From NCBI GenBank assembly GCA_937870635.1, contig CALMZP010000098.1, forward strand, positions 1 through 62,084: a stretch of DNA of 62,084 bases, given 5' to 3'. The stretch is from an uncultured Acidobacteriota bacterium (GTDB lineage Bacteria; Acidobacteriota; Thermoanaerobaculia; Gp7-AA8). Positions 1 to 62,084 of the stretch are shown here, piece by piece. The position numbers were made by a program, and so were the translations under genes. The notes beneath the pieces are model-generated. The model had not been told where the DNA came from. It saw only the letters and a list, made by a program, of their open reading frames with translations, and did no database searches. Positions within the stretch are counted from its first letter, which is position 1. Each line of letters opens with the position of its first letter.

Positions 1-569
1 AGTCCGAACGGAATGGTCATCCCGACGTAGCCGAAATAGAGAAACGGCGGATGCGCAACCATCAGGATGTGATTCTGTAGAAGCGGATTCGGTCCCGGAC
101 CGTCCATCGGCGGATTCGGCACCGTCTGGAACGGGTTGGCCGGACCGGCGATGAGGAACGCGAAGAACGCCGCGGAGGTGAGCCACACGCCGATCGCGTC
201 GGGCATGTACTCCTGGTAGTCATTGCGCGTGAACCACGTCGCGACCGCGATGTACGCCGCGAGGATCAATCCCCAGAACAGGATCGACCCTTCCAGCGAA
301 GACCAGAGGCTCGAGATCGTGACCCACGTCGGCACGGCCCGCGATCCGACCTGCGCGACATAGCTGACCGAGAAGTCGTGCGTCAGCAGTGCGTACTCCA
401 TGAGCAGCGCCGCGCCGCCCATGAGGATCGAGAAGGCATAGGCAAACCGCTGCGCCCACTTCAACCCTTCCTGGGAGCGTGTACGTCCCGCCGCGAACGC
501 GACCAGCGCACCGGCGCTGGCGACGAGAAGTGATGCGAGGATGAGGAACCGTCCGAGGCTGGCGTTCAT
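1..569 (-). CDS. ccmF: Cytochrome c heme lyase subunit CcmF (N-terminal part)
   Basis: CcmF forms the heme lyase that attaches heme delivered by CcmE to apocytochrome c at the outer face of the inner membrane. I translated about 189 residues from an ATG at 569; the gene runs off the left edge. Family motifs are plain: SSLWSSLEGSILFW near residue 86 and GPNPLLQNHILMVAHPPFLYFGYVG-like residues near the break, with several hydrophobic segments. The tryptophan-rich WWD motif lies beyond the window. It is last in a ccmABCDEF run, 56 bases after ccmE. Confidence 0.95.
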   Translation of the reverse strand, partial: MNASLGRFLILASLLVASAGALVAFAAGRTRSQEGLKWAQRFAYAFSILMGGAALLMEYALLTHDFSVSYVAQVGSRAVPTWVTISSLWSSLEGSILFWGLILAAYIAVATWFTRNDYQEYMPDAIGVWLTSAAFFAFLIAGPANPFQTVPNPPMDGPGPNPLLQNHILMVAHPPFLYFGYVGMTIPFG

Positions 570-625
570 AGGTAGTCCGATCTGATCCGTCTGCTGCCCG
601 CGTCAGGTGACATGAACATTCAGCT

Positions 626-1123
626 CTATTCCATGCCTTCCGTGGTCTTCATGAGCTTCTTCAGCTCTTCCTGACTCATCGGATGACCGGCTTCCGGTGC
701 CTTGTATTCGTTGTCGTGCGACACCATCAGCCGATTGCTCTTGAAGTACCCGCCCTGAACCATCGTGCCTTCGACGACCACACCGATGTTCTCGCGGAAC
801 ATCTGCGGCGGAACGCCGGACGACTTCACGTGAACCTTCCCGCCGGCGTCATGCACGTCGAATTCGACTCCCGACGCGCCGCCGTGGTTCCTGATCGACC
901 CAGGCGACACCATCCCGCCGAGGCGGATGGTCGCTCCGTAGGCCTTGTCCCCGGCCGCGTGGAGATCGGTCGGAGTCCAGTAATAGACCAGGTTCTGGTT
1001 GATTCCGCTCGCCGCGATGACCGCGAACGCGATCGCCGCCACCAGGAATGCGCCGAGCATGAAGTAGCGGGTGCGACGCCTCATGGCGTCACTGGCATGG
1101 GGAGTGTTCATCACGGCACTCAT
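626..1123 (-). CDS. ccmE: Heme chaperone CcmE
   Basis: CcmE is a membrane-anchored periplasmic chaperone that binds heme covalently and hands it to CcmF. The 165-residue product has a short cytoplasmic start, one membrane segment at about 20-40 and an OB-fold domain. The heme-binding motif is HDNEY, with His136 and Tyr140 matching the HxxxY of the family. The start codon overlaps the ccmD stop as ATGA; a second Met at residue 5 is an alternative start. The short soluble tail after the motif (to residue 165) is usual for the family. Confidence 0.95.
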   Translation of the reverse strand: MSAVMNTPHASDAMRRRTRYFMLGAFLVAAIAFAVIAASGINQNLVYYWTPTDLHAAGDKAYGATIRLGGMVSPGSIRNHGGASGVEFDVHDAGGKVHVKSSGVPPQMFRENIGVVVEGTMVQGGYFKSNRLMVSHDNEYKAPEAGHPMSQEELKKLMKTTEGME

Positions 1124-1266
1124 TGTCCCGAACGCTCCGAAGTGTTCCGGGACGACTGCTCACGAAGCCGTGTGATCAACGTCACCCCATAGATCGCCAG
1201 GGCGCCAAAAGTGATGCCGTAGGCCGCCCATACGAACTCCATCCCACCTTGCACGACGCCGCTCAT
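1120..1266 (-). CDS. ccmD: Heme exporter small subunit CcmD
   Basis: CcmD is a tiny single-pass protein that helps release holo-CcmE from the CcmABC complex. This 48-residue product begins MSGVVQGG and has one membrane segment (about residues 9-31) followed by a basic, polar tail, as CcmD proteins do. Sequence conservation in the family is weak, so the call rests on size, topology and position. Both ends use 4-bp ATGA overlaps, with ccmC upstream and ccmE downstream. Longer in-frame readings would start inside ccmC and are not credible. Confidence 0.85.
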   Translation of the reverse strand: MSGVVQGGMEFVWAAYGITFGALAIYGVTLITRLREQSSRNTSERSGQ

Positions 1267-1973
1267 GCCAGCTCTCCTGCTTCTTCCGCCATCATCGGTG
1301 GAGGTGCGATCTCGTTGACGTGGCGCAGCGACGCGAGCCGCGCGCGGAGCATGATGAACCCGGTCATGAGGAACAGGATCCCGAACGCATTGACGCGTAG
1401 AGGGATGTAGAACTGCGACGACACCGTTGCCGGCGACGATTGCAGCTGATGCAGCGAGTTCCACCAGCGGACCGAGAAATAGACGATCGGAACATCCACG
1501 TACGCGATGATCGTCGCTACCGCCGACCAGATCCCGCGCTTGACGGGATCCTCAACAAACTTCCGCAACGCCAGGATTCCGAGAAAGGCGAAGAGCAGGA
1601 CGGCCGTCGTGGTCAGGCGCGGATCCCAGTCCCACCACACGCCCCATGTCGGTTTGGCCCAGATCGCTCCCTGCACACACAGCAGGAAGGCCAGCAGGAC
1701 GCCGACCTCGATCCCCGCCTCCAGCCGTGCGTCCCATTTGAAGTTGCCGTTGAAGAGAAAAACGATCGCGCAGACGAAGGCGAATGTGATGGCCAGCAGC
1801 GCGTTCCAGGCCGTCGGCACGTGCACGTACATGATTCGCTGAACCTCGCCCATGTATCGCTCAGGCGGCGCCACGAAGAGCCCGAAATACGACCCGAAGG
1901 CCAGACAGAGGACGCCCAGGCCGATCAGGATGAAGGGAAGAACGGGATAACGGTTGTTAGCAGTCTCATGCAT
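1263..1973 (-). CDS. ccmC: Heme exporter membrane protein CcmC
   Basis: CcmC loads heme onto CcmE. The 236-residue product has six predicted membrane helices and the tryptophan-rich heme-handling motif WGVWWDWDPRL at residues 110-120. His51 in HVPTAWN and a second His in the later periplasmic loop (SVRWWNSLHQL, about residue 184) fit the conserved heme-ligand positions. It overlaps ccmD by 4 bases and starts 6 bases after the ccmB stop. Confidence 0.96.
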   Translation of the reverse strand: MHETANNRYPVLPFILIGLGVLCLAFGSYFGLFVAPPERYMGEVQRIMYVHVPTAWNALLAITFAFVCAIVFLFNGNFKWDARLEAGIEVGVLLAFLLCVQGAIWAKPTWGVWWDWDPRLTTTAVLLFAFLGILALRKFVEDPVKRGIWSAVATIIAYVDVPIVYFSVRWWNSLHQLQSSPATVSSQFYIPLRVNAFGILFLMTGFIMLRARLASLRHVNEIAPPPMMAEEAGELA

Positions 1974-1979
1974 GGCGCA

Positions 1980-2636
1980 TCACTCCTCGACCACCCGTCC
2001 GTAGAGTAACCCGCAGAGAGCCCAATATATGGCGTCGAACGCTCCGAGCAGGGAAAGCCACGATCCGAGGCTTCCCATCGGGTCTCCGAGAATCAGAAGG
2101 GACGTGGACTTGACCGACGCCAGGAGCGCCGGGACGATCAGCGGGAACAGCAGCAGAGGCAGCAGGGTCTGCTTCGACTTCACCTGGGCGGTCATGGCCG
2201 CGTAGAGCGTTCCCGGCGCGGACAGGCCGGCCGCTCCCAGCGCCACGACGAGGATCAGCATCGGGATCCGCGTCGTGCCGGCATCGTAGAGGACCACCAT
2301 GACCGGAACTAGAGCGATGCCGAGGAACGTCAGCTGCAGCCAGTTCGCGATCGCTTTTCCGTAATAGAGGACTCGCGGGTCGGCAGGGAGCAGCAGCAGT
2401 CCTTCGAGCGCGCGGTTCTCCATCTCCGCATGAAAGCTTTCCGAGAGCGTCAGCGTCGAGGAGAGCAGCAACCCCAGCCAGAGAAAACCGGCCGAGAACT
2501 TGCGGAGATCTTCAGCATTCGGCCCGACCGCGAAGCTGAACAGAAGCAGCGACGTCGCGCCAAACACGAACACCGCCAGAAACTGCGCGCGTGTTCTCCA
2601 CTGGAGAAGCATCTCCTTTCGAAGGGCGGCGATCAT
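1980..2636 (-). CDS. ccmB: Heme exporter membrane protein CcmB
   Basis: CcmB is the membrane partner of the ATPase CcmA in the complex that releases holo-CcmE. The 218-residue product is of normal family length (about 220) with about six hydrophobic segments. Recognisable stretches are ALRKEMLLQWRTRAQ at the start and ENRALEGLLLLPADPRVLYYGK near residue 77. The start codon overlaps the ccmA stop as ATGA, so the two are translationally coupled. Confidence 0.95.
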   Translation of the reverse strand: MIAALRKEMLLQWRTRAQFLAVFVFGATSLLLFSFAVGPNAEDLRKFSAGFLWLGLLLSSTLTLSESFHAEMENRALEGLLLLPADPRVLYYGKAIANWLQLTFLGIALVPVMVVLYDAGTTRIPMLILVVALGAAGLSAPGTLYAAMTAQVKSKQTLLPLLLFPLIVPALLASVKSTSLLILGDPMGSLGSWLSLLGAFDAIYWALCGLLYGRVVEE

Positions 2637-3295
2637 GCGCGAGCTCCGATGGCCGTGAACGACTGTACGCGCCCCGCTTCGAGAGTCAGCGCGTAATCCG
2701 AGACACCCGCCGTTCTCTCGAGCTGATGCGTCGCCATGAGCACGGTCGCTCCCCGCATCTTCAGCTCGCGCACCACGGAGTCGACGAGGTCGAAGCCCGG
2801 CGGATCGAGCTGCGCATACGGCTCGTCGAGCAGGACCACGCGCGGTTCCTGCAGGAGGACGCGCGCGAACGAGACGCGCTTGCGCATGCCGGCGGAAAAG
2901 GTCGAGACGGGATCATCCGCGCGGGAGCCGAGGGCCACGCGTTCGAGGAGCATCGGGATCGGCGTTCGCTCGATGCCGAGGTGATCGGCGACGACTTCGA
3001 GGTTCTCCCTGGCGGTGAGCGACTCGTACAGATAGTTCGAGTGCGACAAGAGAGCGAGCGAGCGCCGGATGTCCTCGCGGTGCTTTTTCAGGTCGAAACC
3101 GAGGACCGAGCCGCGGCCGAGGTCGGGGCGGATGACGGTGGAGAGAACGCGAAAGAGTGTCGACTTTCCCGAACCGTTGCGGCCGGCGACCATCGTCACC
3201 GATCCCGCGGGGATCCGGATGGAGACGTCCGCGAGCGCCCATCGCCGGCCATAGCGACGGGCGAGGTTCTCGGCTTCAATTGCGAGATCGGACAT
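2633..3295 (-). CDS. ccmA: Heme exporter ATP-binding protein CcmA
   Basis: CcmA is the ABC ATPase of the CcmABCD complex. The 220-residue product shows Walker A GRNGSGKST at residues 38-46, signature-region FSAGMRKR near 133-140, Walker B RVVLLDEP at 152-159, and an H-loop ATHQ near 193. It is the first gene of the ccm run, so the promoter should lie in the 3296-3632 spacer. I see no convincing -35/-10 pair there on this strand. Confidence 0.96.
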   Translation of the reverse strand: MSDLAIEAENLARRYGRRWALADVSIRIPAGSVTMVAGRNGSGKSTLFRVLSTVIRPDLGRGSVLGFDLKKHREDIRRSLALLSHSNYLYESLTARENLEVVADHLGIERTPIPMLLERVALGSRADDPVSTFSAGMRKRVSFARVLLQEPRVVLLDEPYAQLDPPGFDLVDSVVRELKMRGATVLMATHQLERTAGVSDYALTLEAGRVQSFTAIGARA

Positions 3296-3388
3296 CTGCG
3301 ACGGCGAGTTTCATGTCTGGGGGGCGGCATAGCAAGCGGAAAGGCGCACATGGGCGCGTGAGCGATGTCACAGCCCCCCCTTCCGCCC

Positions 3389-3484
3389 GTGACGCCGCCC
3401 GCCCTGCCCACCGTGACGCCGTCCGCCCATACCGCCGTGACGCCCGCCGACCACGCGCACGTGACGCCGACCGCCCTGCCCTCC
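3389..3484. repeat. 24-bp tandem repeat, four units
   Basis: Units begin at 3389, 3413, 3437 and 3461, each opening with GTGACGCC. The remaining 16 bases are C-rich and diverged, for example GCCCGCCCTGCCCACC in the first. A partial fifth unit may follow at 3485. Confidence 0.85.
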
Positions 3485-3617
3485 GTCCCGTCCGCCCGGG
3501 GTGGGTTCATCTCAATCTTCTGCATCATCTCTCTCTCCCCGTCACGGGCGGGGGGCGGCGGGCGTCACGGGGGCAAGGGGCGGCGGCCGGTGGCGTCACG
3601 GCGGCAAGGGAGGGGGC

Positions 3618-3623
3618 TAGAAT
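3618..3623 (+). promoter_or_regulatory. Candidate -10 element for the HEAT/cyclophilin gene
   Basis: TAGAAT lies 9 bases before the ATG at 3633. No good -35 box is seen. If used, transcription would start within a few bases of the ATG. The same arrangement recurs at other genes in the window. Confidence 0.4.
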
Positions 3624-3632
3624 CACGCCCCT

Positions 3633-6128
3633 ATGCGCCGCCTCCTCATCGCCGCCCTTGCTGCCGCCGCCTCCGCCTGCGCCACCGCTCCTCCCCCTCC
3701 CCTGGCCGCCCCGGCGGTCCATGGGTTCACCCTCGAGGAGGATGCCCGCGTCCTGGCACTCGAGGACAGGCGTGAATTCGACGCCGCCTGGACCGCGGAA
3801 TGGGCCGCCCACCCCAACACCCTCCACCGCGAGCGCCTCGCCGTCGCCCTCGGCCGCATCGGCCCGCACACGTTCATCGATACGGATGGCGACGGGGTGC
3901 GCGACGCCGGAGAGCTCCAGGCCGGCGTCACGACGCTCATCGCCCTGACGGACGATCCCGATGCCTCCGTCCGCACCGCCGCTGCATTCGCACTCGGCGA
4001 GATCGGCGACGCCGCGGGCACAGATGCCTTGTTCAAACTCGCTTCCGCGGCTGATGTCCGTGTGGCAGCAGAAGCGGTCGAAGCCCTCGCGAAGATGAAC
4101 GCGTCCGTTCCGCTGGCTCGTTACGCGGAGCTCACACGCGCGAATGTGGAGGGAGTTCGCGGCATGGCGCTGCGATTCCTGTTCCGATTCAACAGCGACG
4201 AAGCGAGCGCGCTCGCTGCGACGGCACTGGAAGCCGATTCGGCCGCCATCCGTCAGGAAGCCGCCTATGCGCTGTCGCGCCGCGCGTACGCTCCAGCGCG
4301 CGCGCGTCTCGAACTTCTGGCGAGCGATCCGTCCACCACCATTCGCACGTACGCCGTGGCGGCACTCGGACGGATCGCGGCAAAGGAATCGATGGACACG
4401 CTGATGCGCGCGGCGGCCGACATCCACCCCTGGGTGCGCACGAATGCGATGGTGGCCATCGCCCGCGTCGCGGCGAAGGATGCGTCGGTCCTCGTGATCG
4501 ATGACGTTCCCCGGATCGTCGCCGCGACGGAAGATCCCGACACCGGAACACGAGCCTCCTCCGTCGACGCCCTCGGCTACTACGCGACGAAATACGAGCT
4601 GGCGCGCAAGCGGCTGCTCGAGATCGCGTCGAATGGATCGCGCTGGGAGCGCGAGCTGGCGGCCGGAGCAATCGCGAAACATTTCGGCGATTCCAACCCA
4701 TCGCTCGTGCCCGCCGAGCTGACGAGCTGGCAGAAGGTGCGCGTTCTCGAGGCTGCAGCGGCGCTTCCGAAGAACGGAGCCATGTTCCGCGGCCGTTTTG
4801 CAGGAGACCCCGACGTTCTCGTCCGCATGAACGTCATCGGATCGATTCCCGATGACGCGGTCGACGCGGAGATCGGGATGATCCGCGCCGCGCTCGAACA
4901 CGACGACCCGATCGTGCGCGGCAGCGCGATCGAGCGCCTGGCGATCTCGAAAACTGAAGGGGCCGAGAAGAAGCGGCAGGTGTTCGAAGCGATGGAACGA
5001 AGATCACGCGGCGATCGCGAGAACGACGCGCGGCTCGCGGCGATCCGCGGTCTGGCCGATCTCGACTACGCCGGACGGGAGCCGTTCCTGCGGTCCCTTC
5101 TCACCGACGGCGATCCGGTGGTTCGCCGCGTGGCGGCCGATCTCATCGTCGAGAAGCTGGACATGCCGCGCCCGCAGTACACGCCGCTGGCCGTCCGCGA
5201 AACGGACTACGCCGCGGTAGCTCAGTGGGCGCGCATGCCGCACACCGCTTCGATCCATCTCACTCGAGGTGTCATCGAAGCATCGCTGCTCGCGCAGGAT
5301 GCACCGATGACCGCGTGGAACTTCGCGCGGCTCGCTCGTGAAAAATACTTCGACAACTCCACGTTCATGCGCGTCGTGCCGAACTTCGTGATTCAGGGGG
5401 GAGACCCGCGCAATGACCAGAGCGGCGGGCCGGGGTATGCGATCCGGGACGAGATCAACCGCCAGAAATACACGCGCGGCGCGATGGGCATGGCTCTCTC
5501 CGGGCCCGACACCGGCGGGTCGCAGTTCTTCATCACGCATTCGCCACAGCCGCACCTCGACGGCGGATATACGGTCTTCGGCCGTGTGGCCTCAGGGATG
5601 AGCGGCGTGGTCGACCAGACCGAACGCGGCGACCGCGTCGAAACCATCGTCATCGACGAGCGCCAGCCGCCTCCGGCCGCCGACCTCCTCGGCATCCAGG
5701 AAACACCCGGCCCACTCGTCCTCGGCACTCTCACGCTCGAAAAGCTGATCGAAGTGGTGCCGAACTACCTTGCGGCGAAATCGCAGTACCAGCCCGACCC
5801 ATCCGTGGTGGAGATGATCGCGACCGCGGTCAGGCCCGGAGACCGGCTCGAGGTCTTCATGGGCACGTGGTGCTCGGACAGTGCCCGCGAGGTGCCGAAG
5901 CTGCTGAAGATCGATGAGATGCTGCGCACCAGTCACGCCACGACGTTGCCGATGACGTTCTTCGCCCTCGACAAATCGAAGGCCGCGCCGGCCGGGCTCG
6001 TGCGAGGCAAGAACATCACGAAGGTCTCGACCTTCATCTACTATCGCGGCGACCAGGAGCTGGGAAGGATCGAGGAGCGTCCCACGAGCCTCTTCGAAGA
6101 CGACCTTCTCGCGATCGCCGCGAAATGA
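3633..6128 (+). CDS. Lipoprotein with HEAT repeats, cyclophilin domain and thioredoxin-like C-terminus
   Basis: 831 residues. A lipoprotein signal ends in ASAC with Cys16, so the protein should be anchored in the envelope. Residues 83-94 (DTDGDGVRDAGE) form an EF-hand-like calcium loop. Residues about 100-510 are alpha-helical HEAT-like repeats (for example SVRTAAAFALGEIGD at 112-126). Residues about 535-675 are a cyclophilin peptidyl-prolyl isomerase domain: FMRVVPNFVIQGGDP at 578-592, FFITHSPQPHLDGGYTVFG at 632-650. The last 130 residues contain VFMGTWCSDSAREVPKLLK (741-759), a thioredoxin-like motif with a single Cys747, so not a classical CxxC oxidoreductase. The likely role is as an envelope folding or scaffold factor; substrates are unknown. 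The stop overlaps the next gene as ATGA. Confidence 0.85.
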   Translation: MRRLLIAALAAAASACATAPPPPLAAPAVHGFTLEEDARVLALEDRREFDAAWTAEWAAHPNTLHRERLAVALGRIGPHTFIDTDGDGVRDAGELQAGVTTLIALTDDPDASVRTAAAFALGEIGDAAGTDALFKLASAADVRVAAEAVEALAKMNASVPLARYAELTRANVEGVRGMALRFLFRFNSDEASALAATALEADSAAIRQEAAYALSRRAYAPARARLELLASDPSTTIRTYAVAALGRIAAKESMDTLMRAAADIHPWVRTNAMVAIARVAAKDASVLVIDDVPRIVAATEDPDTGTRASSVDALGYYATKYELARKRLLEIASNGSRWERELAAGAIAKHFGDSNPSLVPAELTSWQKVRVLEAAAALPKNGAMFRGRFAGDPDVLVRMNVIGSIPDDAVDAEIGMIRAALEHDDPIVRGSAIERLAISKTEGAEKKRQVFEAMERRSRGDRENDARLAAIRGLADLDYAGREPFLRSLLTDGDPVVRRVAADLIVEKLDMPRPQYTPLAVRETDYAAVAQWARMPHTASIHLTRGVIEASLLAQDAPMTAWNFARLAREKYFDNSTFMRVVPNFVIQGGDPRNDQSGGPGYAIRDEINRQKYTRGAMGMALSGPDTGGSQFFITHSPQPHLDGGYTVFGRVASGMSGVVDQTERGDRVETIVIDERQPPPAADLLGIQETPGPLVLGTLTLEKLIEVVPNYLAAKSQYQPDPSVVEMIATAVRPGDRLEVFMGTWCSDSAREVPKLLKIDEMLRTSHATTLPMTFFALDKSKAAPAGLVRGKNITKVSTFIYYRGDQELGRIEERPTSLFEDDLLAIAAK

Positions 6129-6292
6129 CCCTTCTCATCGGACGTTTTCTGCAGTTGATCGCGCTCCTCATTCTCCCGGTTGCGCTCATGGTGGGGCTGT
6201 TTCAGAACAACGTGCAGCTGGAGGTGCGCCTCCTCTTCATCGGCGGGGCGATCTTCACGATCGGATGGCTCCTCGCAAGGAAGGCCGAGTGA
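6125..6292 (+). CDS. 55-residue membrane protein, function unknown
   Basis: Begins MTLLIGRFLQLIALLILPV and has two hydrophobic segments (about 5-26 and 35-51) with a basic end, ARKAE. Its ATG overlaps the lipoprotein gene's stop (ATGA), and its TGA overlaps the GTG of the following dehydrogenase. The double coupling and clean membrane topology support a real gene. I recognise no specific family. Confidence 0.65.
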   Translation: MTLLIGRFLQLIALLILPVALMVGLFQNNVQLEVRLLFIGGAIFTIGWLLARKAE

Positions 6293-7212
6293 AGCCGAAC
6301 ATCGTGCTGACGGCGGCGTTCCCGGCCGTGGCTCGCGACCTTCTCGCGAATGACTTCGAGGTCGTCGAGCACCCGACCGAGCAGTCGAGATCCGAGGAGG
6401 AGATGATCACGATTCTGGCCGATGCGGATGGCGCGATCACGCTGCTCAGCGATCCACTGACCCGGCGCGTGCTGAGCTCAAATCCGAATCTGGCGATCGT
6501 CGCCAACTTTGCGGTCGGATACAACAACGTCGACATCGAAGCGGCAAGGGAGATCGGGATCGTCGTGACCAATACGCCGGGCGTTCTCACCGAAGCGACG
6601 GCCGACCTGACGATGGGATTGATGCTCGCCGTCATGCGGCGGATCGTAGAAGGAGACGCGGAAGTCCGCGCCACAGGCCGCTGCGAGTGGGAGCCGCTCA
6701 AGCTCCTCGGCTCTTCGCTGCAGGCGAAGAGGCTTGGAATCATCGGAATGGGACGCATCGGATCCGCGGTCGCGGCCCGGTCATACGTGTTCGGCATGGA
6801 AGTCGTTCATCACTCGCGGGGACGAGGGATGCCGCTGGAGGAGTTGCTTGCGACGAGCGACGTCGTTTCGCTGCATGTCCCGCTGACGGCCGCCACGCGG
6901 CACATCATCGACCGGGACGCCCTGGCCATGATGAAAAAGGGCAGCTATCTCATCAACACCTCTCGAGGGCCGCTGGTGGATGAGGCTGCTCTTTGTGATG
7001 CGCTGGAAGCGGGTCATCTGCGAGGGGCCGGACTCGATGTCTATGAGGACGAGCCCGCTGTGAACCCGCGGCTCCTGGAGCGGAAAGACGTGGTCATCGT
7101 CCCTCACATCGGTTCCGCGACCGAAGAGGCGCGGAACGGCATGGCGCGGATCGCGGCAACGGAGATCGTGCGTTTCTTCCGTAAGCAGCCGCCGCTCCAC
7201 GCCGTGACGTAG
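6289..7212 (+). CDS. D-2-hydroxyacid dehydrogenase (glyoxylate/hydroxypyruvate reductase type)
   Basis: NAD(P)-dependent reduction of a 2-keto acid to a D-2-hydroxy acid; the exact substrate cannot be read from sequence. 307 residues from GTG 6289, preferred over the ATG at 6265 because AGGAAGG at 6278-6284 is a good ribosome site and the GTG overlaps the previous stop. It has the Rossmann motif GIIGMGRIGSA and catalytic regions NTSRGPLVDE (Arg), YEDEP (Glu) and PHIGSAT (His). The order is that of GRHPR/GyaR-like enzymes rather than phosphoglycerate dehydrogenase with an ACT domain. Confidence 0.88.
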   Translation: MKPNIVLTAAFPAVARDLLANDFEVVEHPTEQSRSEEEMITILADADGAITLLSDPLTRRVLSSNPNLAIVANFAVGYNNVDIEAAREIGIVVTNTPGVLTEATADLTMGLMLAVMRRIVEGDAEVRATGRCEWEPLKLLGSSLQAKRLGIIGMGRIGSAVAARSYVFGMEVVHHSRGRGMPLEELLATSDVVSLHVPLTAATRHIIDRDALAMMKKGSYLINTSRGPLVDEAALCDALEAGHLRGAGLDVYEDEPAVNPRLLERKDVVIVPHIGSATEEARNGMARIAATEIVRFFRKQPPLHAVT

Positions 7213-7274
7213 GCAGGCTCTTACTGCTGAGTGCTCGCGCCTTGCAATGGTCATCAGGCGAGAGAGAGCCCCTG

Positions 7275-7655
7275 GTGGACCAACGAATCCTCATCGTGGA
7301 AGACGACCGCTCGATCCGCACATTGCTCGTGACCATGATGCGCAGGCAGGGGATCACCGCCGACACTGCCGAAGACGGCGCGGAAGGTCTGGAATGCCTC
7401 GCTCGCAATCATTATCGAGTCGTGCTCCTCGACGCGATGATGCCGCGCATGAGCGGCTATGAGTTTCTCGATCACATCAAGGCTCGCCCCGCGGCTGAGA
7501 GGCCCCTCATCTTCCTTCTCACTGCGGCCCACGCGCCCCGGGACTACGATCCCGACCTCGTCGCGGGCACGATCCGCAAGCCCTTCGATGTCGAGCTCCT
7601 GACAAAGATCGTCAGTGCCTGCCTGAACGCCGAAGAGCCCCAGCACGTGGCATAG
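7275..7655 (+). CDS. Stand-alone response regulator receiver (CheY-like)
   Basis: A 126-residue receiver domain with no output domain. The acidic pocket is VEDD at 8-11, phospho-acceptor Asp53 in VVLLDAMMPRMSG, a Thr in FLLTAAH and a Lys in IRKPFD: all canonical, so it should be phosphorylated by a histidine kinase that is not encoded here. I chose the GTG at 7275 because the upstream TTG reading adds residues absent from CheY folds. It is followed by a second, degenerate receiver. Confidence 0.85.
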   Translation: MDQRILIVEDDRSIRTLLVTMMRRQGITADTAEDGAEGLECLARNHYRVVLLDAMMPRMSGYEFLDHIKARPAAERPLIFLLTAAHAPRDYDPDLVAGTIRKPFDVELLTKIVSACLNAEEPQHVA

Positions 7656-7693
7656 CTTTTGAGATTATGAGGTGGGCAAGTGAGGAAAACTGG

Positions 7694-8146
7694 ATGCCCG
7701 ACAATCCGAGAATTCTGATCATCGAAGAGCACACTGCTCTCCGCGCCATGCTGTTCGCCGTACTGCGTCACCAGTCATTGAGCGTGGACACCGCCGCTTC
7801 AACGCGCGAGGCCCTCGACCACATCTCGACCTGCGACTACGCACTCATCCTCATCGATCTTGCACTTGCCGGCGGCGAAGCCGACCAGTTCTTTGCCGCC
7901 TTCCGGCGAATGAAGCCCGACGCGGAGACTTTCATCATCGCCGTGCGCGATCCGAACAACGACATCTACATCGACCCGGCGATCGTTTCGGCCGTGGTCA
8001 CGAAGCCGCTGGAGATCGACACCCTCGCGGAAGTGGTTCGCGAATGCGCCGCCGTGATGCCGCAGCCGGCACCGGCCGAAAACTGTCCCCCGGCGGAGAG
8101 TGATTACCGCGATTCGGTCGACCGCGGCGATTACCTCGCGAACTGA
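7694..8146 (+). CDS. Degenerate receiver-domain protein
   Basis: 150 residues from ATG 7694, with GAGG eight bases upstream; an upstream ATG at 7667 in the same frame is less well placed. The fold reads as a receiver (ILIIEEHTALRAMLF, then YALILIDLALAGG and VVTKPLEI). The acidic pair is EE rather than DD/ED and the switch Ser/Thr position is Ala (FIIAVRD), while the acceptor Asp in ILIDLALAGG and the Lys are kept. It may bind a partner without normal phosphoswitching. The C-terminal 30 residues are proline/alanine rich and probably unstructured. Confidence 0.75.
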   Translation: MPDNPRILIIEEHTALRAMLFAVLRHQSLSVDTAASTREALDHISTCDYALILIDLALAGGEADQFFAAFRRMKPDAETFIIAVRDPNNDIYIDPAIVSAVVTKPLEIDTLAEVVRECAAVMPQPAPAENCPPAESDYRDSVDRGDYLAN

Positions 8147-8147
8147 C

Positions 8148-8426
8148 GTGAACCCGCTGTTGGTCGAAGCCATCGGCTGGGTCAGCTCGGCCATCCTAGT
8201 CGTCACGATTGGCAAACAGGTTTTCAAGCAGTGGAATGACGACACCAGCAAGGGTGTGTCCACCTGGCTCTTCATCGGCCAGCTTGCGGCCTCGAGCGGC
8301 TTCCTCATCTACAGCATGCTCGTCCGCAACTGGGTGTTCGTCGCGACGAACGCGCTGATGGTGGTCAACGGTCTGCTGGGCTACGCGATTACGGCCCGCC
8401 ACCGGCGCCGGCGGACCGCGGGATAA
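8148..8426 (+). CDS. SemiSWEET/PQ-loop small transporter-like protein
   Basis: 92 residues from GTG 8148, one base after the previous stop. It has three hydrophobic helices with a PQ-loop-like turn (QVFKQWNDDTSKGVSTWLF), then SGFLIYSMLVRNWVFVATNALMVVNGLLG in the third-helix region, and a basic tail RHRRRR. Size and helix count match bacterial SemiSWEETs (MtN3/saliva family), which act as dimers moving small sugars. The substrate is not predictable. Confidence 0.7.
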   Translation: MNPLLVEAIGWVSSAILVVTIGKQVFKQWNDDTSKGVSTWLFIGQLAASSGFLIYSMLVRNWVFVATNALMVVNGLLGYAITARHRRRRTAG

Positions 8427-8437
8427 ACTTCCCGCGC

Positions 8438-9298
8438 TTGCAGGATCGCCAGAAGGGCCTTCTCCTCATCGTGGCCACGGCGCTGCTCTGGTCGAGCGGC
8501 GGCATCGGAATCAAGGCCGTCGAGGACGCGCCGCTGAAGGTCACCTTCTATCGCTCGCTCTTCGCCGCCATCGCCCTGTTTCTCCTGTTCGGGCCGAAAG
8601 TGTGGGCGCGGCGGACGTGGAAGTCGACTCCGGCGTTCGCAACCGCGATCATCAGCTATAGCGCCTGCCTCACGACGTTCGTCGTCGCCACGAAATGGAC
8701 GACGGCCGCGAACGCGATCTTCCTGCAGTATGCCGGCGTCGTCTGGGTCCTCTTGCTGGCTCCGATCGTCATCGGTGAGGTGATGCGGAAGCACGACGTG
8801 ATCGCCATCGCCGTGGCGCTGGCCGGGATGGCGCTCTTCTTCGTCGGGAAATTCGAAGCGCGGGGCATGAGCGGAAACCTCATGGCGCTGCTCTCCAGCG
8901 TCTTCTTCGCCGGCCTGATCCTCGCGTTGCGTTTCGAGAACCGCGCCGCGCAATCGGCGATCACATGGGGAAACCTCGTCCTCGCTGCCGTTCTCCTCCC
9001 TTTCGTGGCGGGCGATCTTCGGCTTTCCATGAAATCGTTCCTGGTCCTGCTCTTTCTCGGCCTTTTTCAGATCGGTCTGGCGTACGTTCTCTTCGTTCGA
9101 GCTTTGAAGCACGTCACCGCGACGCAGGCGTCCCTCACGGGGATGATCGAGCCCGTCGCCAACCCCATCTGGGTCTTCCTCTTCGTCGGCGAACGCCCCT
9201 CCCTCTACGCCGTGGGAGGAGCCCTGGTCGTCATGGCCGCGATCGGCTGGCACAGCGTGGCCGCCACGCCGGCCGCGGACATGCCGCCACCGGACTAG
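8438..9298 (+). CDS. EamA/DMT-superfamily transporter
   Basis: 286 residues with about ten predicted membrane helices in two EamA repeats. The first begins GLLLIVATALLWSSGGIGIKA and the second near GNLMALLSSVFFAGLILALRFENR. A typical final repeat is ASLTGMIEPVANPIWVFLFVGERP. A TTG start at 8438 is used because no nearby in-frame ATG exists. TAAACT at 8424-8429 is a possible -10 eight bases before it. Substrate unknown; the family exports amino acids and metabolites. Confidence 0.82.
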   Translation: MQDRQKGLLLIVATALLWSSGGIGIKAVEDAPLKVTFYRSLFAAIALFLLFGPKVWARRTWKSTPAFATAIISYSACLTTFVVATKWTTAANAIFLQYAGVVWVLLLAPIVIGEVMRKHDVIAIAVALAGMALFFVGKFEARGMSGNLMALLSSVFFAGLILALRFENRAAQSAITWGNLVLAAVLLPFVAGDLRLSMKSFLVLLFLGLFQIGLAYVLFVRALKHVTATQASLTGMIEPVANPIWVFLFVGERPSLYAVGGALVVMAAIGWHSVAATPAADMPPPD

Positions 9299-9307
9299 GG
9301 GCCTTGG

Positions 9308-9503
9308 CCGTTAACCGTTAACCGTTAACCGTTAACCGTTAACCGTTAACCGTTAACCGTTAACCGCGGCGAGCGTACCCTTCCACGTCATCCTGAGGCG
9401 AAGCGCGGCGAAGGATCTCAAAATACGGAGATCGCGCATCTTGAGGCCCTTCGTGGGCACGATCCTCGCCAGCCGGGCGCCCGGTTAACGGTTAACGGTT
9501 AAC
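9308..9503. repeat. Heptamer inverted-repeat locus (CCGTTAA)8 ... (GGTTAAC)3
   Basis: Eight perfect CCGTTAA units at 9308-9363 face three inverse GGTTAAC units at 9483-9503. The roughly 120 bases between contain a TCATCCTGAG-type element. The array lies between the EamA gene and the aldehyde dehydrogenase gene, both on the plus strand. The arms can pair, so a hairpin is possible in DNA or RNA. Confidence 0.95.
9387..9416. repeat. TCATCCTGAG...GAAGGATC dispersed element, copy 1
   Basis: GTCATCCTGAGGCGAAG, then CGGCGAAGGATCT, nested inside the heptamer locus. Relatives lie at 19019, 21397 and 32091. Confidence 0.8.
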
Positions 9504-9537
9504 GGTCACGGCCCGGCCATTGCACCGCACGGCGTCC

Positions 9538-10926
9538 ATGGCGGTGATGTTCGACGTGATCGAGCCCGCGACCGGCGAGCGCCTCGCCTCCGTGCCGGAA
9601 GCGGAGCGCCACGACGTCGACCGTGCCGTCGCTGCCGCGGAGCGCGCCTTTCGTTCCGGCGACTGGCCGAAAATCAATTCACGCGACCGAGGACGGCTCC
9701 TGTTCCGCCTCGCCGCGCTGATCCGCGAGAACGCCGACGAGCTGGCGCAGCTCGAATCGCGAAACGTCGGCAAACCGATTCGCGATTCGCGCGATGAAGT
9801 CGGCCTGGCCGCGAACTGTCTCGAGTATTACGGCGGCGCGACGAACAAGATCACAGGACAGACGATCCCCGGGGCCGCGCCGGGCGTGCTCATGACCTTC
9901 CGCGAGCCGCTCGGCGTCTGCGGCGTCATCGTCCCCTGGAACTTCCCGGTCGCCATCACTTCCTGGAAGGTTGCGCCCGCGCTGGCCATGGGAAACACCG
10001 TCGTTCTCAAGCCCGCGGAGCAGACTCCGCTCACCGCGCTGCGTCTCGCAGAGCTGGCGCGCGAAGCAGGTTTCCCCGAGGGGGTGTTCACGGTGCTCAC
10101 GGGGGCAGGCTCGGTCGCGGGAGATGCGCTCATCCGCCACCCGCTCGTGCGCAAGATCGGCTTCACCGGCTCAACCGAGATCGGATCGCGTGTGATGCGT
10201 ATCGCCGCGGATGACATCAAGCGCGTCACCCTGGAGCTCGGCGGAAAATCCGCGAATGTCATCTTCGAAGATTGCGACTTCGACCGCGCCGTCGCCTCCG
10301 CCGTCTCCTCCTCCCTCGGCAACGCAGGACAGGATTGCTGCGCGCGCAGCCGGGTGCTCGTCCAGCGATCGATCTACGACCGATTCTCGAAAGCGATCGT
10401 CGAAGGCTTTCAACGCGTGCAGGTCGGCGATCCGCTCGCCGATGCGACGGAGATGGGACCCCTCGTCACCACCGCGCACCGCGCACGCGTCATGGAGTAC
10501 ATCCAAGCCGGCAGGGATGAAGGAGCCACCATCGCGACGGGCGGGCAATCTCGCGAAGGCGCGGGAAGCTACCTCGAACCGACGGTCTTCCTCGACGCCC
10601 GTCCCGACATGAAGATCGTGCGGGAGGAAATTTTTGGTCCCGTCGTGGCGGTGATGCCGTTCGATGACGAAGCCGCGGCGATCGCGATGGCCAACGACAG
10701 TCAATACGGCCTGTCGGGCTCGATCTGGACACGCGACCTGGGGCGGGCCATGCGCGTCGCCCGGGCGATCCAGACCGGCAATCTATCGATCAACTCCGGG
10801 AGCAGCGTCCATCTCGAAGCTCCCTTCGGCGGTGTCAAACAGAGCGGCCTCGGTCGCGAGCTCGGACTGCAGGCGCTCGAGCATTACTCCGAATGGAAGA
10901 CGATCTACATCGATGTAAGCGAGTGA
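9538..10926 (+). CDS. NAD(P)-dependent aldehyde dehydrogenase
   Basis: Oxidises an aldehyde to the acid. 462 residues from ATG 9538; TTG 9520 and ATG 9547 are alternatives, and no start has a strong ribosome site. Catalytic residues are in place: Asn135 in PWNFP, Glu233 in TLELGGKS and Cys267 in NAGQDC. Four bases separate it from a glutamine-synthetase-like ligase and then an SDR. That context suggests an aldehyde arising from a gamma-glutamylated amine (PuuC-like role). This is inference; betaine-aldehyde type enzymes look similar. Confidence 0.9.
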   Translation: MAVMFDVIEPATGERLASVPEAERHDVDRAVAAAERAFRSGDWPKINSRDRGRLLFRLAALIRENADELAQLESRNVGKPIRDSRDEVGLAANCLEYYGGATNKITGQTIPGAAPGVLMTFREPLGVCGVIVPWNFPVAITSWKVAPALAMGNTVVLKPAEQTPLTALRLAELAREAGFPEGVFTVLTGAGSVAGDALIRHPLVRKIGFTGSTEIGSRVMRIAADDIKRVTLELGGKSANVIFEDCDFDRAVASAVSSSLGNAGQDCCARSRVLVQRSIYDRFSKAIVEGFQRVQVGDPLADATEMGPLVTTAHRARVMEYIQAGRDEGATIATGGQSREGAGSYLEPTVFLDARPDMKIVREEIFGPVVAVMPFDDEAAAIAMANDSQYGLSGSIWTRDLGRAMRVARAIQTGNLSINSGSSVHLEAPFGGVKQSGLGRELGLQALEHYSEWKTIYIDVSE

Positions 10927-10930
10927 AAGC

Positions 10931-12307
10931 ATGCCGGGACGAGTCGACGTCGAAACGCTGAAGCGGATGGTCTCTGACGGGGACATCGACACGATCATCG
11001 CCGCCTTCCCCGACATGTACGGCCGTCTGGTGGGCAAACGATTCACCGCGCAGTATTTCGTGGAGGACGTCATCGAGAACGGAATGCACGCGTGCGATTA
11101 CCTCCTCGCGTGCGACATGGAGATGGACCCCGTCCCCGGCTACGCGTTCACGAGCTGGGCGAAAGGCTACGGCGACTTCCGCCCCCTCCCCGACTTCGAA
11201 ACGATGCGCGTCGCCTCGTGGCACGAGAAGACGGCGCTCGTCCTCTGTGACATTTTTTATGACGGCCGGGACGAGCTCGTTCCGTTCGCGCCGCGCAGCA
11301 TCCTCCGCCGCCAGGTCGATCGCGCCGCCAGCCAGGGCTACAAGGCGTTCGGCGCGTCGGAGCTCGAGCTCTACGTCTTCAAGGACTCGTTCGAGGCGGT
11401 GGCGGAGAAGCGCTTCGTGAACCTCGAGCCGATCGGAAAGATCATCGAGGACTATCACATCCTCCAGAGCTCGAAGGAAGAGTTCCTCATCGGCACCATC
11501 CGCTCGCACCTCGAGCGATCAGGAATTCCCGTCGAATCGTCGAAGGGCGAATGGGGACCGGGACAGCAGGAGATCGGCCTCCGCTACGCCGAGCTCGTGG
11601 AGATGGCCGACCGCCACACGATCTACAAACATGCCGCGAAAGAGATCGCCTGGGCCACCGGCAACGCGATCACCTTCATGGCGAAATGGGACGAGCGCTA
11701 CGCGGGCTCGAGCTGCCACATCCATATGAGCCTCTCCAACGCCAGCTCGGGCCACCCGCTCTTCGCCGGCAAAGAGACTCTCGGTCCCGCCAAGTGCTCC
11801 GAGACCTTCCGCTGGTTCCTCGGAGGATGGATGGCTCACATTCGCGAGTCCTTCGCCTTCTACGCTCCCTATCCAGCCTCGTACAAACGCTACGTCCCCG
11901 GCTCGTTCGCTCCCACGGGCATCGCCTGGAGCTTCGACAACCGCACCGCGGGGTTCCGCATCGTCGGACATGGCCCGTCGCTGCGCATCGAGTGCCGCGC
12001 GGCCGGGGCCGACGCGAATCCGTATCTCGCCTTCGCTCTCGCTCTCGCCGCGGGACTCGACGGCATTGCCAACCGCATCGAGCCGCCCCCGGCGTTCGAA
12101 GGCGATGTCTATCAGGCGCGCGACCTGCCCCAGGTGCCGCACTCGCTCAACGAGGCGATCGATGCACTCGACAAGAGCAAATGGGCACGAGACGTCCTGG
12201 GCGAAGACGTCGTCGGCCATTACCTGCACTTCTTCAAGACGGAACAGAAAAAGTTCGACTCGGTCGTGACGGATTACGAACGCCGTCGCTATTTCGAGCA
12301 GGCCTGA
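10931..12307 (+). CDS. Glutamine synthetase-family gamma-glutamyl ligase
   Basis: 458 residues of GS catalytic fold: ASELELY in the metal site, GEWGPGQQEIGLR, the ATP/substrate stretch SSCHIHMSL, SFAPTGIAWSFDNRTAGFR and RIECRAAGADANPYLA. The match is closer to gamma-glutamylpolyamine or GlnA3/PuuA-like ligases than to housekeeping GlnA, which normally carries an adenylylation tyrosine motif not seen here. With aldehyde dehydrogenase before and SDR after, it probably starts an amine-degradation route by glutamylating an amine. The substrate is unproven. Confidence 0.82.
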   Translation: MPGRVDVETLKRMVSDGDIDTIIAAFPDMYGRLVGKRFTAQYFVEDVIENGMHACDYLLACDMEMDPVPGYAFTSWAKGYGDFRPLPDFETMRVASWHEKTALVLCDIFYDGRDELVPFAPRSILRRQVDRAASQGYKAFGASELELYVFKDSFEAVAEKRFVNLEPIGKIIEDYHILQSSKEEFLIGTIRSHLERSGIPVESSKGEWGPGQQEIGLRYAELVEMADRHTIYKHAAKEIAWATGNAITFMAKWDERYAGSSCHIHMSLSNASSGHPLFAGKETLGPAKCSETFRWFLGGWMAHIRESFAFYAPYPASYKRYVPGSFAPTGIAWSFDNRTAGFRIVGHGPSLRIECRAAGADANPYLAFALALAAGLDGIANRIEPPPAFEGDVYQARDLPQVPHSLNEAIDALDKSKWARDVLGEDVVGHYLHFFKTEQKKFDSVVTDYERRRYFEQA

Positions 12308-12321
12308 GCGGAGAACGAACA

Positions 12322-13086
12322 ATGCGTCTCAACGGCAAAGTGGCTCTCATCACCGGCGGAGGCAGCGGCATCGGCAAGGCGTCGTGCCTTCTATTCGCAC
12401 GTGAAGGGGCGAAAGTCGTCGTCGTCGACCTCAGGAAGGAAACCGCGGAAGCAACCGCGAAAGAGATCGGCTCGGCCGCGCGCGCCTTCGCCGCCGATGT
12501 CTCCAAAGCGAAGGACGCCGAGGGGATGGTGAGGTTTGCGGAGGAACAGTTCGGAAGGCTCGACATCGTTTTCAACAACGCCGGCGTCTTTCACCCCGAT
12601 GACGACTCGGTCACCAACACCAGCGAAGAAATCTGGGACATGGTGATCGACATCAACCTCAAGGGCGTCTTCCTCGGTTGCAAGTACGCGGTTCCCGCGC
12701 TGCTGCGAGCGGGGGGAGGATCGATCATCAACACCGCTTCCTTCGTCGCCGTGATGGGCGCGGCCACGCCGCAGATCGCCTACACCGCGAGCAAGGGCGG
12801 CGTTCTGGCGATGACGCGCGAGATCGCGGTCGAGTTCGCGCGCAAGAACATCCGCGCCAATGCGCTCTGTCCCGGACCGGTGGAGACGCCGCTCCTCCAG
12901 GAGCTGCTGTCCGATCCGGCGCGCCGCCAGCGCCGCCTCGTCCACATCCCGCCCGGCCGTTTCGGCAAGGCGGAGGAGATGGCCAACGCGGCGCTGTTTC
13001 TGGCGAGCGACGAGTCGTCGTTCGTGAACGGATCGACGTTCCTCGTGGACGGCGGGATCACCGCGGCATACGTGACGCCGGAATGA
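12322..13086 (+). CDS. Short-chain dehydrogenase/reductase
   Basis: A classical SDR of 254 residues: NAD(P) motif TGGGSGIG at 11-18, NNAG near 87, Ser in NTASF and YTASK catalytic pair, C-terminal LVDGGITAAYV. GGAG lies upstream of the ATG, 14 bases after the ligase gene. It ends the three-gene plus-strand set; its substrate is presumably an alcohol or carbonyl of the same pathway. Confidence 0.87.
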   Translation: MRLNGKVALITGGGSGIGKASCLLFAREGAKVVVVDLRKETAEATAKEIGSAARAFAADVSKAKDAEGMVRFAEEQFGRLDIVFNNAGVFHPDDDSVTNTSEEIWDMVIDINLKGVFLGCKYAVPALLRAGGGSIINTASFVAVMGAATPQIAYTASKGGVLAMTREIAVEFARKNIRANALCPGPVETPLLQELLSDPARRQRRLVHIPPGRFGKAEEMANAALFLASDESSFVNGSTFLVDGGITAAYVTPE

Positions 13087-13090
13087 TTCA

Positions 13091-13152
13091 ATTTTGGATT
13101 TTGGATTTTGGATTTTGGATTGATCAGAAATCCAAAATCCAAAATCCAAAAT
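13091..13152. repeat. Heptamer inverted repeat (ATTTTGG)4 ... (CCAAAAT)3
   Basis: Four perfect ATTTTGG units at 13091-13118, a 13-base loop, and three perfect CCAAAAT units at 13132-13152. It fills the gap between the convergent SDR and DUF4097 genes and could serve as a bidirectional terminator-like hairpin. Confidence 0.95.
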
Positions 13153-13156
13153 GAGG

Positions 13157-13957
13157 TCAGCTCTTCGCTGATCCGCGGCTCGACTGGATCTCGATCCCGC
13201 CGTTGGTCGTGCGCAGCCGGATCTCCGGGCCGCCGCCGTTGAGCGTGCCCTTGATCGAGGTGCGGCTCATGCGCGTCGTGGAGAGCGGCAGGTCGCTCCG
13301 CACAGAACCGTTGGTGGTCGAAGCATTGATGTCCGCCGAGAGGCCGGCGGGCACCGAAAGCGTGATGCGGCCGTTGGTCGTCTCGAAGTTCATGTCCTTG
13401 CCGGGGATGACCGAGAGAAGCTCGACATCGATGCCGCCGTTGGTCGTGGAAGCGTCCACCGCGCCGGAGCAGTTCGACACTTCGATCTTGCCGTTCGTCG
13501 TGTCGAGGTCGATCTTGCCGCTGACGTCGCGCAGGCGGATGGCGCCGTTCACGGTGTCGGCCGAGACATTCATCGACCGCGGAACGCTGATCTCGTACCT
13601 GACCTGCGCATTGACGTCTTTTCCGAAGATCATGCCGAAGAAGTCGAGGTCGTTCTTCTTCGGATAGATCGTGTCGATCTCGAGGGCGCGGTCGGTCTGG
13701 CGGATCTCGACCTTCAGCGCGCGGAGCGCCTGCTGGCCGGCGTCGCGATCGCGCGAGCTCACCTTCTTGGTGGCGATGACCCGGACGCGCGGCTGATCCC
13801 ACCCGGAGATGGTGATGCTGCCGTTCACGTTCTCGATCTCGAACTCCGTTCCCGGCCGGACGTTGAAGGACTTATCGATGGTCTCGGTCAGGTCGTCGCC
13901 CGCATAGGCGACGGCCGACATGGCGAGGGCAAGAATGAAGATGGCGGCTTTACGCAT
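13157..13957 (-). CDS. DUF4097-family secreted beta-repeat protein
   Basis: 266 residues with a Sec signal peptide (MRKAAIFILALAMSAVAYAGDD, cleavage after AYA). The mature part is a ladder of short beta repeats carrying TVNG/TTNG turns about every 18-22 residues (VNGSITI, VNGAIRL, TTNGKIEV, TTNGGIDV, TTNGRITL, TTNGSVRS, TTNGGIEI), as in DUF4097/adhesin-like beta-solenoids. AGGAGAG lies eight bases before the ATG. Likely periplasmic or surface; molecular role unknown. Confidence 0.85.
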   Translation of the reverse strand: MRKAAIFILALAMSAVAYAGDDLTETIDKSFNVRPGTEFEIENVNGSITISGWDQPRVRVIATKKVSSRDRDAGQQALRALKVEIRQTDRALEIDTIYPKKNDLDFFGMIFGKDVNAQVRYEISVPRSMNVSADTVNGAIRLRDVSGKIDLDTTNGKIEVSNCSGAVDASTTNGGIDVELLSVIPGKDMNFETTNGRITLSVPAGLSADINASTTNGSVRSDLPLSTTRMSRTSIKGTLNGGGPEIRLRTTNGGIEIQSSRGSAKS

Positions 13958-14047
13958 GCTGAAGTCTCTCCTGGTGGATTCCGATACGGAGCGGGAGCGA
14001 AAGGGTTGCAGATCGTCACAAACCTGGAGTGCGGCAGCTTGTCTTGT

Positions 14048-14072
14048 CGCGGGCGAGGTCGCCCGCGCTCCA
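14048..14072. repeat. REP-like palindrome, copy A
   Basis: CGCGGGCGAGGTCGCCCGCG followed by CTCCA, immediately upstream of the -10-like box of the M28 peptidase gene. Confidence 0.9.
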
Positions 14073-14073
14073 C

Positions 14074-14079
14074 TACAAT
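14074..14079 (+). promoter_or_regulatory. Candidate -10 element for the M28 peptidase
   Basis: TACAAT ends 6 bases before the ATG at 14086, a spacing that would place the transcript start on or next to the start codon. The -35 region is occupied by the REP palindrome and has no TTGACA-like word. Confidence 0.45.
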
Positions 14080-14085
14080 CCGAGG

Positions 14086-16068
14086 ATGCCGCACCGCCAT
14101 CTCGTTCTGGTCATTGGTCTTCTTGTCCTCCTCCTGACCCTGATCGCGTGGCGGCTCCGCGGTCCAAATCCCCTTCCGACCGACGCTCCCTCCGACCGAT
14201 TCTCAGCTGCCCGCGCGGTCGCGATCCTCGGCGAGCTGCTTCGCGAGGGCAGGCCGCATCCCGTCGGCACCCCGCTCAACCGCACCATCCGCCGGCGGAT
14301 CGAAGCCCGCTTCCGTTCCCTCGGCTACACGGCGGAAGTCCAGCGCCAGTTCGTCTGCAACGCCACGCCTACCTGCGCAACGGTCGAGAACGTGCTAGCC
14401 TCGCCGCCGGCAAGCGCCGGGCCGTGGGTCCTCCTCGTTTCCCACTACGATTCGGTTGGCGCCGGTCCCGGCGCCTCCGACGACGGCGCGGGCACGGCCG
14501 CGCTGATGGAGGTGGCCCGGGCGCTGGGACGGCCTTCGAACGTGGCGTTTCTCGTGACCGACGGTGAAGAGGCGGGACTGCTCGGCGCGGAGGCATTCGT
14601 GACGTCGCCGTGGAAGGACCGGGTGGCGGTCGTGGTCAACGTCGAGTACCGCGGCACGTCCGGGCCGTCGTTTCTTTTCGAGACGAGCCGCGGAAACGCC
14701 GGCCTCATCCCGGTCATGCGGGCCATGGCGAGGCCGGCGGCAAGCTCACTCTTCTACACGATCTACGAGATGCTGCCGAACGACACCGACGTCAGCGTGT
14801 TCAAGAAGGCCGGTCTGGCGGCGCTGAACTTCGGCGCGATCGGCGACGTTCACTGGTATCACACCCCGCTCGACGACCTCGCGCACGTGGATCCGCGGAC
14901 GATGCAGCACCACGGCGACAACCTCCTCGCGGTCACGCAGGCACTGCAGCGCGGATTCGCACGCACGGATCACAACGCGACGTTTTTTGACGTGCTCAAT
15001 CTCTACCTGATCGCGTGGCCGGAGCGATGGACCCTGTGGATTGCGATTGGTAGCCTGCTCGTGCTGCTCGTCGGGATGCGCGGCCTCTCCTGGCGGACAG
15101 TTCTCGCTGGCGCTGCGCTCTCGATGGCCGCTGTCCTGATCGCGGCGATCGTCGGAGCCGGATCGTCATACGTCGCGCACGGCCGCGCAGGATCAGCCTC
15201 ACGGCTCGCGACGCCCGAACCTGTGCTGATCGCCATGTGGCTCGCCGGGATCGCCGCGGCAATCCTGGCATTCAGCATGGCCCGAACCAGCGATCGCCGC
15301 GGCCTCTTCGCGGGTGCAGGACTCGTGTGGAACTTCGTGGCCGCAGCGGCCGCGATCAGACTGCCCGGCACGGCGTTTCTCTTCCTCGTCCCGGCGGCAG
15401 CGTTTGCACTGTGTGTCGCCGCCAGAGCCGTGCAACCCGTGGTTGCCGCGGTCATTACCTCGATCGCAGCAGCGTCCGTGCTTTTCCCGCTCGCGCTCTT
15501 TCTTTATTCAGCTCTGGGGAAGACGAGCCTGATCGGTATCGCGGTCATCGTGGCCCTGGTGTTCACGACGGTCATTCCATGGATGGAGCCGCGCCGCTTC
15601 GGGCTCGGCGCCGCTGTCGCTGCGGTGGCCGTCGCCGCTTCGGCAATCACTCTCGCCTTCCCTGTGTACAACGCGGAGCGTCCGCAGCGGCGCTCCATCG
15701 ACCATGAGCTCCCCTCACCGACAGTCAGCGCGACAGTCAACCGCAACGGCGATCTCGTGACCGTTCGACTCGCGTCACGACGCGCAGCGGACCGGCTGAT
15801 GCTCGACTTCAGCGACCGCGTCGACGTCCTGCGCGTCAACGGCGTCGAGCCAGCCGCGCCGAATCGCCCGCGCGCCAGTGCCAGGCGCGGCGTGACGGTC
15901 TACTCGAACGAGGCCCTGGTCGAAGTCCGTGCGCAGCAGGGCGTGGAGTTCACCGCCACCGACCTCACCTACGGCCTGCCGGACGGCCGGAAACGAGACG
16001 ACGACGGCTCCGTGCCGTCCCATCGCGGCGATGTGACGTTGAGCCAGATGAAGGGAAAGTTGCCTTGA
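14086..16068 (+). CDS. M28-family membrane metallopeptidase
   Basis: 660 residues. An N-terminal anchor (about 5-22) is followed by an aminopeptidase domain with a di-zinc site: His120 in VSHYDSVG, Asp132 in GASDDGAG, Glu161-Glu162 in DGEEAGLLG, Glu187 in VNVEYRGTSGP and His259 in VHWYHTPLDD. From about residue 310 there are roughly eight membrane helices and a C-terminal extracytoplasmic domain, a layout like ER Fxna-type M28 enzymes. ATG 14086 is preferred over an upstream reading from 14029, because that extension would merely translate the REP palindrome. Confidence 0.87.
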   Translation: MPHRHLVLVIGLLVLLLTLIAWRLRGPNPLPTDAPSDRFSAARAVAILGELLREGRPHPVGTPLNRTIRRRIEARFRSLGYTAEVQRQFVCNATPTCATVENVLASPPASAGPWVLLVSHYDSVGAGPGASDDGAGTAALMEVARALGRPSNVAFLVTDGEEAGLLGAEAFVTSPWKDRVAVVVNVEYRGTSGPSFLFETSRGNAGLIPVMRAMARPAASSLFYTIYEMLPNDTDVSVFKKAGLAALNFGAIGDVHWYHTPLDDLAHVDPRTMQHHGDNLLAVTQALQRGFARTDHNATFFDVLNLYLIAWPERWTLWIAIGSLLVLLVGMRGLSWRTVLAGAALSMAAVLIAAIVGAGSSYVAHGRAGSASRLATPEPVLIAMWLAGIAAAILAFSMARTSDRRGLFAGAGLVWNFVAAAAAIRLPGTAFLFLVPAAAFALCVAARAVQPVVAAVITSIAAASVLFPLALFLYSALGKTSLIGIAVIVALVFTTVIPWMEPRRFGLGAAVAAVAVAASAITLAFPVYNAERPQRRSIDHELPSPTVSATVNRNGDLVTVRLASRRAADRLMLDFSDRVDVLRVNGVEPAAPNRPRASARRGVTVYSNEALVEVRAQQGVEFTATDLTYGLPDGRKRDDDGSVPSHRGDVTLSQMKGKLP

Positions 16069-16077
16069 GCGGAAAGT

Positions 16078-16144
16078 GACGTGGCGCCGGCTTCAGCCGG
16101 CGAGTCCTCGCGGAAAGGCCGCCGGCTGAAGCCGGCGCCACGTC
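16078..16144. repeat. Perfect 25-bp inverted repeat
   Basis: Arms at 16078-16102 and 16120-16144 are exact reverse complements (outer GACGTGGCGCC, inner TTCAGCCGGCG) with a 17-base loop. It lies between the convergent peptidase and rplQ genes. Each arm also contains the smaller palindrome GCCGGCTTCAGCCGGC or its relative. Confidence 0.95.
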
Positions 16145-16159
16145 AAGGCAGCGGAGGCC

Positions 16160-16193
16160 AAAAAAAAGCGCGGGCGAGATCGCCCGCGCTCCA
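16160..16193 (-). terminator. REP palindrome plus T8: terminator of the ribosomal operon
   Basis: Read on the minus strand, a perfect 10-bp stem (GCGCGGGCGA / TCGCCCGCGC, 16168-16189) is followed at once by eight T residues (16160-16167), 25 bases after the rplQ stop. This is the textbook form of an intrinsic terminator. The stem and flank (CTCCAC) are a copy of the dispersed REP-like family (copy B). Confidence 0.85.
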
Positions 16194-16213
16194 CATCTTT
16201 ACGAATGTGAAAC

Positions 16214-16789
16214 CTACTTGCTCTTCTTGGTGGACTTCTTTTTCGGCGCTGCTTCTTTAGCCTTTTTCTTCGCTGGCTTTTCGGCGGCTTCCTTCTTCGG
16301 GGCGGCCTTCTTCTTCGCCGGCTTCTTCTCCTCGGCCGCTTCTTCTCCGGCCTCGGTTTCGGTCGCCGCTTCTTTCTTCTTGCCGCGCGTCGGGGCTGCA
16401 GCGGCCGGTGCCGTCTTGGCCTCGGTCGCCAGTTCGTAGCCTACGAACTCGAGGATGGCCATCTCGGCGGCGTCACCGCGGCGCGCTCCGAGCTTGATGA
16501 TGCGGGTGTAACCGCCCGGACGCTCCGCGAAGCGGGGACCGAGGGTACCGAACAGCTTCGCCACCATGGCGTCGTCCTGAACCATCTTCGCGGCGTTGCG
16601 GCGGGCATGGACGCTGTCGTTCTTGCTGAGGGTGATCAGCTTCTCGATCAGGGGCCGGAGCTCTTTCGCTTTCGGCAGAGTCGTCACGATGCGCTCGTTG
16701 CCGATGAGCGACGCGAGCTGGTTGCGGAACATGGCCATGCGATGGCTGGATGTCCGCCCGAGCTTGCGATTCGCCATTCCGTGTCTCAT
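16214..16789 (-). CDS. rplQ: 50S ribosomal protein L17 with long basic tail
   Basis: Residues 1-125 are ordinary L17 ([20 protein letters not shown], then [27 protein letters not shown]). The family usually ends near 120-130. Here about 60 extra residues rich in Lys, Ala and Glu follow ([20 protein letters not shown] and similar), a histone H1-like low-complexity tail. It is the last gene of the superoperon, 13 bases after rpoA, directly before the terminator. Confidence 0.96.
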
Positions 16790-16802
16790 TTACTTTCCTT
16801 CC

Positions 16803-17789
16803 TTAGTCGCGCATCTCGGCGCCGGCGCGAGCCGCGCGAGACATGCCGAACGAGAGGCCGAGAGAAGCGAGGACATCCTTGATCTCGTCGAGAGACTTGC
16901 GGCCGAAGTTCTTGGTCGAAAGCATCTCGCGCTCCGTGCGCTGCACGAGGTCGCCGAGGGTGCGGATGTTGGCATTCTTGAGGCAGTTGGCGGAGCGGAC
17001 GGAGAGGTCGAGCTCCTCGATCGGCTTGGCCAGCATCTCGGCCATGCGCGGATCGACTTCCGGAGCGGCAGTCTCTTCGATCTGCTCGCCCTTCGTCTCG
17101 AACGAGCTGAAGATGCGGAGGTGGTCGCCGAGAAGATCGGCAGCGAGGCTGACCGCTTCCTGGGGCGACACGGCGCCGTTGGTCCACACTTCGAGGATCA
17201 GACGGTCGTAGTCGGTCATCTGGCCGACGCGCGCGCCCTCGACGTGATAGTTCACGCGGCGGACGGGCGAATGGATCGAGTCGATGGGGATGTAGCCCAG
17301 CGGCAGGTCCGAGTCGGCGTTGCGATCGGCGACCTGGTAGCCGCGGCCGATCTTGAGACGGGCCTCGAGCTTGAGCGTGCCTTCCTTGGAAAGCGTTGCG
17401 ATGTGCGCCGTCGGATCGAGCACTTCGATGTCGGCGTCATCCTCGAAGTCGGCTGCGGTGACCACACCGGGGCCTTTCTTTTCGAGGTAAAGGGTCTTCG
17501 GCCCTTCGCCATGGAGCTTGAAGGGGACCTGCTTGAGGTTGAGAACGACGTCCGTCATGTCTTCGACGACGCCGGTGAGCGACGAGAACTCGTGAAGAAC
17601 GCCTTCCACGCGAACCGCCGTGACGGCTGCACCCTCGATCGAGGAGAGCAGGACGCGGCGAAGCGCGTTACCGATCGTGGTACCAAAACCACGCTCGAAC
17701 GGCTGAGCGACGAAACGCCCGTAGTTCGGGGTGAGAGTCTCCGGATCGTAGTCCAGCTTCTTCGGCTTCTGAAAATCTGACCACAGCAT
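16803..17789 (-). CDS. rpoA: RNA polymerase subunit alpha
   Basis: 328 residues. The N-terminal assembly domain contains [21 protein letters not shown]. The C-terminal domain, which contacts DNA and activators, contains [22 protein letters not shown] and [21 protein letters not shown]. Normal length and normal position between rpsD and rplQ. Confidence 0.98.
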
Positions 17790-17819
17790 GTGAGCGGCCT
17801 CCTGCCATGTGAAGCCCCA

Positions 17820-17847
17820 GCTCTCAGCTGAGCGAACAGCTGAGAGC
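17820..17847. repeat. 11-bp hairpin in the rpsD-rpoA spacer
   Basis: GCTCTCAGCTG pairs with CAGCTGAGAGC across a 6-base loop. Not followed by a T-run on the minus strand, so more likely an mRNA processing or stability element than a terminator. Confidence 0.7.
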
Positions 17848-17866
17848 CACGAGCCCCACTGTCTAA

Positions 17867-18493
17867 TTACTTCGAGTAGAGTTCGACGATGAGCTGTTCC
17901 TGAATCGGGAGACGGATGTCTTCGCGCTTCGGAACATCGGTGACCGTGCCGCGGAACTGTTCGGCATTCAGCTCGAGCCAGGACGGAACGCCGCGGCCGG
18001 CAGCTGTTTCGACAGCCTGACGGATCTGGTCGTTCTTCCGGCTCTTCTCGCGAACCTGGATGACATCACCCTTCCGAGCCTGATAGGAGGGGATGTTGAT
18101 CTTCTTGCCGTTCACTTCGATATGGCCGTGGCGCACGAGCTGCCGCGCCTGCGGACGTGAAGCAGCGAAGCCCAGCGAGTACACCACGTTGTCGAGCCGG
18201 AGCTCGAGCTGACGAAGGAGGTTCTCACCGGTGATACCCGTCTTGCGCTCGGCGCGCTGGAAGTAGAGACGGAACTGGCTCTCGAGCAGGCCGTAGATCC
18301 GCTTGACCTTCTGCTTCTCGCGGAGCTGCAGGCCGTAGCCCAGAACCTTGGAACGCCGGCGGCCGTGCTGGCCGGGGGCGTAATTGCGGCGCTCGATCGA
18401 GCACTTGTCCTTGAAACAACGATCGCCTTTGAGAAAAAGCTTCATACCCTCGCGCCGGCAAAGCCGGCACACCGGGTCAGAGTAACGAGCCAC
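17867..18493 (-). CDS. rpsD: 30S ribosomal protein S4
   Basis: 208 residues; primary 16S rRNA binder. It is the zinc-type (C+) form: Cys9, Cys12, Cys26 and Cys31 in the CRLCRREG...DRCFKDKC region near the start. The S4 RNA-binding domain is centred on [20 protein letters not shown]. In other bacteria S4 can repress the alpha operon translationally; no target site was recognised here. Confidence 0.98.
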
Positions 18494-18589
18494 TGTGCCT
18501 CCTGTTTTGTCGGACCCGCGTCACCATGACGCGTTCCGCATACCGCCGCCGCTGCAAGCGGTAACTTGATACCTCGTTGACGGGACGAA

Positions 18590-19003
18590 TCAGACGCGCC
18601 GGCGCTTCGGCGGTCTGCACCCGTTGTGGGGGATGGGGGTCACGTCCTTGATGCTCTTGATGTCGAGACCGCTCGCGGCAAGCGCGCGGATGGCGGACTC
18701 ACGTCCGGCTCCCGGTCCCTTCACCTTCACATCGACGCTGCGGATGCCGTGCTCCTGCGCGAGCTGCGCGGCATTCTGTGCGGCGACCTGCGCGGCGAAG
18801 GGAGTGCCCTTGCGGGACCCCTTGAAGCCGATGCGCCCCGCGCTCGACCACGCCAGCACGTTGCCGACCGGGTCGGAGATCGCCACGATGGTGTTGTTGA
18901 ATGTCGCCGCGATCGACGCCACGCCGTGAGGAATGTTCTTCCGTTCCTTGCGCTTGGTGCCCGCCCGACGCTGTCCCGCCTTAGGTGCTCTTGCTGTCGC
19001 CAT
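18590..19003 (-). CDS. rpsK: 30S ribosomal protein S11
   Basis: 137 residues, with [19 protein letters not shown] near the start, [14 protein letters not shown], and the classic ending [16 protein letters not shown]. Lies between rpsM and rpsD, separated from rpsM by a spacer carrying a dispersed repeat. Confidence 0.98.
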
Positions 19004-19018
19004 GTTTTTTCCTGTCCT

Positions 19019-19044
19019 GGATCCTTCGCTGCGCTCAGGATGAG
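19019..19044. repeat. TCATCCTGAG...GAAGGATC element, copy 2
   Basis: GGATCCTTCGCTGCGCTCAG then GATGAG, the reverse orientation of copy 1, in the rpsM-rpsK spacer. A second small palindrome, GGCGCCGCTGACGCGGCGC, follows at about 19050. Confidence 0.8.
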
Positions 19045-19072
19045 TGTTGGCGCCGCTGACGCGGCGCTACCC

Positions 19073-19456
19073 TCATTTCTTGGTTGCTTTCTTCTTGCCG
19101 GCGACCGCGCCCTTGCGCGGACCCTTGCGGGTGCGTGCGTTGGTGTGCGTGCGCTGGCCACGGACCGGGAGGCCGCGGCGGTGCCGCATGCCCCGGTAGC
19201 AGTTGATCTCCATGAGGCGCTTGATGTCGAGGCCGACGTCCTTGCGGAGATCGCCCTCCACTTTCCCCTCGTCGGTGATCACCTGACGGATCTTGCGAAC
19301 GTCATCCTCGGTGAGGTCCTTCACCCGCGTGTCGCGGCTGACCTGGGCCTTGTCCAGGATGTCGTTCGACCGGGAACGGCCGATGCCAAAAATGTAAGTC
19401 AGGCCGATCTCGACCCGCTTGTTGAGTGGAAGATCCACACCCGCGATACGTGCCAT
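19073..19456 (-). CDS. rpsM: 30S ribosomal protein S13
   Basis: 127 residues: [20 protein letters not shown] at the start, [11 protein letters not shown], and the C-terminal tail [21 protein letters not shown], which reaches the P site. Follows rpmJ by 18 bases. Confidence 0.98.
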
Positions 19457-19474
19457 TGATGAAGCTCCTAGCCT

Positions 19475-19588
19475 TTATCCCTGCCGCTGTTTGTGCTTCG
19501 GGTTCTCACAGATGATCCGAATCACGCCCTGACGACGAACGATCTTGCACTTCGTGCAGATTTTCTTGACTGATGAACGCACTTTCAT
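19475..19588 (-). CDS. rpmJ: 50S ribosomal protein L36
   Basis: 37 residues, [19 protein letters not shown] then [11 protein letters not shown]. It is the zinc-binding form with Cys11, Cys14, Cys27 and His32. Lies between infA and rpsM as usual. Confidence 0.97.
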
Positions 19589-19602
19589 GATGACTCCGGG
19601 CG

Positions 19603-19821
19603 CTACTTGTATCGATAGATGATCCGACCGCGGGTCAGATCGTACGGCGACAGTTCCACGAGAACCTTGTCTCCCGGAAGAATGCGGATGAAGTGCTTGC
19701 GCATCTTGCCGGAGATATGCGCCAGCACCTTGTGCTTGTTCTCCAGCTCGACCTGAAACATCGCATTCGGCAACGTCTCCAGCACCGTCGCCGTCACTTC
19801 AATTGCTTCTTCCTTCGACAT
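19603..19821 (-). CDS. infA: Translation initiation factor IF-1
   Basis: A 72-residue S1/OB-fold protein ([20 protein letters not shown], ending [12 protein letters not shown]) that binds the ribosomal A site during initiation. The start is fixed by AGAAAGGAAC just upstream of the ATG. A longer frame upstream would translate the heptamer repeat. Confidence 0.98.
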
Positions 19822-19835
19822 AGTTCCTTTCTTCT

Positions 19836-19906
19836 GAGCTCTGGGCTCTTGGCTCTGGGCTCTTGGGGAATTCGCTCCCAAGAGCCCAGAGCCAATAGCT
19901 GAGAGC
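19836..19906. repeat. Heptamer inverted repeat (RGGCTCT)n
   Basis: GAGCTCT, GGGCTCT, TGGCTCT and GGGCTCT in strict 7-bp phase, then an inverse arm from about 19878 (CCCAAGAGCCCAGAGCC). It lies in the map-infA spacer of the ribosomal operon. Confidence 0.9.
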
Positions 19907-20731
19907 CTATCTACCCAAAACCCACGGCCCGCTGGCCGTCACGGCAATCGAGTTCTCGAAGTGAGCGGCGAGTGCTCCGTCGAGCGTGCGCGCCGTCCAC
20001 CCGTCCGCATCCGTCTTCACGTCCTGCATCATCCCGCCGCTGCCGGCGCGCTCGATGCGCGTCTTCAGCTTCGGACCGATCTCGCACAGCATCGGCTCGA
20101 TGGCCAGGACCATTCCTTCCCGCAGCTCCAGACCACGTCCGCGCTTCCCGTAGTTGTAGACCTGCGGCTCCTCGTGCATCTTTCGGCCGATCCCGTGGCC
20201 CACGAAGTTGCGGATCACATGGAACCCGCGGGATTCCGCCAGCTCCTGCACCGCCGCTCCGATGTCGCCGAGGTGACGCCCGGGACGCATCTCCTCGATC
20301 GCGAGATCGAGGCATTCCTTCGTCGTCCTGATCAGCTCCGCCGCGCGCGGCGTCACGTTCCCGACCGGAACCGTGATCGCGCCATCGCCTACGAATCCCT
20401 CGTAGATCGATCCGAAGTCCAGACCGATGATGTCCCCTTCCTGAAGCTTGTTCCGGTTGGGGATGCCGTGGACGATCACGTCGTTGACCGAAGCGCAGAC
20501 GACCGCCGGATACGGCGGCAGGCCCATCGGAGCGTAGCCCTTGAACGGCGATTTCGCGCCGCGCTTCGCCAGCTCCTCTTCAGCCATCGCGTTGAGCTGA
20601 GCCGTGGTCGCCCCCGGCTTCACGAGTCGCCGCATCATCTCCAGGATCTCCAGGACGATCCGGTTCGCTCGATCCATGATCTGGATCTCTTCGTGCGACT
20701 TGAGGACCGGCCCCTTGATCTTGTCGAGCAT
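19907..20731 (-). CDS. map: Methionine aminopeptidase, type I
   Basis: Removes the initiator Met from nascent proteins. 274 residues with the full metal site: Asp105, Asp116, His179, Glu212 and Glu259, plus the substrate His88 in [25 protein letters not shown] is diagnostic. The C-terminus ([12 protein letters not shown]) is close to the normal end. Sits between adk and infA, a common arrangement. Confidence 0.97.
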
Positions 20732-20743
20732 GCTTGAGCGTGT

Positions 20744-21385
20744 TCAGTTCAACGACTTTTCGATTCGTTCAAAGACCTGATCGACGGGACCGATCCCGTT
20801 GACCTCGCGAAGCAGCTGCTTCGCCTTGTAGTGCGACGCCACCGGAGCCGTCTGCCTGTGAAACGACTCGAGACGCTTCCGGACGGCCGTTTCCGTGTCG
20901 TCCGGACGCGCGATCAGAGCCCCGCCGCACTTGTCGCAGACATCCTTGGCGGCGGGAGGCTGATTCTCCAGGTGATAGATCGCACCACACTGGGCACACG
21001 TCCGTCGGAGTGCGATCCGCTTGACGATAGCCTCGTCTGGTACGAGCAGCTGGAGAACACGAAGGTCCCCCTGTCCATTCCCGGAGACAATCGTGTCGAG
21101 CTTCTCCGCCTGGACCAGGGTCCGCGGGAAGCCGTCGAGAATAAAGCCCTTCTTTGCATCGGCTTTGGTGAGGCGCTCCCGGATGATTCCGACCATCAGG
21201 TCGTCCGGAACCAGCTGGCCCGCCGCCATGATCGGCGCCGCCTGCTGGCCGAGAGCCGTCCCGTCGGCGACCGCCTCTCGGAGGATGTCGCCGGTGGAGA
21301 TGTGGGGAATCCCGAAACGGCTCGCCAGCCGCTTCGCCTGAGTCCCCTTGCCGCTGCCCGGCGGCCCGATGAAGATGAGTTTCAT
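20744..21385 (-). CDS. adk: Adenylate kinase (zinc LID type)
   Basis: Interconverts ATP + AMP and 2 ADP. 213 residues from the ATG giving MKLIFIGPPGSGKGTQ (P-loop 7-15). The LID has four cysteines, CAQC and CDKC, expected to bind zinc. FPRTLVQAEKLD is the usual NMP-binding region context. A longer upstream frame (to 21445) crosses a dispersed repeat and is rejected. Confidence 0.97.
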   Translation of the reverse strand: MKLIFIGPPGSGKGTQAKRLASRFGIPHISTGDILREAVADGTALGQQAAPIMAAGQLVPDDLMVGIIRERLTKADAKKGFILDGFPRTLVQAEKLDTIVSGNGQGDLRVLQLLVPDEAIVKRIALRRTCAQCGAIYHLENQPPAAKDVCDKCGGALIARPDDTETAVRKRLESFHRQTAPVASHYKAKQLLREVNGIGPVDQVFERIEKSLN

Positions 21386-21396
21386 GGTCATCACTA

Positions 21397-21486
21397 CGTC
21401 ATCCTGAGCCGCAAAGACGGCGAAGGACCTCCGAATGCGAAACATCTGCGCATTCCGAGGCTCTTCGCTTCGCTCAGAGTGACGTG
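21397..21486. repeat. TCATCCTGAG-type inverted element, copy 3
   Basis: Left end CGTCATCCTGAGCCGCAAAG, right end CTTCGCTTCGCTCAGAGTGACG, forming imperfect inverted termini about 90 bases apart: a small MITE-like unit in the secY-adk spacer. Confidence 0.82.
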
Positions 21487-21491
21487 CCTCA

Positions 21492-22898
<1,407 letters not shown>

Positions 22899-22899
22899 G

Positions 22900-23343
22900 T
22901 TAGCCGATCTCCTGGCAGGTTCCACCCGCCGCTTCGATCTGCTTCCGTGCTGACGCCGAGAACTTCGCCGCGTGCACGGTGAGCTTCTTGGACAGTTTGC
23001 CGTCGCCGAGGATCTTGACGCCGTCGTTCTGTCCCTTGACCAGGCCTGCGCCGCGAAGCATCGCCTCGTCCACGGTCACTCCGTTGTCGAAGCGCTCGAG
23101 GTCGGAGACGTTCACCACGGCGTAGTCTCTCTTGAAGATGTTGGTGAAGCCGCGCTTCGGAAGCCGGCGATGCAGGGGCATCTGGCCGCCTTCGAAGCCG
23201 ATCTGACGGCTGTAGCCGGACCGCGACTTCTGTCCCTTTTCACCGCGGCTGGCGGTCTTGCCATGCCCGGATCCCGGACCGCGGCCGACGCGCTTCTTGG
23301 CGTGCCTGGCGCCCTTCTTGGGTTTCAGATTATTGAGTTCCAT
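22900..23343 (-). CDS. rplO: 50S ribosomal protein L15
   Basis: 147 residues: [20 protein letters not shown], then [24 protein letters not shown], and the C-terminal [21 protein letters not shown]. The stop codon lies one base before the secY TTG. Confidence 0.98.
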
Positions 23344-23354
23344 GATCGTGCTCC

Positions 23355-23437
23355 GAAGGATGAAGGCTGAAGGATGAAGGCTGAAGGGCAGCGGCGCCCA
23401 GAACCTTCATCCTTCATCCTTCATCCTTCATCCTTTC
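23355..23437. repeat. Heptamer inverted repeat (GAAGGAT/GAAGGCT)4 ... (CCTTCAT)4
   Basis: Left arm alternates GAAGGAT and GAAGGCT at 23355-23382; right arm has four CCTTCAT units at 23404-23431. It occupies the rpmD-rplO spacer. Confidence 0.95.
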
Positions 23438-23439
23438 GA

Positions 23440-23646
23440 TTACTCCACTACCTCAACGAGATGCGGGATCTTGGCGATCATCCCGCGCACTTCTTTGGTG
23501 TCCTTGCGCTCAGTCACGCGATGCATCTTGCCGAGGCCGAGGGCCTTGAGGGTTTCGCGCATTTCGCGCGGGCAGCCGATGCCGCTGCGGACCTGCTTGA
23601 GACGGATCGTGCCGCCAGCTTTCCTGTCAGCCTTCTTCGCGCTCAT
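23440..23646 (-). CDS. rpmD: 50S ribosomal protein L30
   Basis: 68 residues, slightly longer than usual (about 60), with [38 protein letters not shown] and the end [14 protein letters not shown]. The start overlaps the rpsE stop by 4 bases. Confidence 0.96.
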
Positions 23647-24197
23647 GCTTCACCTTCCGGCGCACCCTCGGAACCGTTGCCCCGGAGGGCCTTGAACTGC
23701 TCTTCGCTGCGAAGCTGCTTGAGGGCTTCGAACGTCGCCTTGACGACGTTGTGCGGGTTCGCGGTTCCGAGCGACTTCGTGAGGATGTTCTGGATTCCGG
23801 CCGACTCGAGAATGGCGCGGACCGGACCACCGGCGATGACGCCGGTACCGTCCGAAGCCGGCTTGAGAAGGACCTTGCCCGCGCCGTAGTGGCCGAGCGA
23901 GGCGTGCGGAATCGTCGTTCCGCTCATGGAGATCGAGATCATGTTCTTCTTGGCGATCTCGATGCCCTTCTTGATGGCGGCCGGAACTTCCTTGGCCTTG
24001 CCCGAACCGAAGCCGACCCGGCCCTGGCCGTCACCGACGACGACGAGCGCGGAGAAGCTGAAGTTCTTGCCGCCCTTGACGACCTTCGTGACGCGGTTGA
24101 TGTGGACGACCTTGTCGATCATCCCGCTTTCGGATCTCTCATCGCCGCGGCGATCGCCGCGCGGACCGCCCTGACCCTGACGCTGTGGACGCTGCAT
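23643..24197 (-). CDS. rpsE: 30S ribosomal protein S5
   Basis: 184 residues; S5 dsRBD-like N domain ([38 protein letters not shown]) and the C domain with [21 protein letters not shown] short Arg/Gln/Gly-rich extension precedes the domain, and an acidic tail EGAPEGEA ends it. Confidence 0.98.
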
Positions 24198-24205
24198 TTG
24201 ATCTC

Positions 24206-24565
24206 CTAGAATTCCAGACCGTTTTCACGCGCCGCATCCGCGAGCGCCTTGATGTTTCCGTGGTACTGGTAGCCACCGCGATCGAACACCACGCGCGTGA
24301 TTCCCTTGTCCTTCGCCTTCTTCGCGATCAGCGCGCCGACGGCTTTGGCCGCCGCTGCGTTCGCGCCCTTCGAAGAGGAGTCCTTCTCGCGGCTCGACGC
24401 CGACGCGATCGTCGTTCCGGTGGCATCGTCGATGACCTGCGCGTACACGTGCTTCAGGCTCCGGAACACAGCCAGGCGCGGACGCTCGGTGGTGCCGGTG
24501 ACCTTGCGCCGGATGCGCTCTTTGACGCGCTTTCTGGCAACGACTCTCTCTTTTGCTTTATCCAT
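24206..24565 (-). CDS. rplR: 50S ribosomal protein L18
   Basis: 119 residues from [20 protein letters not shown]; binds 5S rRNA. Typical [21 protein letters not shown] and [28 protein letters not shown]. An ATG nine codons upstream is in frame but outside family alignment. Confidence 0.97.
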
Positions 24566-24619
24566 GTCTTTGTCCTGTGCGCCGAGGTTCAATTCCCGGC
24601 TTAAGCGGCTCTCGCCGTT

Positions 24620-25162
24620 TTACTTCCCGGCCGCCTTACCCGCCTTGCGGCGAATGATCTCGTCCGAGTACTTGATGCCCTTGCCCTTGTACGGATCGGG
24701 CTCGCGGAGCGCCCGGATCTCGGCCGCGGTCTGCCCGACTTTCTGCTTGTCGATCCCGGTGATGGTGATGTGTCCGGTCTTTCCGTCGACGGCGATGTCG
24801 ATGCCCTTCGGAATCGCGAACTTGACCGGGTGCGAATACCCGAGCTGGAAGACCACTTCCTTCCCCTTCACCTCGGCGCGATAACCGACGCCGATGATGT
24901 CGAGCTCTTTCTTGAAGCCTTCGCTCACGCCCTTGACGTTGCTCGCCACGAGGGCGCGCATGAGGCCGTGAAAAGCGCGGGTCTTCTTCTCTTCGTCGGC
25001 GCGCGTGAACTGGACGACGTTGTTCTCGACCTTCACGTCGATGCCGGTGACGAGCGGAGTGGTGAGGGAGCCCTTGGGGCCCTTGACCGTGACGGCGTTC
25101 CCGTCTTTCTTGACTTCGACTCCCTTGGGAATCGGAATCTCTTTTTTACCGATGCGAGACAT
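24620..25162 (-). CDS. rplF: 50S ribosomal protein L6
   Basis: 180 residues: MSRIGKKEIPIPKGVEVKKD, then GVGYRAEVKG and the C-terminal hallmark RALREPDPYKGKGIKYSDE. Near the factor-binding site of the 50S subunit. Confidence 0.98.
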   Translation of the reverse strand: MSRIGKKEIPIPKGVEVKKDGNAVTVKGPKGSLTTPLVTGIDVKVENNVVQFTRADEEKKTRAFHGLMRALVASNVKGVSEGFKKELDIIGVGYRAEVKGKEVVFQLGYSHPVKFAIPKGIDIAVDGKTGHITITGIDKQKVGQTAAEIRALREPDPYKGKGIKYSDEIIRRKAGKAAGK

Positions 25163-25173
25163 TGCCTATCTCC

Positions 25174-25572
25174 TTACCAGACCTGGCAGAGGACTTCGCC
25201 GCCGACGCCGGTCTTCACGGCTTCCTGGCCGGAGAGCACGCCCCGGGAAGTCGAGACGATCGCCAGCCCGAGGCCGCCGAGGACGCGCGGGATCTCCTGC
25301 TTGTTGCGGTAGACACGGCGGCCGGGGCGCGAGATGCGCTCGATGCCGTGGATGACGGGCTCGCCGTCTTCCGAGTATTTGAGGTAGATCCGGAGAACAC
25401 CCTGGACCTTGTCCTCCACCAGCTTGTAGTTGCTGATGAAGCCCTCGCTCTTGAGAATGCGCGCGATCTCGACCTTCAGCTTGGAAGCCGGCAGCTCGAC
25501 GCGATCGTGGCGCGCCTGAATTCCGTTGCGGATCCGCGTGAGCATATCCGCGATGGGATCAGTCATTGACAT
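25174..25572 (-). CDS. rpsH: 30S ribosomal protein S8
   Basis: 132 residues: [20 protein letters not shown] near the start, [20 protein letters not shown], and the family ending [23 protein letters not shown]8 is the autogenous repressor of the spc operon in E. coli; no target was identified here. An ATG two codons in is an alternative start. Confidence 0.98.
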
Positions 25573-25600
25573 TCGTGACTCCTGTGTCCTTTTCAGTAAC

Positions 25601-25663
25601 GGGTGACGAGTGACGAGTGACGGGTAAGAAGCCTTTACCCGTCACTCGTCACCCGTCACTCGC
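25601..25663. repeat. Heptamer inverted repeat (GRGTGAC)n
   Basis: GGGTGAC, GAGTGAC, GAGTGAC and GGGTAAG in 7-bp phase, then the inverse arm CTTTACCCGTCACTCGTCAC and onward. It lies in the rpsN-rpsH spacer. Confidence 0.92.
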
Positions 25664-25670
25664 CACATCA

Positions 25671-25856
25671 TTACCAGCTGGCTTTCGTCACGCCGGGGAT
25701 GTACCCGCCGAGCGAGAGATTGCGGAAGCAGATTCGGCAGAGCTGAAACTTCCGGAGAAACCCACGGGGGCGCCCGCACACCTTGCAGCGGTTGCGTTTG
25801 CGCGTGGAGAACTTCGGCTTCCGCTCGGCCTTGACGATCATCGATGTTTTAGCCAT
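25671..25856 (-). CDS. rpsN: 30S ribosomal protein S14, zinc type
   Basis: 61 residues, the short zinc-binding (C+) form: [23 protein letters not shown] at 24-27 and CRIC at 40-43, ending [11 protein letters not shown]. Confidence 0.97.
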
Positions 25857-25866
25857 TGCTCTTCCC

Positions 25867-26409
25867 TTACTTGCCGAACGGCAAGCCCATCTCGCGAAGA
25901 AGGAAGCGAGCCTGCTCGTCGTTTTTCGCCGTGGTGACGATGGTGATGTTCATGCCCTTGGACTTGTCGACCTTGGTGATGTCGATCTCCGGGAAGATCA
26001 GATGGTCGCGGATGCCGAGGGTGTAGTTTCCGCGCCCGTCGAACGATTTCGTCGGGACGCCACGGAAGTCGCGCACGCGCGGCAGCGCGGTGCTGATCAG
26101 CCGGTCGAGAAACTCGTACATCTTCTCGCCGCGCAGAGTGACCATCGTGCCGATGGACTGCCCTTCGCGCAGCTTGAAGCTGGCGATCGACTTCTTGGCC
26201 TTGGTCACCACCGGCTTCTGACCGGTGATCTGACCGAGCTCGTCGACGGCCGCGTCGAGGATCTTGGCGTTGGAGATCGCTTCGCCCAGACCGATGTTGA
26301 TGACGACCTTCTCGACCTTGGGAACCGCCATCGGGTTCTTGATCTTGAATTCGTCCTGCAGTCGCTTGCGGACTTCCTTCGTGTAGTGCTCTTTGAGTCG
26401 CGATGCCAT
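25867..26409 (-). CDS. rplE: 50S ribosomal protein L5
   Basis: 180 residues; with L18 binds 5S rRNA. Typical [60 protein letters not shown], end [10 protein letters not shown]. Confidence 0.98.
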
Positions 26410-26425
26410 TTTTCTTTCCTGTCGG

Positions 26426-26782
26426 CTACTTGCCGAGGTTCGCCTTGCACTTCCGGCAGAAACGCACGTTGCCCTCTTCGGTGCGGTGCGATCCCAGACG
26501 TGCTGGTTCGTTGCAGCTCGGGCAGATCACCTGCAGCTTGTCCATGCGGATCGCCGACTCGCGCTCCAGGATGCCGCCCTTGATGTTCTTCTGCGGGTTG
26601 GGACGGGTGTGCTTCTTCTGGAAGTTCACGCGCTCGACGATGGCAGTCCCCTTCGTCGCGTTCACGCGCAGGACCTTCCCCTGCTTGCCCCGGTCCTTCC
26701 CCGACAGAACGACGACGTTGTCGCCCTTCTTGAGGTGGGACTTCCCGTGATGCTCTTCCTCGTGTTTTGCTTTTCCGTACAT
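26426..26782 (-). CDS. rplX: 50S ribosomal protein L24 with zinc ribbon
   Basis: 118 residues. KOW motif [20 protein letters not shown], then [20 protein letters not shown]. The C-terminal CPSC...CRKC pairs make a zinc ribbon. The N-terminus carries an unusual His/Glu-rich extension ([10 protein letters not shown]). Confidence 0.97.
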
Positions 26783-26787
26783 GTTTT

Positions 26788-26811
26788 GGCTCTCTGCTCC
26801 CGGCTCTCGGG
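26788..26811. repeat. Short heptamer array GGCTCTC-TGCTCCC-GGCTCTC
   Basis: Three units in 7-bp phase (26788, 26795, 26802) in the rplN-rplX spacer. Short, so chance is not excluded on its own. Confidence 0.55.
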
Positions 26812-26815
26812 CCTT

Positions 26816-27187
26816 CTAGATGACCTCGGGCGCCAGCGAGATGATCTTCATGAACTTGCGCTCACGAAGCTCGCGGGCCACCGGACCGAATACGCGGGTT
26901 CCCACCGGCTCACGCGCGTCGTTGATGAGAACGGCCGCGTTGTCGTCGAACTTGATGTACGACCCGTCGCGGCGGCGGCTTTCCTTCACCGTGCGCACGA
27001 TGACGGCCTTCACCACCGCGCCCTTCTTGACGGTGCCATCCGGCGAGGCTTCCTTGACGGAGGCCGTGATCACATCGCCGATGCGGGCGTACTGCCCGGC
27101 AGTCGATCCGCCCAGCATTCTGATGCAGGCGATCTTCTTCGCGCCGGTGTTGTCTGCAACCTGCAGAATCGTTCCCATCTGAATCAT
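26816..27187 (-). CDS. rplN: 50S ribosomal protein L14
   Basis: 123 residues from [20 protein letters not shown], with [21 protein letters not shown] and [20 protein letters not shown]. Upstream in-frame codons overlap rpsQ and are not used. Confidence 0.98.
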
Positions 27188-27204
27188 GATTAGCTCCGCA
27201 GTCC

Positions 27205-27474
27205 TTAGCTCGCTCGTTCGAGCACTTCTTTGACGTTCCACCGCTTCCGCTTCGACAACGGCCGCGTCTCCTCGATGACCACCCGGTCACCGACGTTGAG
27301 CTGGTCGTTCGCGTGCGCCAGGAACTTGCTCGTCCGCTTGATGAACTTCTGATACATCCCGTGCTGGACGAGGCTTTCCACGGCGACGACGACGGTCTTC
27401 TGCATCTTGTTCGACACGACCACGCCGACCTTCGTCCGCTCGTTCGCTTTCTTCACTGCTTCTTTTTCTGCCAT
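27205..27474 (-). CDS. rpsQ: 30S ribosomal protein S17
   Basis: 89 residues: [41 protein letters not shown], then KKRKRW-like [17 protein letters not shown]-fold 16S rRNA binder. Confidence 0.97.
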
Positions 27475-27495
27475 TGTCTTTCCCAGCTCTTCAGG

Positions 27496-27687
27496 TCAGG
27501 CCCGAGCCTTTTCGTTCAGCAAAGTCTTGATCCGCGCGATCTCACGACGGACTTCGCGCATCTTCATCGGATTTTCCATCCGCCCCGCCGCCCGCTGGAA
27601 CCGGAGCTTGAACAGCTGCTCGGTGAGCTCGCGCTGCCGCGTCTCCAGCTCGTTGTCGGTCTTGTTGCGAAGCTCCGCGGCCTTCAT
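27496..27687 (-). CDS. rpmC: 50S ribosomal protein L29
   Basis: 63 residues, helical hairpin: [56 protein letters not shown]. Start overlaps the rplP stop by 4 bases. Confidence 0.97.
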
Positions 27688-28109
27688 TCACCCACCTCCA
27701 TCATTTCGCGCGTGACGAAGCGCGTCTTGATCGGAAGCTTGTGCGCCGCGAGCTTGAACGCCTCTTCGGCCACTTCCCGCGTCACACCTTCCATCTCGTA
27801 GAGGATGCGCGCGGGCTTGATCACGCATACCCACTCTTCCGGCGCGCCCTTTCCCTTACCCATGCGGGTCTCGAGAGGCTTCTTGGTCACCGGCTTGTCC
27901 GGAAAAATCCGGATCCAGATCTTGCCGCCGCGCTTCACGTGGCGGGTCATGGCGATACGGGCCGCTTCGATCTGCCGCGCCGTCACCCATCCCGCCTCCA
28001 GCGCCTGGAGACCGTAATCTCCGAACGACACCTTCGCACCGCGGGTCGCCAGTCCACGACGGCGTCCGCGCTGCTGTTTTCTGAACTTCACTTTCTTCGG
28101 CATCAACAT
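27684..28109 (-). CDS. rplP: 50S ribosomal protein L16
   Basis: 141 residues: [59 protein letters not shown]. Helps shape the A-site tRNA pocket. The MLMP start matches many bacterial homologues. Confidence 0.98.
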
Positions 28110-28136
28110 GGCTGATTGACTCCTGGCTCCGGGGGC

Positions 28137-28787
28137 TTACGCCGGCCGTCTCCGCGACTTGGCCTTGGCCATTTCACCCTTGTAGATCCACACCTTCACT
28201 CCGATGATTCCGTACGTGGTGCGCCCCAGGGCCAGACCGTAGTCGATGTCCGCCTTCAGGGTGTGCAGCGGCAGACGGCCGTCCTGATACCACTCGCTGC
28301 GGGCGATCTCGGCGCCGTTGAGGCGTCCGCCCACCCGAACCTTGATTCCCTTTGCTCCGAACCGGAACGCCGACTCCATCGCCTTCTTCATGGCGCGGCG
28401 GAAGGCGATGCGGCGCTCGAGCTGTGTGGCGATGTTCTCGGCCACCAGCTGGGCGTCGAGCTCCGGACGCTGGATCTCCTGGATGTTGATGTAGACCTCG
28501 CCGTTGACCAGCTTCTGCAGCTCGTCACGCAGCTTGTCGACCTCGGCACCCTTCCGTCCGATGATGATGCCCGGGCGGGACGTGTAGATGTTGATGCGCA
28601 TCTTGTTCGCCGTGCGCTCGATGTCGATCTCCGAGACTCCGGCGTGCGAGAGACGCTTCTTCAGATCTTCGCGAAGCTTCAGATCGCGGTGGAGCGTCTC
28701 CGCGTAGGCCTTCCCTGCAAACCAGCGGGAATGCCACGTTTTGTTGAATCCAAGCCGAAATCCGTACGGGTTTACTTTCTGACCCAA
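28137..28787 (-). CDS. rpsC: 30S ribosomal protein S3
   Basis: 216 residues: [22 protein letters not shown] domain around [20 protein letters not shown], and C domain [20 protein letters not shown]. Lines the mRNA entry channel. Confidence 0.98.
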
Positions 28788-28798
28788 GGTTGCCTCCG

Positions 28799-29200
28799 TT
28801 ACTTCCTGGCCCGCGCGCGCGGCGCCGTCTTCTTCGTTTCGCCACTGCGCGCATTCACTGCTTTGACTTCGTCGGAAACGTGCACGGTCACGTGCGACTT
28901 GCGCTTCTGGATCCGATAGGCACGGCCCATCGGCGCGGGCTGCACGCGCTTCTCACGCGGCCCTTCGTTGACGTAGATCTTCGAGACCACGAGCTCGTCG
29001 ACGTCCGGCGCGTTTTCCTTCTGCTCCGCGTTGGCCACGGCCGACCGGACCAGCTTCTCCAGGTCCTTGGCCGCCGACTTCCGCGTGAAGCGCAGAATGT
29101 GCAGCGCTTCCTCGACCTTCTTGCCGCGCACGAGGTCGACGATCAGCCGGACCTTCTGCGGTGAAGCTTTCAGGTACTTCAGGGTTGCGGTCGCTTCCAT
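28799..29200 (-). CDS. rplV: 50S ribosomal protein L22
   Basis: 133 residues: [20 protein letters not shown], then [20 protein letters not shown] leading to the exit-tunnel hairpin, and [11 protein letters not shown]. About 15 extra C-terminal basic residues ([12 protein letters not shown]-like). Confidence 0.97.
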
Positions 29201-29209
29201 GACTGTTCC

Positions 29210-29530
29210 TTACTTTCCAGCCGCTGCTGCCGGAGCGGGTGCTCCAGCGGGCTTGGCGGTTTTCTCGACCTTCTTGCCGCTGTGACCCTTGAACGTCCGG
29301 GTCAGCGCGAACTCGCCGAGCTTGTGGCCGACCATGTTCTCGGAGATGTACACCGGCACGAACTTCCGGCCGTTGTGGATGGCGATGGTGTGCCCAACCA
29401 TGTCCGGGGTCACCGTCGAACGACGCGACCAGCTCTTGATGACTTTCTTGTCCCGCTCGCGATTCATGGTCTCGACCTTCTTGGCGAGATGGTCGTCGAC
29501 GAACGCGCCCTTTTTCAGTGATCTTGCCAT
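29210..29530 (-). CDS. rpsS: 30S ribosomal protein S19
   Basis: 106 residues: [60 protein letters not shown] short Ala/Pro tail ([13 protein letters not shown]) extends past the usual end. Confidence 0.97.
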
Positions 29531-29544
29531 TGCTTTCTCCGGGA

Positions 29545-29637
29545 GAAAGGATGAAGGCTGAAGGACGAAGGCTGAAGGTCAACCCTCAGCGTCAGTCCTC
29601 TATCGCCCTTCATCCTTCATCCTTCCTCCTTCATCCT
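29545..29637. repeat. Heptamer inverted repeat (GAAGGCT)n ... (CCTTCAT)n
   Basis: Left arm units GAAGGCT, GAAGGAC, GAAGGCT at 29553-29573; right arm CCTTCAT, CCTTCAT, CCTTCCT, CCTTCAT at 29607-29634. It fills the rplB-rpsS spacer and resembles the rpmD-rplO spacer array. Confidence 0.93.
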
Positions 29638-30464
29638 TATTTCTTGCCTCTGCGCTTCACGATGAACTTGTTCGTTGTCTTGTTGCGGCGCGTCTTGTAA
29701 CCCTTGGTGGGAAGGCCCCACGGGCTGACCGGATGGCGTCCGCCGGAGGTCTTGCCCTCGCCGCCACCCATGGGGTGATCGACGGGGTTCATGGAGACGC
29801 CGCGGTTGTGCGGCTTCTTTCCGCGATGACGGGTGCGGCCGGCCTTGCCGATCGAGATGTTCTCGTGCTCGAGGTTGCCGACCTGTCCGATCGTGGCATA
29901 GCAGCGGATGTGAACCTTCCGCATCTCGCCGGACGGGAGACGGAGCGTCGCCCATTCGCCTTCGCGGGCCATAAGCTGCGCGAACGCGCCGGCCGAGCGG
30001 GCCATCTGTCCGCCCTTTCCTTCCTTCAGCTCGATGTTGTGAACCGTCGTGCCGAGGGGGATGTCGGAAAGCGGGAGCGAGTTGCCGACGAGAATGTCCG
30101 ATCCCTGGCCGGCGGTGATGGTGGCGCCCACTTCCAGACCGTTGGGGGCCAGGATGTAGCGCTTCTCGCCGTCGGCGTAGTGCAGGAGCGCGATGCGCGC
30201 CGTGCGGTTCGGATCGTATTCAATGGCCGCGACCTTCGCGGGGATCCCGCGCTTGTCGCGCTTGAAGTCGATGTCGCGGTACTTCTGCTTATGGCCGCCG
30301 CCGATGAAGCGCGAGGTGACCCGGCCGATGGAGTTGCGGCCGCCGGTCTTCGGCTTCCCTTTGGTCAGCGCCTTCTCGGGCCTGGTCTTCGTGATCTCAT
30401 CGAACGTGTGATGAGTCTGAAAACGCATCCCGGCGCTGGTCGGCTTGTATCCTTTGACAGGCAT
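29637..30464 (-). CDS. rplB: 50S ribosomal protein L2
   Basis: 275 residues from [17 protein letters not shown]. The peptidyl-transferase-proximal motif [13 protein letters not shown] with its conserved His is present, as are [20 protein letters not shown] and [19 protein letters not shown]. Upstream in-frame sequence overlaps rplW in another frame and is not coding. Confidence 0.98.
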
Positions 30465-30490
30465 AGTGTCCTCTGTTGATCGCCTTGCGG

Positions 30491-30784
30491 TTAAACGCCT
30501 TCGATGAAGTCCGGCGCCTTTTCGCCTTCCTTGAGCCGAACGTAAGCCTTGCGCCAGTCGCGGCGCGTGCCTTCCCACCGGCCCATGCGCTTCTTCTTGC
30601 CGGGCACGTTGAAGATCCGCACTTCCTCGACCTTCACCTTGAAAAGCTCTTCGACCGCGGTCTTGACCTGGATCTTGTTCGCCTTCGAGTCGACCTCGAA
30701 CGCGATGACGTTCGCGCCGGCTTCGCGCATGAGCGTCGACTTCTCCGTCACGAGCGGACGGCGGATGATCTTGTTCGCGTTCAT
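30491..30784 (-). CDS. rplW: 50S ribosomal protein L23
   Basis: 97 residues: [40 protein letters not shown] and [20 protein letters not shown]. Docking site for trigger factor and SRP at the tunnel exit. Start overlaps the rplD stop. Confidence 0.97.
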
Positions 30785-31407
30785 GACTCGAGCACCTCTC
30801 TGAGCCGCTCGAGCGCAGCCTGGCTGAGCACGACGTAACGGCTGTTGACGACGTCGTAGACATTGACGTTCGACGCGTCGACGAACTGGAGCTTCGGGTT
30901 GTTGCGCGCCGCGAGGATCGCGTTCGTGTTCTCGAACGTGTCGACGATCAGGGCCTTGCCCTCCACGCCGATCTTCGCGACCTTCTCGGCAAACGACTTC
31001 GTCTTCGGCTCGTCGATCGACAGATCGCTGAGCAGGACGAAGTTCCCTTCCTTGACCCGCTGGGAGAGCGCCGACTTCAGCGCGTTCTTCTTCTCCTTCG
31101 CGTTCATCTTGTAGGAGTAGTCGCGCGGAACGGGACCGAACACCGTGCCGCCGTGACGATGGATCGGCGGACGGGCGCCACCCTGACGGGCGCGGCCGGT
31201 ACCCTTCTGGCGGAACGGCTTCTTGCCCGACCCGGAGACTTCCGAACGGGTCTTGGTCTTGTGAGTTCCCTGACGGAGCGCGGCCAGGTAGTTCCGGACC
31301 GCCTCGTGGATCAGGTGCTCCTTGTACGGATACGCGAAGATCTCGTCGGGCAGTTCGACCGAGCCGACCTTCTTGTTGTTCCAGTCTTTGATGTCAATGG
31401 TCGGCAT
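30781..31407 (-). CDS. rplD: 50S ribosomal protein L4
   Basis: 208 residues: tunnel loop with [20 protein letters not shown] and [21 protein letters not shown]4 autoregulates the S10 operon in E. coli; no leader structure is evident here. Confidence 0.98.
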
Positions 31408-31409
31408 GG

Positions 31410-32051
31410 TTACTCGCTCCTCTTCCCGTTCCTGGAGAACTGGACGTAGACGAGACCGTTCTTTCCACCCGGGACGGCGCCCTTGATGTAGAGCAGGTTG
31501 TTCTCGGCATCGACCTTCGCCACGCGAAGGTTCTTCACCGTCACCTGATCGCCACCCATGCGGCCGCCCATCCTCATTCCCTTCATGACGCGCGAGGGGA
31601 ACGCCGAGGCGCCGATGGAGCCGGGGGCGCGGTGGAACATCGAGCCGTGCGTGGCGCGGCCGCCGGCGAAGTGGTGACGCTTCACGACGCCCTGGAAGCC
31701 CTTGCCCTTCGACTGACCGACGACGTCGATCGAGTCGCCGACCTTGAACATATCGACCTGGACCTTGTCGCCCACGTTCGCGTCGCCGCTGTACGGCACT
31801 TCCGCGACCGTGCGGACGGGCTGCACGCCGGCCTTCTCGAAGTGGCCGCGCATCGGGCTGGTGATCCGCCGATTCGAGACCTTCTCCACGAGGCCGATCT
31901 GAACGGCGTCGTAGCCGTCCTTGTCGGCGGTCTTCTTCTGCACCACCAGGCAGGGCCCGGCCTGAATGACCGTCACCGGGACGAGCGCGCCGTCCTCAGC
32001 GAATACCTGGGTCATTCCGACCTTCTTGCCAATGATTCCTTCGATTGCCAT
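31410..32051 (-). CDS. rplC: 50S ribosomal protein L3
   Basis: 213 residues: [60 protein letters not shown] and [20 protein letters not shown]. Start is 2 bases plus stop away from rplD's end; preceded by a repeat-bearing spacer. Confidence 0.98.
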
Positions 32052-32090
32052 TTAGTTCACCTTGGAACCCTTTCGAGTTCGTGTGTTCAC

Positions 32091-32185
32091 GTCATCCTGA
32101 GCGCCAGCGAAGGATCTCAGGATGCGTACCTGGAGATCCTTCGCGACTTGCTGATTGCTCGTCGCTCAGGATGCCGACGCGCTAC
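32091..32185. repeat. TCATCCTGAG-type inverted element, copy 4
   Basis: GTCATCCTGAGCGCCAGCGA then AGGATCTCAGGATG at the left; GAGATCCTTCGCGAC and GTCGCTCAGGATG at the right. It lies in the rpsJ-rplC spacer and also ends in a small GACGCGCTACGGCGCGTC hairpin at about 32176. Confidence 0.82.
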
Positions 32186-32194
32186 GGCGCGTCG

Positions 32195-32512
32195 TCACTT
32201 CCCAAACGCCTTGATCTCGACGTCCACACCCGCGGGAAGCTCGAGCTTCATGAGCGCGTCGACCGTCTGGGTCGTCGGCTCGAGAATGTCGAGCAGCCGC
32301 TTGTGCGTCCGCATCTCGAACTGCTCACGCGACTTCTTGTCGACGTGCGGGCTGCGCAGCACCGTGTACCGCGAAACCTGGGTCGGCAGAGGGATCGGTC
32401 CCGCCACCTTGGCTCCCGTGCGCTTCGCCGTGTCGACGATTTCACTCGTGGACTGGTCGAGGACGCGATAGTCGTAAGCCTTGAGTCGGATGCGGATCTT
32501 TTCGTTCATCAT
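32195..32512 (-). CDS. rpsJ: 30S ribosomal protein S10 (NusE)
   Basis: 105 residues: [40 protein letters not shown] and [13 protein letters not shown]. Also acts as NusE in antitermination. Two adjacent ATG codons; AAAGG lies upstream of the first. Confidence 0.98.
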
Positions 32513-32540
32513 GATGTTTTGCCTTTAAAGAACAGTTGGG

Positions 32541-32560
32541 ATGCGGGCGAGCGCCCGCGT
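32541..32560. repeat. Short REP-like palindrome, copy K
   Basis: ATGCGGGCGAGCGCCCGCGT in the tuf-rpsJ spacer: a shortened relative of the REP-like family, with the GCGGGCG/CGCCCGC arms. Confidence 0.6.
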
Positions 32561-32572
32561 CCCTGCTTTCGC

Positions 32573-33763
<1,191 letters not shown>

Positions 33764-33783
33764 CTGGATCTACCTCCCTGTCT

Positions 33784-33811
33784 TAGCTCTTAGGTCTCAG
33801 CTGTCAGCTCT
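33784..33811. repeat. Short heptamer array (YAGCTCT)4
   Basis: TAGCTCT, TAGGTCT, CAGCTGT and CAGCTCT in exact 7-bp phase, in the fusA-tuf spacer just ahead of the tuf ribosome site. Confidence 0.65.
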
Positions 33812-33815
33812 GAAA

Positions 33816-35906
33816 TCAGATTCTCTGTGTCGTTCCCGAGTTCTTCGCGATGACTTCCTCGGCGACCGTCTTCGGCGCCGGCTCGTATGCGAGGAACTGC
33901 ATCGTGTAACTGGCGCGGCCCTGCGACATCGACCGCACGTTGGTTGCGTATCCGAACATCTCCGACAGAGGCACGTGGGCGCGAATGACCTTCGCTCCGG
34001 CGCGCTCGTCCATCTGCTGAATCTTTCCGCGGCGGCGGGAGAGATCGCCCATCACGTCGCCCGCGTACTCTTCCGGCGTCACGACTTCGACGTCCATGAT
34101 CGGCTCGAGAAGAATCGGAGCGGCCTTCTTCGCGCCCTCCTGGAACGCCATGGAGCCGGCGATCTTGAACGCCATTTCCGACGAGTCGACGTCGTGGTAC
34201 GAACCGTCATAGAGGATCGCGCGCACACCCGTCATCGGGTAGCCGGCAACGATGCCGCGCTCGAGCGCTTCACGGATGCCCTGCTCGGTCGGCTTGATGA
34301 ACTCTCTCGGCACCGAACCGCCGGTGATGTCGTTGACGAACTCGAAGCCACCCTCGGGGATCGGCTCGAAGCGCATCTTGACGTGGCCGTACTGACCCTT
34401 GCCGCCGGACTGGCGGACGAACTTGCCTTCCGCTTCCGACTTCCGGGTGATGGCTTCGCGGTACGCGACCTGCGGCTTGCCGACGTTGGCGGCCACGTTG
34501 AACTCGCGCACCATGCGGTCGACGATGATCTCCAGGTGGAGCTCGCCCATTCCGCGGATGATGGTCTGGTTCGTCTCAGGGTCCGTGTGGACCTTGAAGG
34601 TCGGATCTTCCTGCATCAGCTTGGCGAGCGCCTGACCCATCTTTTCCTGGTCGGCCTTCGTCTTCGGCTCGATCGCAACGGCGATGACCGGCTCGGGGAA
34701 GGTCATCGTCTCGAGGACGATCGGCTGCTTCTGATCGCAGATGGTGTCGCCGGTGGTGACGTTCTTCAGGCCGACGGCCGCGCCGATGTCGCCCGCCCAC
34801 ACTTCCTTGATCTCTTCACGCTTGTTGGCGTGCATCTGAAGGAGGCGGCCGATGCGCTCGGTGTTGCCCTTGGTGGTGTTGAGGACCGCGGTGCCGGTGG
34901 CGACGTGGCCCGAGTAAACACGGAAGAACGCCAGCTGACCGACGAACGGGTCGGTCATGATCTTGAATACGAGCGCCGCGAACGGCTCTTCGTCGGACGC
35001 CGCGCGCTCGATGAACGACTCGTCGTCGGGATTCACACCCTTGACCGGCGGAATGTCGATCGGGGACGGGAGGTAGTCGACGACGGCGTCGAGGAGCGGC
35101 TGCACGCCCTTGTTCTTGAATGCCGAGCCGCAGATGACCGGCGTGATTTTCTGGGCGATCGTGGCGGCGCGGAGCGCTGCCTTCAGCTCGGTGATCTCGA
35201 GCTGTTCGCCGGCGAGGTACTTCTCGAGGAGCGTGTCGTTCTGCTCAGCGATCGACTCGACCATCTTCTCGCGGTAATGCTCGGCGTCGGCGCGGAGCTC
35301 TTCAGGAACGTCGCTGACTTCGTACTTCGCGCCGAGGGTCTCGTCCTTGAACAGGAGAGCCTTCATGCGGACGAGGTCGATGACGCCTTTGAACTTGTCT
35401 TCGGCACCGATGGGGAGCTGGAGAGGAACCGCGTTCTTGCCGAGCTTCTGGCGGATCTGATTCAGAACCGAATTGAAGTTCGCGCCGATGCGGTCCATCT
35501 TGTTGATGAACGCGATACGGGGAACACCGTACTTGTCGGCCTGACGCCACACCGTCTCCGACTGCGGCTCCACGCCGCCGACCGCACAGAACACACCGAC
35601 GGCACCGTCGAGGACGCGGAGCGAGCGCTCCACTTCCACGGTGAAGTCGACGTGCCCCGGAGTGTCGATGATGTTGACCCGCGTGTCGCCCCACATGGCG
35701 GTGGTGGCGGCGGAGGTGATGGTGATGCCGCGCTCCTGCTCCTGGACCATCCAGTCCATGGTCGCAGTGCCCTCGTGCACCTCGCCGAGCTTATGCGTGC
35801 GGCCGGTGTAATAGAGGATGCGCTCGGTGGTCGTCGTCTTACCGGCATCGATGTGAGCCATGATGCCGATATTGCGAGTCTTTGCGAGAGATACAGGACG
35901 TGCCAT
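33816..35906 (-). CDS. fusA: Elongation factor G
   Basis: 696 residues. G1 [16 protein letters not shown]3 [21 protein letters not shown]4 NKMDR; domain IV includes [15 protein letters not shown]. Drives translocation. Standard length and place between rpsG and tuf. The sequence before the ATG is A-rich with only a weak ribosome site. Confidence 0.99.
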
Positions 35907-36126
35907 GACTTTTTTTCTCGTACGGATACTGACAACAGCGCGCAGCCGGCGACAGATCGAGCGCCGACCGCATCGGATTGAATATTCAGTTGTGTCGTTT
36001 CCCGTTGCTCGGTCCGGAACCGCAGAACCAGTCTGGCGCTGTGTTATCCGGTCGAGACGGAGCTAGGGGAACTTCAGGTGAATAGAACTTACTGCAACTG
36101 CAACTGCCGATTACATCCGACCGCTG
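35907..36126. other. 220-bp spacer between rpsG and fusA
   Basis: No gene, long repeat or confident promoter seen. Less GC-rich than its surroundings, with GAATATTC at 35980 and a short GCAACT direct repeat. It may hold an internal promoter or leader for fusA, but I could not identify one. Confidence 0.4.
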
Positions 36127-36597
36127 TTACCAGCGGTAGTGAGCAAATGCCTTATTCGCTTCGGCCATCTTGTGCACGTCTTCGCGCTTCTTGATGGCGT
36201 TGCCACGGTTGTTGGCGGCGTCCATGATCTCGCCGGCCAGCTTGTCCTGCATCGTCTTCTCACCACGCGCGGTGGCGTAGGAGATCAGCCAGCGGATCGC
36301 CAGGGCGGTGCGGCGCGACGGCCGGACCTCCACGGGAACCTGGTAGTTCGATCCACCGACACGGCGGCTCTTCACTTCGAGCGCCGGCTTGACGTTGTCG
36401 ATCGCCTTCTTGAACAGCTTCACCGGATCGTCCTTGGCCCGGTCCTCGACGCGCTTGAGCGCACCATAGAACACGCGCTCGGCAACCGACTTGCGGCCCT
36501 GCGTCATCAGCGAGTTGATGAACTTCGTCACCAGCTGGCTGTTGTAGACAGGATCCGGAAGGATCTCGCGCTTCGGAACTTCACGTCTGCGTGGCAT
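36127..36597 (-). CDS. rpsG: 30S ribosomal protein S7
   Basis: 156 residues: [60 protein letters not shown], ending [11 protein letters not shown]-like NKAFAHYRW. Nucleates the 30S head; represses the str operon in E. coli. Confidence 0.98.
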
Positions 36598-36603
36598 GTG
36601 TCG

Positions 36604-36981
36604 TTAACCCTTCTTCGGACGCTTGGCGCCGTATTTCGAGCGACCCTGCATCCGCTTCGCGACGCCGGTGGTGTCCAGCGTTCCGCGGATCACGTGATAG
36701 CGGACTCCAGGAAGATCCTTCACACGGCCGCCACGGATCAGAACGATCGAGTGCTCCTGAAGGTTGTGTCCCACTCCCGGGATGTACGTCGTCACTTCGA
36801 TTCCATTGACGAGACGGACGCGGGCCACCTTGCGGAGCGCCGAGTTCGGCTTCTTCGGAGTCGAGGTGTACACGCGCGTGCAGACGCCGCGCTTCTGCGG
36901 TGCGTTCTGCAGCGCCGGCGACTTGGTCTTGTACGCGGTTTTCGCGCGACCCTGCGCCACTAACTGGTTGATCGTTGGCAT
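36604..36981 (-). CDS. rpsL: 30S ribosomal protein S12
   Basis: 125 residues: [38 protein letters not shown] and [14 protein letters not shown]. The lysines at the classical streptomycin-resistance positions (43/44 region, and K in GGRVKDLPG) are wild type. First gene of the superoperon; AGGATAGG precedes the ATG. Confidence 0.98.
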
Positions 36982-37046
36982 TCCTATCCTCTAATGACGA
37001 GACACGTACAGCGACAAAAGGACTTCCCGGAAGGGAAAACCCGCGC

Positions 37047-37075
37047 ACTTTAAGCCGCACGGCGAGGCTTGTCAA
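37047..37075 (-). promoter_or_regulatory. Sigma70-type promoter of the ribosomal superoperon
   Basis: On the minus strand TTGACA (37075-37070) and TAAAGT (37052-37047) are separated by exactly 17 bases, about 66 bases before the rpsL ATG. The leader contains a small TTCCC-TTCC-GGGAA hairpin. Best promoter match in the window. Confidence 0.8.
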
Positions 37076-37117
37076 GCCCGGACCCGAGCTAACGGAGGCA
37101 CTTACGACCTTATTCCG

Positions 37118-38071
37118 CTAAAACTCGACCCACGTACCGTTTCCGAGCCGGACCGCCTTCTCATAGAGAAAAGCCGCGGCTGCCACGTCCTCAATCGCCA
37201 GCCCCAGCGACTTGAACAAGGTCACTTCCTCATTCGACTGCCGCCCGGCCACCGTCCCCAGCAGCAGCTCGCCAATCTCACCCTTGATGTGTCCCGGCCC
37301 GCCGATCGCCCCATCCTTCAGCGCGAACAGGTAGTCCCCCGACTCCCGCAACGTCGACTCCCGCCGGTCCACGAAAAGCGACGCCGCGGCCACAAGGGAC
37401 GAGCTCAGCTCGCGCGCCGCCGGAACGCTCGAGCCCACCGCGTTGATGTGCGCCCCAGGGCGGACCCACTCCCACACGAGCACCGGCTCCCGGGCACTGG
37501 TTGCCGTCACGATGATGTCCGCATCGACGACCGCCTCCTCCGCTGAGGCTGCCTCGGTGCCCAGACCGCGGCTTCCGCTGCGGCTGAACACCTTGACTTC
37601 ATTGATGTTACGGACGCACTGCATCGCTTCGAGGTGCTTCCGCGCCTGCACGCCCGCGCCCAGGATCGCCAGACGTGACGCCTCCGGCCGGGCCAGCAGC
37701 CGGGTGGCCACGGCGGAGACCGCCGCGGTCCGGATGGCCGTGATCGCCGCCGCGTTGGTCACACTGAGCAGCTCGCCCGTTTCGCCGCTGTGCAGAAGGA
37801 CCGCGCCGAGGTGGGTGTCCAGCCCGCGGGAGGGATTGCCCGGAAAGACGCAGACCTCTTTGAGTCCGAAGACCGGCTTCGGCCCTCCCCGCCAAGCGGG
37901 CATCAGACCGAGCAGCCCGGCAGCGGCAGCAGGCATCAGCTTACTGCGCAGCGGCTGTTCGGCTTCCCCGCGGCCCAGCGCCATCAAGGCCTCTTCCATG
38001 ACGCCGATGGCCTCGACCATCGGGAAGAGGTGTTCGACTTCCGCCTCGGACAGGACCAGGACGCGGCTCAT
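37118..38071 (-). CDS. Ornithine cyclodeaminase / mu-crystallin family protein
   Basis: 317 residues from MSRVLVLSEAEVEHLFPMVE; a Rossmann motif AILGAGVQARKHLEAM and VGSSVPAARELS mark the OCD/mu-crystallin fold, which includes ornithine cyclodeaminase, alanine dehydrogenase and ketimine reductases. PKPVFGLKEVCVFPGNPSRG is typical of the substrate region. The start overlaps the cupin gene stop (ATGA); a longer upstream frame is a shadow of that gene. Substrate unknown. Confidence 0.85.
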   Translation of the reverse strand: MSRVLVLSEAEVEHLFPMVEAIGVMEEALMALGRGEAEQPLRSKLMPAAAAGLLGLMPAWRGGPKPVFGLKEVCVFPGNPSRGLDTHLGAVLLHSGETGELLSVTNAAAITAIRTAAVSAVATRLLARPEASRLAILGAGVQARKHLEAMQCVRNINEVKVFSRSGSRGLGTEAASAEEAVVDADIIVTATSAREPVLVWEWVRPGAHINAVGSSVPAARELSSSLVAAASLFVDRRESTLRESGDYLFALKDGAIGGPGHIKGEIGELLLGTVAGRQSNEEVTLFKSLGLAIEDVAAAAFLYEKAVRLGNGTWVEF

Positions 38072-38430
38072 TCGTCGCGATGCACCAGACCCTGGGTGAA
38101 CGCCGGAACGCAGATCGCGACGTACTCGGCCCCTTCGGCCCCCGGGGTGGAGTACTGGACCCACTCGCCGCGGGTAGTGATCACGGCCTGCCCCGCATGG
38201 ACATCGAGCGTCCCCTTTTTCGTCGTGACCCGGAGCGTGCCGCGCAGGACGACGGTGTATTCGTCGAACTCGGGCGTCTGCCCCGGCTCGACCCACCCCC
38301 CCGGACTCTTCATCCGCGCCACACTCACCGCCTCTGTCCCCGAGTTCACGATCCCGATGTACTCCTCGATGATCTTCGGCTTGTTGCCGGCCGCTTTGAC
38401 GATCGCCGGCTGGGAGATGAGCTTTGCCAT
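38068..38430 (-). CDS. Small cupin-domain protein
   Basis: 120 residues with a single cupin barrel: PGQTPEFDEYTVVLRGTLRV (first motif) and AGQAVITTRGEWVQYSTPGA (second). The metal-binding histidines of motif 1 are replaced by Glu/Asp (EFDE), and motif 2 lacks a His, so metal binding is doubtful. Translationally coupled to the ornithine-cyclodeaminase-like gene, so likely in the same pathway. Confidence 0.8.
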   Translation of the reverse strand: MAKLISQPAIVKAAGNKPKIIEEYIGIVNSGTEAVSVARMKSPGGWVEPGQTPEFDEYTVVLRGTLRVTTKKGTLDVHAGQAVITTRGEWVQYSTPGAEGAEYVAICVPAFTQGLVHRDE

Positions 38431-38652
38431 ATCAACGATGAACGATGAACGAGGAACGAGGAACGGTCAAGCTTGCGGACCGAAGAGGAGTGGAGCCGCG
38501 GGCGATCCCGCCCGCGGTGCTTGCGTTTGTGCGCTGCATATTTGTGCGCTGCATAGTGGAGCGCGGGCGACCTCGCCCGCGGGGAGGAGGAGGAAACGAC
38601 CGCGGGCGGGATCGCCCGCGGCTCCATCTGTCAGCTGACTTTCGGTTAACAG
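38431..38652. repeat. 222-bp mosaic of repeats (heptamers, REP pair, tandem 15-mer, GGTTAAC)
   Basis: In order: ACGATGA/ACGAGGA heptamers from 38435 to 38462; REP-like copy C (38491-38517); two perfect tandem copies of TTTGTGCGCTGCATA (38526-38555); an inverted REP pair D (38556-38581) and E (38601-38626); then GGTTAAC-AGTTAAC-GGTTAAC (38644-38664), which reaches the end of the next gene. No gene seen. It lies between the minus-strand cupin and DUF4186 genes. Confidence 0.9.
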
Positions 38653-39009
38653 TTAACGGTTAACGGCTTCCAGGAGCCACATTCTAAGGACGGCGAGCAC
38701 GTGCTCCGTCTCGAGAGGCGTCAGCTCCTTCCCTTTGGCGATGCCGTGCGTTTTCTCCAGGCATCCGCGACAGCACGTCGCCGTCGCGTGCTGAGCCACG
38801 AAAATTGGATGGTTGCGCCACGGCGTCTGGCGACCGTCGTTCTTCGGTTGGGCGGGCGCGAGACGCTGCGCGATGAGATCCGCTCCCTGCTTCATGACGT
38901 GCTCGATGCCCCACGTCTCCAGATACGCGAGCTCCCTGCCGGTCAACCGGAACTTGCGCCGGAAGGCGGATCTGCTGAGCTTATGGAAAATCTCGTCGAG
39001 ATCGATCAT
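38653..39009 (-). CDS. DUF4186-family protein
   Basis: 118 residues. The family signature is clear: KLSRSAFRRKFRLTGRELAY, RLAPAQPKNDGRQTPWRNHP and HATATCCRGCLEKTHGIAKG, with a paired Cys-Cys and a third Cys that could bind metal. Function unknown. Start overlaps the stop of the upstream membrane-protein gene (ATGA). Confidence 0.85.
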   Translation of the reverse strand: MIDLDEIFHKLSRSAFRRKFRLTGRELAYLETWGIEHVMKQGADLIAQRLAPAQPKNDGRQTPWRNHPIFVAQHATATCCRGCLEKTHGIAKGKELTPLETEHVLAVLRMWLLEAVNR

Positions 39010-40760
39010 TCACGCACGGCGACGCTGAACCGGCCGATCTCGACGCGCCGGGGATAGTTCGCTTCGATCCAGCGCGCGAGGTCCGGCACTCTGACTTCGT
39101 TCGGGACACCGTCGAACTCTCGAAGGATCCTGTCGCCTGCAACGATCACGCACGCGGGAGGGTTCGCGGTCAACTCCCCCATCGCTTCGGCAAGAAGCGC
39201 GGGGTTCGACAGCATGTTGAGGTCCGGGCAGCGCAGGGGCGGCTTCCGCCGCAGGAAGTAATAGAGGGCGCGCTCGCCGGAGAAGTCGAGGAACCGCGCA
39301 TCGGGTCCGAGTGCGTGGATGAACCCGTTCAGCGCGGCGAGCTCGTCGGCGTTCTTCTGAGTCGTGTACAGACCCTTTCCCGTTCCCAGGGGATAGCGGA
39401 CCAGGCCGTCGTGGCGCTGGCGCGAACGCCATCGCCACACCGATTGCGCTCCGTCGACCGCGTTCACGCTCACCTCGAGCACGAGGAGAAACGGAAGGGC
39501 CGCCGCAACTGCGAGCCATGGACGGCGCCGGCGGATGAGGGGCTCGATCACAAATGCGACCGCGGCGATGCCGATGAGCGGCATCGCGTATCGCGTGTGG
39601 CTCCAGCTCACACGTCCTGCAGCGGTGCGGAACAGCATGATCGCGAAGACGGCGATCACGGCGATCTGCCGTTGTTGCAAGCGAGGCGCGCGGAGCGCGA
39701 TCGCGAGAAGAAATCCGTAGAAGAGAAGCGGGCCGTAATACCGCGCCGTCTCGAGCGACGGCGTCCTCGAGGCGGGCAGCGACCAGATCGCGTCGATCGC
39801 TGACGGAATGATGACGAACGAATCGAGCAGGAACTGGCGGAGATCGGCGCGGACAATGAGGAGCACCACAAAGAGCAGCGTGGTCGCGCCGGCCAGCGCG
39901 GCGGCTTCACGCCACGTAGGGAGCCGCCTGCCGGCGAGCAATCCGAGGGCGGCGATAACAGCGCTCGCGCCGACCGCGTACATGCCGGTATCCAGGCTCC
40001 AGAGGACGCCGAGGGTCGAGGCGCTGAAGGCGGCCGCGAGCCACCCTACTCTCGAAGTCCGCGCGTATCGAAGAAACGCGAGCGTCGCGACCAGGAGCGG
40101 CGCCAGCCGGTAATACGGAAAGCCGATGGCCTGACCTGCGCCGAGCGCGGCCATGGAGAGGAGAACGCCCAGCCAGATGCCGGTCGCCGTGGCACAGACT
40201 TCGGCGGCCACGGGAACGAGAAGCGCGATCGCCGCGGCGTTGAGGATCGTGTACATCCTTCGCGCGCGCCATGGCGACGGGGGATCGCCCATGAAAAGCG
40301 CATCGAGTCCGCCATCCGCGCCGAGGCCGTGCAGGAGAAAGATGTCGCCGAACGGCCGCCCTCCCTCGCGCATGACGAAAGCGGGAGTCAGATGCTCCCC
40401 TTCATGGAACATGTCCATGAGCGCGTATGGCTGGTCGTGCGCAAAGATCATGAACAGGAACACGAGGAACGCGAGAAGCCAGGTGGCGGCGCGCGGGCGA
40501 CCTCGCCCGCGTTCGGTTTCAAGGGCAGAAGAAGCCGCGGGCGAGGTCGCCCGCGCTCCACCGAGCCATCCGCCTATCGCCGACAGTGAAACGATCAGGG
40601 CCACCACGGCGTAGTCCCAGCCCTTCGGGTACTGGTGAATGGTCACGAACCCGACGCCGCCGGTCGGAACCTCGAACAGCGGGAGGATCAGCGGAGCGCA
40701 GATCGCGGCGACGATCGCGCCGGCAACCGATCCGATGGCCACGCGACCCGCTCCAGGCAT
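39006..40760 (-). CDS. Polytopic membrane protein, glycosyltransferase-like
   Basis: 584 residues with about 11-13 membrane segments and a soluble C-terminal domain (after about 440). An extracytoplasmic HDQPYALMDMFHEGEHLTPA stretch recalls the acidic first loop of GT-C transferases, but I cannot assign a family. The loop after the second helix reads GGARATSPAASSALETERGR plus GRPRAAT; this is an inverted pair of REP-like palindromes translated in frame. It starts divergently from the SIS gene. Confidence 0.7.
   Translation of the reverse strand: MPGAGRVAIGSVAGAIVAAICAPLILPLFEVPTGGVGFVTIHQYPKGWDYAVVALIVSLSAIGGWLGGARATSPAASSALETERGRGRPRAATWLLAFLVFLFMIFAHDQPYALMDMFHEGEHLTPAFVMREGGRPFGDIFLLHGLGADGGLDALFMGDPPSPWRARRMYTILNAAAIALLVPVAAEVCATATGIWLGVLLSMAALGAGQAIGFPYYRLAPLLVATLAFLRYARTSRVGWLAAAFSASTLGVLWSLDTGMYAVGASAVIAALGLLAGRRLPTWREAAALAGATTLLFVVLLIVRADLRQFLLDSFVIIPSAIDAIWSLPASRTPSLETARYYGPLLFYGFLLAIALRAPRLQQRQIAVIAVFAIMLFRTAAGRVSWSHTRYAMPLIGIAAVAFVIEPLIRRRRPWLAVAAALPFLLVLEVSVNAVDGAQSVWRWRSRQRHDGLVRYPLGTGKGLYTTQKNADELAALNGFIHALGPDARFLDFSGERALYYFLRRKPPLRCPDLNMLSNPALLAEAMGELTANPPACVIVAGDRILREFDGVPNEVRVPDLARWIEANYPRRVEIGRFSVAVRE
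40491..40560. repeat. REP-like inverted pair F/G inside a coding region
   Basis: Copy F (40491-40511, GCGCGGGCGACCTCGCCCGC then G) and copy G (40535-40560, with CTCCA at its right end) are inverted about a 23-base spacer. They lie inside the membrane-protein gene without breaking its frame. Confidence 0.85.
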
Positions 40761-40767
40761 CGACGGG

Positions 40768-40773
40768 ATTGTA
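40768..40773 (-). promoter_or_regulatory. Candidate -10 for the membrane-protein gene
   Basis: TACAAT on the minus strand, 7 bases before the ATG at 40760. It overlaps the plus-strand candidate box. Confidence 0.4.
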
Positions 40774-40777
40774 AGAT
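40772..40777 (+). promoter_or_regulatory. Candidate -10 for the SIS gene
   Basis: TAAGAT ends 6 bases before the ATG at 40784; it overlaps the divergent box by two bases. Confidence 0.4.
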
Positions 40778-40783
40778 CACCGG

Positions 40784-41380
40784 ATGAGCTTCAGCAGAAC
40801 GTTTCTCGACGAGACCATCCAGGCGGTCCGGCAGCTCGATGTCGACGGCATCGACCGTCTCGCCGCCGGACTCGCATCGGCCCGCGAAGCCGGTGGCCGC
40901 CTCTTCATCCTCGGAGTGGGCGGCTCGGCCGGCCACGCCAGCCACGCCGTGAACGATTTCCGAAAGATCTGCGCGTTCGAAGCGTATGCGCCGACGGACA
41001 ATGTCTCGGAGCTCACCGCGCGCATCAATGACGACGGATGGGAAGGCGTGCTCGTGGAGTGGCTGAAGACTTCCCGGCTCGATTCGAAAGACGCGCTGCT
41101 CATCTTTTCCGTCGGCGGCGGCAACGTGGAGAAGAACGTGTCGGTCAATCTCGTCCGCGCCATCGACGAGGCGAAGCGCCGCGGCGCGCGCGTATTCGGG
41201 ATCGTGGGCAAGGACGGCGGTTACACGAAGAAAGCCGCCGACGAGTGTGTGGTGATCCCGGTCGTCTCAGCGGAGCGCATCACGCCGCACACGGAAGGGT
41301 TGTGTGCGGTGGTCTGGCATCTGCTCGTCTCGCATCCGGCGCTGAAGGTGGCGCAGACAAAGTGGGAGTCGGTCAGATAG
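40784..41380 (+). CDS. gmhA: SIS-domain phosphoheptose isomerase (GmhA-like)
   Basis: 198 residues: ILGVGGSAGHASHAVNDFRK, LLIFSVGGGNVEKNVSVNLV and a late TPHTEGLCAVVWHLLVSHP. GmhA converts sedoheptulose 7-phosphate to D-glycero-D-manno-heptose 7-phosphate. GHTEG/HTEG-type end residues and neighbours encoding the next three steps support this over other SIS proteins. Convergent with the operon that carries those genes. Confidence 0.8.
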   Translation: MSFSRTFLDETIQAVRQLDVDGIDRLAAGLASAREAGGRLFILGVGGSAGHASHAVNDFRKICAFEAYAPTDNVSELTARINDDGWEGVLVEWLKTSRLDSKDALLIFSVGGGNVEKNVSVNLVRAIDEAKRRGARVFGIVGKDGGYTKKAADECVVIPVVSAERITPHTEGLCAVVWHLLVSHPALKVAQTKWESVR

Positions 41381-41400
41381 GCGAAGGGAACGGAAAAGCA

Positions 41401-41485
41401 ACCGCAGAGACGCAGAGGACGCAGAGGGGACGCAGAGAGTTTGAGTCGTCTCTGCGTCCCTCTGCGTCCTCTGCGTCTCTGCGGT
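41401..41485. repeat. Near-perfect 37-bp inverted repeat (CGCAGAG-rich)
   Basis: Left arm 41401-41438 and right arm 41449-41485 differ by one inserted G; internal unit ACGCAGAGG repeats. Ten-base loop. It lies between convergent genes and could terminate from both sides. Confidence 0.93.
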
Positions 41486-41500
41486 GAACGTGGTTGCCCT

Positions 41501-43303
41501 TCAGTTCAACATCGGCCAATGCCAGGTCCGCGGACCCTCGGCATCGATCGTGACGTCTCGCGGCGGCTGTTGGAACCACGACGTTTCGTCGCCGCGGATG
41601 AGGAATACCCCCACGGCACTCGATGAGGACGCCATGACCCTCTGCCCGTGGCGCAATTCGATCGGCCGGCTCGGATCAACGGCAACGCCGTTGACCATCA
41701 GACTGACCCCGCCGGCGCCGCCCGTCATCTGAACCGGGGCGTGGAGTCCGAAAGGCGTGACAAACCACGAAAGACCCGCGAATTGAGGCGAGGCGACCAG
41801 GCGATACCGCCCTGTGGCCGGCACCACCCACTCCACACGCCCTCCCGCGTCGAGCCGTGCGCTCATACCCGGCAACCATAGATTGCGCAACAGCGGCAGG
41901 TAATGCTTCGTGACATACGCCCCCAGGCGGGGATCGGAAGCGAGCCACACGACGGCGTTGCGATCGGTGATGACCGCCGCCGGCGGATCGGACATCCACG
42001 CGGCGAGCGTATACGGCGCGGCGTGACCGCTCGCGACGAGCTGGCGCGCGAGCACCGGCAGAAACCAGAAATGCCAGGCAGGCTCGCGGCGCAGAGCCCA
42101 GCCGACGCCGTCGAACACTTTCGATCCGGGCGCGGTCCGCGCGTCGGCTTCGCGCATGACCTGATCCTGATACCGCAGCTCGCGCTCTTTTCCTCGAAGG
42201 ACGACGATCGGAACGTGGAGCAGCGCCGCCGCGACCACAAACGCGACGAGCGAACGCGATGGACGCAGGACCGAGGCAACGAAGGGCAGCATGAGGAGCA
42301 CAACGATCTGCAGGTGATAGTGGTAGACGAACTTCATCCCGGCCACGAACGCGATGTTCGCGATCTGCAGCAGCGCGAGAAAGAACAGCGCATCAGGCGT
42401 CCTCCACCTGCGCAGCGCAAACACGAGCCCGACCAGTCCGGACAGGATGATTGCGGCGCCTGAGAGGTCGAGCCCCGCCACATCGAACAGCCCCGCACCA
42501 CCGTAAATGCGAACGCCGAAGGGCACCAGGATGCGGTGCAGGAACGCGAGCGGTACGCGCTCAGCGTGTTTCTCGCCGATGTAATTCTCGACCCACACAT
42601 GCTGATAGAGCGGGCGCAGCGAATCGGTTGCCACGAAGTAGAGAAGCGCCGCGGCGAGGATGGTCACGACGCCGGCAGCGAGCAGTAACGCTTCCTTCCT
42701 GAATCGCCACCGCTTCTCAGGGATGTCCACCGCAACACTGAGCAGCGCCGTCACCGCGAGGAGTGGACCGAGGCGAAGGTTGGCGAGACCGGCGAGACAG
42801 AAGAGGGCGCCGGCGGCGAAGCTCGCGAAACGCGGGCGAGGTCGCCCGCGCTCCAGCAGCAGCGCGAGTCCGCCCAGGTAGAGGACATTGGCGAGGACGT
42901 CGACGCGATACTCCATCACCGAGATCATCAACAGCGAGCTCGACACCGCCAGCACGATCGCCACCCACCGCCCGAAACGATCGATGCCGGCCCGATCCAT
43001 CAATCGCAGGGCGAGCCAGAACGCCACGATCCACAGCGGCAGTTGCGCCCACCGCATGAGGATGATCGCGCTGGCGCCGGGGCTCGATGTGAGCGCCGTG
43101 ACCGGCGCGAAAACGAACCACTGCAGCGGCGTATGGTGTTCCCAGAAATCGCGAAACGGAACGAGACCCTCGCGGACCCAGTTCGTCGCGCGGAAGTACT
43201 CGACTTCATCCCAGTTCAGAGGATGGAGGAAGGTCATCGCGAACAGCCGCGCGGCGCCCGCGATGACCGTCAGCACGATGAGGATGCGGACTTTCCCGTT
43301 CAC
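41501..43303 (-). CDS. GT-C type membrane glycosyltransferase (GT39/ArnT-like)
   Basis: 600 residues from GTG 43303, which overlaps the epimerase stop. First extracytoplasmic loop LHPLNWDEVEYFRATNWVRE carries the acidic DE motif expected of polyprenyl-phosphate-sugar transferases; FRDFWEHHTPLQWF is also typical. About 10-11 helices, then a soluble beta-rich end. The loop LLERGRPRPRFASFAAG is the translation of a REP-like palindrome. Longer frames upstream are shadows of the epimerase and NTase genes. Confidence 0.8.
   Translation of the reverse strand: MNGKVRILIVLTVIAGAARLFAMTFLHPLNWDEVEYFRATNWVREGLVPFRDFWEHHTPLQWFVFAPVTALTSSPGASAIILMRWAQLPLWIVAFWLALRLMDRAGIDRFGRWVAIVLAVSSSLLMISVMEYRVDVLANVLYLGGLALLLERGRPRPRFASFAAGALFCLAGLANLRLGPLLAVTALLSVAVDIPEKRWRFRKEALLLAAGVVTILAAALLYFVATDSLRPLYQHVWVENYIGEKHAERVPLAFLHRILVPFGVRIYGGAGLFDVAGLDLSGAAIILSGLVGLVFALRRWRTPDALFFLALLQIANIAFVAGMKFVYHYHLQIVVLLMLPFVASVLRPSRSLVAFVVAAALLHVPIVVLRGKERELRYQDQVMREADARTAPGSKVFDGVGWALRREPAWHFWFLPVLARQLVASGHAAPYTLAAWMSDPPAAVITDRNAVVWLASDPRLGAYVTKHYLPLLRNLWLPGMSARLDAGGRVEWVVPATGRYRLVASPQFAGLSWFVTPFGLHAPVQMTGGAGGVSLMVNGVAVDPSRPIELRHGQRVMASSSSAVGVFLIRGDETSWFQQPPRDVTIDAEGPRTWHWPMLN
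42831..42855. repeat. REP-like palindrome H inside a coding region
   Basis: CGCGGGCGAGGTCGCCCGCG plus CTCCA: same core as copies A and G. In frame inside the GT-C gene, in a predicted loop. Confidence 0.88.
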
Positions 43304-44268
43304 GAGATGACGCCGCTGCGGAACTGCGCTACGACTTCGGCAATGGTTCGCCTGACGGCATCGGCGCTGCTGAGCCGCGGCTTCCAGCCGAGGGCGGTCA
43401 TGCGGGTGGTGTCGAGCTGTACCTGCGGCACGTCGCCGCGCCACCCGCGCGAGCCGCCGGTGTAATGGACGTCGACCTTCCTTCGATCCAGGCCGAGCTC
43501 CGCGATCACAGCCTCGGCGATCTCGGTCACCGAAGTCTGGTCGGGCACGGCCAGGTTGTAGCAGTTCACCGCATCGCGCGCGTTGGTGAATCCGAACTCC
43601 ATCCCCTCGATGCAGTCTTCGACGTAGACGTAAGGTTTGGCCTGCGTGCCGTCGCCAAGGATCTTCAACTGCGACGGATCTTCGAGAAGCCGCTTCACGA
43701 AATCGTAGATGACTCCGTGGGTCGGATACGGCCCGATGATGTTGCCGAAGCGGAAGATCCACGCGCGCATGTCGTAGTTGTGGACGAACGCGCTGATGAG
43801 CGTCTCGCACGCCACCTTGCTCGCGGCATACAGCGAGATGGGCAGGATCGGCCCGTAGTTCTCCGGCGTCGGCATCACCGTCGGCTCGCCGTACACCGCG
43901 CCGCTGCTCGAGAAGATGAGTTGCTTCGCGCCGCTCCGGCGCATCGCTTCGAGCACGTTGTAGGTGACCAGCGTCCCGCCCTTGAGGTCGAAGTCGGTGT
44001 AGGCCGTTCCGTAGCTGATGTCGCTGTTCGCCGCCACGTGCCACACCAGGTCCGGCTTTGCTTCCGCGAACACCTCGGCCAGCGGTTCGACTTTCAGCAG
44101 GTCGAACTCGAAGAAATGGAAGCGCGGATGCGCGAGCGACCGCTCCAGATAGGAGCGGCGGCCGAGGAAAAAGTTGTCGACGCCGAAGACTTCGTCGCCG
44201 CGAGCGAGCAGGCGCGGGATTAGATTCGTGGCGATGAACCCCGCGGCCCCGGTCAGGACGACGCGCAC
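43300..44268 (-). CDS. NAD-dependent nucleotide-sugar epimerase/dehydratase (extended SDR)
   Basis: 322 residues from GTG 44268. TGAAGFIATN binds NAD (the third motif glycine is Ala); active site Ser122 in FSSSGAVYG, Tyr147 and Lys151 in YAASK. GERGWRGD-like SRGWRGDVPQVQLDTTRMTA near the end is shared with the second epimerase gene at 53068. Probably acts on the GDP- or UDP-sugar made in this locus; the reaction is unassigned. Confidence 0.83.
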   Translation of the reverse strand: MRVVLTGAAGFIATNLIPRLLARGDEVFGVDNFFLGRRSYLERSLAHPRFHFFEFDLLKVEPLAEVFAEAKPDLVWHVAANSDISYGTAYTDFDLKGGTLVTYNVLEAMRRSGAKQLIFSSSGAVYGEPTVMPTPENYGPILPISLYAASKVACETLISAFVHNYDMRAWIFRFGNIIGPYPTHGVIYDFVKRLLEDPSQLKILGDGTQAKPYVYVEDCIEGMEFGFTNARDAVNCYNLAVPDQTSVTEIAEAVIAELGLDRRKVDVHYTGGSRGWRGDVPQVQLDTTRMTALGWKPRLSSADAVRRTIAEVVAQFRSGVIS

Positions 44269-44933
44269 TAAACGGCTCCCTCGAGGGCGGCGCGCGTTCG
44301 CGCGAGCTCTTCCGGCGTTCCGATGTCGAAGAAGGTGTGATCGACGATCTCGGCCTCGAGCCGGCCGTTCTGCGCAAGCCCTCCGTACACGATCTGCTCG
44401 AACGAACAGACGCCGTACGGCGGGAGCAGGTCGATGGCCTCGCTGTGCACGACGGAAAAGCCCGCGTCGACATACGGGAGGTCGGTCGCCGATTTGTCGA
44501 ACCTGGTCACCAGCCCGTTCGCAACCGCCGTATTGCCAGTCGTCATCCGCGGGTAGACGGCCAGCGCGTGGTCGGTGTGCTGGTTCACGAAACGATCGTA
44601 GTCGAAACGGCGGAGAACGTCGCCATAGGTGAGGACGAAGCGGTCACCGAGAAGATGCCGCGCCTCGCGGATCGCGCCGCCGGTGCCGAGCAGCTCCTTC
44701 TCCCGGCTGTATTCGATCCGCAGCTCTCCCCGACCGCTCCGGAAATGCGACTCGATGACATCCGAGTGATGGCCGACGAGCAGAACGAACTGCGTGAAGC
44801 CACGCTCGGTGAACGAGTCGATGATGTATTCGAGGAAGGGACGGCCGCCAACCATCACCATCGCCTTCGGCAGTCCGCGCGCGAGCGCGCCGAGCCTGGT
44901 ACCGAGCCCACCGGCGAGGATCACGACTTTCAT
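44268..44933 (-). CDS. Sugar-1-phosphate nucleotidyltransferase (HddC-like)
   Basis: 221 residues from MKVVILAGGLGTRLGALARG. The pyrophosphorylase motif GGLGTRL, with LPKAMVMVGGRPFLEYIID and LLGTGGAIREARHLLG, matches HddC/RfbF-type enzymes. In context it should make GDP-D-glycero-alpha-D-manno-heptose from the 1-phosphate. Overlaps the next gene by one base and the previous by four. Confidence 0.75.
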   Translation of the reverse strand: MKVVILAGGLGTRLGALARGLPKAMVMVGGRPFLEYIIDSFTERGFTQFVLLVGHHSDVIESHFRSGRGELRIEYSREKELLGTGGAIREARHLLGDRFVLTYGDVLRRFDYDRFVNQHTDHALAVYPRMTTGNTAVANGLVTRFDKSATDLPYVDAGFSVVHSEAIDLLPPYGVCSFEQIVYGGLAQNGRLEAEIVDHTFFDIGTPEELARTRAALEGAV

Positions 44934-45589
44934 CGAGCCCGGCGCGCCCACCAGATCCTCTTCAGCGTCCACAAGGTGCTCGAGAACCGGTGCAGCGTCG
45001 TCACTCCGATACGTTCGCGGTAATCGATGGGGACCTCCGCGATCCGGAATCCCCGGCGATACGGGATAAGAAGCATGTCTACCGGAAGCGCCGGTCCGTG
45101 CTCACTCCACTCCACCTGATCGATCATCGACTTGCGGTAGGCGCGCATGCCGCTGTGGAGGTCCGTCGTCCGGATGCCGTGCAGGATCCGCGCTGCGAGG
45201 GCGAATGCGCGATTGGCCAGAAAGTTTGCGAAGGGCATCGCCTTCGGCCGGCGATGCACGCGTGTCGTGTTCACGAGATCGTTGCCCTCGCGAATGAGGT
45301 CGACGAGTTGCGGAATCGCTTCGACCGGATACGTATCATCGCAATCGAGCGTCACCACGACATCGCCAGACGCTTCGCGGACAGCGCGGTTCATGGCCGG
45401 TCCATATCCCTGCGGCGGAAACTGCCGGATCACCCGACAGCCGAGCGAGGCGGCGATGTCCGGAGTCCGATCGCGGCTCGAGTCGACGAGCAGGATCTCG
45501 GCCTCGGGCACGACGCGGCGGATGTCGCCGATGACCTTCGCCACCGCCCCTTCCTCGTTCATCGTAATCATCGAGACCGTGACCTTCAC
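44930..45589 (-). CDS. Family 2 glycosyltransferase (polyprenyl-phosphate transferase type)
   Basis: 219 residues: TVSMITMNEEGAVAKVIGDI, LLVDSSRDRTPDIAASLG and DxD-like VTLDCDDTYPVEAIPQLVD. Resembles DPM1/GtrB enzymes that load a sugar on undecaprenyl phosphate, here without the membrane tail. Its product would feed the GT-C transferases of the locus. ATGA overlap on both sides. Confidence 0.8.
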   Translation of the reverse strand: MKVTVSMITMNEEGAVAKVIGDIRRVVPEAEILLVDSSRDRTPDIAASLGCRVIRQFPPQGYGPAMNRAVREASGDVVVTLDCDDTYPVEAIPQLVDLIREGNDLVNTTRVHRRPKAMPFANFLANRAFALAARILHGIRTTDLHSGMRAYRKSMIDQVEWSEHGPALPVDMLLIPYRRGFRIAEVPIDYRERIGVTTLHRFSSTLWTLKRIWWARRAR

Positions 45590-46302
45590 CGCCGGCGCGC
45601 CTCGAAGATCATCTGGAATGCGAGGGCGCCCGGCCAGAGCGCGGTCACGGCGCGCTCGACGGGATACAGCGTCTTCAGATAGACGCGATACGGCCGCGAT
45701 TCCAGGATCGCCCCGGGATCACCACTCTCCTCGGCCCGCATCAACTTTTTCACCAGGGGGACGAACGGTCTCACGATGCCTGGATTGTACGTGTGCCGCT
45801 CGATCACGAGCCCCGCGTCCTCGATCAGCCGCCGCGCCGTCCGCCTGGTGAAGAAACGCAGATGCGTTCTGTCGAGCACGCCGGTGTCGCCGTACTCGAA
45901 GCGTCCCGCCATCAGAGAGAGGCGCATCGACCAGAGGCCGACGTTGGGAAGGGACACGATGACGCTGCCATCCGGCTCGAGAAAAGGATGGTACTTCCGG
46001 AGGATCTCTAACGGCCACGGCAGATGCTCGAGCACGTCGGCGAAGATGATGCAGTCGAATCTCCGGTCGCCGAGGGCGGAGAGGTCCTGGAGGTCTGCCT
46101 CGATCACCTCATCGAGACGGCTCTTCGCAACTTCGACGGCCTCGCGACTCGACTCGATCCCCGTGACCCGATTGCCGAGCGCGCGAAGGCGTTGGGAGGT
46201 CGTGGCATATCCGCATCCCACGTCGAGGATCGACGCGCCGCTTCGTGCGCCCCACAGGCGCAGCAGCCCCCAGTTGATGTCCTCGAAGTAGGCGTAGTTC
46301 AT
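45586..46302 (-). CDS. Class I SAM-dependent methyltransferase
   Basis: 238 residues from MNYAYFEDINWGLLRLWG. SAM motif ILDVGCGYATTSQRL, then FDCIIFADVLEHLPWPLEIL. UbiE/WsaE-like; target probably a glycan or sugar. The 66-base in-frame extension upstream only translates the heptamer repeat and is not believed. Confidence 0.82.
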   Translation of the reverse strand: MNYAYFEDINWGLLRLWGARSGASILDVGCGYATTSQRLRALGNRVTGIESSREAVEVAKSRLDEVIEADLQDLSALGDRRFDCIIFADVLEHLPWPLEILRKYHPFLEPDGSVIVSLPNVGLWSMRLSLMAGRFEYGDTGVLDRTHLRFFTRRTARRLIEDAGLVIERHTYNPGIVRPFVPLVKKLMRAEESGDPGAILESRPYRVYLKTLYPVERAVTALWPGALAFQMIFEARRR

Positions 46303-46316
46303 TGGCGACCGATCTC

Positions 46317-46392
46317 GGATTTTGGATTTTGGATTTTGGATTTTGGATTTTGAATTTCCAAAATCCAAAATTCAAAATCCAAAATCCAAAAT
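46317..46392. repeat. Heptamer inverted repeat (GGATTTT)5 ... (CCAAAAT)5
   Basis: Five perfect GGATTTT units at 46317-46351, a 6-base loop, and five CCAAAAT-type units (one TCAAAAT) at 46358-46392. It lies inside the polysaccharide operon, between the flavoprotein and methyltransferase genes. Confidence 0.95.
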
Positions 46393-46397
46393 CACAC

Positions 46398-47705
46398 TCA
46401 CTGGTACAGCCGTGGGGCCAGCGCGAGCGCCCGCTCCACGCAGACATCCGAGTTGATGTAATCGAACTGGGCGAAACGGCCGAGCAGATGCATCCCGGTC
46501 CGCTCCACCGCGTCGCGCATGAGAGTCACGTTCTTCCGGTAGTCGAGGTCGTACACCGGATATCCGTATTTGAAACGGACGGCGCGCCGATAGACGATCG
46601 ACGACGGCTCGACGAATCCGATCTTCTCCAGATCGTCCACGACGCGCCGCACGATCTCCTCGTCGGAAAGCTCCCAGATTCCGTCGCCTTCGTTCGCGGT
46701 GATCTCGGCCATGATGCTCGAGTAGCCCGGCGGAACGCAGTGCTCGCTGAACGCCTTCGGGAACGACAGCCTGTGGAAGAGGATCTCCGAATCCGGGACG
46801 TACACGGCGGTGTACGGATATCCCGGATCAACATTGCATCCGATCACGACGTTGATGAGCGAGTTGTAACGGAGCCGCCCCGCCGCGGTCCGAGCTTCCT
46901 GCGGGGCTTCTTCCCATATCGCGAGAAGGTCATGGATCGGCAGCGTCGAGACCAGCTCGTCGTAAAGCCGCTCCTCCGCTCCCTTCGACATCACGTGCCA
47001 GTGCTCGTCGGCGAACCGGACCGACGCCACTTCCCACCCTGTCTCGATGCGTCCCTTCGCGCGTTCTGCAAATGCGCGGACCATCGCTTCGAAACCACCC
47101 TCGATCGGATAGTAGAAATTCAACTGATGCAGATATCCCTCGGTTGGGATCCCGATGGATGACTTCAGGACGTCCTCGAGCGGTGGTTTGGGGATGCGCG
47201 AAACGAACTCGAGACCGATCTTCTCCGGGTCGTGATTCCAGATCTTCCTGTTGTACGGGATGAAGTACTTCTCGGATATGCCGGCACCGAACGTCTTGTA
47301 CGACCACTCCGCGAGGTTCGCCGGCGTGTCGTTCGCGCGCGGATTCTTGAGATAGCCGAGGATGCACTCGAAGTTGTCTTCGGGCGCCAGGGCGGCGAGG
47401 TCGTTCTCGAATGGGTATTTGACCAGCCGTCCCTTGAAGAAGATCTTGTTCTCGCGGCGGCGCTGGTGGACGTTGTCGCCGAGGACGCTCACCATGAGGT
47501 TCAGCACATCCTTGTTCTTGCTGAACATGATGTGCGGCCCGGCTGCGTCGAACGTGAATCCGTTCTCGCTGATGGTTCCACACAGGCCGCCGATGCGACT
47601 CCGTTTCTCGAGTACGTCGACGTCATCGCCCAGCTGCGACGCGAGCGCGACTCCCGAGATCCCGCCGCCGAGAATCCCCACCCGGCGATGAGCGGGAGGA
47701 GGCAT
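46398..47705 (-). CDS. FAD-dependent oxidoreductase, UDP-galactopyranose-mutase/amine-oxidase-like
   Basis: 435 residues. FAD motif VGILGGGISGVALASQL and GGLCGTISENGFTFDAAGPH; PYNRKIWNHDPEKIGLEFVS and FYYPIEGGFEAMVRAFAE recall UDP-galactopyranose mutase-like and NAD(P)-binding desaturase-type proteins of LPS loci. Whether it acts on a nucleotide sugar or a lipid is open. TGATG junction with the kinase gene; GTG 47708 is an alternative start. Confidence 0.75.
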   Translation of the reverse strand: MPPPAHRRVGILGGGISGVALASQLGDDVDVLEKRSRIGGLCGTISENGFTFDAAGPHIMFSKNKDVLNLMVSVLGDNVHQRRRENKIFFKGRLVKYPFENDLAALAPEDNFECILGYLKNPRANDTPANLAEWSYKTFGAGISEKYFIPYNRKIWNHDPEKIGLEFVSRIPKPPLEDVLKSSIGIPTEGYLHQLNFYYPIEGGFEAMVRAFAERAKGRIETGWEVASVRFADEHWHVMSKGAEERLYDELVSTLPIHDLLAIWEEAPQEARTAAGRLRYNSLINVVIGCNVDPGYPYTAVYVPDSEILFHRLSFPKAFSEHCVPPGYSSIMAEITANEGDGIWELSDEEIVRRVVDDLEKIGFVEPSSIVYRRAVRFKYGYPVYDLDYRKNVTLMRDAVERTGMHLLGRFAQFDYINSDVCVERALALAPRLYQ

Positions 47706-48760
47706 CACGTACTCTCCCGCGACAGCGCCATCGATTGCTGGGGGGAAAGGAGACCCGGACCCATCTGCGCGACGACCTTCGTGCCTTCCGGCTCGACGGT
47801 GTAGTGCATGCGGGGCATGCCGTGTTCGAGCATGAAACGCTCGAGCGTCTTTGGCTTGCTCGGCGTGTAGAGCATGAGGAATCCACCGCCGCCTGCCCCG
47901 ATGATCTTGCCGCCGAGGACGCCGAAACGCTGGCGTACGGTGTCGTAAATCTCGTCGACGCGGCTCAACGAGATCTTCTTCGACATCTTCTTCTTGTTCT
48001 GCCAGTGTTCATCGAGGAGCTGGCCCCACGTATCGAAGTTGTTCGATTCGACGGCTTCCAGGATGCGGTAGCCGAGGTCTTTGATGCGGTGAAGGCTTTC
48101 CGACACGCGGGCGTGATCGGAGCTGTCCTTTTTCTGCATGGCGACGTTCTGATCGGCCAGTACTTCGCGGGCGTCTCTCTGCGCGCCCGTGTAATAGATG
48201 TGGGTATGCGCGACGAATTCGGCGACGTCGCTGCTGCTGGGCCGGAGCTGCCGGACTTCGACCTTCCCGTCGCGGGCGATCTCCATCACCGTGAGGCCGC
48301 CGAATGCGGCCATGTACTGATCCTGTTTGCCGATCCCTTCCTTGAGGATGTCGAGCTCGATGTGACAGGCCTCTTCTGCGAGAGTCTGCAGCGGCACGTA
48401 GTCGCGCCGGTCGTGATGAAGCGCGTTGAGGAGTCCGACCAGGTAGCAGCTCGAGGATCCGAGTCCGGTTCCGGCCGGAAGGTCGGCCATGGAGGCGACC
48501 TCGAAATTGCTCTCGACCTTATGCATGCGAAGCGCTTCGCGGGCCAGCTCGTGGCGCAGCTCGCCCACGTGATCGACGACCTCACTCTGCGTGTAGTGGA
48601 GGACGATCTTGCTGCCGACGACCGGCCTGTTCACGCTCACGTACATGTACTTGTCCAGGCCCATGGCGAAGATGAAGCCGCGGTTCTGGGAGTAATAGGA
48701 AGGGAGGTCCGTGCCGCCTCCACCCAGCGTGACGCGGAAGGGCGTCCGCGTGACGATCAC
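47705..48760 (-). CDS. GHMP kinase, D-glycero-alpha-D-manno-heptose 7-phosphate kinase-like (HddA)
   Basis: 351 residues from GTG 48760, which overlaps the transaldolase stop. Sugar-end motif RTPFRVTLGGGGTDLPSYYS; ATP motif DLPAGTGLGSSSCYLVGLLN; C-terminal GGKIIGAGGGGFLMLY. HddA phosphorylates heptose 7-phosphate at C1. Length and motifs fit; upstream frame (to 48940) is a shadow. Confidence 0.82.
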   Translation of the reverse strand: MIVTRTPFRVTLGGGGTDLPSYYSQNRGFIFAMGLDKYMYVSVNRPVVGSKIVLHYTQSEVVDHVGELRHELAREALRMHKVESNFEVASMADLPAGTGLGSSSCYLVGLLNALHHDRRDYVPLQTLAEEACHIELDILKEGIGKQDQYMAAFGGLTVMEIARDGKVEVRQLRPSSSDVAEFVAHTHIYYTGAQRDAREVLADQNVAMQKKDSSDHARVSESLHRIKDLGYRILEAVESNNFDTWGQLLDEHWQNKKKMSKKISLSRVDEIYDTVRQRFGVLGGKIIGAGGGGFLMLYTPSKPKTLERFMLEHGMPRMHYTVEPEGTKVVAQMGPGLLSPQQSMALSREST

Positions 48761-49470
48761 AGCCTGAATCCCGCCGCCGCGGCGTCCTGGTAGAACATCC
48801 TGACCGTGTCGAGGGACAGCTCGTCGAGCGACTTTCCGACCATCGCCAGCTTCTTCAGGATGTCGGGCGTCACGGTGATGATGTGGCAGCCGCACTCGTC
48901 GGCCTGGATGATGTTCAGGAGCTCGCGCGGACTGGCCCACAGAAGCTGGGCTTTCGGTTTGGCATCGACGATTTCCCGCGCTTCCTTCATGAGCGGAACC
49001 GGGTCGCGGCCCGTATCCGCGATGCGGCCGGCGAAAACCGAGACGATCGCCGGAACATTTGCGTCGAGTGCGTCGACGACATCCTTCACCTGCTGCAAGG
49101 TGAGGATCGCGGTGACATTGAGCTTCACCCCCGCCTTCGACAGGCGGCGGATCAGAGGCACAGCCGTTTCGCCGCGGGTATTGGTGATCGGAATCTTGAC
49201 GAACACGCCCTCGCCCCAGGTCGAGATGAGCTTCGCCTGGCGCTCCATCTCGTCGAACTCGTCCGCGAATACCTCGAACGAGATCGGCATGCCCGACACG
49301 GCCTGAAGCGCGTCCTTCGCGAAGGATTCGTAGTCGGTGATGCCTGACTTGCGCATCAGCGTCGGATTCGTGGTGAAACCCTTCACCAGGCCTGCGGCGC
49401 GCGCGGCGACCATGTCGCGCACATCCGCACCGTCGGAGTAGAGGTGGATGCGTAGATTCGGCGTCGGCAT
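48757..49470 (-). CDS. Transaldolase-family protein
   Basis: 237 residues from MPTPNLRIHLYSDGADVRDM. Schiff-base Lys is expected in KLNVTAILTLQQVKDVVDAL-like strand region (VKLNVTAI); GFTTNPTLMRKSGI is the usual substrate loop. The short form resembles TalC/fructose-6-phosphate aldolases. Placed between heptose genes, it could supply sedoheptulose 7-phosphate or interconvert its precursors. ATGA overlaps on both sides. Confidence 0.82.
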   Translation of the reverse strand: MPTPNLRIHLYSDGADVRDMVAARAAGLVKGFTTNPTLMRKSGITDYESFAKDALQAVSGMPISFEVFADEFDEMERQAKLISTWGEGVFVKIPITNTRGETAVPLIRRLSKAGVKLNVTAILTLQQVKDVVDALDANVPAIVSVFAGRIADTGRDPVPLMKEAREIVDAKPKAQLLWASPRELLNIIQADECGCHIITVTPDILKKLAMVGKSLDELSLDTVRMFYQDAAAAGFRL

Positions 49471-50033
49471 CAAGCGATCTTTTGAACCAGTTCTGCCAGA
49501 TCCGCGCAAACGAGGTCGGGTCTGACCGTCCCGCGCCGCGCCTCTGAATGTTCGTATTCTATCAGCGCAGTGCGGCACCCCGCGCTGCGGCCGGCTTCGA
49601 TGTCCGTGCCGGAGTCGCCGGCCATCCACGACTTCGTCAGATCGACGTCATATCTAGCAGCCGCTTCGCGGAGGAGATGCGGGCTCGGTTTGCGGCACTG
49701 GCATGGCCCGAACCCCGGAATCTGCGAATCGGGATGGTGGTAGCACACGAAAGATCCCGTGATGACGACCCCAGCCTCCCCAAGTCGCTCCAACACCCGT
49801 TCGTGGACCTGCTGCAGGCTTTCCAGCGAACACTTTCCCTTCGCATAACTCGGTTGATTGGTGATCAGGAACAGGAGCCATCCGCGGCGGATCGCTTCGC
49901 GGAGAGGCGACTCGATTCCCGGCAGCATCCGAAGCTCTTCGACGCTGCGCGGCGACTCCCACTCGCCATGTGAGGGGTAGAACACCAGCTCATTGATCAC
50001 TCCGTCGCGATCCAGAAAAAGCCCTCGGTTCAT
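49470..50033 (-). CDS. gmhB: D,D-heptose 1,7-bisphosphate phosphatase (GmhB)
   Basis: 187 residues. HAD motif I LFLDRDGVINE, Thr in LLFLITNQPSY, zinc loop CYHHPDSQIPGFGPCQCRKP with Cys/His ligands, and MAGDSGTDIEAG (motif III). Removes the C7 phosphate of heptose bisphosphate. The middle step of the heptose route. Confidence 0.9.
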   Translation of the reverse strand: MNRGLFLDRDGVINELVFYPSHGEWESPRSVEELRMLPGIESPLREAIRRGWLLFLITNQPSYAKGKCSLESLQQVHERVLERLGEAGVVITGSFVCYHHPDSQIPGFGPCQCRKPSPHLLREAAARYDVDLTKSWMAGDSGTDIEAGRSAGCRTALIEYEHSEARRGTVRPDLVCADLAELVQKIA

Positions 50034-50398
50034 GAGGCGCGGGGGTCCTGGGCTGGCTTCGCGTCCTGCTCGCGTGCCGCGTTCTCGATCGCGATGTGCC
50101 GGACGATCTTCGTCATCTGCTCGTCGAGCCGCCGGAAGCGGAGATACGTCGCGAAGAACGCAACGAATCCAACGAGGATGAAGACGTAGAGGACCAGATC
50201 CGTTCCCCGCCCGATTCCGAGAACCTGAGCGAGCCAGACCAGAAGATCAGGGAAGGCGATGGCAATCGCAGCGGAGAGCCACAGCAGAATCCAGCCGAGG
50301 CCGATCCGCGGCGTCACGCGGCTTCGCGCGGTTGCCACCGCGGTGATGACGATGAGAATCGCCAGAAGTGGGAGAGTCACCAGCTGGAAGGTCGTCAT
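50030..50398 (-). CDS. DUF2304 small membrane protein
   Basis: 122 residues with three hydrophobic segments: FQLVTLPLLAILIVITAVAT, WILLWLSAAIAIAFPDLLVW and DLVLYVFILVGFVAFFATYL, then a polar coiled end. DUF2304 proteins often sit next to family 2 glycosyltransferases, as here, and may anchor or flip the lipid-linked sugar. Overlaps both neighbours by four bases. Confidence 0.8.
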   Translation of the reverse strand: MTTFQLVTLPLLAILIVITAVATARSRVTPRIGLGWILLWLSAAIAIAFPDLLVWLAQVLGIGRGTDLVLYVFILVGFVAFFATYLRFRRLDEQMTKIVRHIAIENAAREQDAKPAQDPRAS

Positions 50399-51081
50399 CG
50401 GAAGAGCCTCTTGAACAGGTAGTCGAATGCGATCCGGAACGCGGCCAGCCCGGACTGCCCTTTGCTCATTGAGTACTCGGAGTACCGGATGACCACAGGA
50501 ACTTCCGTCACCCGGAGCTGATGGCGCCGGATCTGGTCAACGATCTCACTCGCGTGAGCCATGCCGTCGAGCGTGATCCTGATCTTCTCGGCGGCCGTGC
50601 GCCGCAGCGCTCTCAACCCGTTGTGTGCGTCCGTCAGCGGGACACCGGAGGTGATCCGCATGAACTGCGTCGCGACGCGGAGGACGGCGCGGCGCCGGGC
50701 CGGCACCTTCGATTGACGGTCGAGAAAGCGCGAGCCAATCGCCAGGTCGGCGTTCGTTTGATCGAGCGCATCGAGAAGCCGGTCGATGTCTTCGACACGG
50801 TGCTGACCGTCGGCGTCGAACGTCACGATCACTTCTCCGCCGCAGCGGAGGCCGTATTCGATGCCCGTCTGGAGGGCTGCACCCTGACCGCGATTGAGAA
50901 CGTGACGGAGGACGATCGCTCCGGCGCGCCGTGCCTCGGCAGCCGTGGCATCGCGCGAGCCGTCGTCGACCACGATCACGTTCGGATACGCGCGCCGCAG
51001 CTCGTCGACCACGCCGAAGACCGCCGCTGCCTCGTTGTACGCCGGCACGACGACGTAGACGCCACCCCGAGAGATCTGCAT
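50395..51081 (-). CDS. Family 2 glycosyltransferase (DPM1/GtrB type)
   Basis: 228 residues: VYVVVPAYNEAAAVFGVVDE, IVVDDGSRDATAAEARRAGA, VIVTFDADGQHRVEDIDRLL and a C-terminal VVIRYSEYSMSKGQSGLAAF. Typical polyprenyl-phosphate hexosyltransferase. Upstream in-frame sequence (to 51285) overlaps the membrane protein gene and is rejected. Confidence 0.87.
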   Translation of the reverse strand: MQISRGGVYVVVPAYNEAAAVFGVVDELRRAYPNVIVVDDGSRDATAAEARRAGAIVLRHVLNRGQGAALQTGIEYGLRCGGEVIVTFDADGQHRVEDIDRLLDALDQTNADLAIGSRFLDRQSKVPARRRAVLRVATQFMRITSGVPLTDAHNGLRALRRTAAEKIRITLDGMAHASEIVDQIRRHQLRVTEVPVVIRYSEYSMSKGQSGLAAFRIAFDYLFKRLFR

Positions 51082-53063
51082 CAGTGAATGCGCCGGAAGA
51101 CCGCCTGATTCGTAACTCGATTGTAGACCACCAGCTCGAACCGCCGATCCTTCTGGAGCGCGTCGAGTACACGCATCTCTTCCGGGCCCGGCTTTCCCCG
51201 CACGAGAAAGCGGCGCGCCTGGCTGAGGTCCTTGAAGTCCGGATGTTCCCATATCGACGCGTAACTCCGGTCGATCGCAACCCACCGGACGCTCTCCGGG
51301 ATCTCCACCGGCCCGACTCCCGGAGGAATGAAATGAACCGGCCGCGTCAACTCCCTGCCGAAGGCCGGGTGAATCCAGGTCCCGTATCCCGCGTCGATCG
51401 CCACGGCATCCTGCGGCCCGGCGCGGCGGTCGACCAGCGATGCTGCGCGGTTGGCATCGAAGGCGACGACCCTCGTCCCCCGATTCTTCGCGGCCCAGCG
51501 CACGTACTCCATCGGCGCGAACGTGTCATTCACCGCATTGTCGACGGCGTATGCACCGAACGAGACCGCCGCAATCACCGCCAGCGGAAGAGTCCAGCGG
51601 CCTCTCAGCAGCGGACCGACCGTCCATCCGAACACGATCGGGACGACGAACAGCGCATATCTGGGGAGGGAAATCGCGAACATCCCATGGGGCCGGAAAT
51701 CGACCGGAAGCATCAGCAGCAAAGCGGCTGCCGCTGCCGCCGTCACCGCCACCCGCTCATCGTGGAGCGGCGGGCGATCCCGCCCGCCGGCCCCCATTGG
51801 GAGCGGGCGGGATCGTCCGCGGCTCCATCGAATGATCACGACCGGCATCGCGAGCGCACAAAGCGCGAACGGGATCCCCAGATGCGAGAAGAAAATCTCA
51901 TACTTCCGCCAGAACCACGGGGTCTCGGACCATGGCACGGGCAACTGGTACCTCGTTCCGACGAACGGCGCCGCGAGCAGCACGTACGGCGCCTGCCACA
52001 GATTGATCCAGTCGCCGTAAGCCACGACAGTCTGCTCGTCATGCGTGCCGGCGATGCCGATGAGAACGCTCTCGTTCACAGCATTCGACACGTAGACGAA
52101 TCCACCAAGCAGCAGAAACGCGATGGCACCAGCCAACGCGAGCCTCACCATCGTCTTCAGACGAAAGCCGCGAAACAGCAGCGGCGCTGCACACAGCGCG
52201 ACCGCGGCCGCCTGCGGTTTCGTTCCCACGGCGGCCGCGAATACGACCACCATGGCCGTCGCCGTCTGCACCTCGCCGGTCGCGACCCAGCGTCCCGCGA
52301 GAACGAGTGCGCCCACGAGCAGAGCCGCGGTCATGAGATCGTTCTTGTGGGCTCCGCTGTGAAGGAGCGCAACGGGAACAGAGGCGACGAACATGGCGGC
52401 AACGCCACTCGCTGCGGGCGGAGTTCGCCACCATCGTTCGCAGAGCGCTGCCGACGCAACAAGCAGGAGCAGGTACGAAAGAAGGGACAGCCACTCGGTG
52501 ATGTCATCGCTCCTCTCGATGAGGATCACCTCCGCCAGCATCAGCTCGTAGTTCGCCGGGATGTTCCGGATCCGCGCGTCGAGAAAAGATAGATGCTCGT
52601 ATCCCGCCGCCCGTGAGAAGAGGACTGCCTTCGGAAGGTGATGCGCCAGCGCGTCGTGGCTGACGGGGGGGATGATCACGCCGCGCCAGAGGATGAAAAC
52701 GCTCCAGAGAACGAGAGGAATGGCGACGAGGAGAATCGTCGCCGCAGTTGCCGGCGGAACTGAGCCGGCAGGCGCATGCGTGACACCTCTGGTGCGCCGC
52801 CACCATAGAAGCAGGGCGACCGTGGCGACGATGAAGGTCCGGCCCAGCAGCACCGGTGCCGTCATCACGTGCACGATGGCGGTCAGCCAGAGAGTGGCCA
52901 GCCACGAGACGAGGGCGATCAACCCGGTATAGCAGGCGCGCTCGAACGGATCGACGCCGCCCTTCCAGACGCGGCGGCAGATCTCATGTCCGAGGAGGAC
53001 AAACGCCGCCACGGTGGCGAGCAGTAGCACGTATCGACGATACCAGAAGGTATACTCGCCCAC
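51081..53063 (-). CDS. Polytopic membrane protein (GT-C-like)
   Basis: 660 residues from a GTG at 53063 (VGEYTFWYRRYVLLLATVAA); an upstream reading to 53129 would run into the divergent epimerase gene. About 12-13 helices and a soluble C-terminal domain; an acidic extracytoplasmic loop PPVSHDALAHHLPKAVLFSR recalls GT-C enzymes. The loop WSRGRSRPLPMGAGGRDRPP is a translated inverted REP pair (51762-51827, 22 codons). First gene of the 12-gene operon. Confidence 0.72.
   Translation of the reverse strand: MGEYTFWYRRYVLLLATVAAFVLLGHEICRRVWKGGVDPFERACYTGLIALVSWLATLWLTAIVHVMTAPVLLGRTFIVATVALLLWWRRTRGVTHAPAGSVPPATAATILLVAIPLVLWSVFILWRGVIIPPVSHDALAHHLPKAVLFSRAAGYEHLSFLDARIRNIPANYELMLAEVILIERSDDITEWLSLLSYLLLLVASAALCERWWRTPPAASGVAAMFVASVPVALLHSGAHKNDLMTAALLVGALVLAGRWVATGEVQTATAMVVVFAAAVGTKPQAAAVALCAAPLLFRGFRLKTMVRLALAGAIAFLLLGGFVYVSNAVNESVLIGIAGTHDEQTVVAYGDWINLWQAPYVLLAAPFVGTRYQLPVPWSETPWFWRKYEIFFSHLGIPFALCALAMPVVIIRWSRGRSRPLPMGAGGRDRPPLHDERVAVTAAAAAALLLMLPVDFRPHGMFAISLPRYALFVVPIVFGWTVGPLLRGRWTLPLAVIAAVSFGAYAVDNAVNDTFAPMEYVRWAAKNRGTRVVAFDANRAASLVDRRAGPQDAVAIDAGYGTWIHPAFGRELTRPVHFIPPGVGPVEIPESVRWVAIDRSYASIWEHPDFKDLSQARRFLVRGKPGPEEMRVLDALQKDRRFELVVYNRVTNQAVFRRIH
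51762..51827. repeat. REP-like inverted pair I/J inside a coding region
   Basis: Copy I starts GTGGAGCGGCGGGCGATCCC at the left; copy J ends GATCGTCCGCGGCTCCA at the right. The pair spans exactly 66 bases, so the reading frame is kept. It occupies a loop between two membrane helices. Confidence 0.85.
53051..53056 (+). promoter_or_regulatory. Candidate -10 for the epimerase cassette
   Basis: TATACT lies 11 bases before the GTG at 53068, in a 4-base gap zone between divergent genes. No strong -35 is seen. Confidence 0.4.
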
Positions 53064-53067
53064 GCTC

Positions 53068-54024
53068 GTGAAGGCTTTCGTCACCGGCGGCGCCGGCTTC
53101 ATCGGCAGCACCCTCACAGACCGTCTCATCTCCGCCGGACACGATGTCGTGGTCTACGACAATTTCTCGACCGGCAAAGAGGAGTTCCTCCGTGAAGCGC
53201 TGGCCAGCGGACGGGTCACCGTCACGCGAGGCGATGTGCTGGACCAGTCTCTCCTGACCGCGTCCATGCGCGGCTGCGACACCGTCTTCCACATCGCTGC
53301 CAACGCCGACGTCCGTTACGGCCTGACGAATCCGCGCCGTGATGTCGATCAGAACACGCTGGCGACTTTCCACGTTCTCGAGGCCATGCGCGCGAACGGC
53401 ATCGGCCGGATCGTGTTCTCCTCGACCGGATCGATCTACGGCGAGCCGGACGTCTTCCCCACGCCCGAGGATGCGCCTTTCCCGGTCCAGACTTCGCTTT
53501 ATGGCGCGTCGAAGCTCGCCGGCGAGGGCCTGATCTCGGCCTATTGCGAGGGTTACGGGTTTCGCGGCGTCATCTTCCGGTTCGTGTCCATCCTGGGCGA
53601 ACGCTATTCGCACGGCCATGTCTTCGACTTCGTACGCAGTCTTCGCGCGGATCCGACCCGGCTCACCGTCCTAGGCAACGGACAGCAGCGAAAGTCCTAT
53701 CTCTACGTCGGGGACTGCGTCGAAGCGATGCTCCTCGGTCTCGATCGGGCAGGCGGTAAGGTGAACATCTTCAACCTCGGCGCCGACGAATACTGCGAAG
53801 TCACCGACTCAGTGGGCTGGATCTGCGATCGGATGGGTGTGCGGCCCCGGATCGAGTTCACCGGCGGCGAGCGTGGATGGATCGGGGACAGCCCCTTCAT
53901 CTTCCTCGACTGCACGCGCCTCCGCTCTCTCGGGTGGAAGCCGACACTCTCCATCCGCGACGGCGTGATCCGGACCGTCGATTTCCTGCAGGCGCACCCC
54001 TGGCTCCTGGAGGCACGCGCGTGA
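53068..54024 (+). CDS. NAD-dependent nucleotide-sugar epimerase (extended SDR)
   Basis: 318 residues from GTG 53068 (VKAFVTGGAGFIGSTLTDRL). NAD motif GGAGFIGS; Ser/Thr in FSSTGSIYG, Tyr145 and Lys149 in YGASK. Its C-terminal FTGGERGWIGDSPFIFLDCT resembles the epimerase at 43300, so the two are paralogues with perhaps different sugars. A GTGA overlap joins it to the dehydrogenase. Confidence 0.85.
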   Translation: MKAFVTGGAGFIGSTLTDRLISAGHDVVVYDNFSTGKEEFLREALASGRVTVTRGDVLDQSLLTASMRGCDTVFHIAANADVRYGLTNPRRDVDQNTLATFHVLEAMRANGIGRIVFSSTGSIYGEPDVFPTPEDAPFPVQTSLYGASKLAGEGLISAYCEGYGFRGVIFRFVSILGERYSHGHVFDFVRSLRADPTRLTVLGNGQQRKSYLYVGDCVEAMLLGLDRAGGKVNIFNLGADEYCEVTDSVGWICDRMGVRPRIEFTGGERGWIGDSPFIFLDCTRLRSLGWKPTLSIRDGVIRTVDFLQAHPWLLEARA

Positions 54025-55295
54025 AGGTCTGCGTAGCGGGTCTCTGGCACCTCGGTTCGGTGACGGCAGCTTGCCTGGCCGCCGCCGGCCATGACGTCGT
54101 CGGGCTCGACGATGATCGAAAGACGATCGATCGACTCAATGAAGGCAAGCCGCCCGTGCTCGAGCCCGGCCTGGGAACGCTCACGCAGGACGGCATCGAG
54201 GCGAAGCGTCTGCGATTCACGACGGATCGTGAGGCGATCAGAGATCGCGATGTGATCTGGGTCACCTATGACACGCCGGTCGACGACGATGATCGGGCCG
54301 ATCCGGAAAGCGTGATCGAGCACACCCGATCGCTTTTCGGATTCATGAAGGACAACACACTCGTTGTCATTTCCTCGCAGCTGCCGGTCGGGTCAACGGC
54401 AGGGCTCGAGAATGCCTACCTCGCGCTGAAGCGGCCCGAGGCGGTCTCGTTCGTCTACTCCCCGGAAAATCTTCGACTCGGCAAGGCGATCGATGCATTC
54501 ATGAAGCCGGATCGCGTGGTGGCCGGGACACGGAAAGAGCTCGACCGAGTGCGTTTCGGAGATCTCATGGCGCCGATTACGACCAGGATCGAATGGATGT
54601 CGGTGGAGTCGGCCGAGATGACGAAACACGCTCTCAACGCGTTTCTCGCAACCTCAGTGACCTTCATCAACGAGATCGCGCGGATCTGTGAGCGAGTGGG
54701 AGCTGACGCGAAGGAAGTGGAACGCGGGCTCAAGACAGATCTCAGGATCGGCAGTCGCGCCTATCTTTCGCCGGGATCAGCATTCGCGGGGGGCACGCTG
54801 GCGCGAGACATCACCTTCCTCAGCACCATCGAGCCGCTGCCGCTCATCACGAGCGTCAAGCGAAGCAATGATCAGCACAAGTCGTGGGCGCTCGATCGCA
54901 TTCACGCAGAGCTTCGAACCATGGCGGGCCGCAAGGTCTGCGTCTGGGGTCTGACGTACAAGCCCGGAACCGACACTCTGCGCCGTTCGTCGGCGATCGA
55001 GCTTTGCCAGGCTCTCGCATCGGAGGGCGCGCAGGTCACGGCGTACGATCCGGCCGTGAAGAGTCTGCCGCCGGAGCTCGCCTCGATCATCGATCTCAAG
55101 AAGACGGCCCGTGAGGCGGCTGCAGACGCTGAGGCGGTCGTCGTCACAACCGAGTGGCCGGAGATCAGAGAGTCCGCGAAGTCGGCGCTGCCGCAGCGGC
55201 CAATCGTGGTCATCGATGCGAACCGCTTCCTGGCCGCAGAGATCGTGGACCGCGCCCATCTCTACTACTTCAGCGTGGGAAAGGGCCTGCCATGA
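54021..55295 (+). CDS. UDP-glucose/GDP-mannose dehydrogenase-family protein lacking the catalytic Cys
   Basis: 424 residues from GTG 54021. NAD motif VAGLWHLGSVTAACLAAAGH; Lys202 and Asn206 in MTKHALNAFLA, and GLTYKPGTDTLR are conserved. The thiol site that normally reads GGSCFPKD is AGGTLARD: Thr259 replaces Cys. SPENLRLGKAI also departs from the usual SPEFLREG. So ordinary four-electron oxidation to a uronic acid is doubtful; a two-electron or other reaction, or a structural role, is possible. Downstream SDR and oxidoreductase may complete the sugar change. Confidence 0.82.
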   Translation: MKVCVAGLWHLGSVTAACLAAAGHDVVGLDDDRKTIDRLNEGKPPVLEPGLGTLTQDGIEAKRLRFTTDREAIRDRDVIWVTYDTPVDDDDRADPESVIEHTRSLFGFMKDNTLVVISSQLPVGSTAGLENAYLALKRPEAVSFVYSPENLRLGKAIDAFMKPDRVVAGTRKELDRVRFGDLMAPITTRIEWMSVESAEMTKHALNAFLATSVTFINEIARICERVGADAKEVERGLKTDLRIGSRAYLSPGSAFAGGTLARDITFLSTIEPLPLITSVKRSNDQHKSWALDRIHAELRTMAGRKVCVWGLTYKPGTDTLRRSSAIELCQALASEGAQVTAYDPAVKSLPPELASIIDLKKTAREAAADAEAVVVTTEWPEIRESAKSALPQRPIVVIDANRFLAAEIVDRAHLYYFSVGKGLP

Positions 55296-56158
55296 TTCTG
55301 GCCGGGCGGAACGCGATCGTCACAGGCGCAAACCAGGGGCTGGGCCTCGAGATCGCGCGCGCGTTCGTCGCTCAGGGCGCAAACGTCGTGATCTGCGCGC
55401 GGGACGCCGGCCGTCTGAATGATGCCGCGGAAGAGCTCCGCGGCAAGGCGCGGCCGGGACAGCAGATCATCGCGGAAACGGCGAACGTCTCCGACGAGGA
55501 AGATGTCCGCCGCATCGCCGGCGCGGCGATCCACGCGTTCGACCAGGTGCACATCCTGGTCAACAATGCCGGTGTCTACGGGCCGAAAGGAAGGATCGAG
55601 GAGATCGACTGGGCCGAATGGATCCGGGCGATGGAGATCAACGTCAACGGGTCAGTGCTCTTCTATCGCCACGTCGTTCCCCACATGCGGGCGAAGCGAT
55701 ATGGAAAGATCATCCAGCTCTCCGGCGGCGGAGCAACCACACCCCTCCCCGGCATCAGCGCGTACGCGGCGTCAAAAGCGGCAATCGTGCGATTCGCGGA
55801 GACCCTCGCCGAAGAGACACGCGGCAGCGGCATTGATGTGAACTCCATCGCGCCGGGGCCGTTGAACACCCGTCTGCTCGATGAGATCCTCGAGGCGGGC
55901 CCGGAGAAGGTGGGACGCGACTTCTACGAGAGATCCGTCCGTCAGAAGAACGAGGGAGGAGCGCCGCTGGCGCGGGGCGCAGAGCTCGCCGTGTTCCTTG
56001 CATCTGCGGCGAGCGACGGGATCACCGGCAAACTACTGAGCGCGATCTGGGATCCGTGGGAAACCCTGCCCGACCATCGCCAGGACTTGCGCGGAGACGT
56101 TTACACCCTGCGCCGCATCGTCCCGAAGGATCGCGGCTTCGGCTGGGGAGATCGATGA
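55292..56158 (+). CDS. Short-chain dehydrogenase/reductase
   Basis: 288 residues: TGANQGLG at 11-18, NNAG 91-94, Ser144 in LSGGG, Tyr158 and Lys162 in YAASK. Length exceeds a classical SDR by about 35 residues at the C-terminus (YTLRRIVPKDRGFGW). Overlaps the dehydrogenase as ATGA and the next gene likewise. Likely acts on the same sugar. Confidence 0.85.
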   Translation: MILAGRNAIVTGANQGLGLEIARAFVAQGANVVICARDAGRLNDAAEELRGKARPGQQIIAETANVSDEEDVRRIAGAAIHAFDQVHILVNNAGVYGPKGRIEEIDWAEWIRAMEINVNGSVLFYRHVVPHMRAKRYGKIIQLSGGGATTPLPGISAYAASKAAIVRFAETLAEETRGSGIDVNSIAPGPLNTRLLDEILEAGPEKVGRDFYERSVRQKNEGGAPLARGAELAVFLASAASDGITGKLLSAIWDPWETLPDHRQDLRGDVYTLRRIVPKDRGFGWGDR

Positions 56159-57150
56159 CCCGGAAACCCGGCGTAGCCATCGTCGGCTGTGGCCTCATCG
56201 GAAAGAAGCGAGCAGCGGCACTCGGCGACGCGCAGCTCGTGGCCTGCGCGGACATCGTCCGCGAAAAGGCGGCCGCGCTTGCGGCGGGGACGAATGCGGT
56301 TCCCTCCAATGACTGGCGCGCGGCGATCGATCGCAGCGACGTCGACATCGTGATCGCCGCCACGATGAACAGCCTCCTTCCGGACATTGCCGTCGCTGCG
56401 CTCGAAGCCGGAAAACACGTGCTGATCGAAAAGCCGGCCGGGCGCAACGTTGCGGACATTGACCGGATCGCGGCGGCACAGCGATCCAGCGGCAAACTGG
56501 TGCGCGTGGGCTTCAACCATCGCTATCACCCCGCGCTCCTCAAAGCGAAAGAGGTGTTCGACCGCGGGTTTCTCGGCGAGATGATGTTCGTGCGGGGCCG
56601 CTACGGTCACGGCGGTCGGGTCGGATACGATCGCGAATGGCGCGCCGACCCGGCTCTTTCCGGCGGCGGAGAATTGATCGACCAGGGCGTGCATCTCATC
56701 GACCTTTCCCGCCAGTATCTCGGCGAGTTCACATCCGTTGCGGGCGAAGCACGGACGTTCTTCTGGGACATGCCCGTCGATGACAATGCATTTCTGCTCC
56801 TCGAGACGGCGACCGGGCAGACCGCCTTTCTCCACGCGTCGTGCACCGAGTGGAAGAACCTGTTCTCACTCGAGATCTACGGCCGGGATGGCAAGCTTCA
56901 CGTCGAAGGCCTGGGAGGCAGCTACGGCGTCGAGCGCGTGACCTGGTATCGGATGCTGCCGGAGATGGGCCCTCCTGAAACCGAAGCGTGGGAGTACCCC
57001 GGCGCCGACACGTCGTGGAAGACAGAGTTCGACGAGTTCCTGGAGGACGTGAGGCTCGGAAGGACGCCGGCAGCGGGCCTCGACGACGCCCGCGCCGCGC
57101 TTGCAGTCGTCGAGCGGATCTACGCTGCCTCGGGCTATGACCGCCGCTGA
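56155..57150 (+). CDS. Gfo/Idh/MocA-family oxidoreductase
   Basis: 331 residues: VAIVGCGLIGKKRAAALG binds NAD, EKPAGRN at 92-98 has the catalytic Lys, and GELIDQGVHLIDL gives Asp176 and His180. These enzymes oxidise or reduce ring carbons of sugars and nucleotide sugars (for example WlbA-like 3-dehydrogenases). Together with the SDR and the Cys-less dehydrogenase, it suggests a modified sugar. ATGA overlap upstream. Confidence 0.86.
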   Translation: MTRKPGVAIVGCGLIGKKRAAALGDAQLVACADIVREKAAALAAGTNAVPSNDWRAAIDRSDVDIVIAATMNSLLPDIAVAALEAGKHVLIEKPAGRNVADIDRIAAAQRSSGKLVRVGFNHRYHPALLKAKEVFDRGFLGEMMFVRGRYGHGGRVGYDREWRADPALSGGGELIDQGVHLIDLSRQYLGEFTSVAGEARTFFWDMPVDDNAFLLLETATGQTAFLHASCTEWKNLFSLEIYGRDGKLHVEGLGGSYGVERVTWYRMLPEMGPPETEAWEYPGADTSWKTEFDEFLEDVRLGRTPAAGLDDARAALAVVERIYAASGYDRR

Positions 57151-57961
57151 CCCCTCCCCGCCGCTGCTCACGGTATTCACGCCGTTCTATCGGAACATCG
57201 AGTATTTCGAAGAGACGATCGTCAGCGTCCTCTCACAGTCGTTCCGCGATTTCGAGTACCTCATGATCAACGACGGCGATCCCGCGGAAGGCGCAACGAT
57301 CGAGAAGCGGTTTGCCGATCCGCGGATCAGGATCATCCACCCGCCGGCACCACTCGGGCTGAGCGGATCGCGGAATGCCGGCCTCACGGAGGCGCGCGGC
57401 GAGCTGATCGCGTTCATCGACTCCGACGACTTCTGCGAGCCGGGAAGACTGGAAAAACAGGTTGCCTTTCTCCGCGATCATCCCCACCACATTCTGGTCG
57501 GGACTGCCTTGCGTTACATCAACGAGCGGTCTGAGACGATCGGCTCGCGCCGCTATCCGGAAACTGACGAGGAGATCAAACGGCGCCTCGTCTTGGTGAA
57601 CTGCGTCGCCCAGCCTTCGGTGATGGCGCGGCGGGCGAAGCTCATTGAAGCGGGGGGTTACACCAGCGAGTTTCCGGCCGCCGAGGATTACGCGCTGTGG
57701 CTGCGGCTCGCGCGTTTCGGCAAGTACCACAATCTGCAGGAACCGCTGGTGGCCTACCGGATCCACACCGCCTCGGGAAAGAATCTTCTGCTCAAGCCTG
57801 CACTGCGTGACACGACGCGACTGAAGATCGCTGCGATCAGACGTTACGGTTTTCGCCCGACGCCCGCTGCGATCCTGAGCATCATCATGCACTCGTTGAT
57901 GCTTCTGTTGCCGAGCCGCCTCATCTTCTGGCTCTTCCGCCGGCTGGTCGTAGCGGGGTGA
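57137..57961 (+). CDS. Family 2 glycosyltransferase
   Basis: 274 residues from ATG 57137; 14-base overlap with the previous gene. GT-A motifs: TVFTPFYRNIEYFEETIVSV, MINDGDPAEGATIEKR, IDSDDFCEPGRLEKQ (DxD) and PAAEDYALWLRLARFGKY. A hydrophobic C-terminal end (PAAILSIIMHSLMLLLPSRL) suggests membrane association. Last gene of the plus-strand cassette; convergent with the next gene, whose stop is adjacent. Confidence 0.86.
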   Translation: MTAADPSPPLLTVFTPFYRNIEYFEETIVSVLSQSFRDFEYLMINDGDPAEGATIEKRFADPRIRIIHPPAPLGLSGSRNAGLTEARGELIAFIDSDDFCEPGRLEKQVAFLRDHPHHILVGTALRYINERSETIGSRRYPETDEEIKRRLVLVNCVAQPSVMARRAKLIEAGGYTSEFPAAEDYALWLRLARFGKYHNLQEPLVAYRIHTASGKNLLLKPALRDTTRLKIAAIRRYGFRPTPAAILSIIMHSLMLLLPSRLIFWLFRRLVVAG

Positions 57962-58666
57962 TCACTTTCGCGCCAGCGCCGTGATGAACGCGCTGTGACG
58001 CCGATCGAGCCGCCCAAGCACGGCCGGCAGCGGGAAGTATCCGGCGCCGGCGATCTCGACATGACGGAAGCCGTGCGTCTCGAACATTTCGATGAGGCCG
58101 CGGTAGTTGAAGATCGTTTTGTGCGTCCACGTGCCCGTGTAAGGCGTGCCGCCGCGCTGAATCGCGAACGGGTTGCCGAGACCGGCCTTGAGCGAGGACA
58201 CGTTCGTGAGCGAGAAGATCTGCCATCCCATCGCCGCCGCGAAGACGTTATGCCAGCTGCTCCCGTTCTCCGTACTGACGACGGCCGCACCACCGGGCTT
58301 GAGCACCCGGAAGACCTCCGACACGAACAGATCGACACTGGAAACGTGCTCGATCACCTGGTTCGCGTGAATGACGTCGTAGTGACCGGACGGCAGGTCA
58401 GAGAGGGGGCGGTTCAGATCAGCGGAAATGACCCGCACGCCGTTCGCACGCGCTTTCCGGGCCTGCTCTTCGACCACTTCGACGCCGTGAGCTTCCTTCG
58501 CACCGATCTCGCCGGCGAGCTTCATCGTCCAGATGCCATCGTCGCAGCCGAGGTCGAGAAGGATGCCACCACCGTCCGCTCCCGCCTTGCGCACGAGGTC
58601 CACGATGTTGCGGCGATTCATGTTCGCCGCGTTGTCGTAGACGCTGGTAAAGAAGCTCTTCAGCAT
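57962..58666 (-). CDS. Class I SAM-dependent methyltransferase
   Basis: 234 residues: ILLDLGCDDGIWTMKLAGEI (SAM motif I), YDVIHANQVIEHVSSVDLFV and VLKPGGAAVVSTENG. Resembles glycan or lipid methyltransferases of surface-polysaccharide loci. Stop codon abuts the glycosyltransferase gene on the other strand. Confidence 0.85.
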   Translation of the reverse strand: MLKSFFTSVYDNAANMNRRNIVDLVRKAGADGGGILLDLGCDDGIWTMKLAGEIGAKEAHGVEVVEEQARKARANGVRVISADLNRPLSDLPSGHYDVIHANQVIEHVSSVDLFVSEVFRVLKPGGAAVVSTENGSSWHNVFAAAMGWQIFSLTNVSSLKAGLGNPFAIQRGGTPYTGTWTHKTIFNYRGLIEMFETHGFRHVEIAGAGYFPLPAVLGRLDRRHSAFITALARK

Positions 58667-58696
58667 GGATGGATGAGGCCTTTCATGATCGCACAG

Positions 58697-60061
58697 TCAT
58701 CGCGGCGGGTAGCGGTACATGAACGCCGGCCTGTTGAGCGGGGTTTTGGGGCTTCTGATCCCATCCCATTCATGCGACTGACTGCAGAATCCGAGTGGCC
58801 GCCGGCCATATCGCTGCATGTTGACGAGCAGAGATTCGGGTGGCGAATGAACGTAAAACTTGTGATAAACGAAGCCGGCGAGCGGGTTCATGAGAAAGGG
58901 ACCGAAGGCGATGGAGGCGTTGAGGACGATGGTCAGGCCGACCGCGACGCGCCATCGCCCCTGGACGCTTCCCTCGAGACTTTGCGTGGCGCGCGCGCCG
59001 ATCATCAGCAGTACGACGACGAGCGGCTGATAGAGACGCGCCAGCCAGTATCCCCGCATCTGCCAGCCGTAGTACGGCGGTGCCGCATTGGTGAACAGAA
59101 ACAGAGCCAGCGCCGTCGAGAGGAGCGCTTTCTCCGGAAGATCGACGACGACAGCTCGCCTGCTCCGCAGCAGGATGGCGCCCGCGATGGCCAGGATCGG
59201 AAGAAAAACGAGGTTGCTGTAAATCGCATTCGAAAACAGGACCAGCGGAAGCTCGGCCAGGTACGCGAACCATTCGGAGCCGTACCGATCGAAGCTCAGA
59301 TAAGAGAAAACGACGCTCAAATAGTTTGCCGTGTTCGTGTTGATCACAGGGACACCCATCGCCACGAACATGAGCGCAACCAGGATTCCGGGCAGAACCA
59401 TTGCGATCATCGCGACGAGTGCAGCCGTGAAGCGTCGTGCCACGGAGAGGATGATCACCGCGGCCGGACCGAAGAACGGAAAGAGATCGTAAGCGGTGAA
59501 GATCAGCCCGAGGAGAAACGCAGCGCGGACGACATCCTCGAACGTCGTGCGGTCCTGCATCCTGTAGAGAAGGATGAGTCCGAACAGCGACCCCGGAACG
59601 ATCGCCACATAGGAATACGGCAACCCCGCCCAGTACGTGATGCCGGGATAGGTCGCCACCAGCCAGAGGGCGGCAATGGCTCCCCGGTCGCCGACTTTCC
59701 GCCGGACGAATGAGGCGAAAACATAAAGAGCGATGACGTTGAGGAGGATGCTCGCGATCAGTCCGCCGGCTAGAAAGCCCGCCGCCTTCACAAAGGGGTA
59801 GGAAACCACCGGAAACAGCAGCCGTCGCAGGACGACGCTGCCGGCCCATCGCGAGGGCTCCTCGCCCCCAATCATGCGATAGACGGCCTCGAAATGGTAA
59901 TGATCGACATTGACCAGGTAGTGACACGGCTCGAGCACGAGGGGATGGGAATCCGTCGCGCCATAGGGCGCCATCGTGCCGCTGGACAGGTAAATGGCCA
60001 GAGCGAGAACGGCCATTGCCCCGGCGGCGTGCATCCGGCAGCGACGCTCCTGATCGGTCAT
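58697..60061 (-). CDS. Polytopic membrane protein, glycan-locus type
   Basis: 454 residues from ATG 60061, overlapping the flippase stop by four bases. About ten or eleven helices. HPLVLEPCHYLVNVDHYHFE and PSRWAGSVVLRRLLFP in the first loop are typical of GT-C-like or unknown mannosyltransferase proteins; no polymerase or ligase motif could be assigned. Possible Wzy-like polymerase or GT-C enzyme. Confidence 0.65.
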   Translation of the reverse strand: MTDQERRCRMHAAGAMAVLALAIYLSSGTMAPYGATDSHPLVLEPCHYLVNVDHYHFEAVYRMIGGEEPSRWAGSVVLRRLLFPVVSYPFVKAAGFLAGGLIASILLNVIALYVFASFVRRKVGDRGAIAALWLVATYPGITYWAGLPYSYVAIVPGSLFGLILLYRMQDRTTFEDVVRAAFLLGLIFTAYDLFPFFGPAAVIILSVARRFTAALVAMIAMVLPGILVALMFVAMGVPVINTNTANYLSVVFSYLSFDRYGSEWFAYLAELPLVLFSNAIYSNLVFLPILAIAGAILLRSRRAVVVDLPEKALLSTALALFLFTNAAPPYYGWQMRGYWLARLYQPLVVVLLMIGARATQSLEGSVQGRWRVAVGLTIVLNASIAFGPFLMNPLAGFVYHKFYVHSPPESLLVNMQRYGRRPLGFCSQSHEWDGIRSPKTPLNRPAFMYRYPPR

Positions 60062-61275
60062 GTCGTCCGTGCGCCTTTGACGACCTGCAACGACAAAGGA
60101 AGGATCAACGTCAATTGAGCGGCATACAAGGTCATCACGATTTCGCCGATGGTCGCATGAAACAACGCCAGCCCCACGACCTGGACCGTGGCTGCGATGG
60201 CAAACCACCGCAGAAATCGAAAATCATGAACGGTGATGAACACCTGCGACAGAAGAAGCGACGTGTGAATGAGAATGGAGATCGCGCCCAGATGGACTGC
60301 GATCCCGGCCGCGCCACCGAAAGCCTCACCGAAAAGCAATCGAACGATCTGGTGTCCCTGAAGCAGCAGGAGCGCGAGCCCGACAGACGAGATTCCGACG
60401 AAGATGGCTGCGATGCGGAGCGCCGGCCCCTGCAGTCGCTCACCGCGTTCCTGATGCTGCGTCAGCAGCGGGCCGGCAAGAACGTAAAGCGGCGTGAAGA
60501 CGGCGCCAAACATCTTCGCCAGTGCCGCCGCGGCGCCGTACTCTCCCGCGACGGCGGGCGGAAACCACCGCTTGACCGCCATCATGTCGGCGTTCTGGTA
60601 GAGCGCCGCGGCCAGCATCAGCGCCATCATCGGCACGAACAGGCCGCGCAGCTCTTCCCAATCCACCGGGGCTTTTTCGCTGACGGCCCCCGATCCTCGG
60701 AAAAGCACAGCGTTGAAGATCTCGGCTGCCACGATTGCGGCGAGATACGCAATGACCGCGGCGGCTGCAGACGGGGCGACGATTCGAAAGATTGCGATCG
60801 CTGCAATGAGTCGGACGAGGGACTCGATGAGAACGCTGGCATTGTAGGCGCGGAAGCGGAAGAGTCCCTGCAGAAACCCGCGATCCGCACTCAGGAGCGC
60901 GAAGGTCAGCGCAGCTACAAGTGCAACCATCAGCGCAAGCGGCGACCGGAAGTTCAGAGCGCGCGCGAGCGCCAGCACCGGTAGAACGAGCAGAATCGCG
61001 GCAACGAAAAGCGCAATCATCAGCGGGGTGACGACACCGCGCCGCAGATGGATTACCGACTCTGCCTCCCCGCGGGCAAAACGCCTGGCGGCAGTGCGCG
61101 CTATGGCCGGGGTCAGCGGGCTGAGAGTGATGGCGCCGAAGTAGATGAAAGCGAGCGCGGCCGAGAACTCGCCATATTCGGACAAACCGAGAACGCGCCC
61201 CACGTACACCAGATAAGCGACCGTCACGAGCGCAGACGTACCGCCCGCGACGAGAAGGCCGAGCGTCCTCTTCAA
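60058..61275 (-). CDS. Wzx-like polysaccharide flippase
   Basis: 405 residues, about 11-12 helices, MOP/MATE fold: LVAGGTSALVTVAYLVYVGR and VLGLSEYGEFSAALAFIYFG at the start are typical. Would move undecaprenyl-linked repeat units across the inner membrane. Follows the FkbM methyltransferase with a 4-base overlap. Confidence 0.82.
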   Translation of the reverse strand: MKRTLGLLVAGGTSALVTVAYLVYVGRVLGLSEYGEFSAALAFIYFGAITLSPLTPAIARTAARRFARGEAESVIHLRRGVVTPLMIALFVAAILLVLPVLALARALNFRSPLALMVALVAALTFALLSADRGFLQGLFRFRAYNASVLIESLVRLIAAIAIFRIVAPSAAAAVIAYLAAIVAAEIFNAVLFRGSGAVSEKAPVDWEELRGLFVPMMALMLAAALYQNADMMAVKRWFPPAVAGEYGAAAALAKMFGAVFTPLYVLAGPLLTQHQERGERLQGPALRIAAIFVGISSVGLALLLLQGHQIVRLLFGEAFGGAAGIAVHLGAISILIHTSLLLSQVFITVHDFRFLRWFAIAATVQVVGLALFHATIGEIVMTLYAAQLTLILPLSLQVVKGARTT

Positions 61276-62063
61276 CCGGGACCCTCCCGCACGGCCAGCA
61301 GATCAACGTAGCCGCGGCGGCTGTGGAGACGCGCGATCGCCTCCGGCGCGGCGTCCACCAAGTCTCCTCCGTGCGTCAGGACGTAAAGGGCGAAGCCACG
61401 CTGCGTGTAGAACCCTGCGATGGTCGCAGCGTCATATCCCCAGGACTTTGCACTCGGCTCCTGATACTCGAAGGCGACCGCGAGGCGGCGATTCCCGTCG
61501 ATCACGTCCCTCATCCCGCGGCTCACGGCGAGCTCGAAGCCCTGCACATCGATCTTGATGAAACAGATGCCGGTCACATGATGCGTCGCTGCGAATGCAT
61601 CGAGCGTCGTCACCGGGACCCGAATGGTCGCATCGTCCGTCGTGACTGCTGACACTCGATGATCGCCAGGATGTGATTCATTGACGACCAGCTCCACTTC
61701 GCCATTCGTGTCGCCAACCGCGGAGGCGATCACCGAGATCCGAGCGCCAAGGTCTTTCGCTTCGATCACGCGTCTGAGACGCCGTAGGTTCACCGGCTCG
61801 GGCTCGAACGCGTACACCCGGTAACCATCGCTGGCGGCATTCGAGAAAATTGCCGCCGTGTAACCGACATTCGCGCCGACATCGAGAATGTGTCCTCCGC
61901 GGAAAAGATCCGGCCTCTTACGAGCCAGCGAGGCAAAAGGATCCTCCGCGTAACGCTTGTAAGCGAAGAGGAGCGCGAGATAGATGCGCTCGAGAAACGG
62001 GTTACGGAGCCAGCGTCCGACACGCAGCTTCGCGTACAGCCACGGCAGGAGTCGCGTCAGCAT
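61272..62063 (-). CDS. FkbM-family SAM-dependent methyltransferase
   Basis: 263 residues: HILDVGANVGYTAAIFSNAA (motif I), YAFEPEPVNLRRLRRVIEAK, and GICFIKIDVQGFELAVSRGM, the FkbM signature. Likely O-methylates a glycan residue. The start ATG lies 21 bases from the right edge, so the gene is complete. Confidence 0.88.
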   Translation of the reverse strand: MLTRLLPWLYAKLRVGRWLRNPFLERIYLALLFAYKRYAEDPFASLARKRPDLFRGGHILDVGANVGYTAAIFSNAASDGYRVYAFEPEPVNLRRLRRVIEAKDLGARISVIASAVGDTNGEVELVVNESHPGDHRVSAVTTDDATIRVPVTTLDAFAATHHVTGICFIKIDVQGFELAVSRGMRDVIDGNRRLAVAFEYQEPSAKSWGYDAATIAGFYTQRGFALYVLTHGGDLVDAAPEAIARLHSRRGYVDLLAVREGPG

Positions 62064-62084
62064 TGACGTTTCACGGCAGGCGGC

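Follow-up and report, generated by a model that had tools for sequence, protein, structure and literature searches.

A nucleotide-sugar dehydrogenase subfamily without the catalytic cysteine is tied to a putative heptose-type sugar cassette

Genes at the locus

The window, by which is meant the whole 62,084-nucleotide stretch of DNA that was analysed, encodes a homologue of the nucleotide-sugar dehydrogenases (DH) in which the catalytic Cys of the family is absent (Table 1). Its gene lies in an operon of four tailoring genes (53068-57150, forward strand) that are joined by 4-bp overlaps. The stop codon of EPI1 is shared with the GTG start of DH (gTGA, 54021-54024), the ATG of SDR overlaps the DH stop codon (ATGA, 55292-55295), and GFO in turn overlaps SDR by 4 bp; the initial annotation had coupled the gene to an epimerase, an SDR and a Gfo/Idh/MocA oxidoreductase, and this arrangement bears it out. 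The start of the operon is overlapped on the opposite strand by the upstream end of a gene for a large, multi-spanning membrane-like protein. Elsewhere in the window, HEAT repeats are fused to a cyclophilin-type peptidyl-prolyl isomerase domain.

The window also encodes a sugar-phosphate module, with HAD, TAL, KIN and NTP on the reverse strand (50033-44268). Homologues of the enzymes for all four GmhA, HddA, GmhB and HddC steps are encoded together here. The PDB matches of SIS are phosphoheptose isomerases only, and those of KIN are solved HddA-type kinases. None of the four reaches the curated cutoff of its model, with scores in the window of 49 against 209 for GmhA, 112 against 178 for GmhB and 100 against 300 for HddC, and the Rhizobium orthologue of KIN, whose best NCBIfam model is HddA, reaching 168 of the 600 that this model demands. 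TAL alone passes a curated equivalog cutoff. In SIS and its orthologues, the phosphate loop reads SVGGGN in place of the serine-rich STSG type of GmhA, and the substrate of SIS may thus differ from sedoheptulose 7-phosphate. The acceptor used by a transaldolase sets the chain length of the product, erythrose 4-phosphate giving a heptose and ribose 5-phosphate an octose. Together with a transaldolase, an isomerase, a 1-kinase, a bisphosphatase and a nucleotidyltransferase follow the logic of an NDP-heptose route (PMC10680097). Homology favours a heptose-type NDP-sugar as the probable product of the module, but because KIN, SIS, HAD and NTP score below the curated cutoffs and the SIS loop is altered, the carbon chain could have a different length, as in an octose.

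Table 1. Features of the window, with supporting matches and recurrence among the 29 loci of the Thr clade
Feature	Description	Coordinates	Strand	Support
HEAT-cyclophilin	HEAT repeats fused to cyclophilin-type peptidyl-prolyl isomerase domain	3633..6128	+	
SIS	GmhA-like ketose/aldose-phosphate isomerase with a divergent phosphate loop	40784..41380	+	Cassette HMM, 23/29 loci
EPI2	Second epimerase-like protein	43300..44268	-	Common to G008 and G011, which are without Thr-DH
NTP	Sugar-1-phosphate nucleotidyltransferase	44268..44933	-	Best NCBIfam model HddC, below cutoff; 22/29 loci
Flavin protein	Flavin amine-oxidase family, resembles sugar pyranose/furanose mutases (name from sequence reading)	46398..47708	-	Pfam PF01593
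KIN	HddA-like GHMP kinase	47705..48760	-	PDB 4usm, 3k85, 4n3o; 24/29 loci
TAL	Transaldolase, TIGR02134 type	48757..49470	-	348.9 bits, cutoff 281.95; 22/29 loci
HAD	GmhB-like HAD-IIIA sugar-bisphosphate phosphatase	49470..50033	-	112 bits to PRK08942, cutoff 178; 20/29 loci
Membrane-like protein	Large, multi-spanning	51081..53129	-	No Pfam/NCBIfam match
EPI1	Extended-SDR NAD-dependent epimerase/dehydratase family	53068..54024	+	Pfam PF01370; cassette HMM, 27/29 loci
DH	Cys-less nucleotide-sugar dehydrogenase homologue, GTG start, 424 aa	54021..55295	+	29/29 loci
SDR	Classical FabG-like short-chain oxidoreductase	55292..56158	+	29/29 loci
GFO	Gfo/Idh/MocA oxidoreductase, intact EKP motif	56155..57150	+	26/29 loci
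GT2	Glycosyltransferase at operon end, outside the conserved core	57137..57961	+	PF00535

Fold and active site of the dehydrogenase

By its three-domain fold and curated family scores, DH is a member of the NDP-sugar dehydrogenase (UGDH/GMD) superfamily. The NAD-binding, central and UDP-binding domains (PF03721, PF00984 and PF03720) are all found above their Pfam cutoffs, and the protein scores 305 bits against the nucleotide sugar dehydrogenase model TIGR03026 (cutoff 189.8). Its closest solved structures are the UDP-glucose dehydrogenases 3gg2, 4a7p and 2y0e, with 33-34% identity to the best bacterial UGDH matches. The AlphaFold2 model has a mean pLDDT of 93.6 and matches UGDH structures over its full length at a TM of about 0.9, so the fold appears intact. 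A second UGDH of the canonical Cys type, with 37% identity to DH, is encoded on another contig of the same genome, and the ordinary supply of UDP-glucuronate is thus independent of the DH gene.

Eighteen residues are invariant across the family, among them the covalent catalyst Cys260 and the general base Asp264, and the thioester is hydrolysed by Tyr10 (PMC4794789). In the numbering of the S. pyogenes UGDH, Cys260, Asp264, Lys204 and Asn208 correspond to Thr259, Asp263, Lys202 and Asn206 of DH, and Glu141, Thr118, Glu145 and Thr83 to Glu149, Gln120, Leu153 and Thr85. DH retains 14 of the 18 invariant residues and replaces the other four (Gly9 by Trp, Thr118 by Gln, Gly257 by Ala and Cys260 by Thr). 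Beyond this list, Tyr10 is changed to His, Glu145 to Leu, Lys116 to Ser and Ser259, the residue before the catalytic Cys position, to Gly. The motif GxGYVG reads GLWHLG in DH, which therefore departs from the GxGxxG dinucleotide-binding motif; KST is replaced by SSQ, and the sugar-wrapping loop before the active site is longer by one residue than in canonical enzymes. The four residues associated with the first oxidation (Asp264, Lys204, Asn208 and Glu141) are all present, and four that mark the four-electron, acid-forming NDP-sugar 6-dehydrogenases (the catalytic Cys, Tyr10, Thr118 and Glu145) are all missing.

The central claim of the initial annotation, that Thr259 stands in place of the catalytic Cys, holds in all alignments (SAFAGGTLARD against G(F/Y)GGSCFPKD), as do the change of SPEFLREG to SPENLRLG and the retention of Lys202 and Asn206. 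The late Asp that it had noted in YKPGTD is also present, but the catalytic Asp of the family is Asp263, in AGGTLARD, which is likewise retained (PMC4794789).

These features are shared by a clade composed of DH and 28 distinct relatives (29 members in total) that were collected from genome and plasmid searches. Thr occupies the Cys position in all 29, as against Cys in each of 32 canonical controls, and the two sets are told apart by 28 alignment positions, many of which lie in the active site. A sequencing error, a frameshift or gene decay is ruled out, as the Thr and the 27 other positions are common to the clade. Asp263, Lys202 and Glu149 are present in every member and Asn206 in 28; Thr85 and an acidic residue ending strand 2 (Asp in 26) are retained as well. 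Leu153 is found in 29 members, Gln120 in 28, and Trp9, at the second Gly of GxGxxG, with His10 in 28/28. What the first oxidation requires (Asp264, Lys204, Thr83 and Glu141, with Asn208 in 28/29) is thus still in place across the clade, whereas residues of the second half-reaction (Cys260 and Tyr10) have been replaced.

Alignment of the 29 members with the 32 controls revealed no conserved, clade-specific Cys that might compensate. Cys223 is also present in 32/32 controls, and Cys329 occurs in only 20/29 members, on a helix of the C-terminal domain. At position 146, three residues ahead of the active-site Glu149, 15/29 members have Cys and 12/29 have Tyr, whereas most canonical enzymes have Ser; the side chain at this position may line the pocket in other clade members, but because DH itself has Tyr146, a Cys cannot be required there.

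Distribution of the Thr clade

Relatives of DH share 45-61% identity with it and are found in Acidobacteriota, in the window's own phylum, in Chloroflexota and Verrucomicrobiota, on two Rhizobium megaplasmids and on plasmid 3 of Lawsonia intracellularis. RecA of the genome that carries the window is 70% identical to that of a genome of its phylum, 68% to that of a Bryobacteraceae genome and 59-61% to those of Verrucomicrobiota and Chloroflexota, which points to Acidobacteriota as its probable phylum. The initial annotation had proposed to test whether homologues with the AGGTLARD motif form a clade, and this was confirmed by a maximum-likelihood tree, in which the 29 members and two divergent Cys-less relatives share one side of a branch of length 0.92 with support of 100/100. 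One of these relatives (L185:6305-7705, reverse strand) has the motif GGTLGRE, with Glu at the catalytic Asp, and the other (L179:2360-3763, reverse strand) has GGNLTRD, with Asn at the Cys; both adjoin SIS-HAD-TAL genes, and the latter sits on a long branch, so that its exact place in the tree is unsure. DH was found in 7 of 396 genomes of the window's phylum, and in 5 of 301 and 9 of 241 genomes of two other phyla. This patchy distribution, along with carriage on plasmids, suggests horizontal transfer. A phage origin was rejected, as the phage matches listed have only 26-34% identity, far under the level of the clade, and a scan of viral contigs gave none. Outside the Thr clade, a UGDH homologue from an Erysipelotrichaceae MAG (L042:3874-5178) also lacks the Cys, with Phe at this position in an FPKD-type context (YGGTFYPKD).

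Conservation of the cassette

Profiles seeded from the window and from the R. jaguaris locus (L099) were run on the 29 clade loci and on 32 control loci of canonical UGDHs. Nine families recur, at frequencies that range from 20 loci for HAD to all 29 for DH and SDR (Table 1), and the window has all nine. The complete set is present in 16/29 loci and at least eight genes in 22/29, as against none of the eight partners in any of the 32 control loci at the same thresholds; these score thresholds were chosen after the data had been seen, two of the loci had themselves supplied the profiles, and the loci are phylogenetically non-independent, such that Fisher values are only indicative. Most of the other, incomplete loci end at contig ends, and two (L013 and L125) are incomplete despite several kb of flanking sequence. 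The initial annotation had proposed to check whether the clade keeps constant partners, and the co-occurrence is supported, with SDR in 29/29 loci, the epimerase in 27/29 and Gfo/Idh in 26/29.

Among 72,556 plasmids, the five records with matches to the DH clade are also the five with matches to SIS, and the five close matches to Gfo/Idh come from them as well; a sixth, weaker Gfo/Idh match is from Paenibacillus. PLSDB annotates the neighbours of the Lawsonia DH gene with the same products. The seven genomes of the window's phylum with DH all carry the cassette SIS as well. SIS itself occurs in 21/396 genomes of this phylum, 14 of them without DH, which rules out the cassette as an indivisible unit, and in several of these 14 neither DH nor SDR nor Gfo/Idh accompanies the module. 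G008 (L173) and G011 (L174), both from the same family as the window, encode SIS, HAD, the kinase, the nucleotidyltransferase and EPI2 with no Thr-DH nearby; the former has the flavin mutase-like protein (a PF01593 match), the latter a transaldolase, and neither has the set of Thr-DH, SDR and Gfo/Idh, for which the two loci are a natural with/without pair. As the module is found without it, the DH set is an optional tailoring unit, and the underlying sugar is usable without this set too. In an otherwise similar cassette, the slot of DH between the epimerase and SDR is filled by a methyltransferase-domain protein (L175:13628-14536, reverse strand).

Proposed function

In canonical UGDH, catalysis begins with the removal of hydride from the C6 hydroxyl, with Asp264 and water as the base, after which the Cys holds the aldehyde and leads on to the thioester (PMC4794789, PMC3184952). 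The reading favoured here, with a probability of roughly 0.42, is that DH is a tailoring oxidoreductase of an NDP-activated heptose-type sugar that performs the first two-electron oxidation only, plausibly at the C6 secondary alcohol. TAL, SIS, KIN, HAD and NTP would build this sugar for an unusual surface glycan, and Thr-DH, SDR, Gfo/Idh and the epimerase would reshape it afterwards. DH would bind the NDP-sugar in a UGDH-like pocket, where Asp263 and Lys202 would serve one hydride transfer (two electrons) to NAD+. The heptose carbon at the place of glucose C6 would bear a hydroxyl group and a further carbon; being secondary, it could be oxidized only as far as the ketone, and a thiol would then be without a role. 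If no thioester is formed, the loss of the Cys, Tyr10 and Glu145 would follow. The product would be an NDP-heptos-6-ulose, in which the partner reductases could reset the stereocentre. We infer the heptose substrate, the C6 site, the use of NAD+ and the product alike. A human UGDH structure with UDP-4-keto-xylose (9dh0) was considered as a precedent for secondary-alcohol oxidation and was dropped, as its ligand derives from E. coli ArnA.

The initial annotation had already suggested a two-electron oxidation and a sugar other than a uronic acid, with which the loss of the thiol, Tyr10 and Glu145 is consistent, but it had missed the putative heptose-type module and the altered NAD motif. It pointed in the right direction and understated the case, in that the Cys-less subfamily is tied to a heptose-type cassette. 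The main feature that this best explanation leaves unexplained is the Trp in the NAD loop. Because it stands where the dinucleotide-binding motif has its second Gly in 28/28 members, ordinary NAD+ binding is not assured, and the cofactor may be bound tightly or in an altered manner.

The same pattern of residues, with those of the first oxidation kept and the thiol lost, would also be expected if a primary alcohol were oxidized once and the resulting NDP-sugar aldehyde (a dialdose) released to SDR, Gfo/Idh or another partner, and the human C276S and C276A variants indeed do not finish the oxidation from UDP-glucose (PMC3184952). This is rather unlikely, however, as free sugar aldehydes are reactive, the conserved set has no aminotransferase or aldolase acting on an NDP-sugar, and the partner genes indicate a higher-carbon sugar. 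Oxidation to the acid might instead be completed in full without the thiol, by way of the aldehyde hydrate, given that human C276A is able to oxidize added aldehyde (PMC3184952) and that the equivalents of Asp264 and Lys204 are present. Such a four-electron reaction is very unlikely in view of the clade-wide loss of Tyr10 and Glu145 alongside the Cys, and a uronic acid, for which a canonical Cys enzyme is encoded on another contig, needs no such cassette.

The Trp and His found in the NAD-binding loop of 28/28 members may alter cofactor exchange, and a tightly bound NAD could allow DH to act as a redox-neutral, epimerase-like catalyst that oxidizes the sugar, epimerizes it or carries out another step, and reduces it again. 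Heptose pathways offer a precedent in the C4-dehydrogenase Cj1427, in which NADH is held tightly (PMC10680097). A bound cofactor in DH is nonetheless conjectured from sequence, and with an epimerase and two further oxidoreductases already in the cassette this role is likewise rather unlikely. It would be far less plausible still for DH to be a catalytically dead paralogue that has been retained to sense sugar nucleotides or to act as a scaffold: four of the 18 family-invariant residues are replaced, but the other 14 are present, no clade member lacks the catalytic Asp, Lys or Glu, and the gene remains in an operon with three oxidoreductases across phyla.

Comparison with known systems

DH resembles the UGDHs (3gg2, BceC 2y0e and the human enzyme) and the TIGR03026 family in its full-length fold, its three Pfam domains and its equivalents of Asp264, Lys204 and Glu141. 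The clade differs from them at Cys260, Tyr10, Thr118, Glu145 and the second Gly of GxGxxG, by the one-residue insertion in the sugar-wrapping loop and in its gene neighbours. With the NDP-heptose module of GmhA, HddA, GmhB and HddC, the cassette shares homologues of the isomerase, the kinase, the phosphatase and the nucleotidyltransferase, as well as oxidoreductases that act after them to reset stereocentres, but its four homologues lie below the curated equivalog cutoffs and a transaldolase is added. The heptose set of C. jejuni relies on C4-dehydrogenase and C4,6-dehydratase chemistry with no UGDH-type dehydrogenase listed (PMC10680097), whereas the cassette has the Thr-DH. The bradyrhizose cluster of photosynthetic Bradyrhizobium has 11 genes, including a dTDP-glucose-4,6-dehydratase-like gene, and likewise makes an unusual sugar (PMC4743980); the cassette could be related to it, although the other genes of that cluster are unnamed in the text, which makes the relation only a lead. 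No characterized member of the Thr clade was found, and no description of a Cys-less UGDH clade or of the present cassette was found in the open-access literature searched.

Significance

Tentatively, the cassette may represent an undescribed pathway, spread over at least four phyla and on plasmids, to a new NDP-activated higher-carbon sugar, in which an enzyme of the UGDH fold has been turned to ketone-forming or redox-neutral use. Such a conversion from a four-electron, acid-forming enzyme would have come about by loss of the thiol and remodelling of the NAD loop. Members of the clade pass the automatic models for nucleotide sugar dehydrogenases and are thus likely to be misread as makers of uronic acids, despite the standard thiol chemistry being unavailable to them. 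For bacteria of the soil, for rhizobia and for Lawsonia, an intracellular bacterium of the pig, the cassette provides a defined and testable set of nine genes for an unusual surface sugar, and the DH clade serves as a natural experiment in which a four-electron dehydrogenase has turned into something else.
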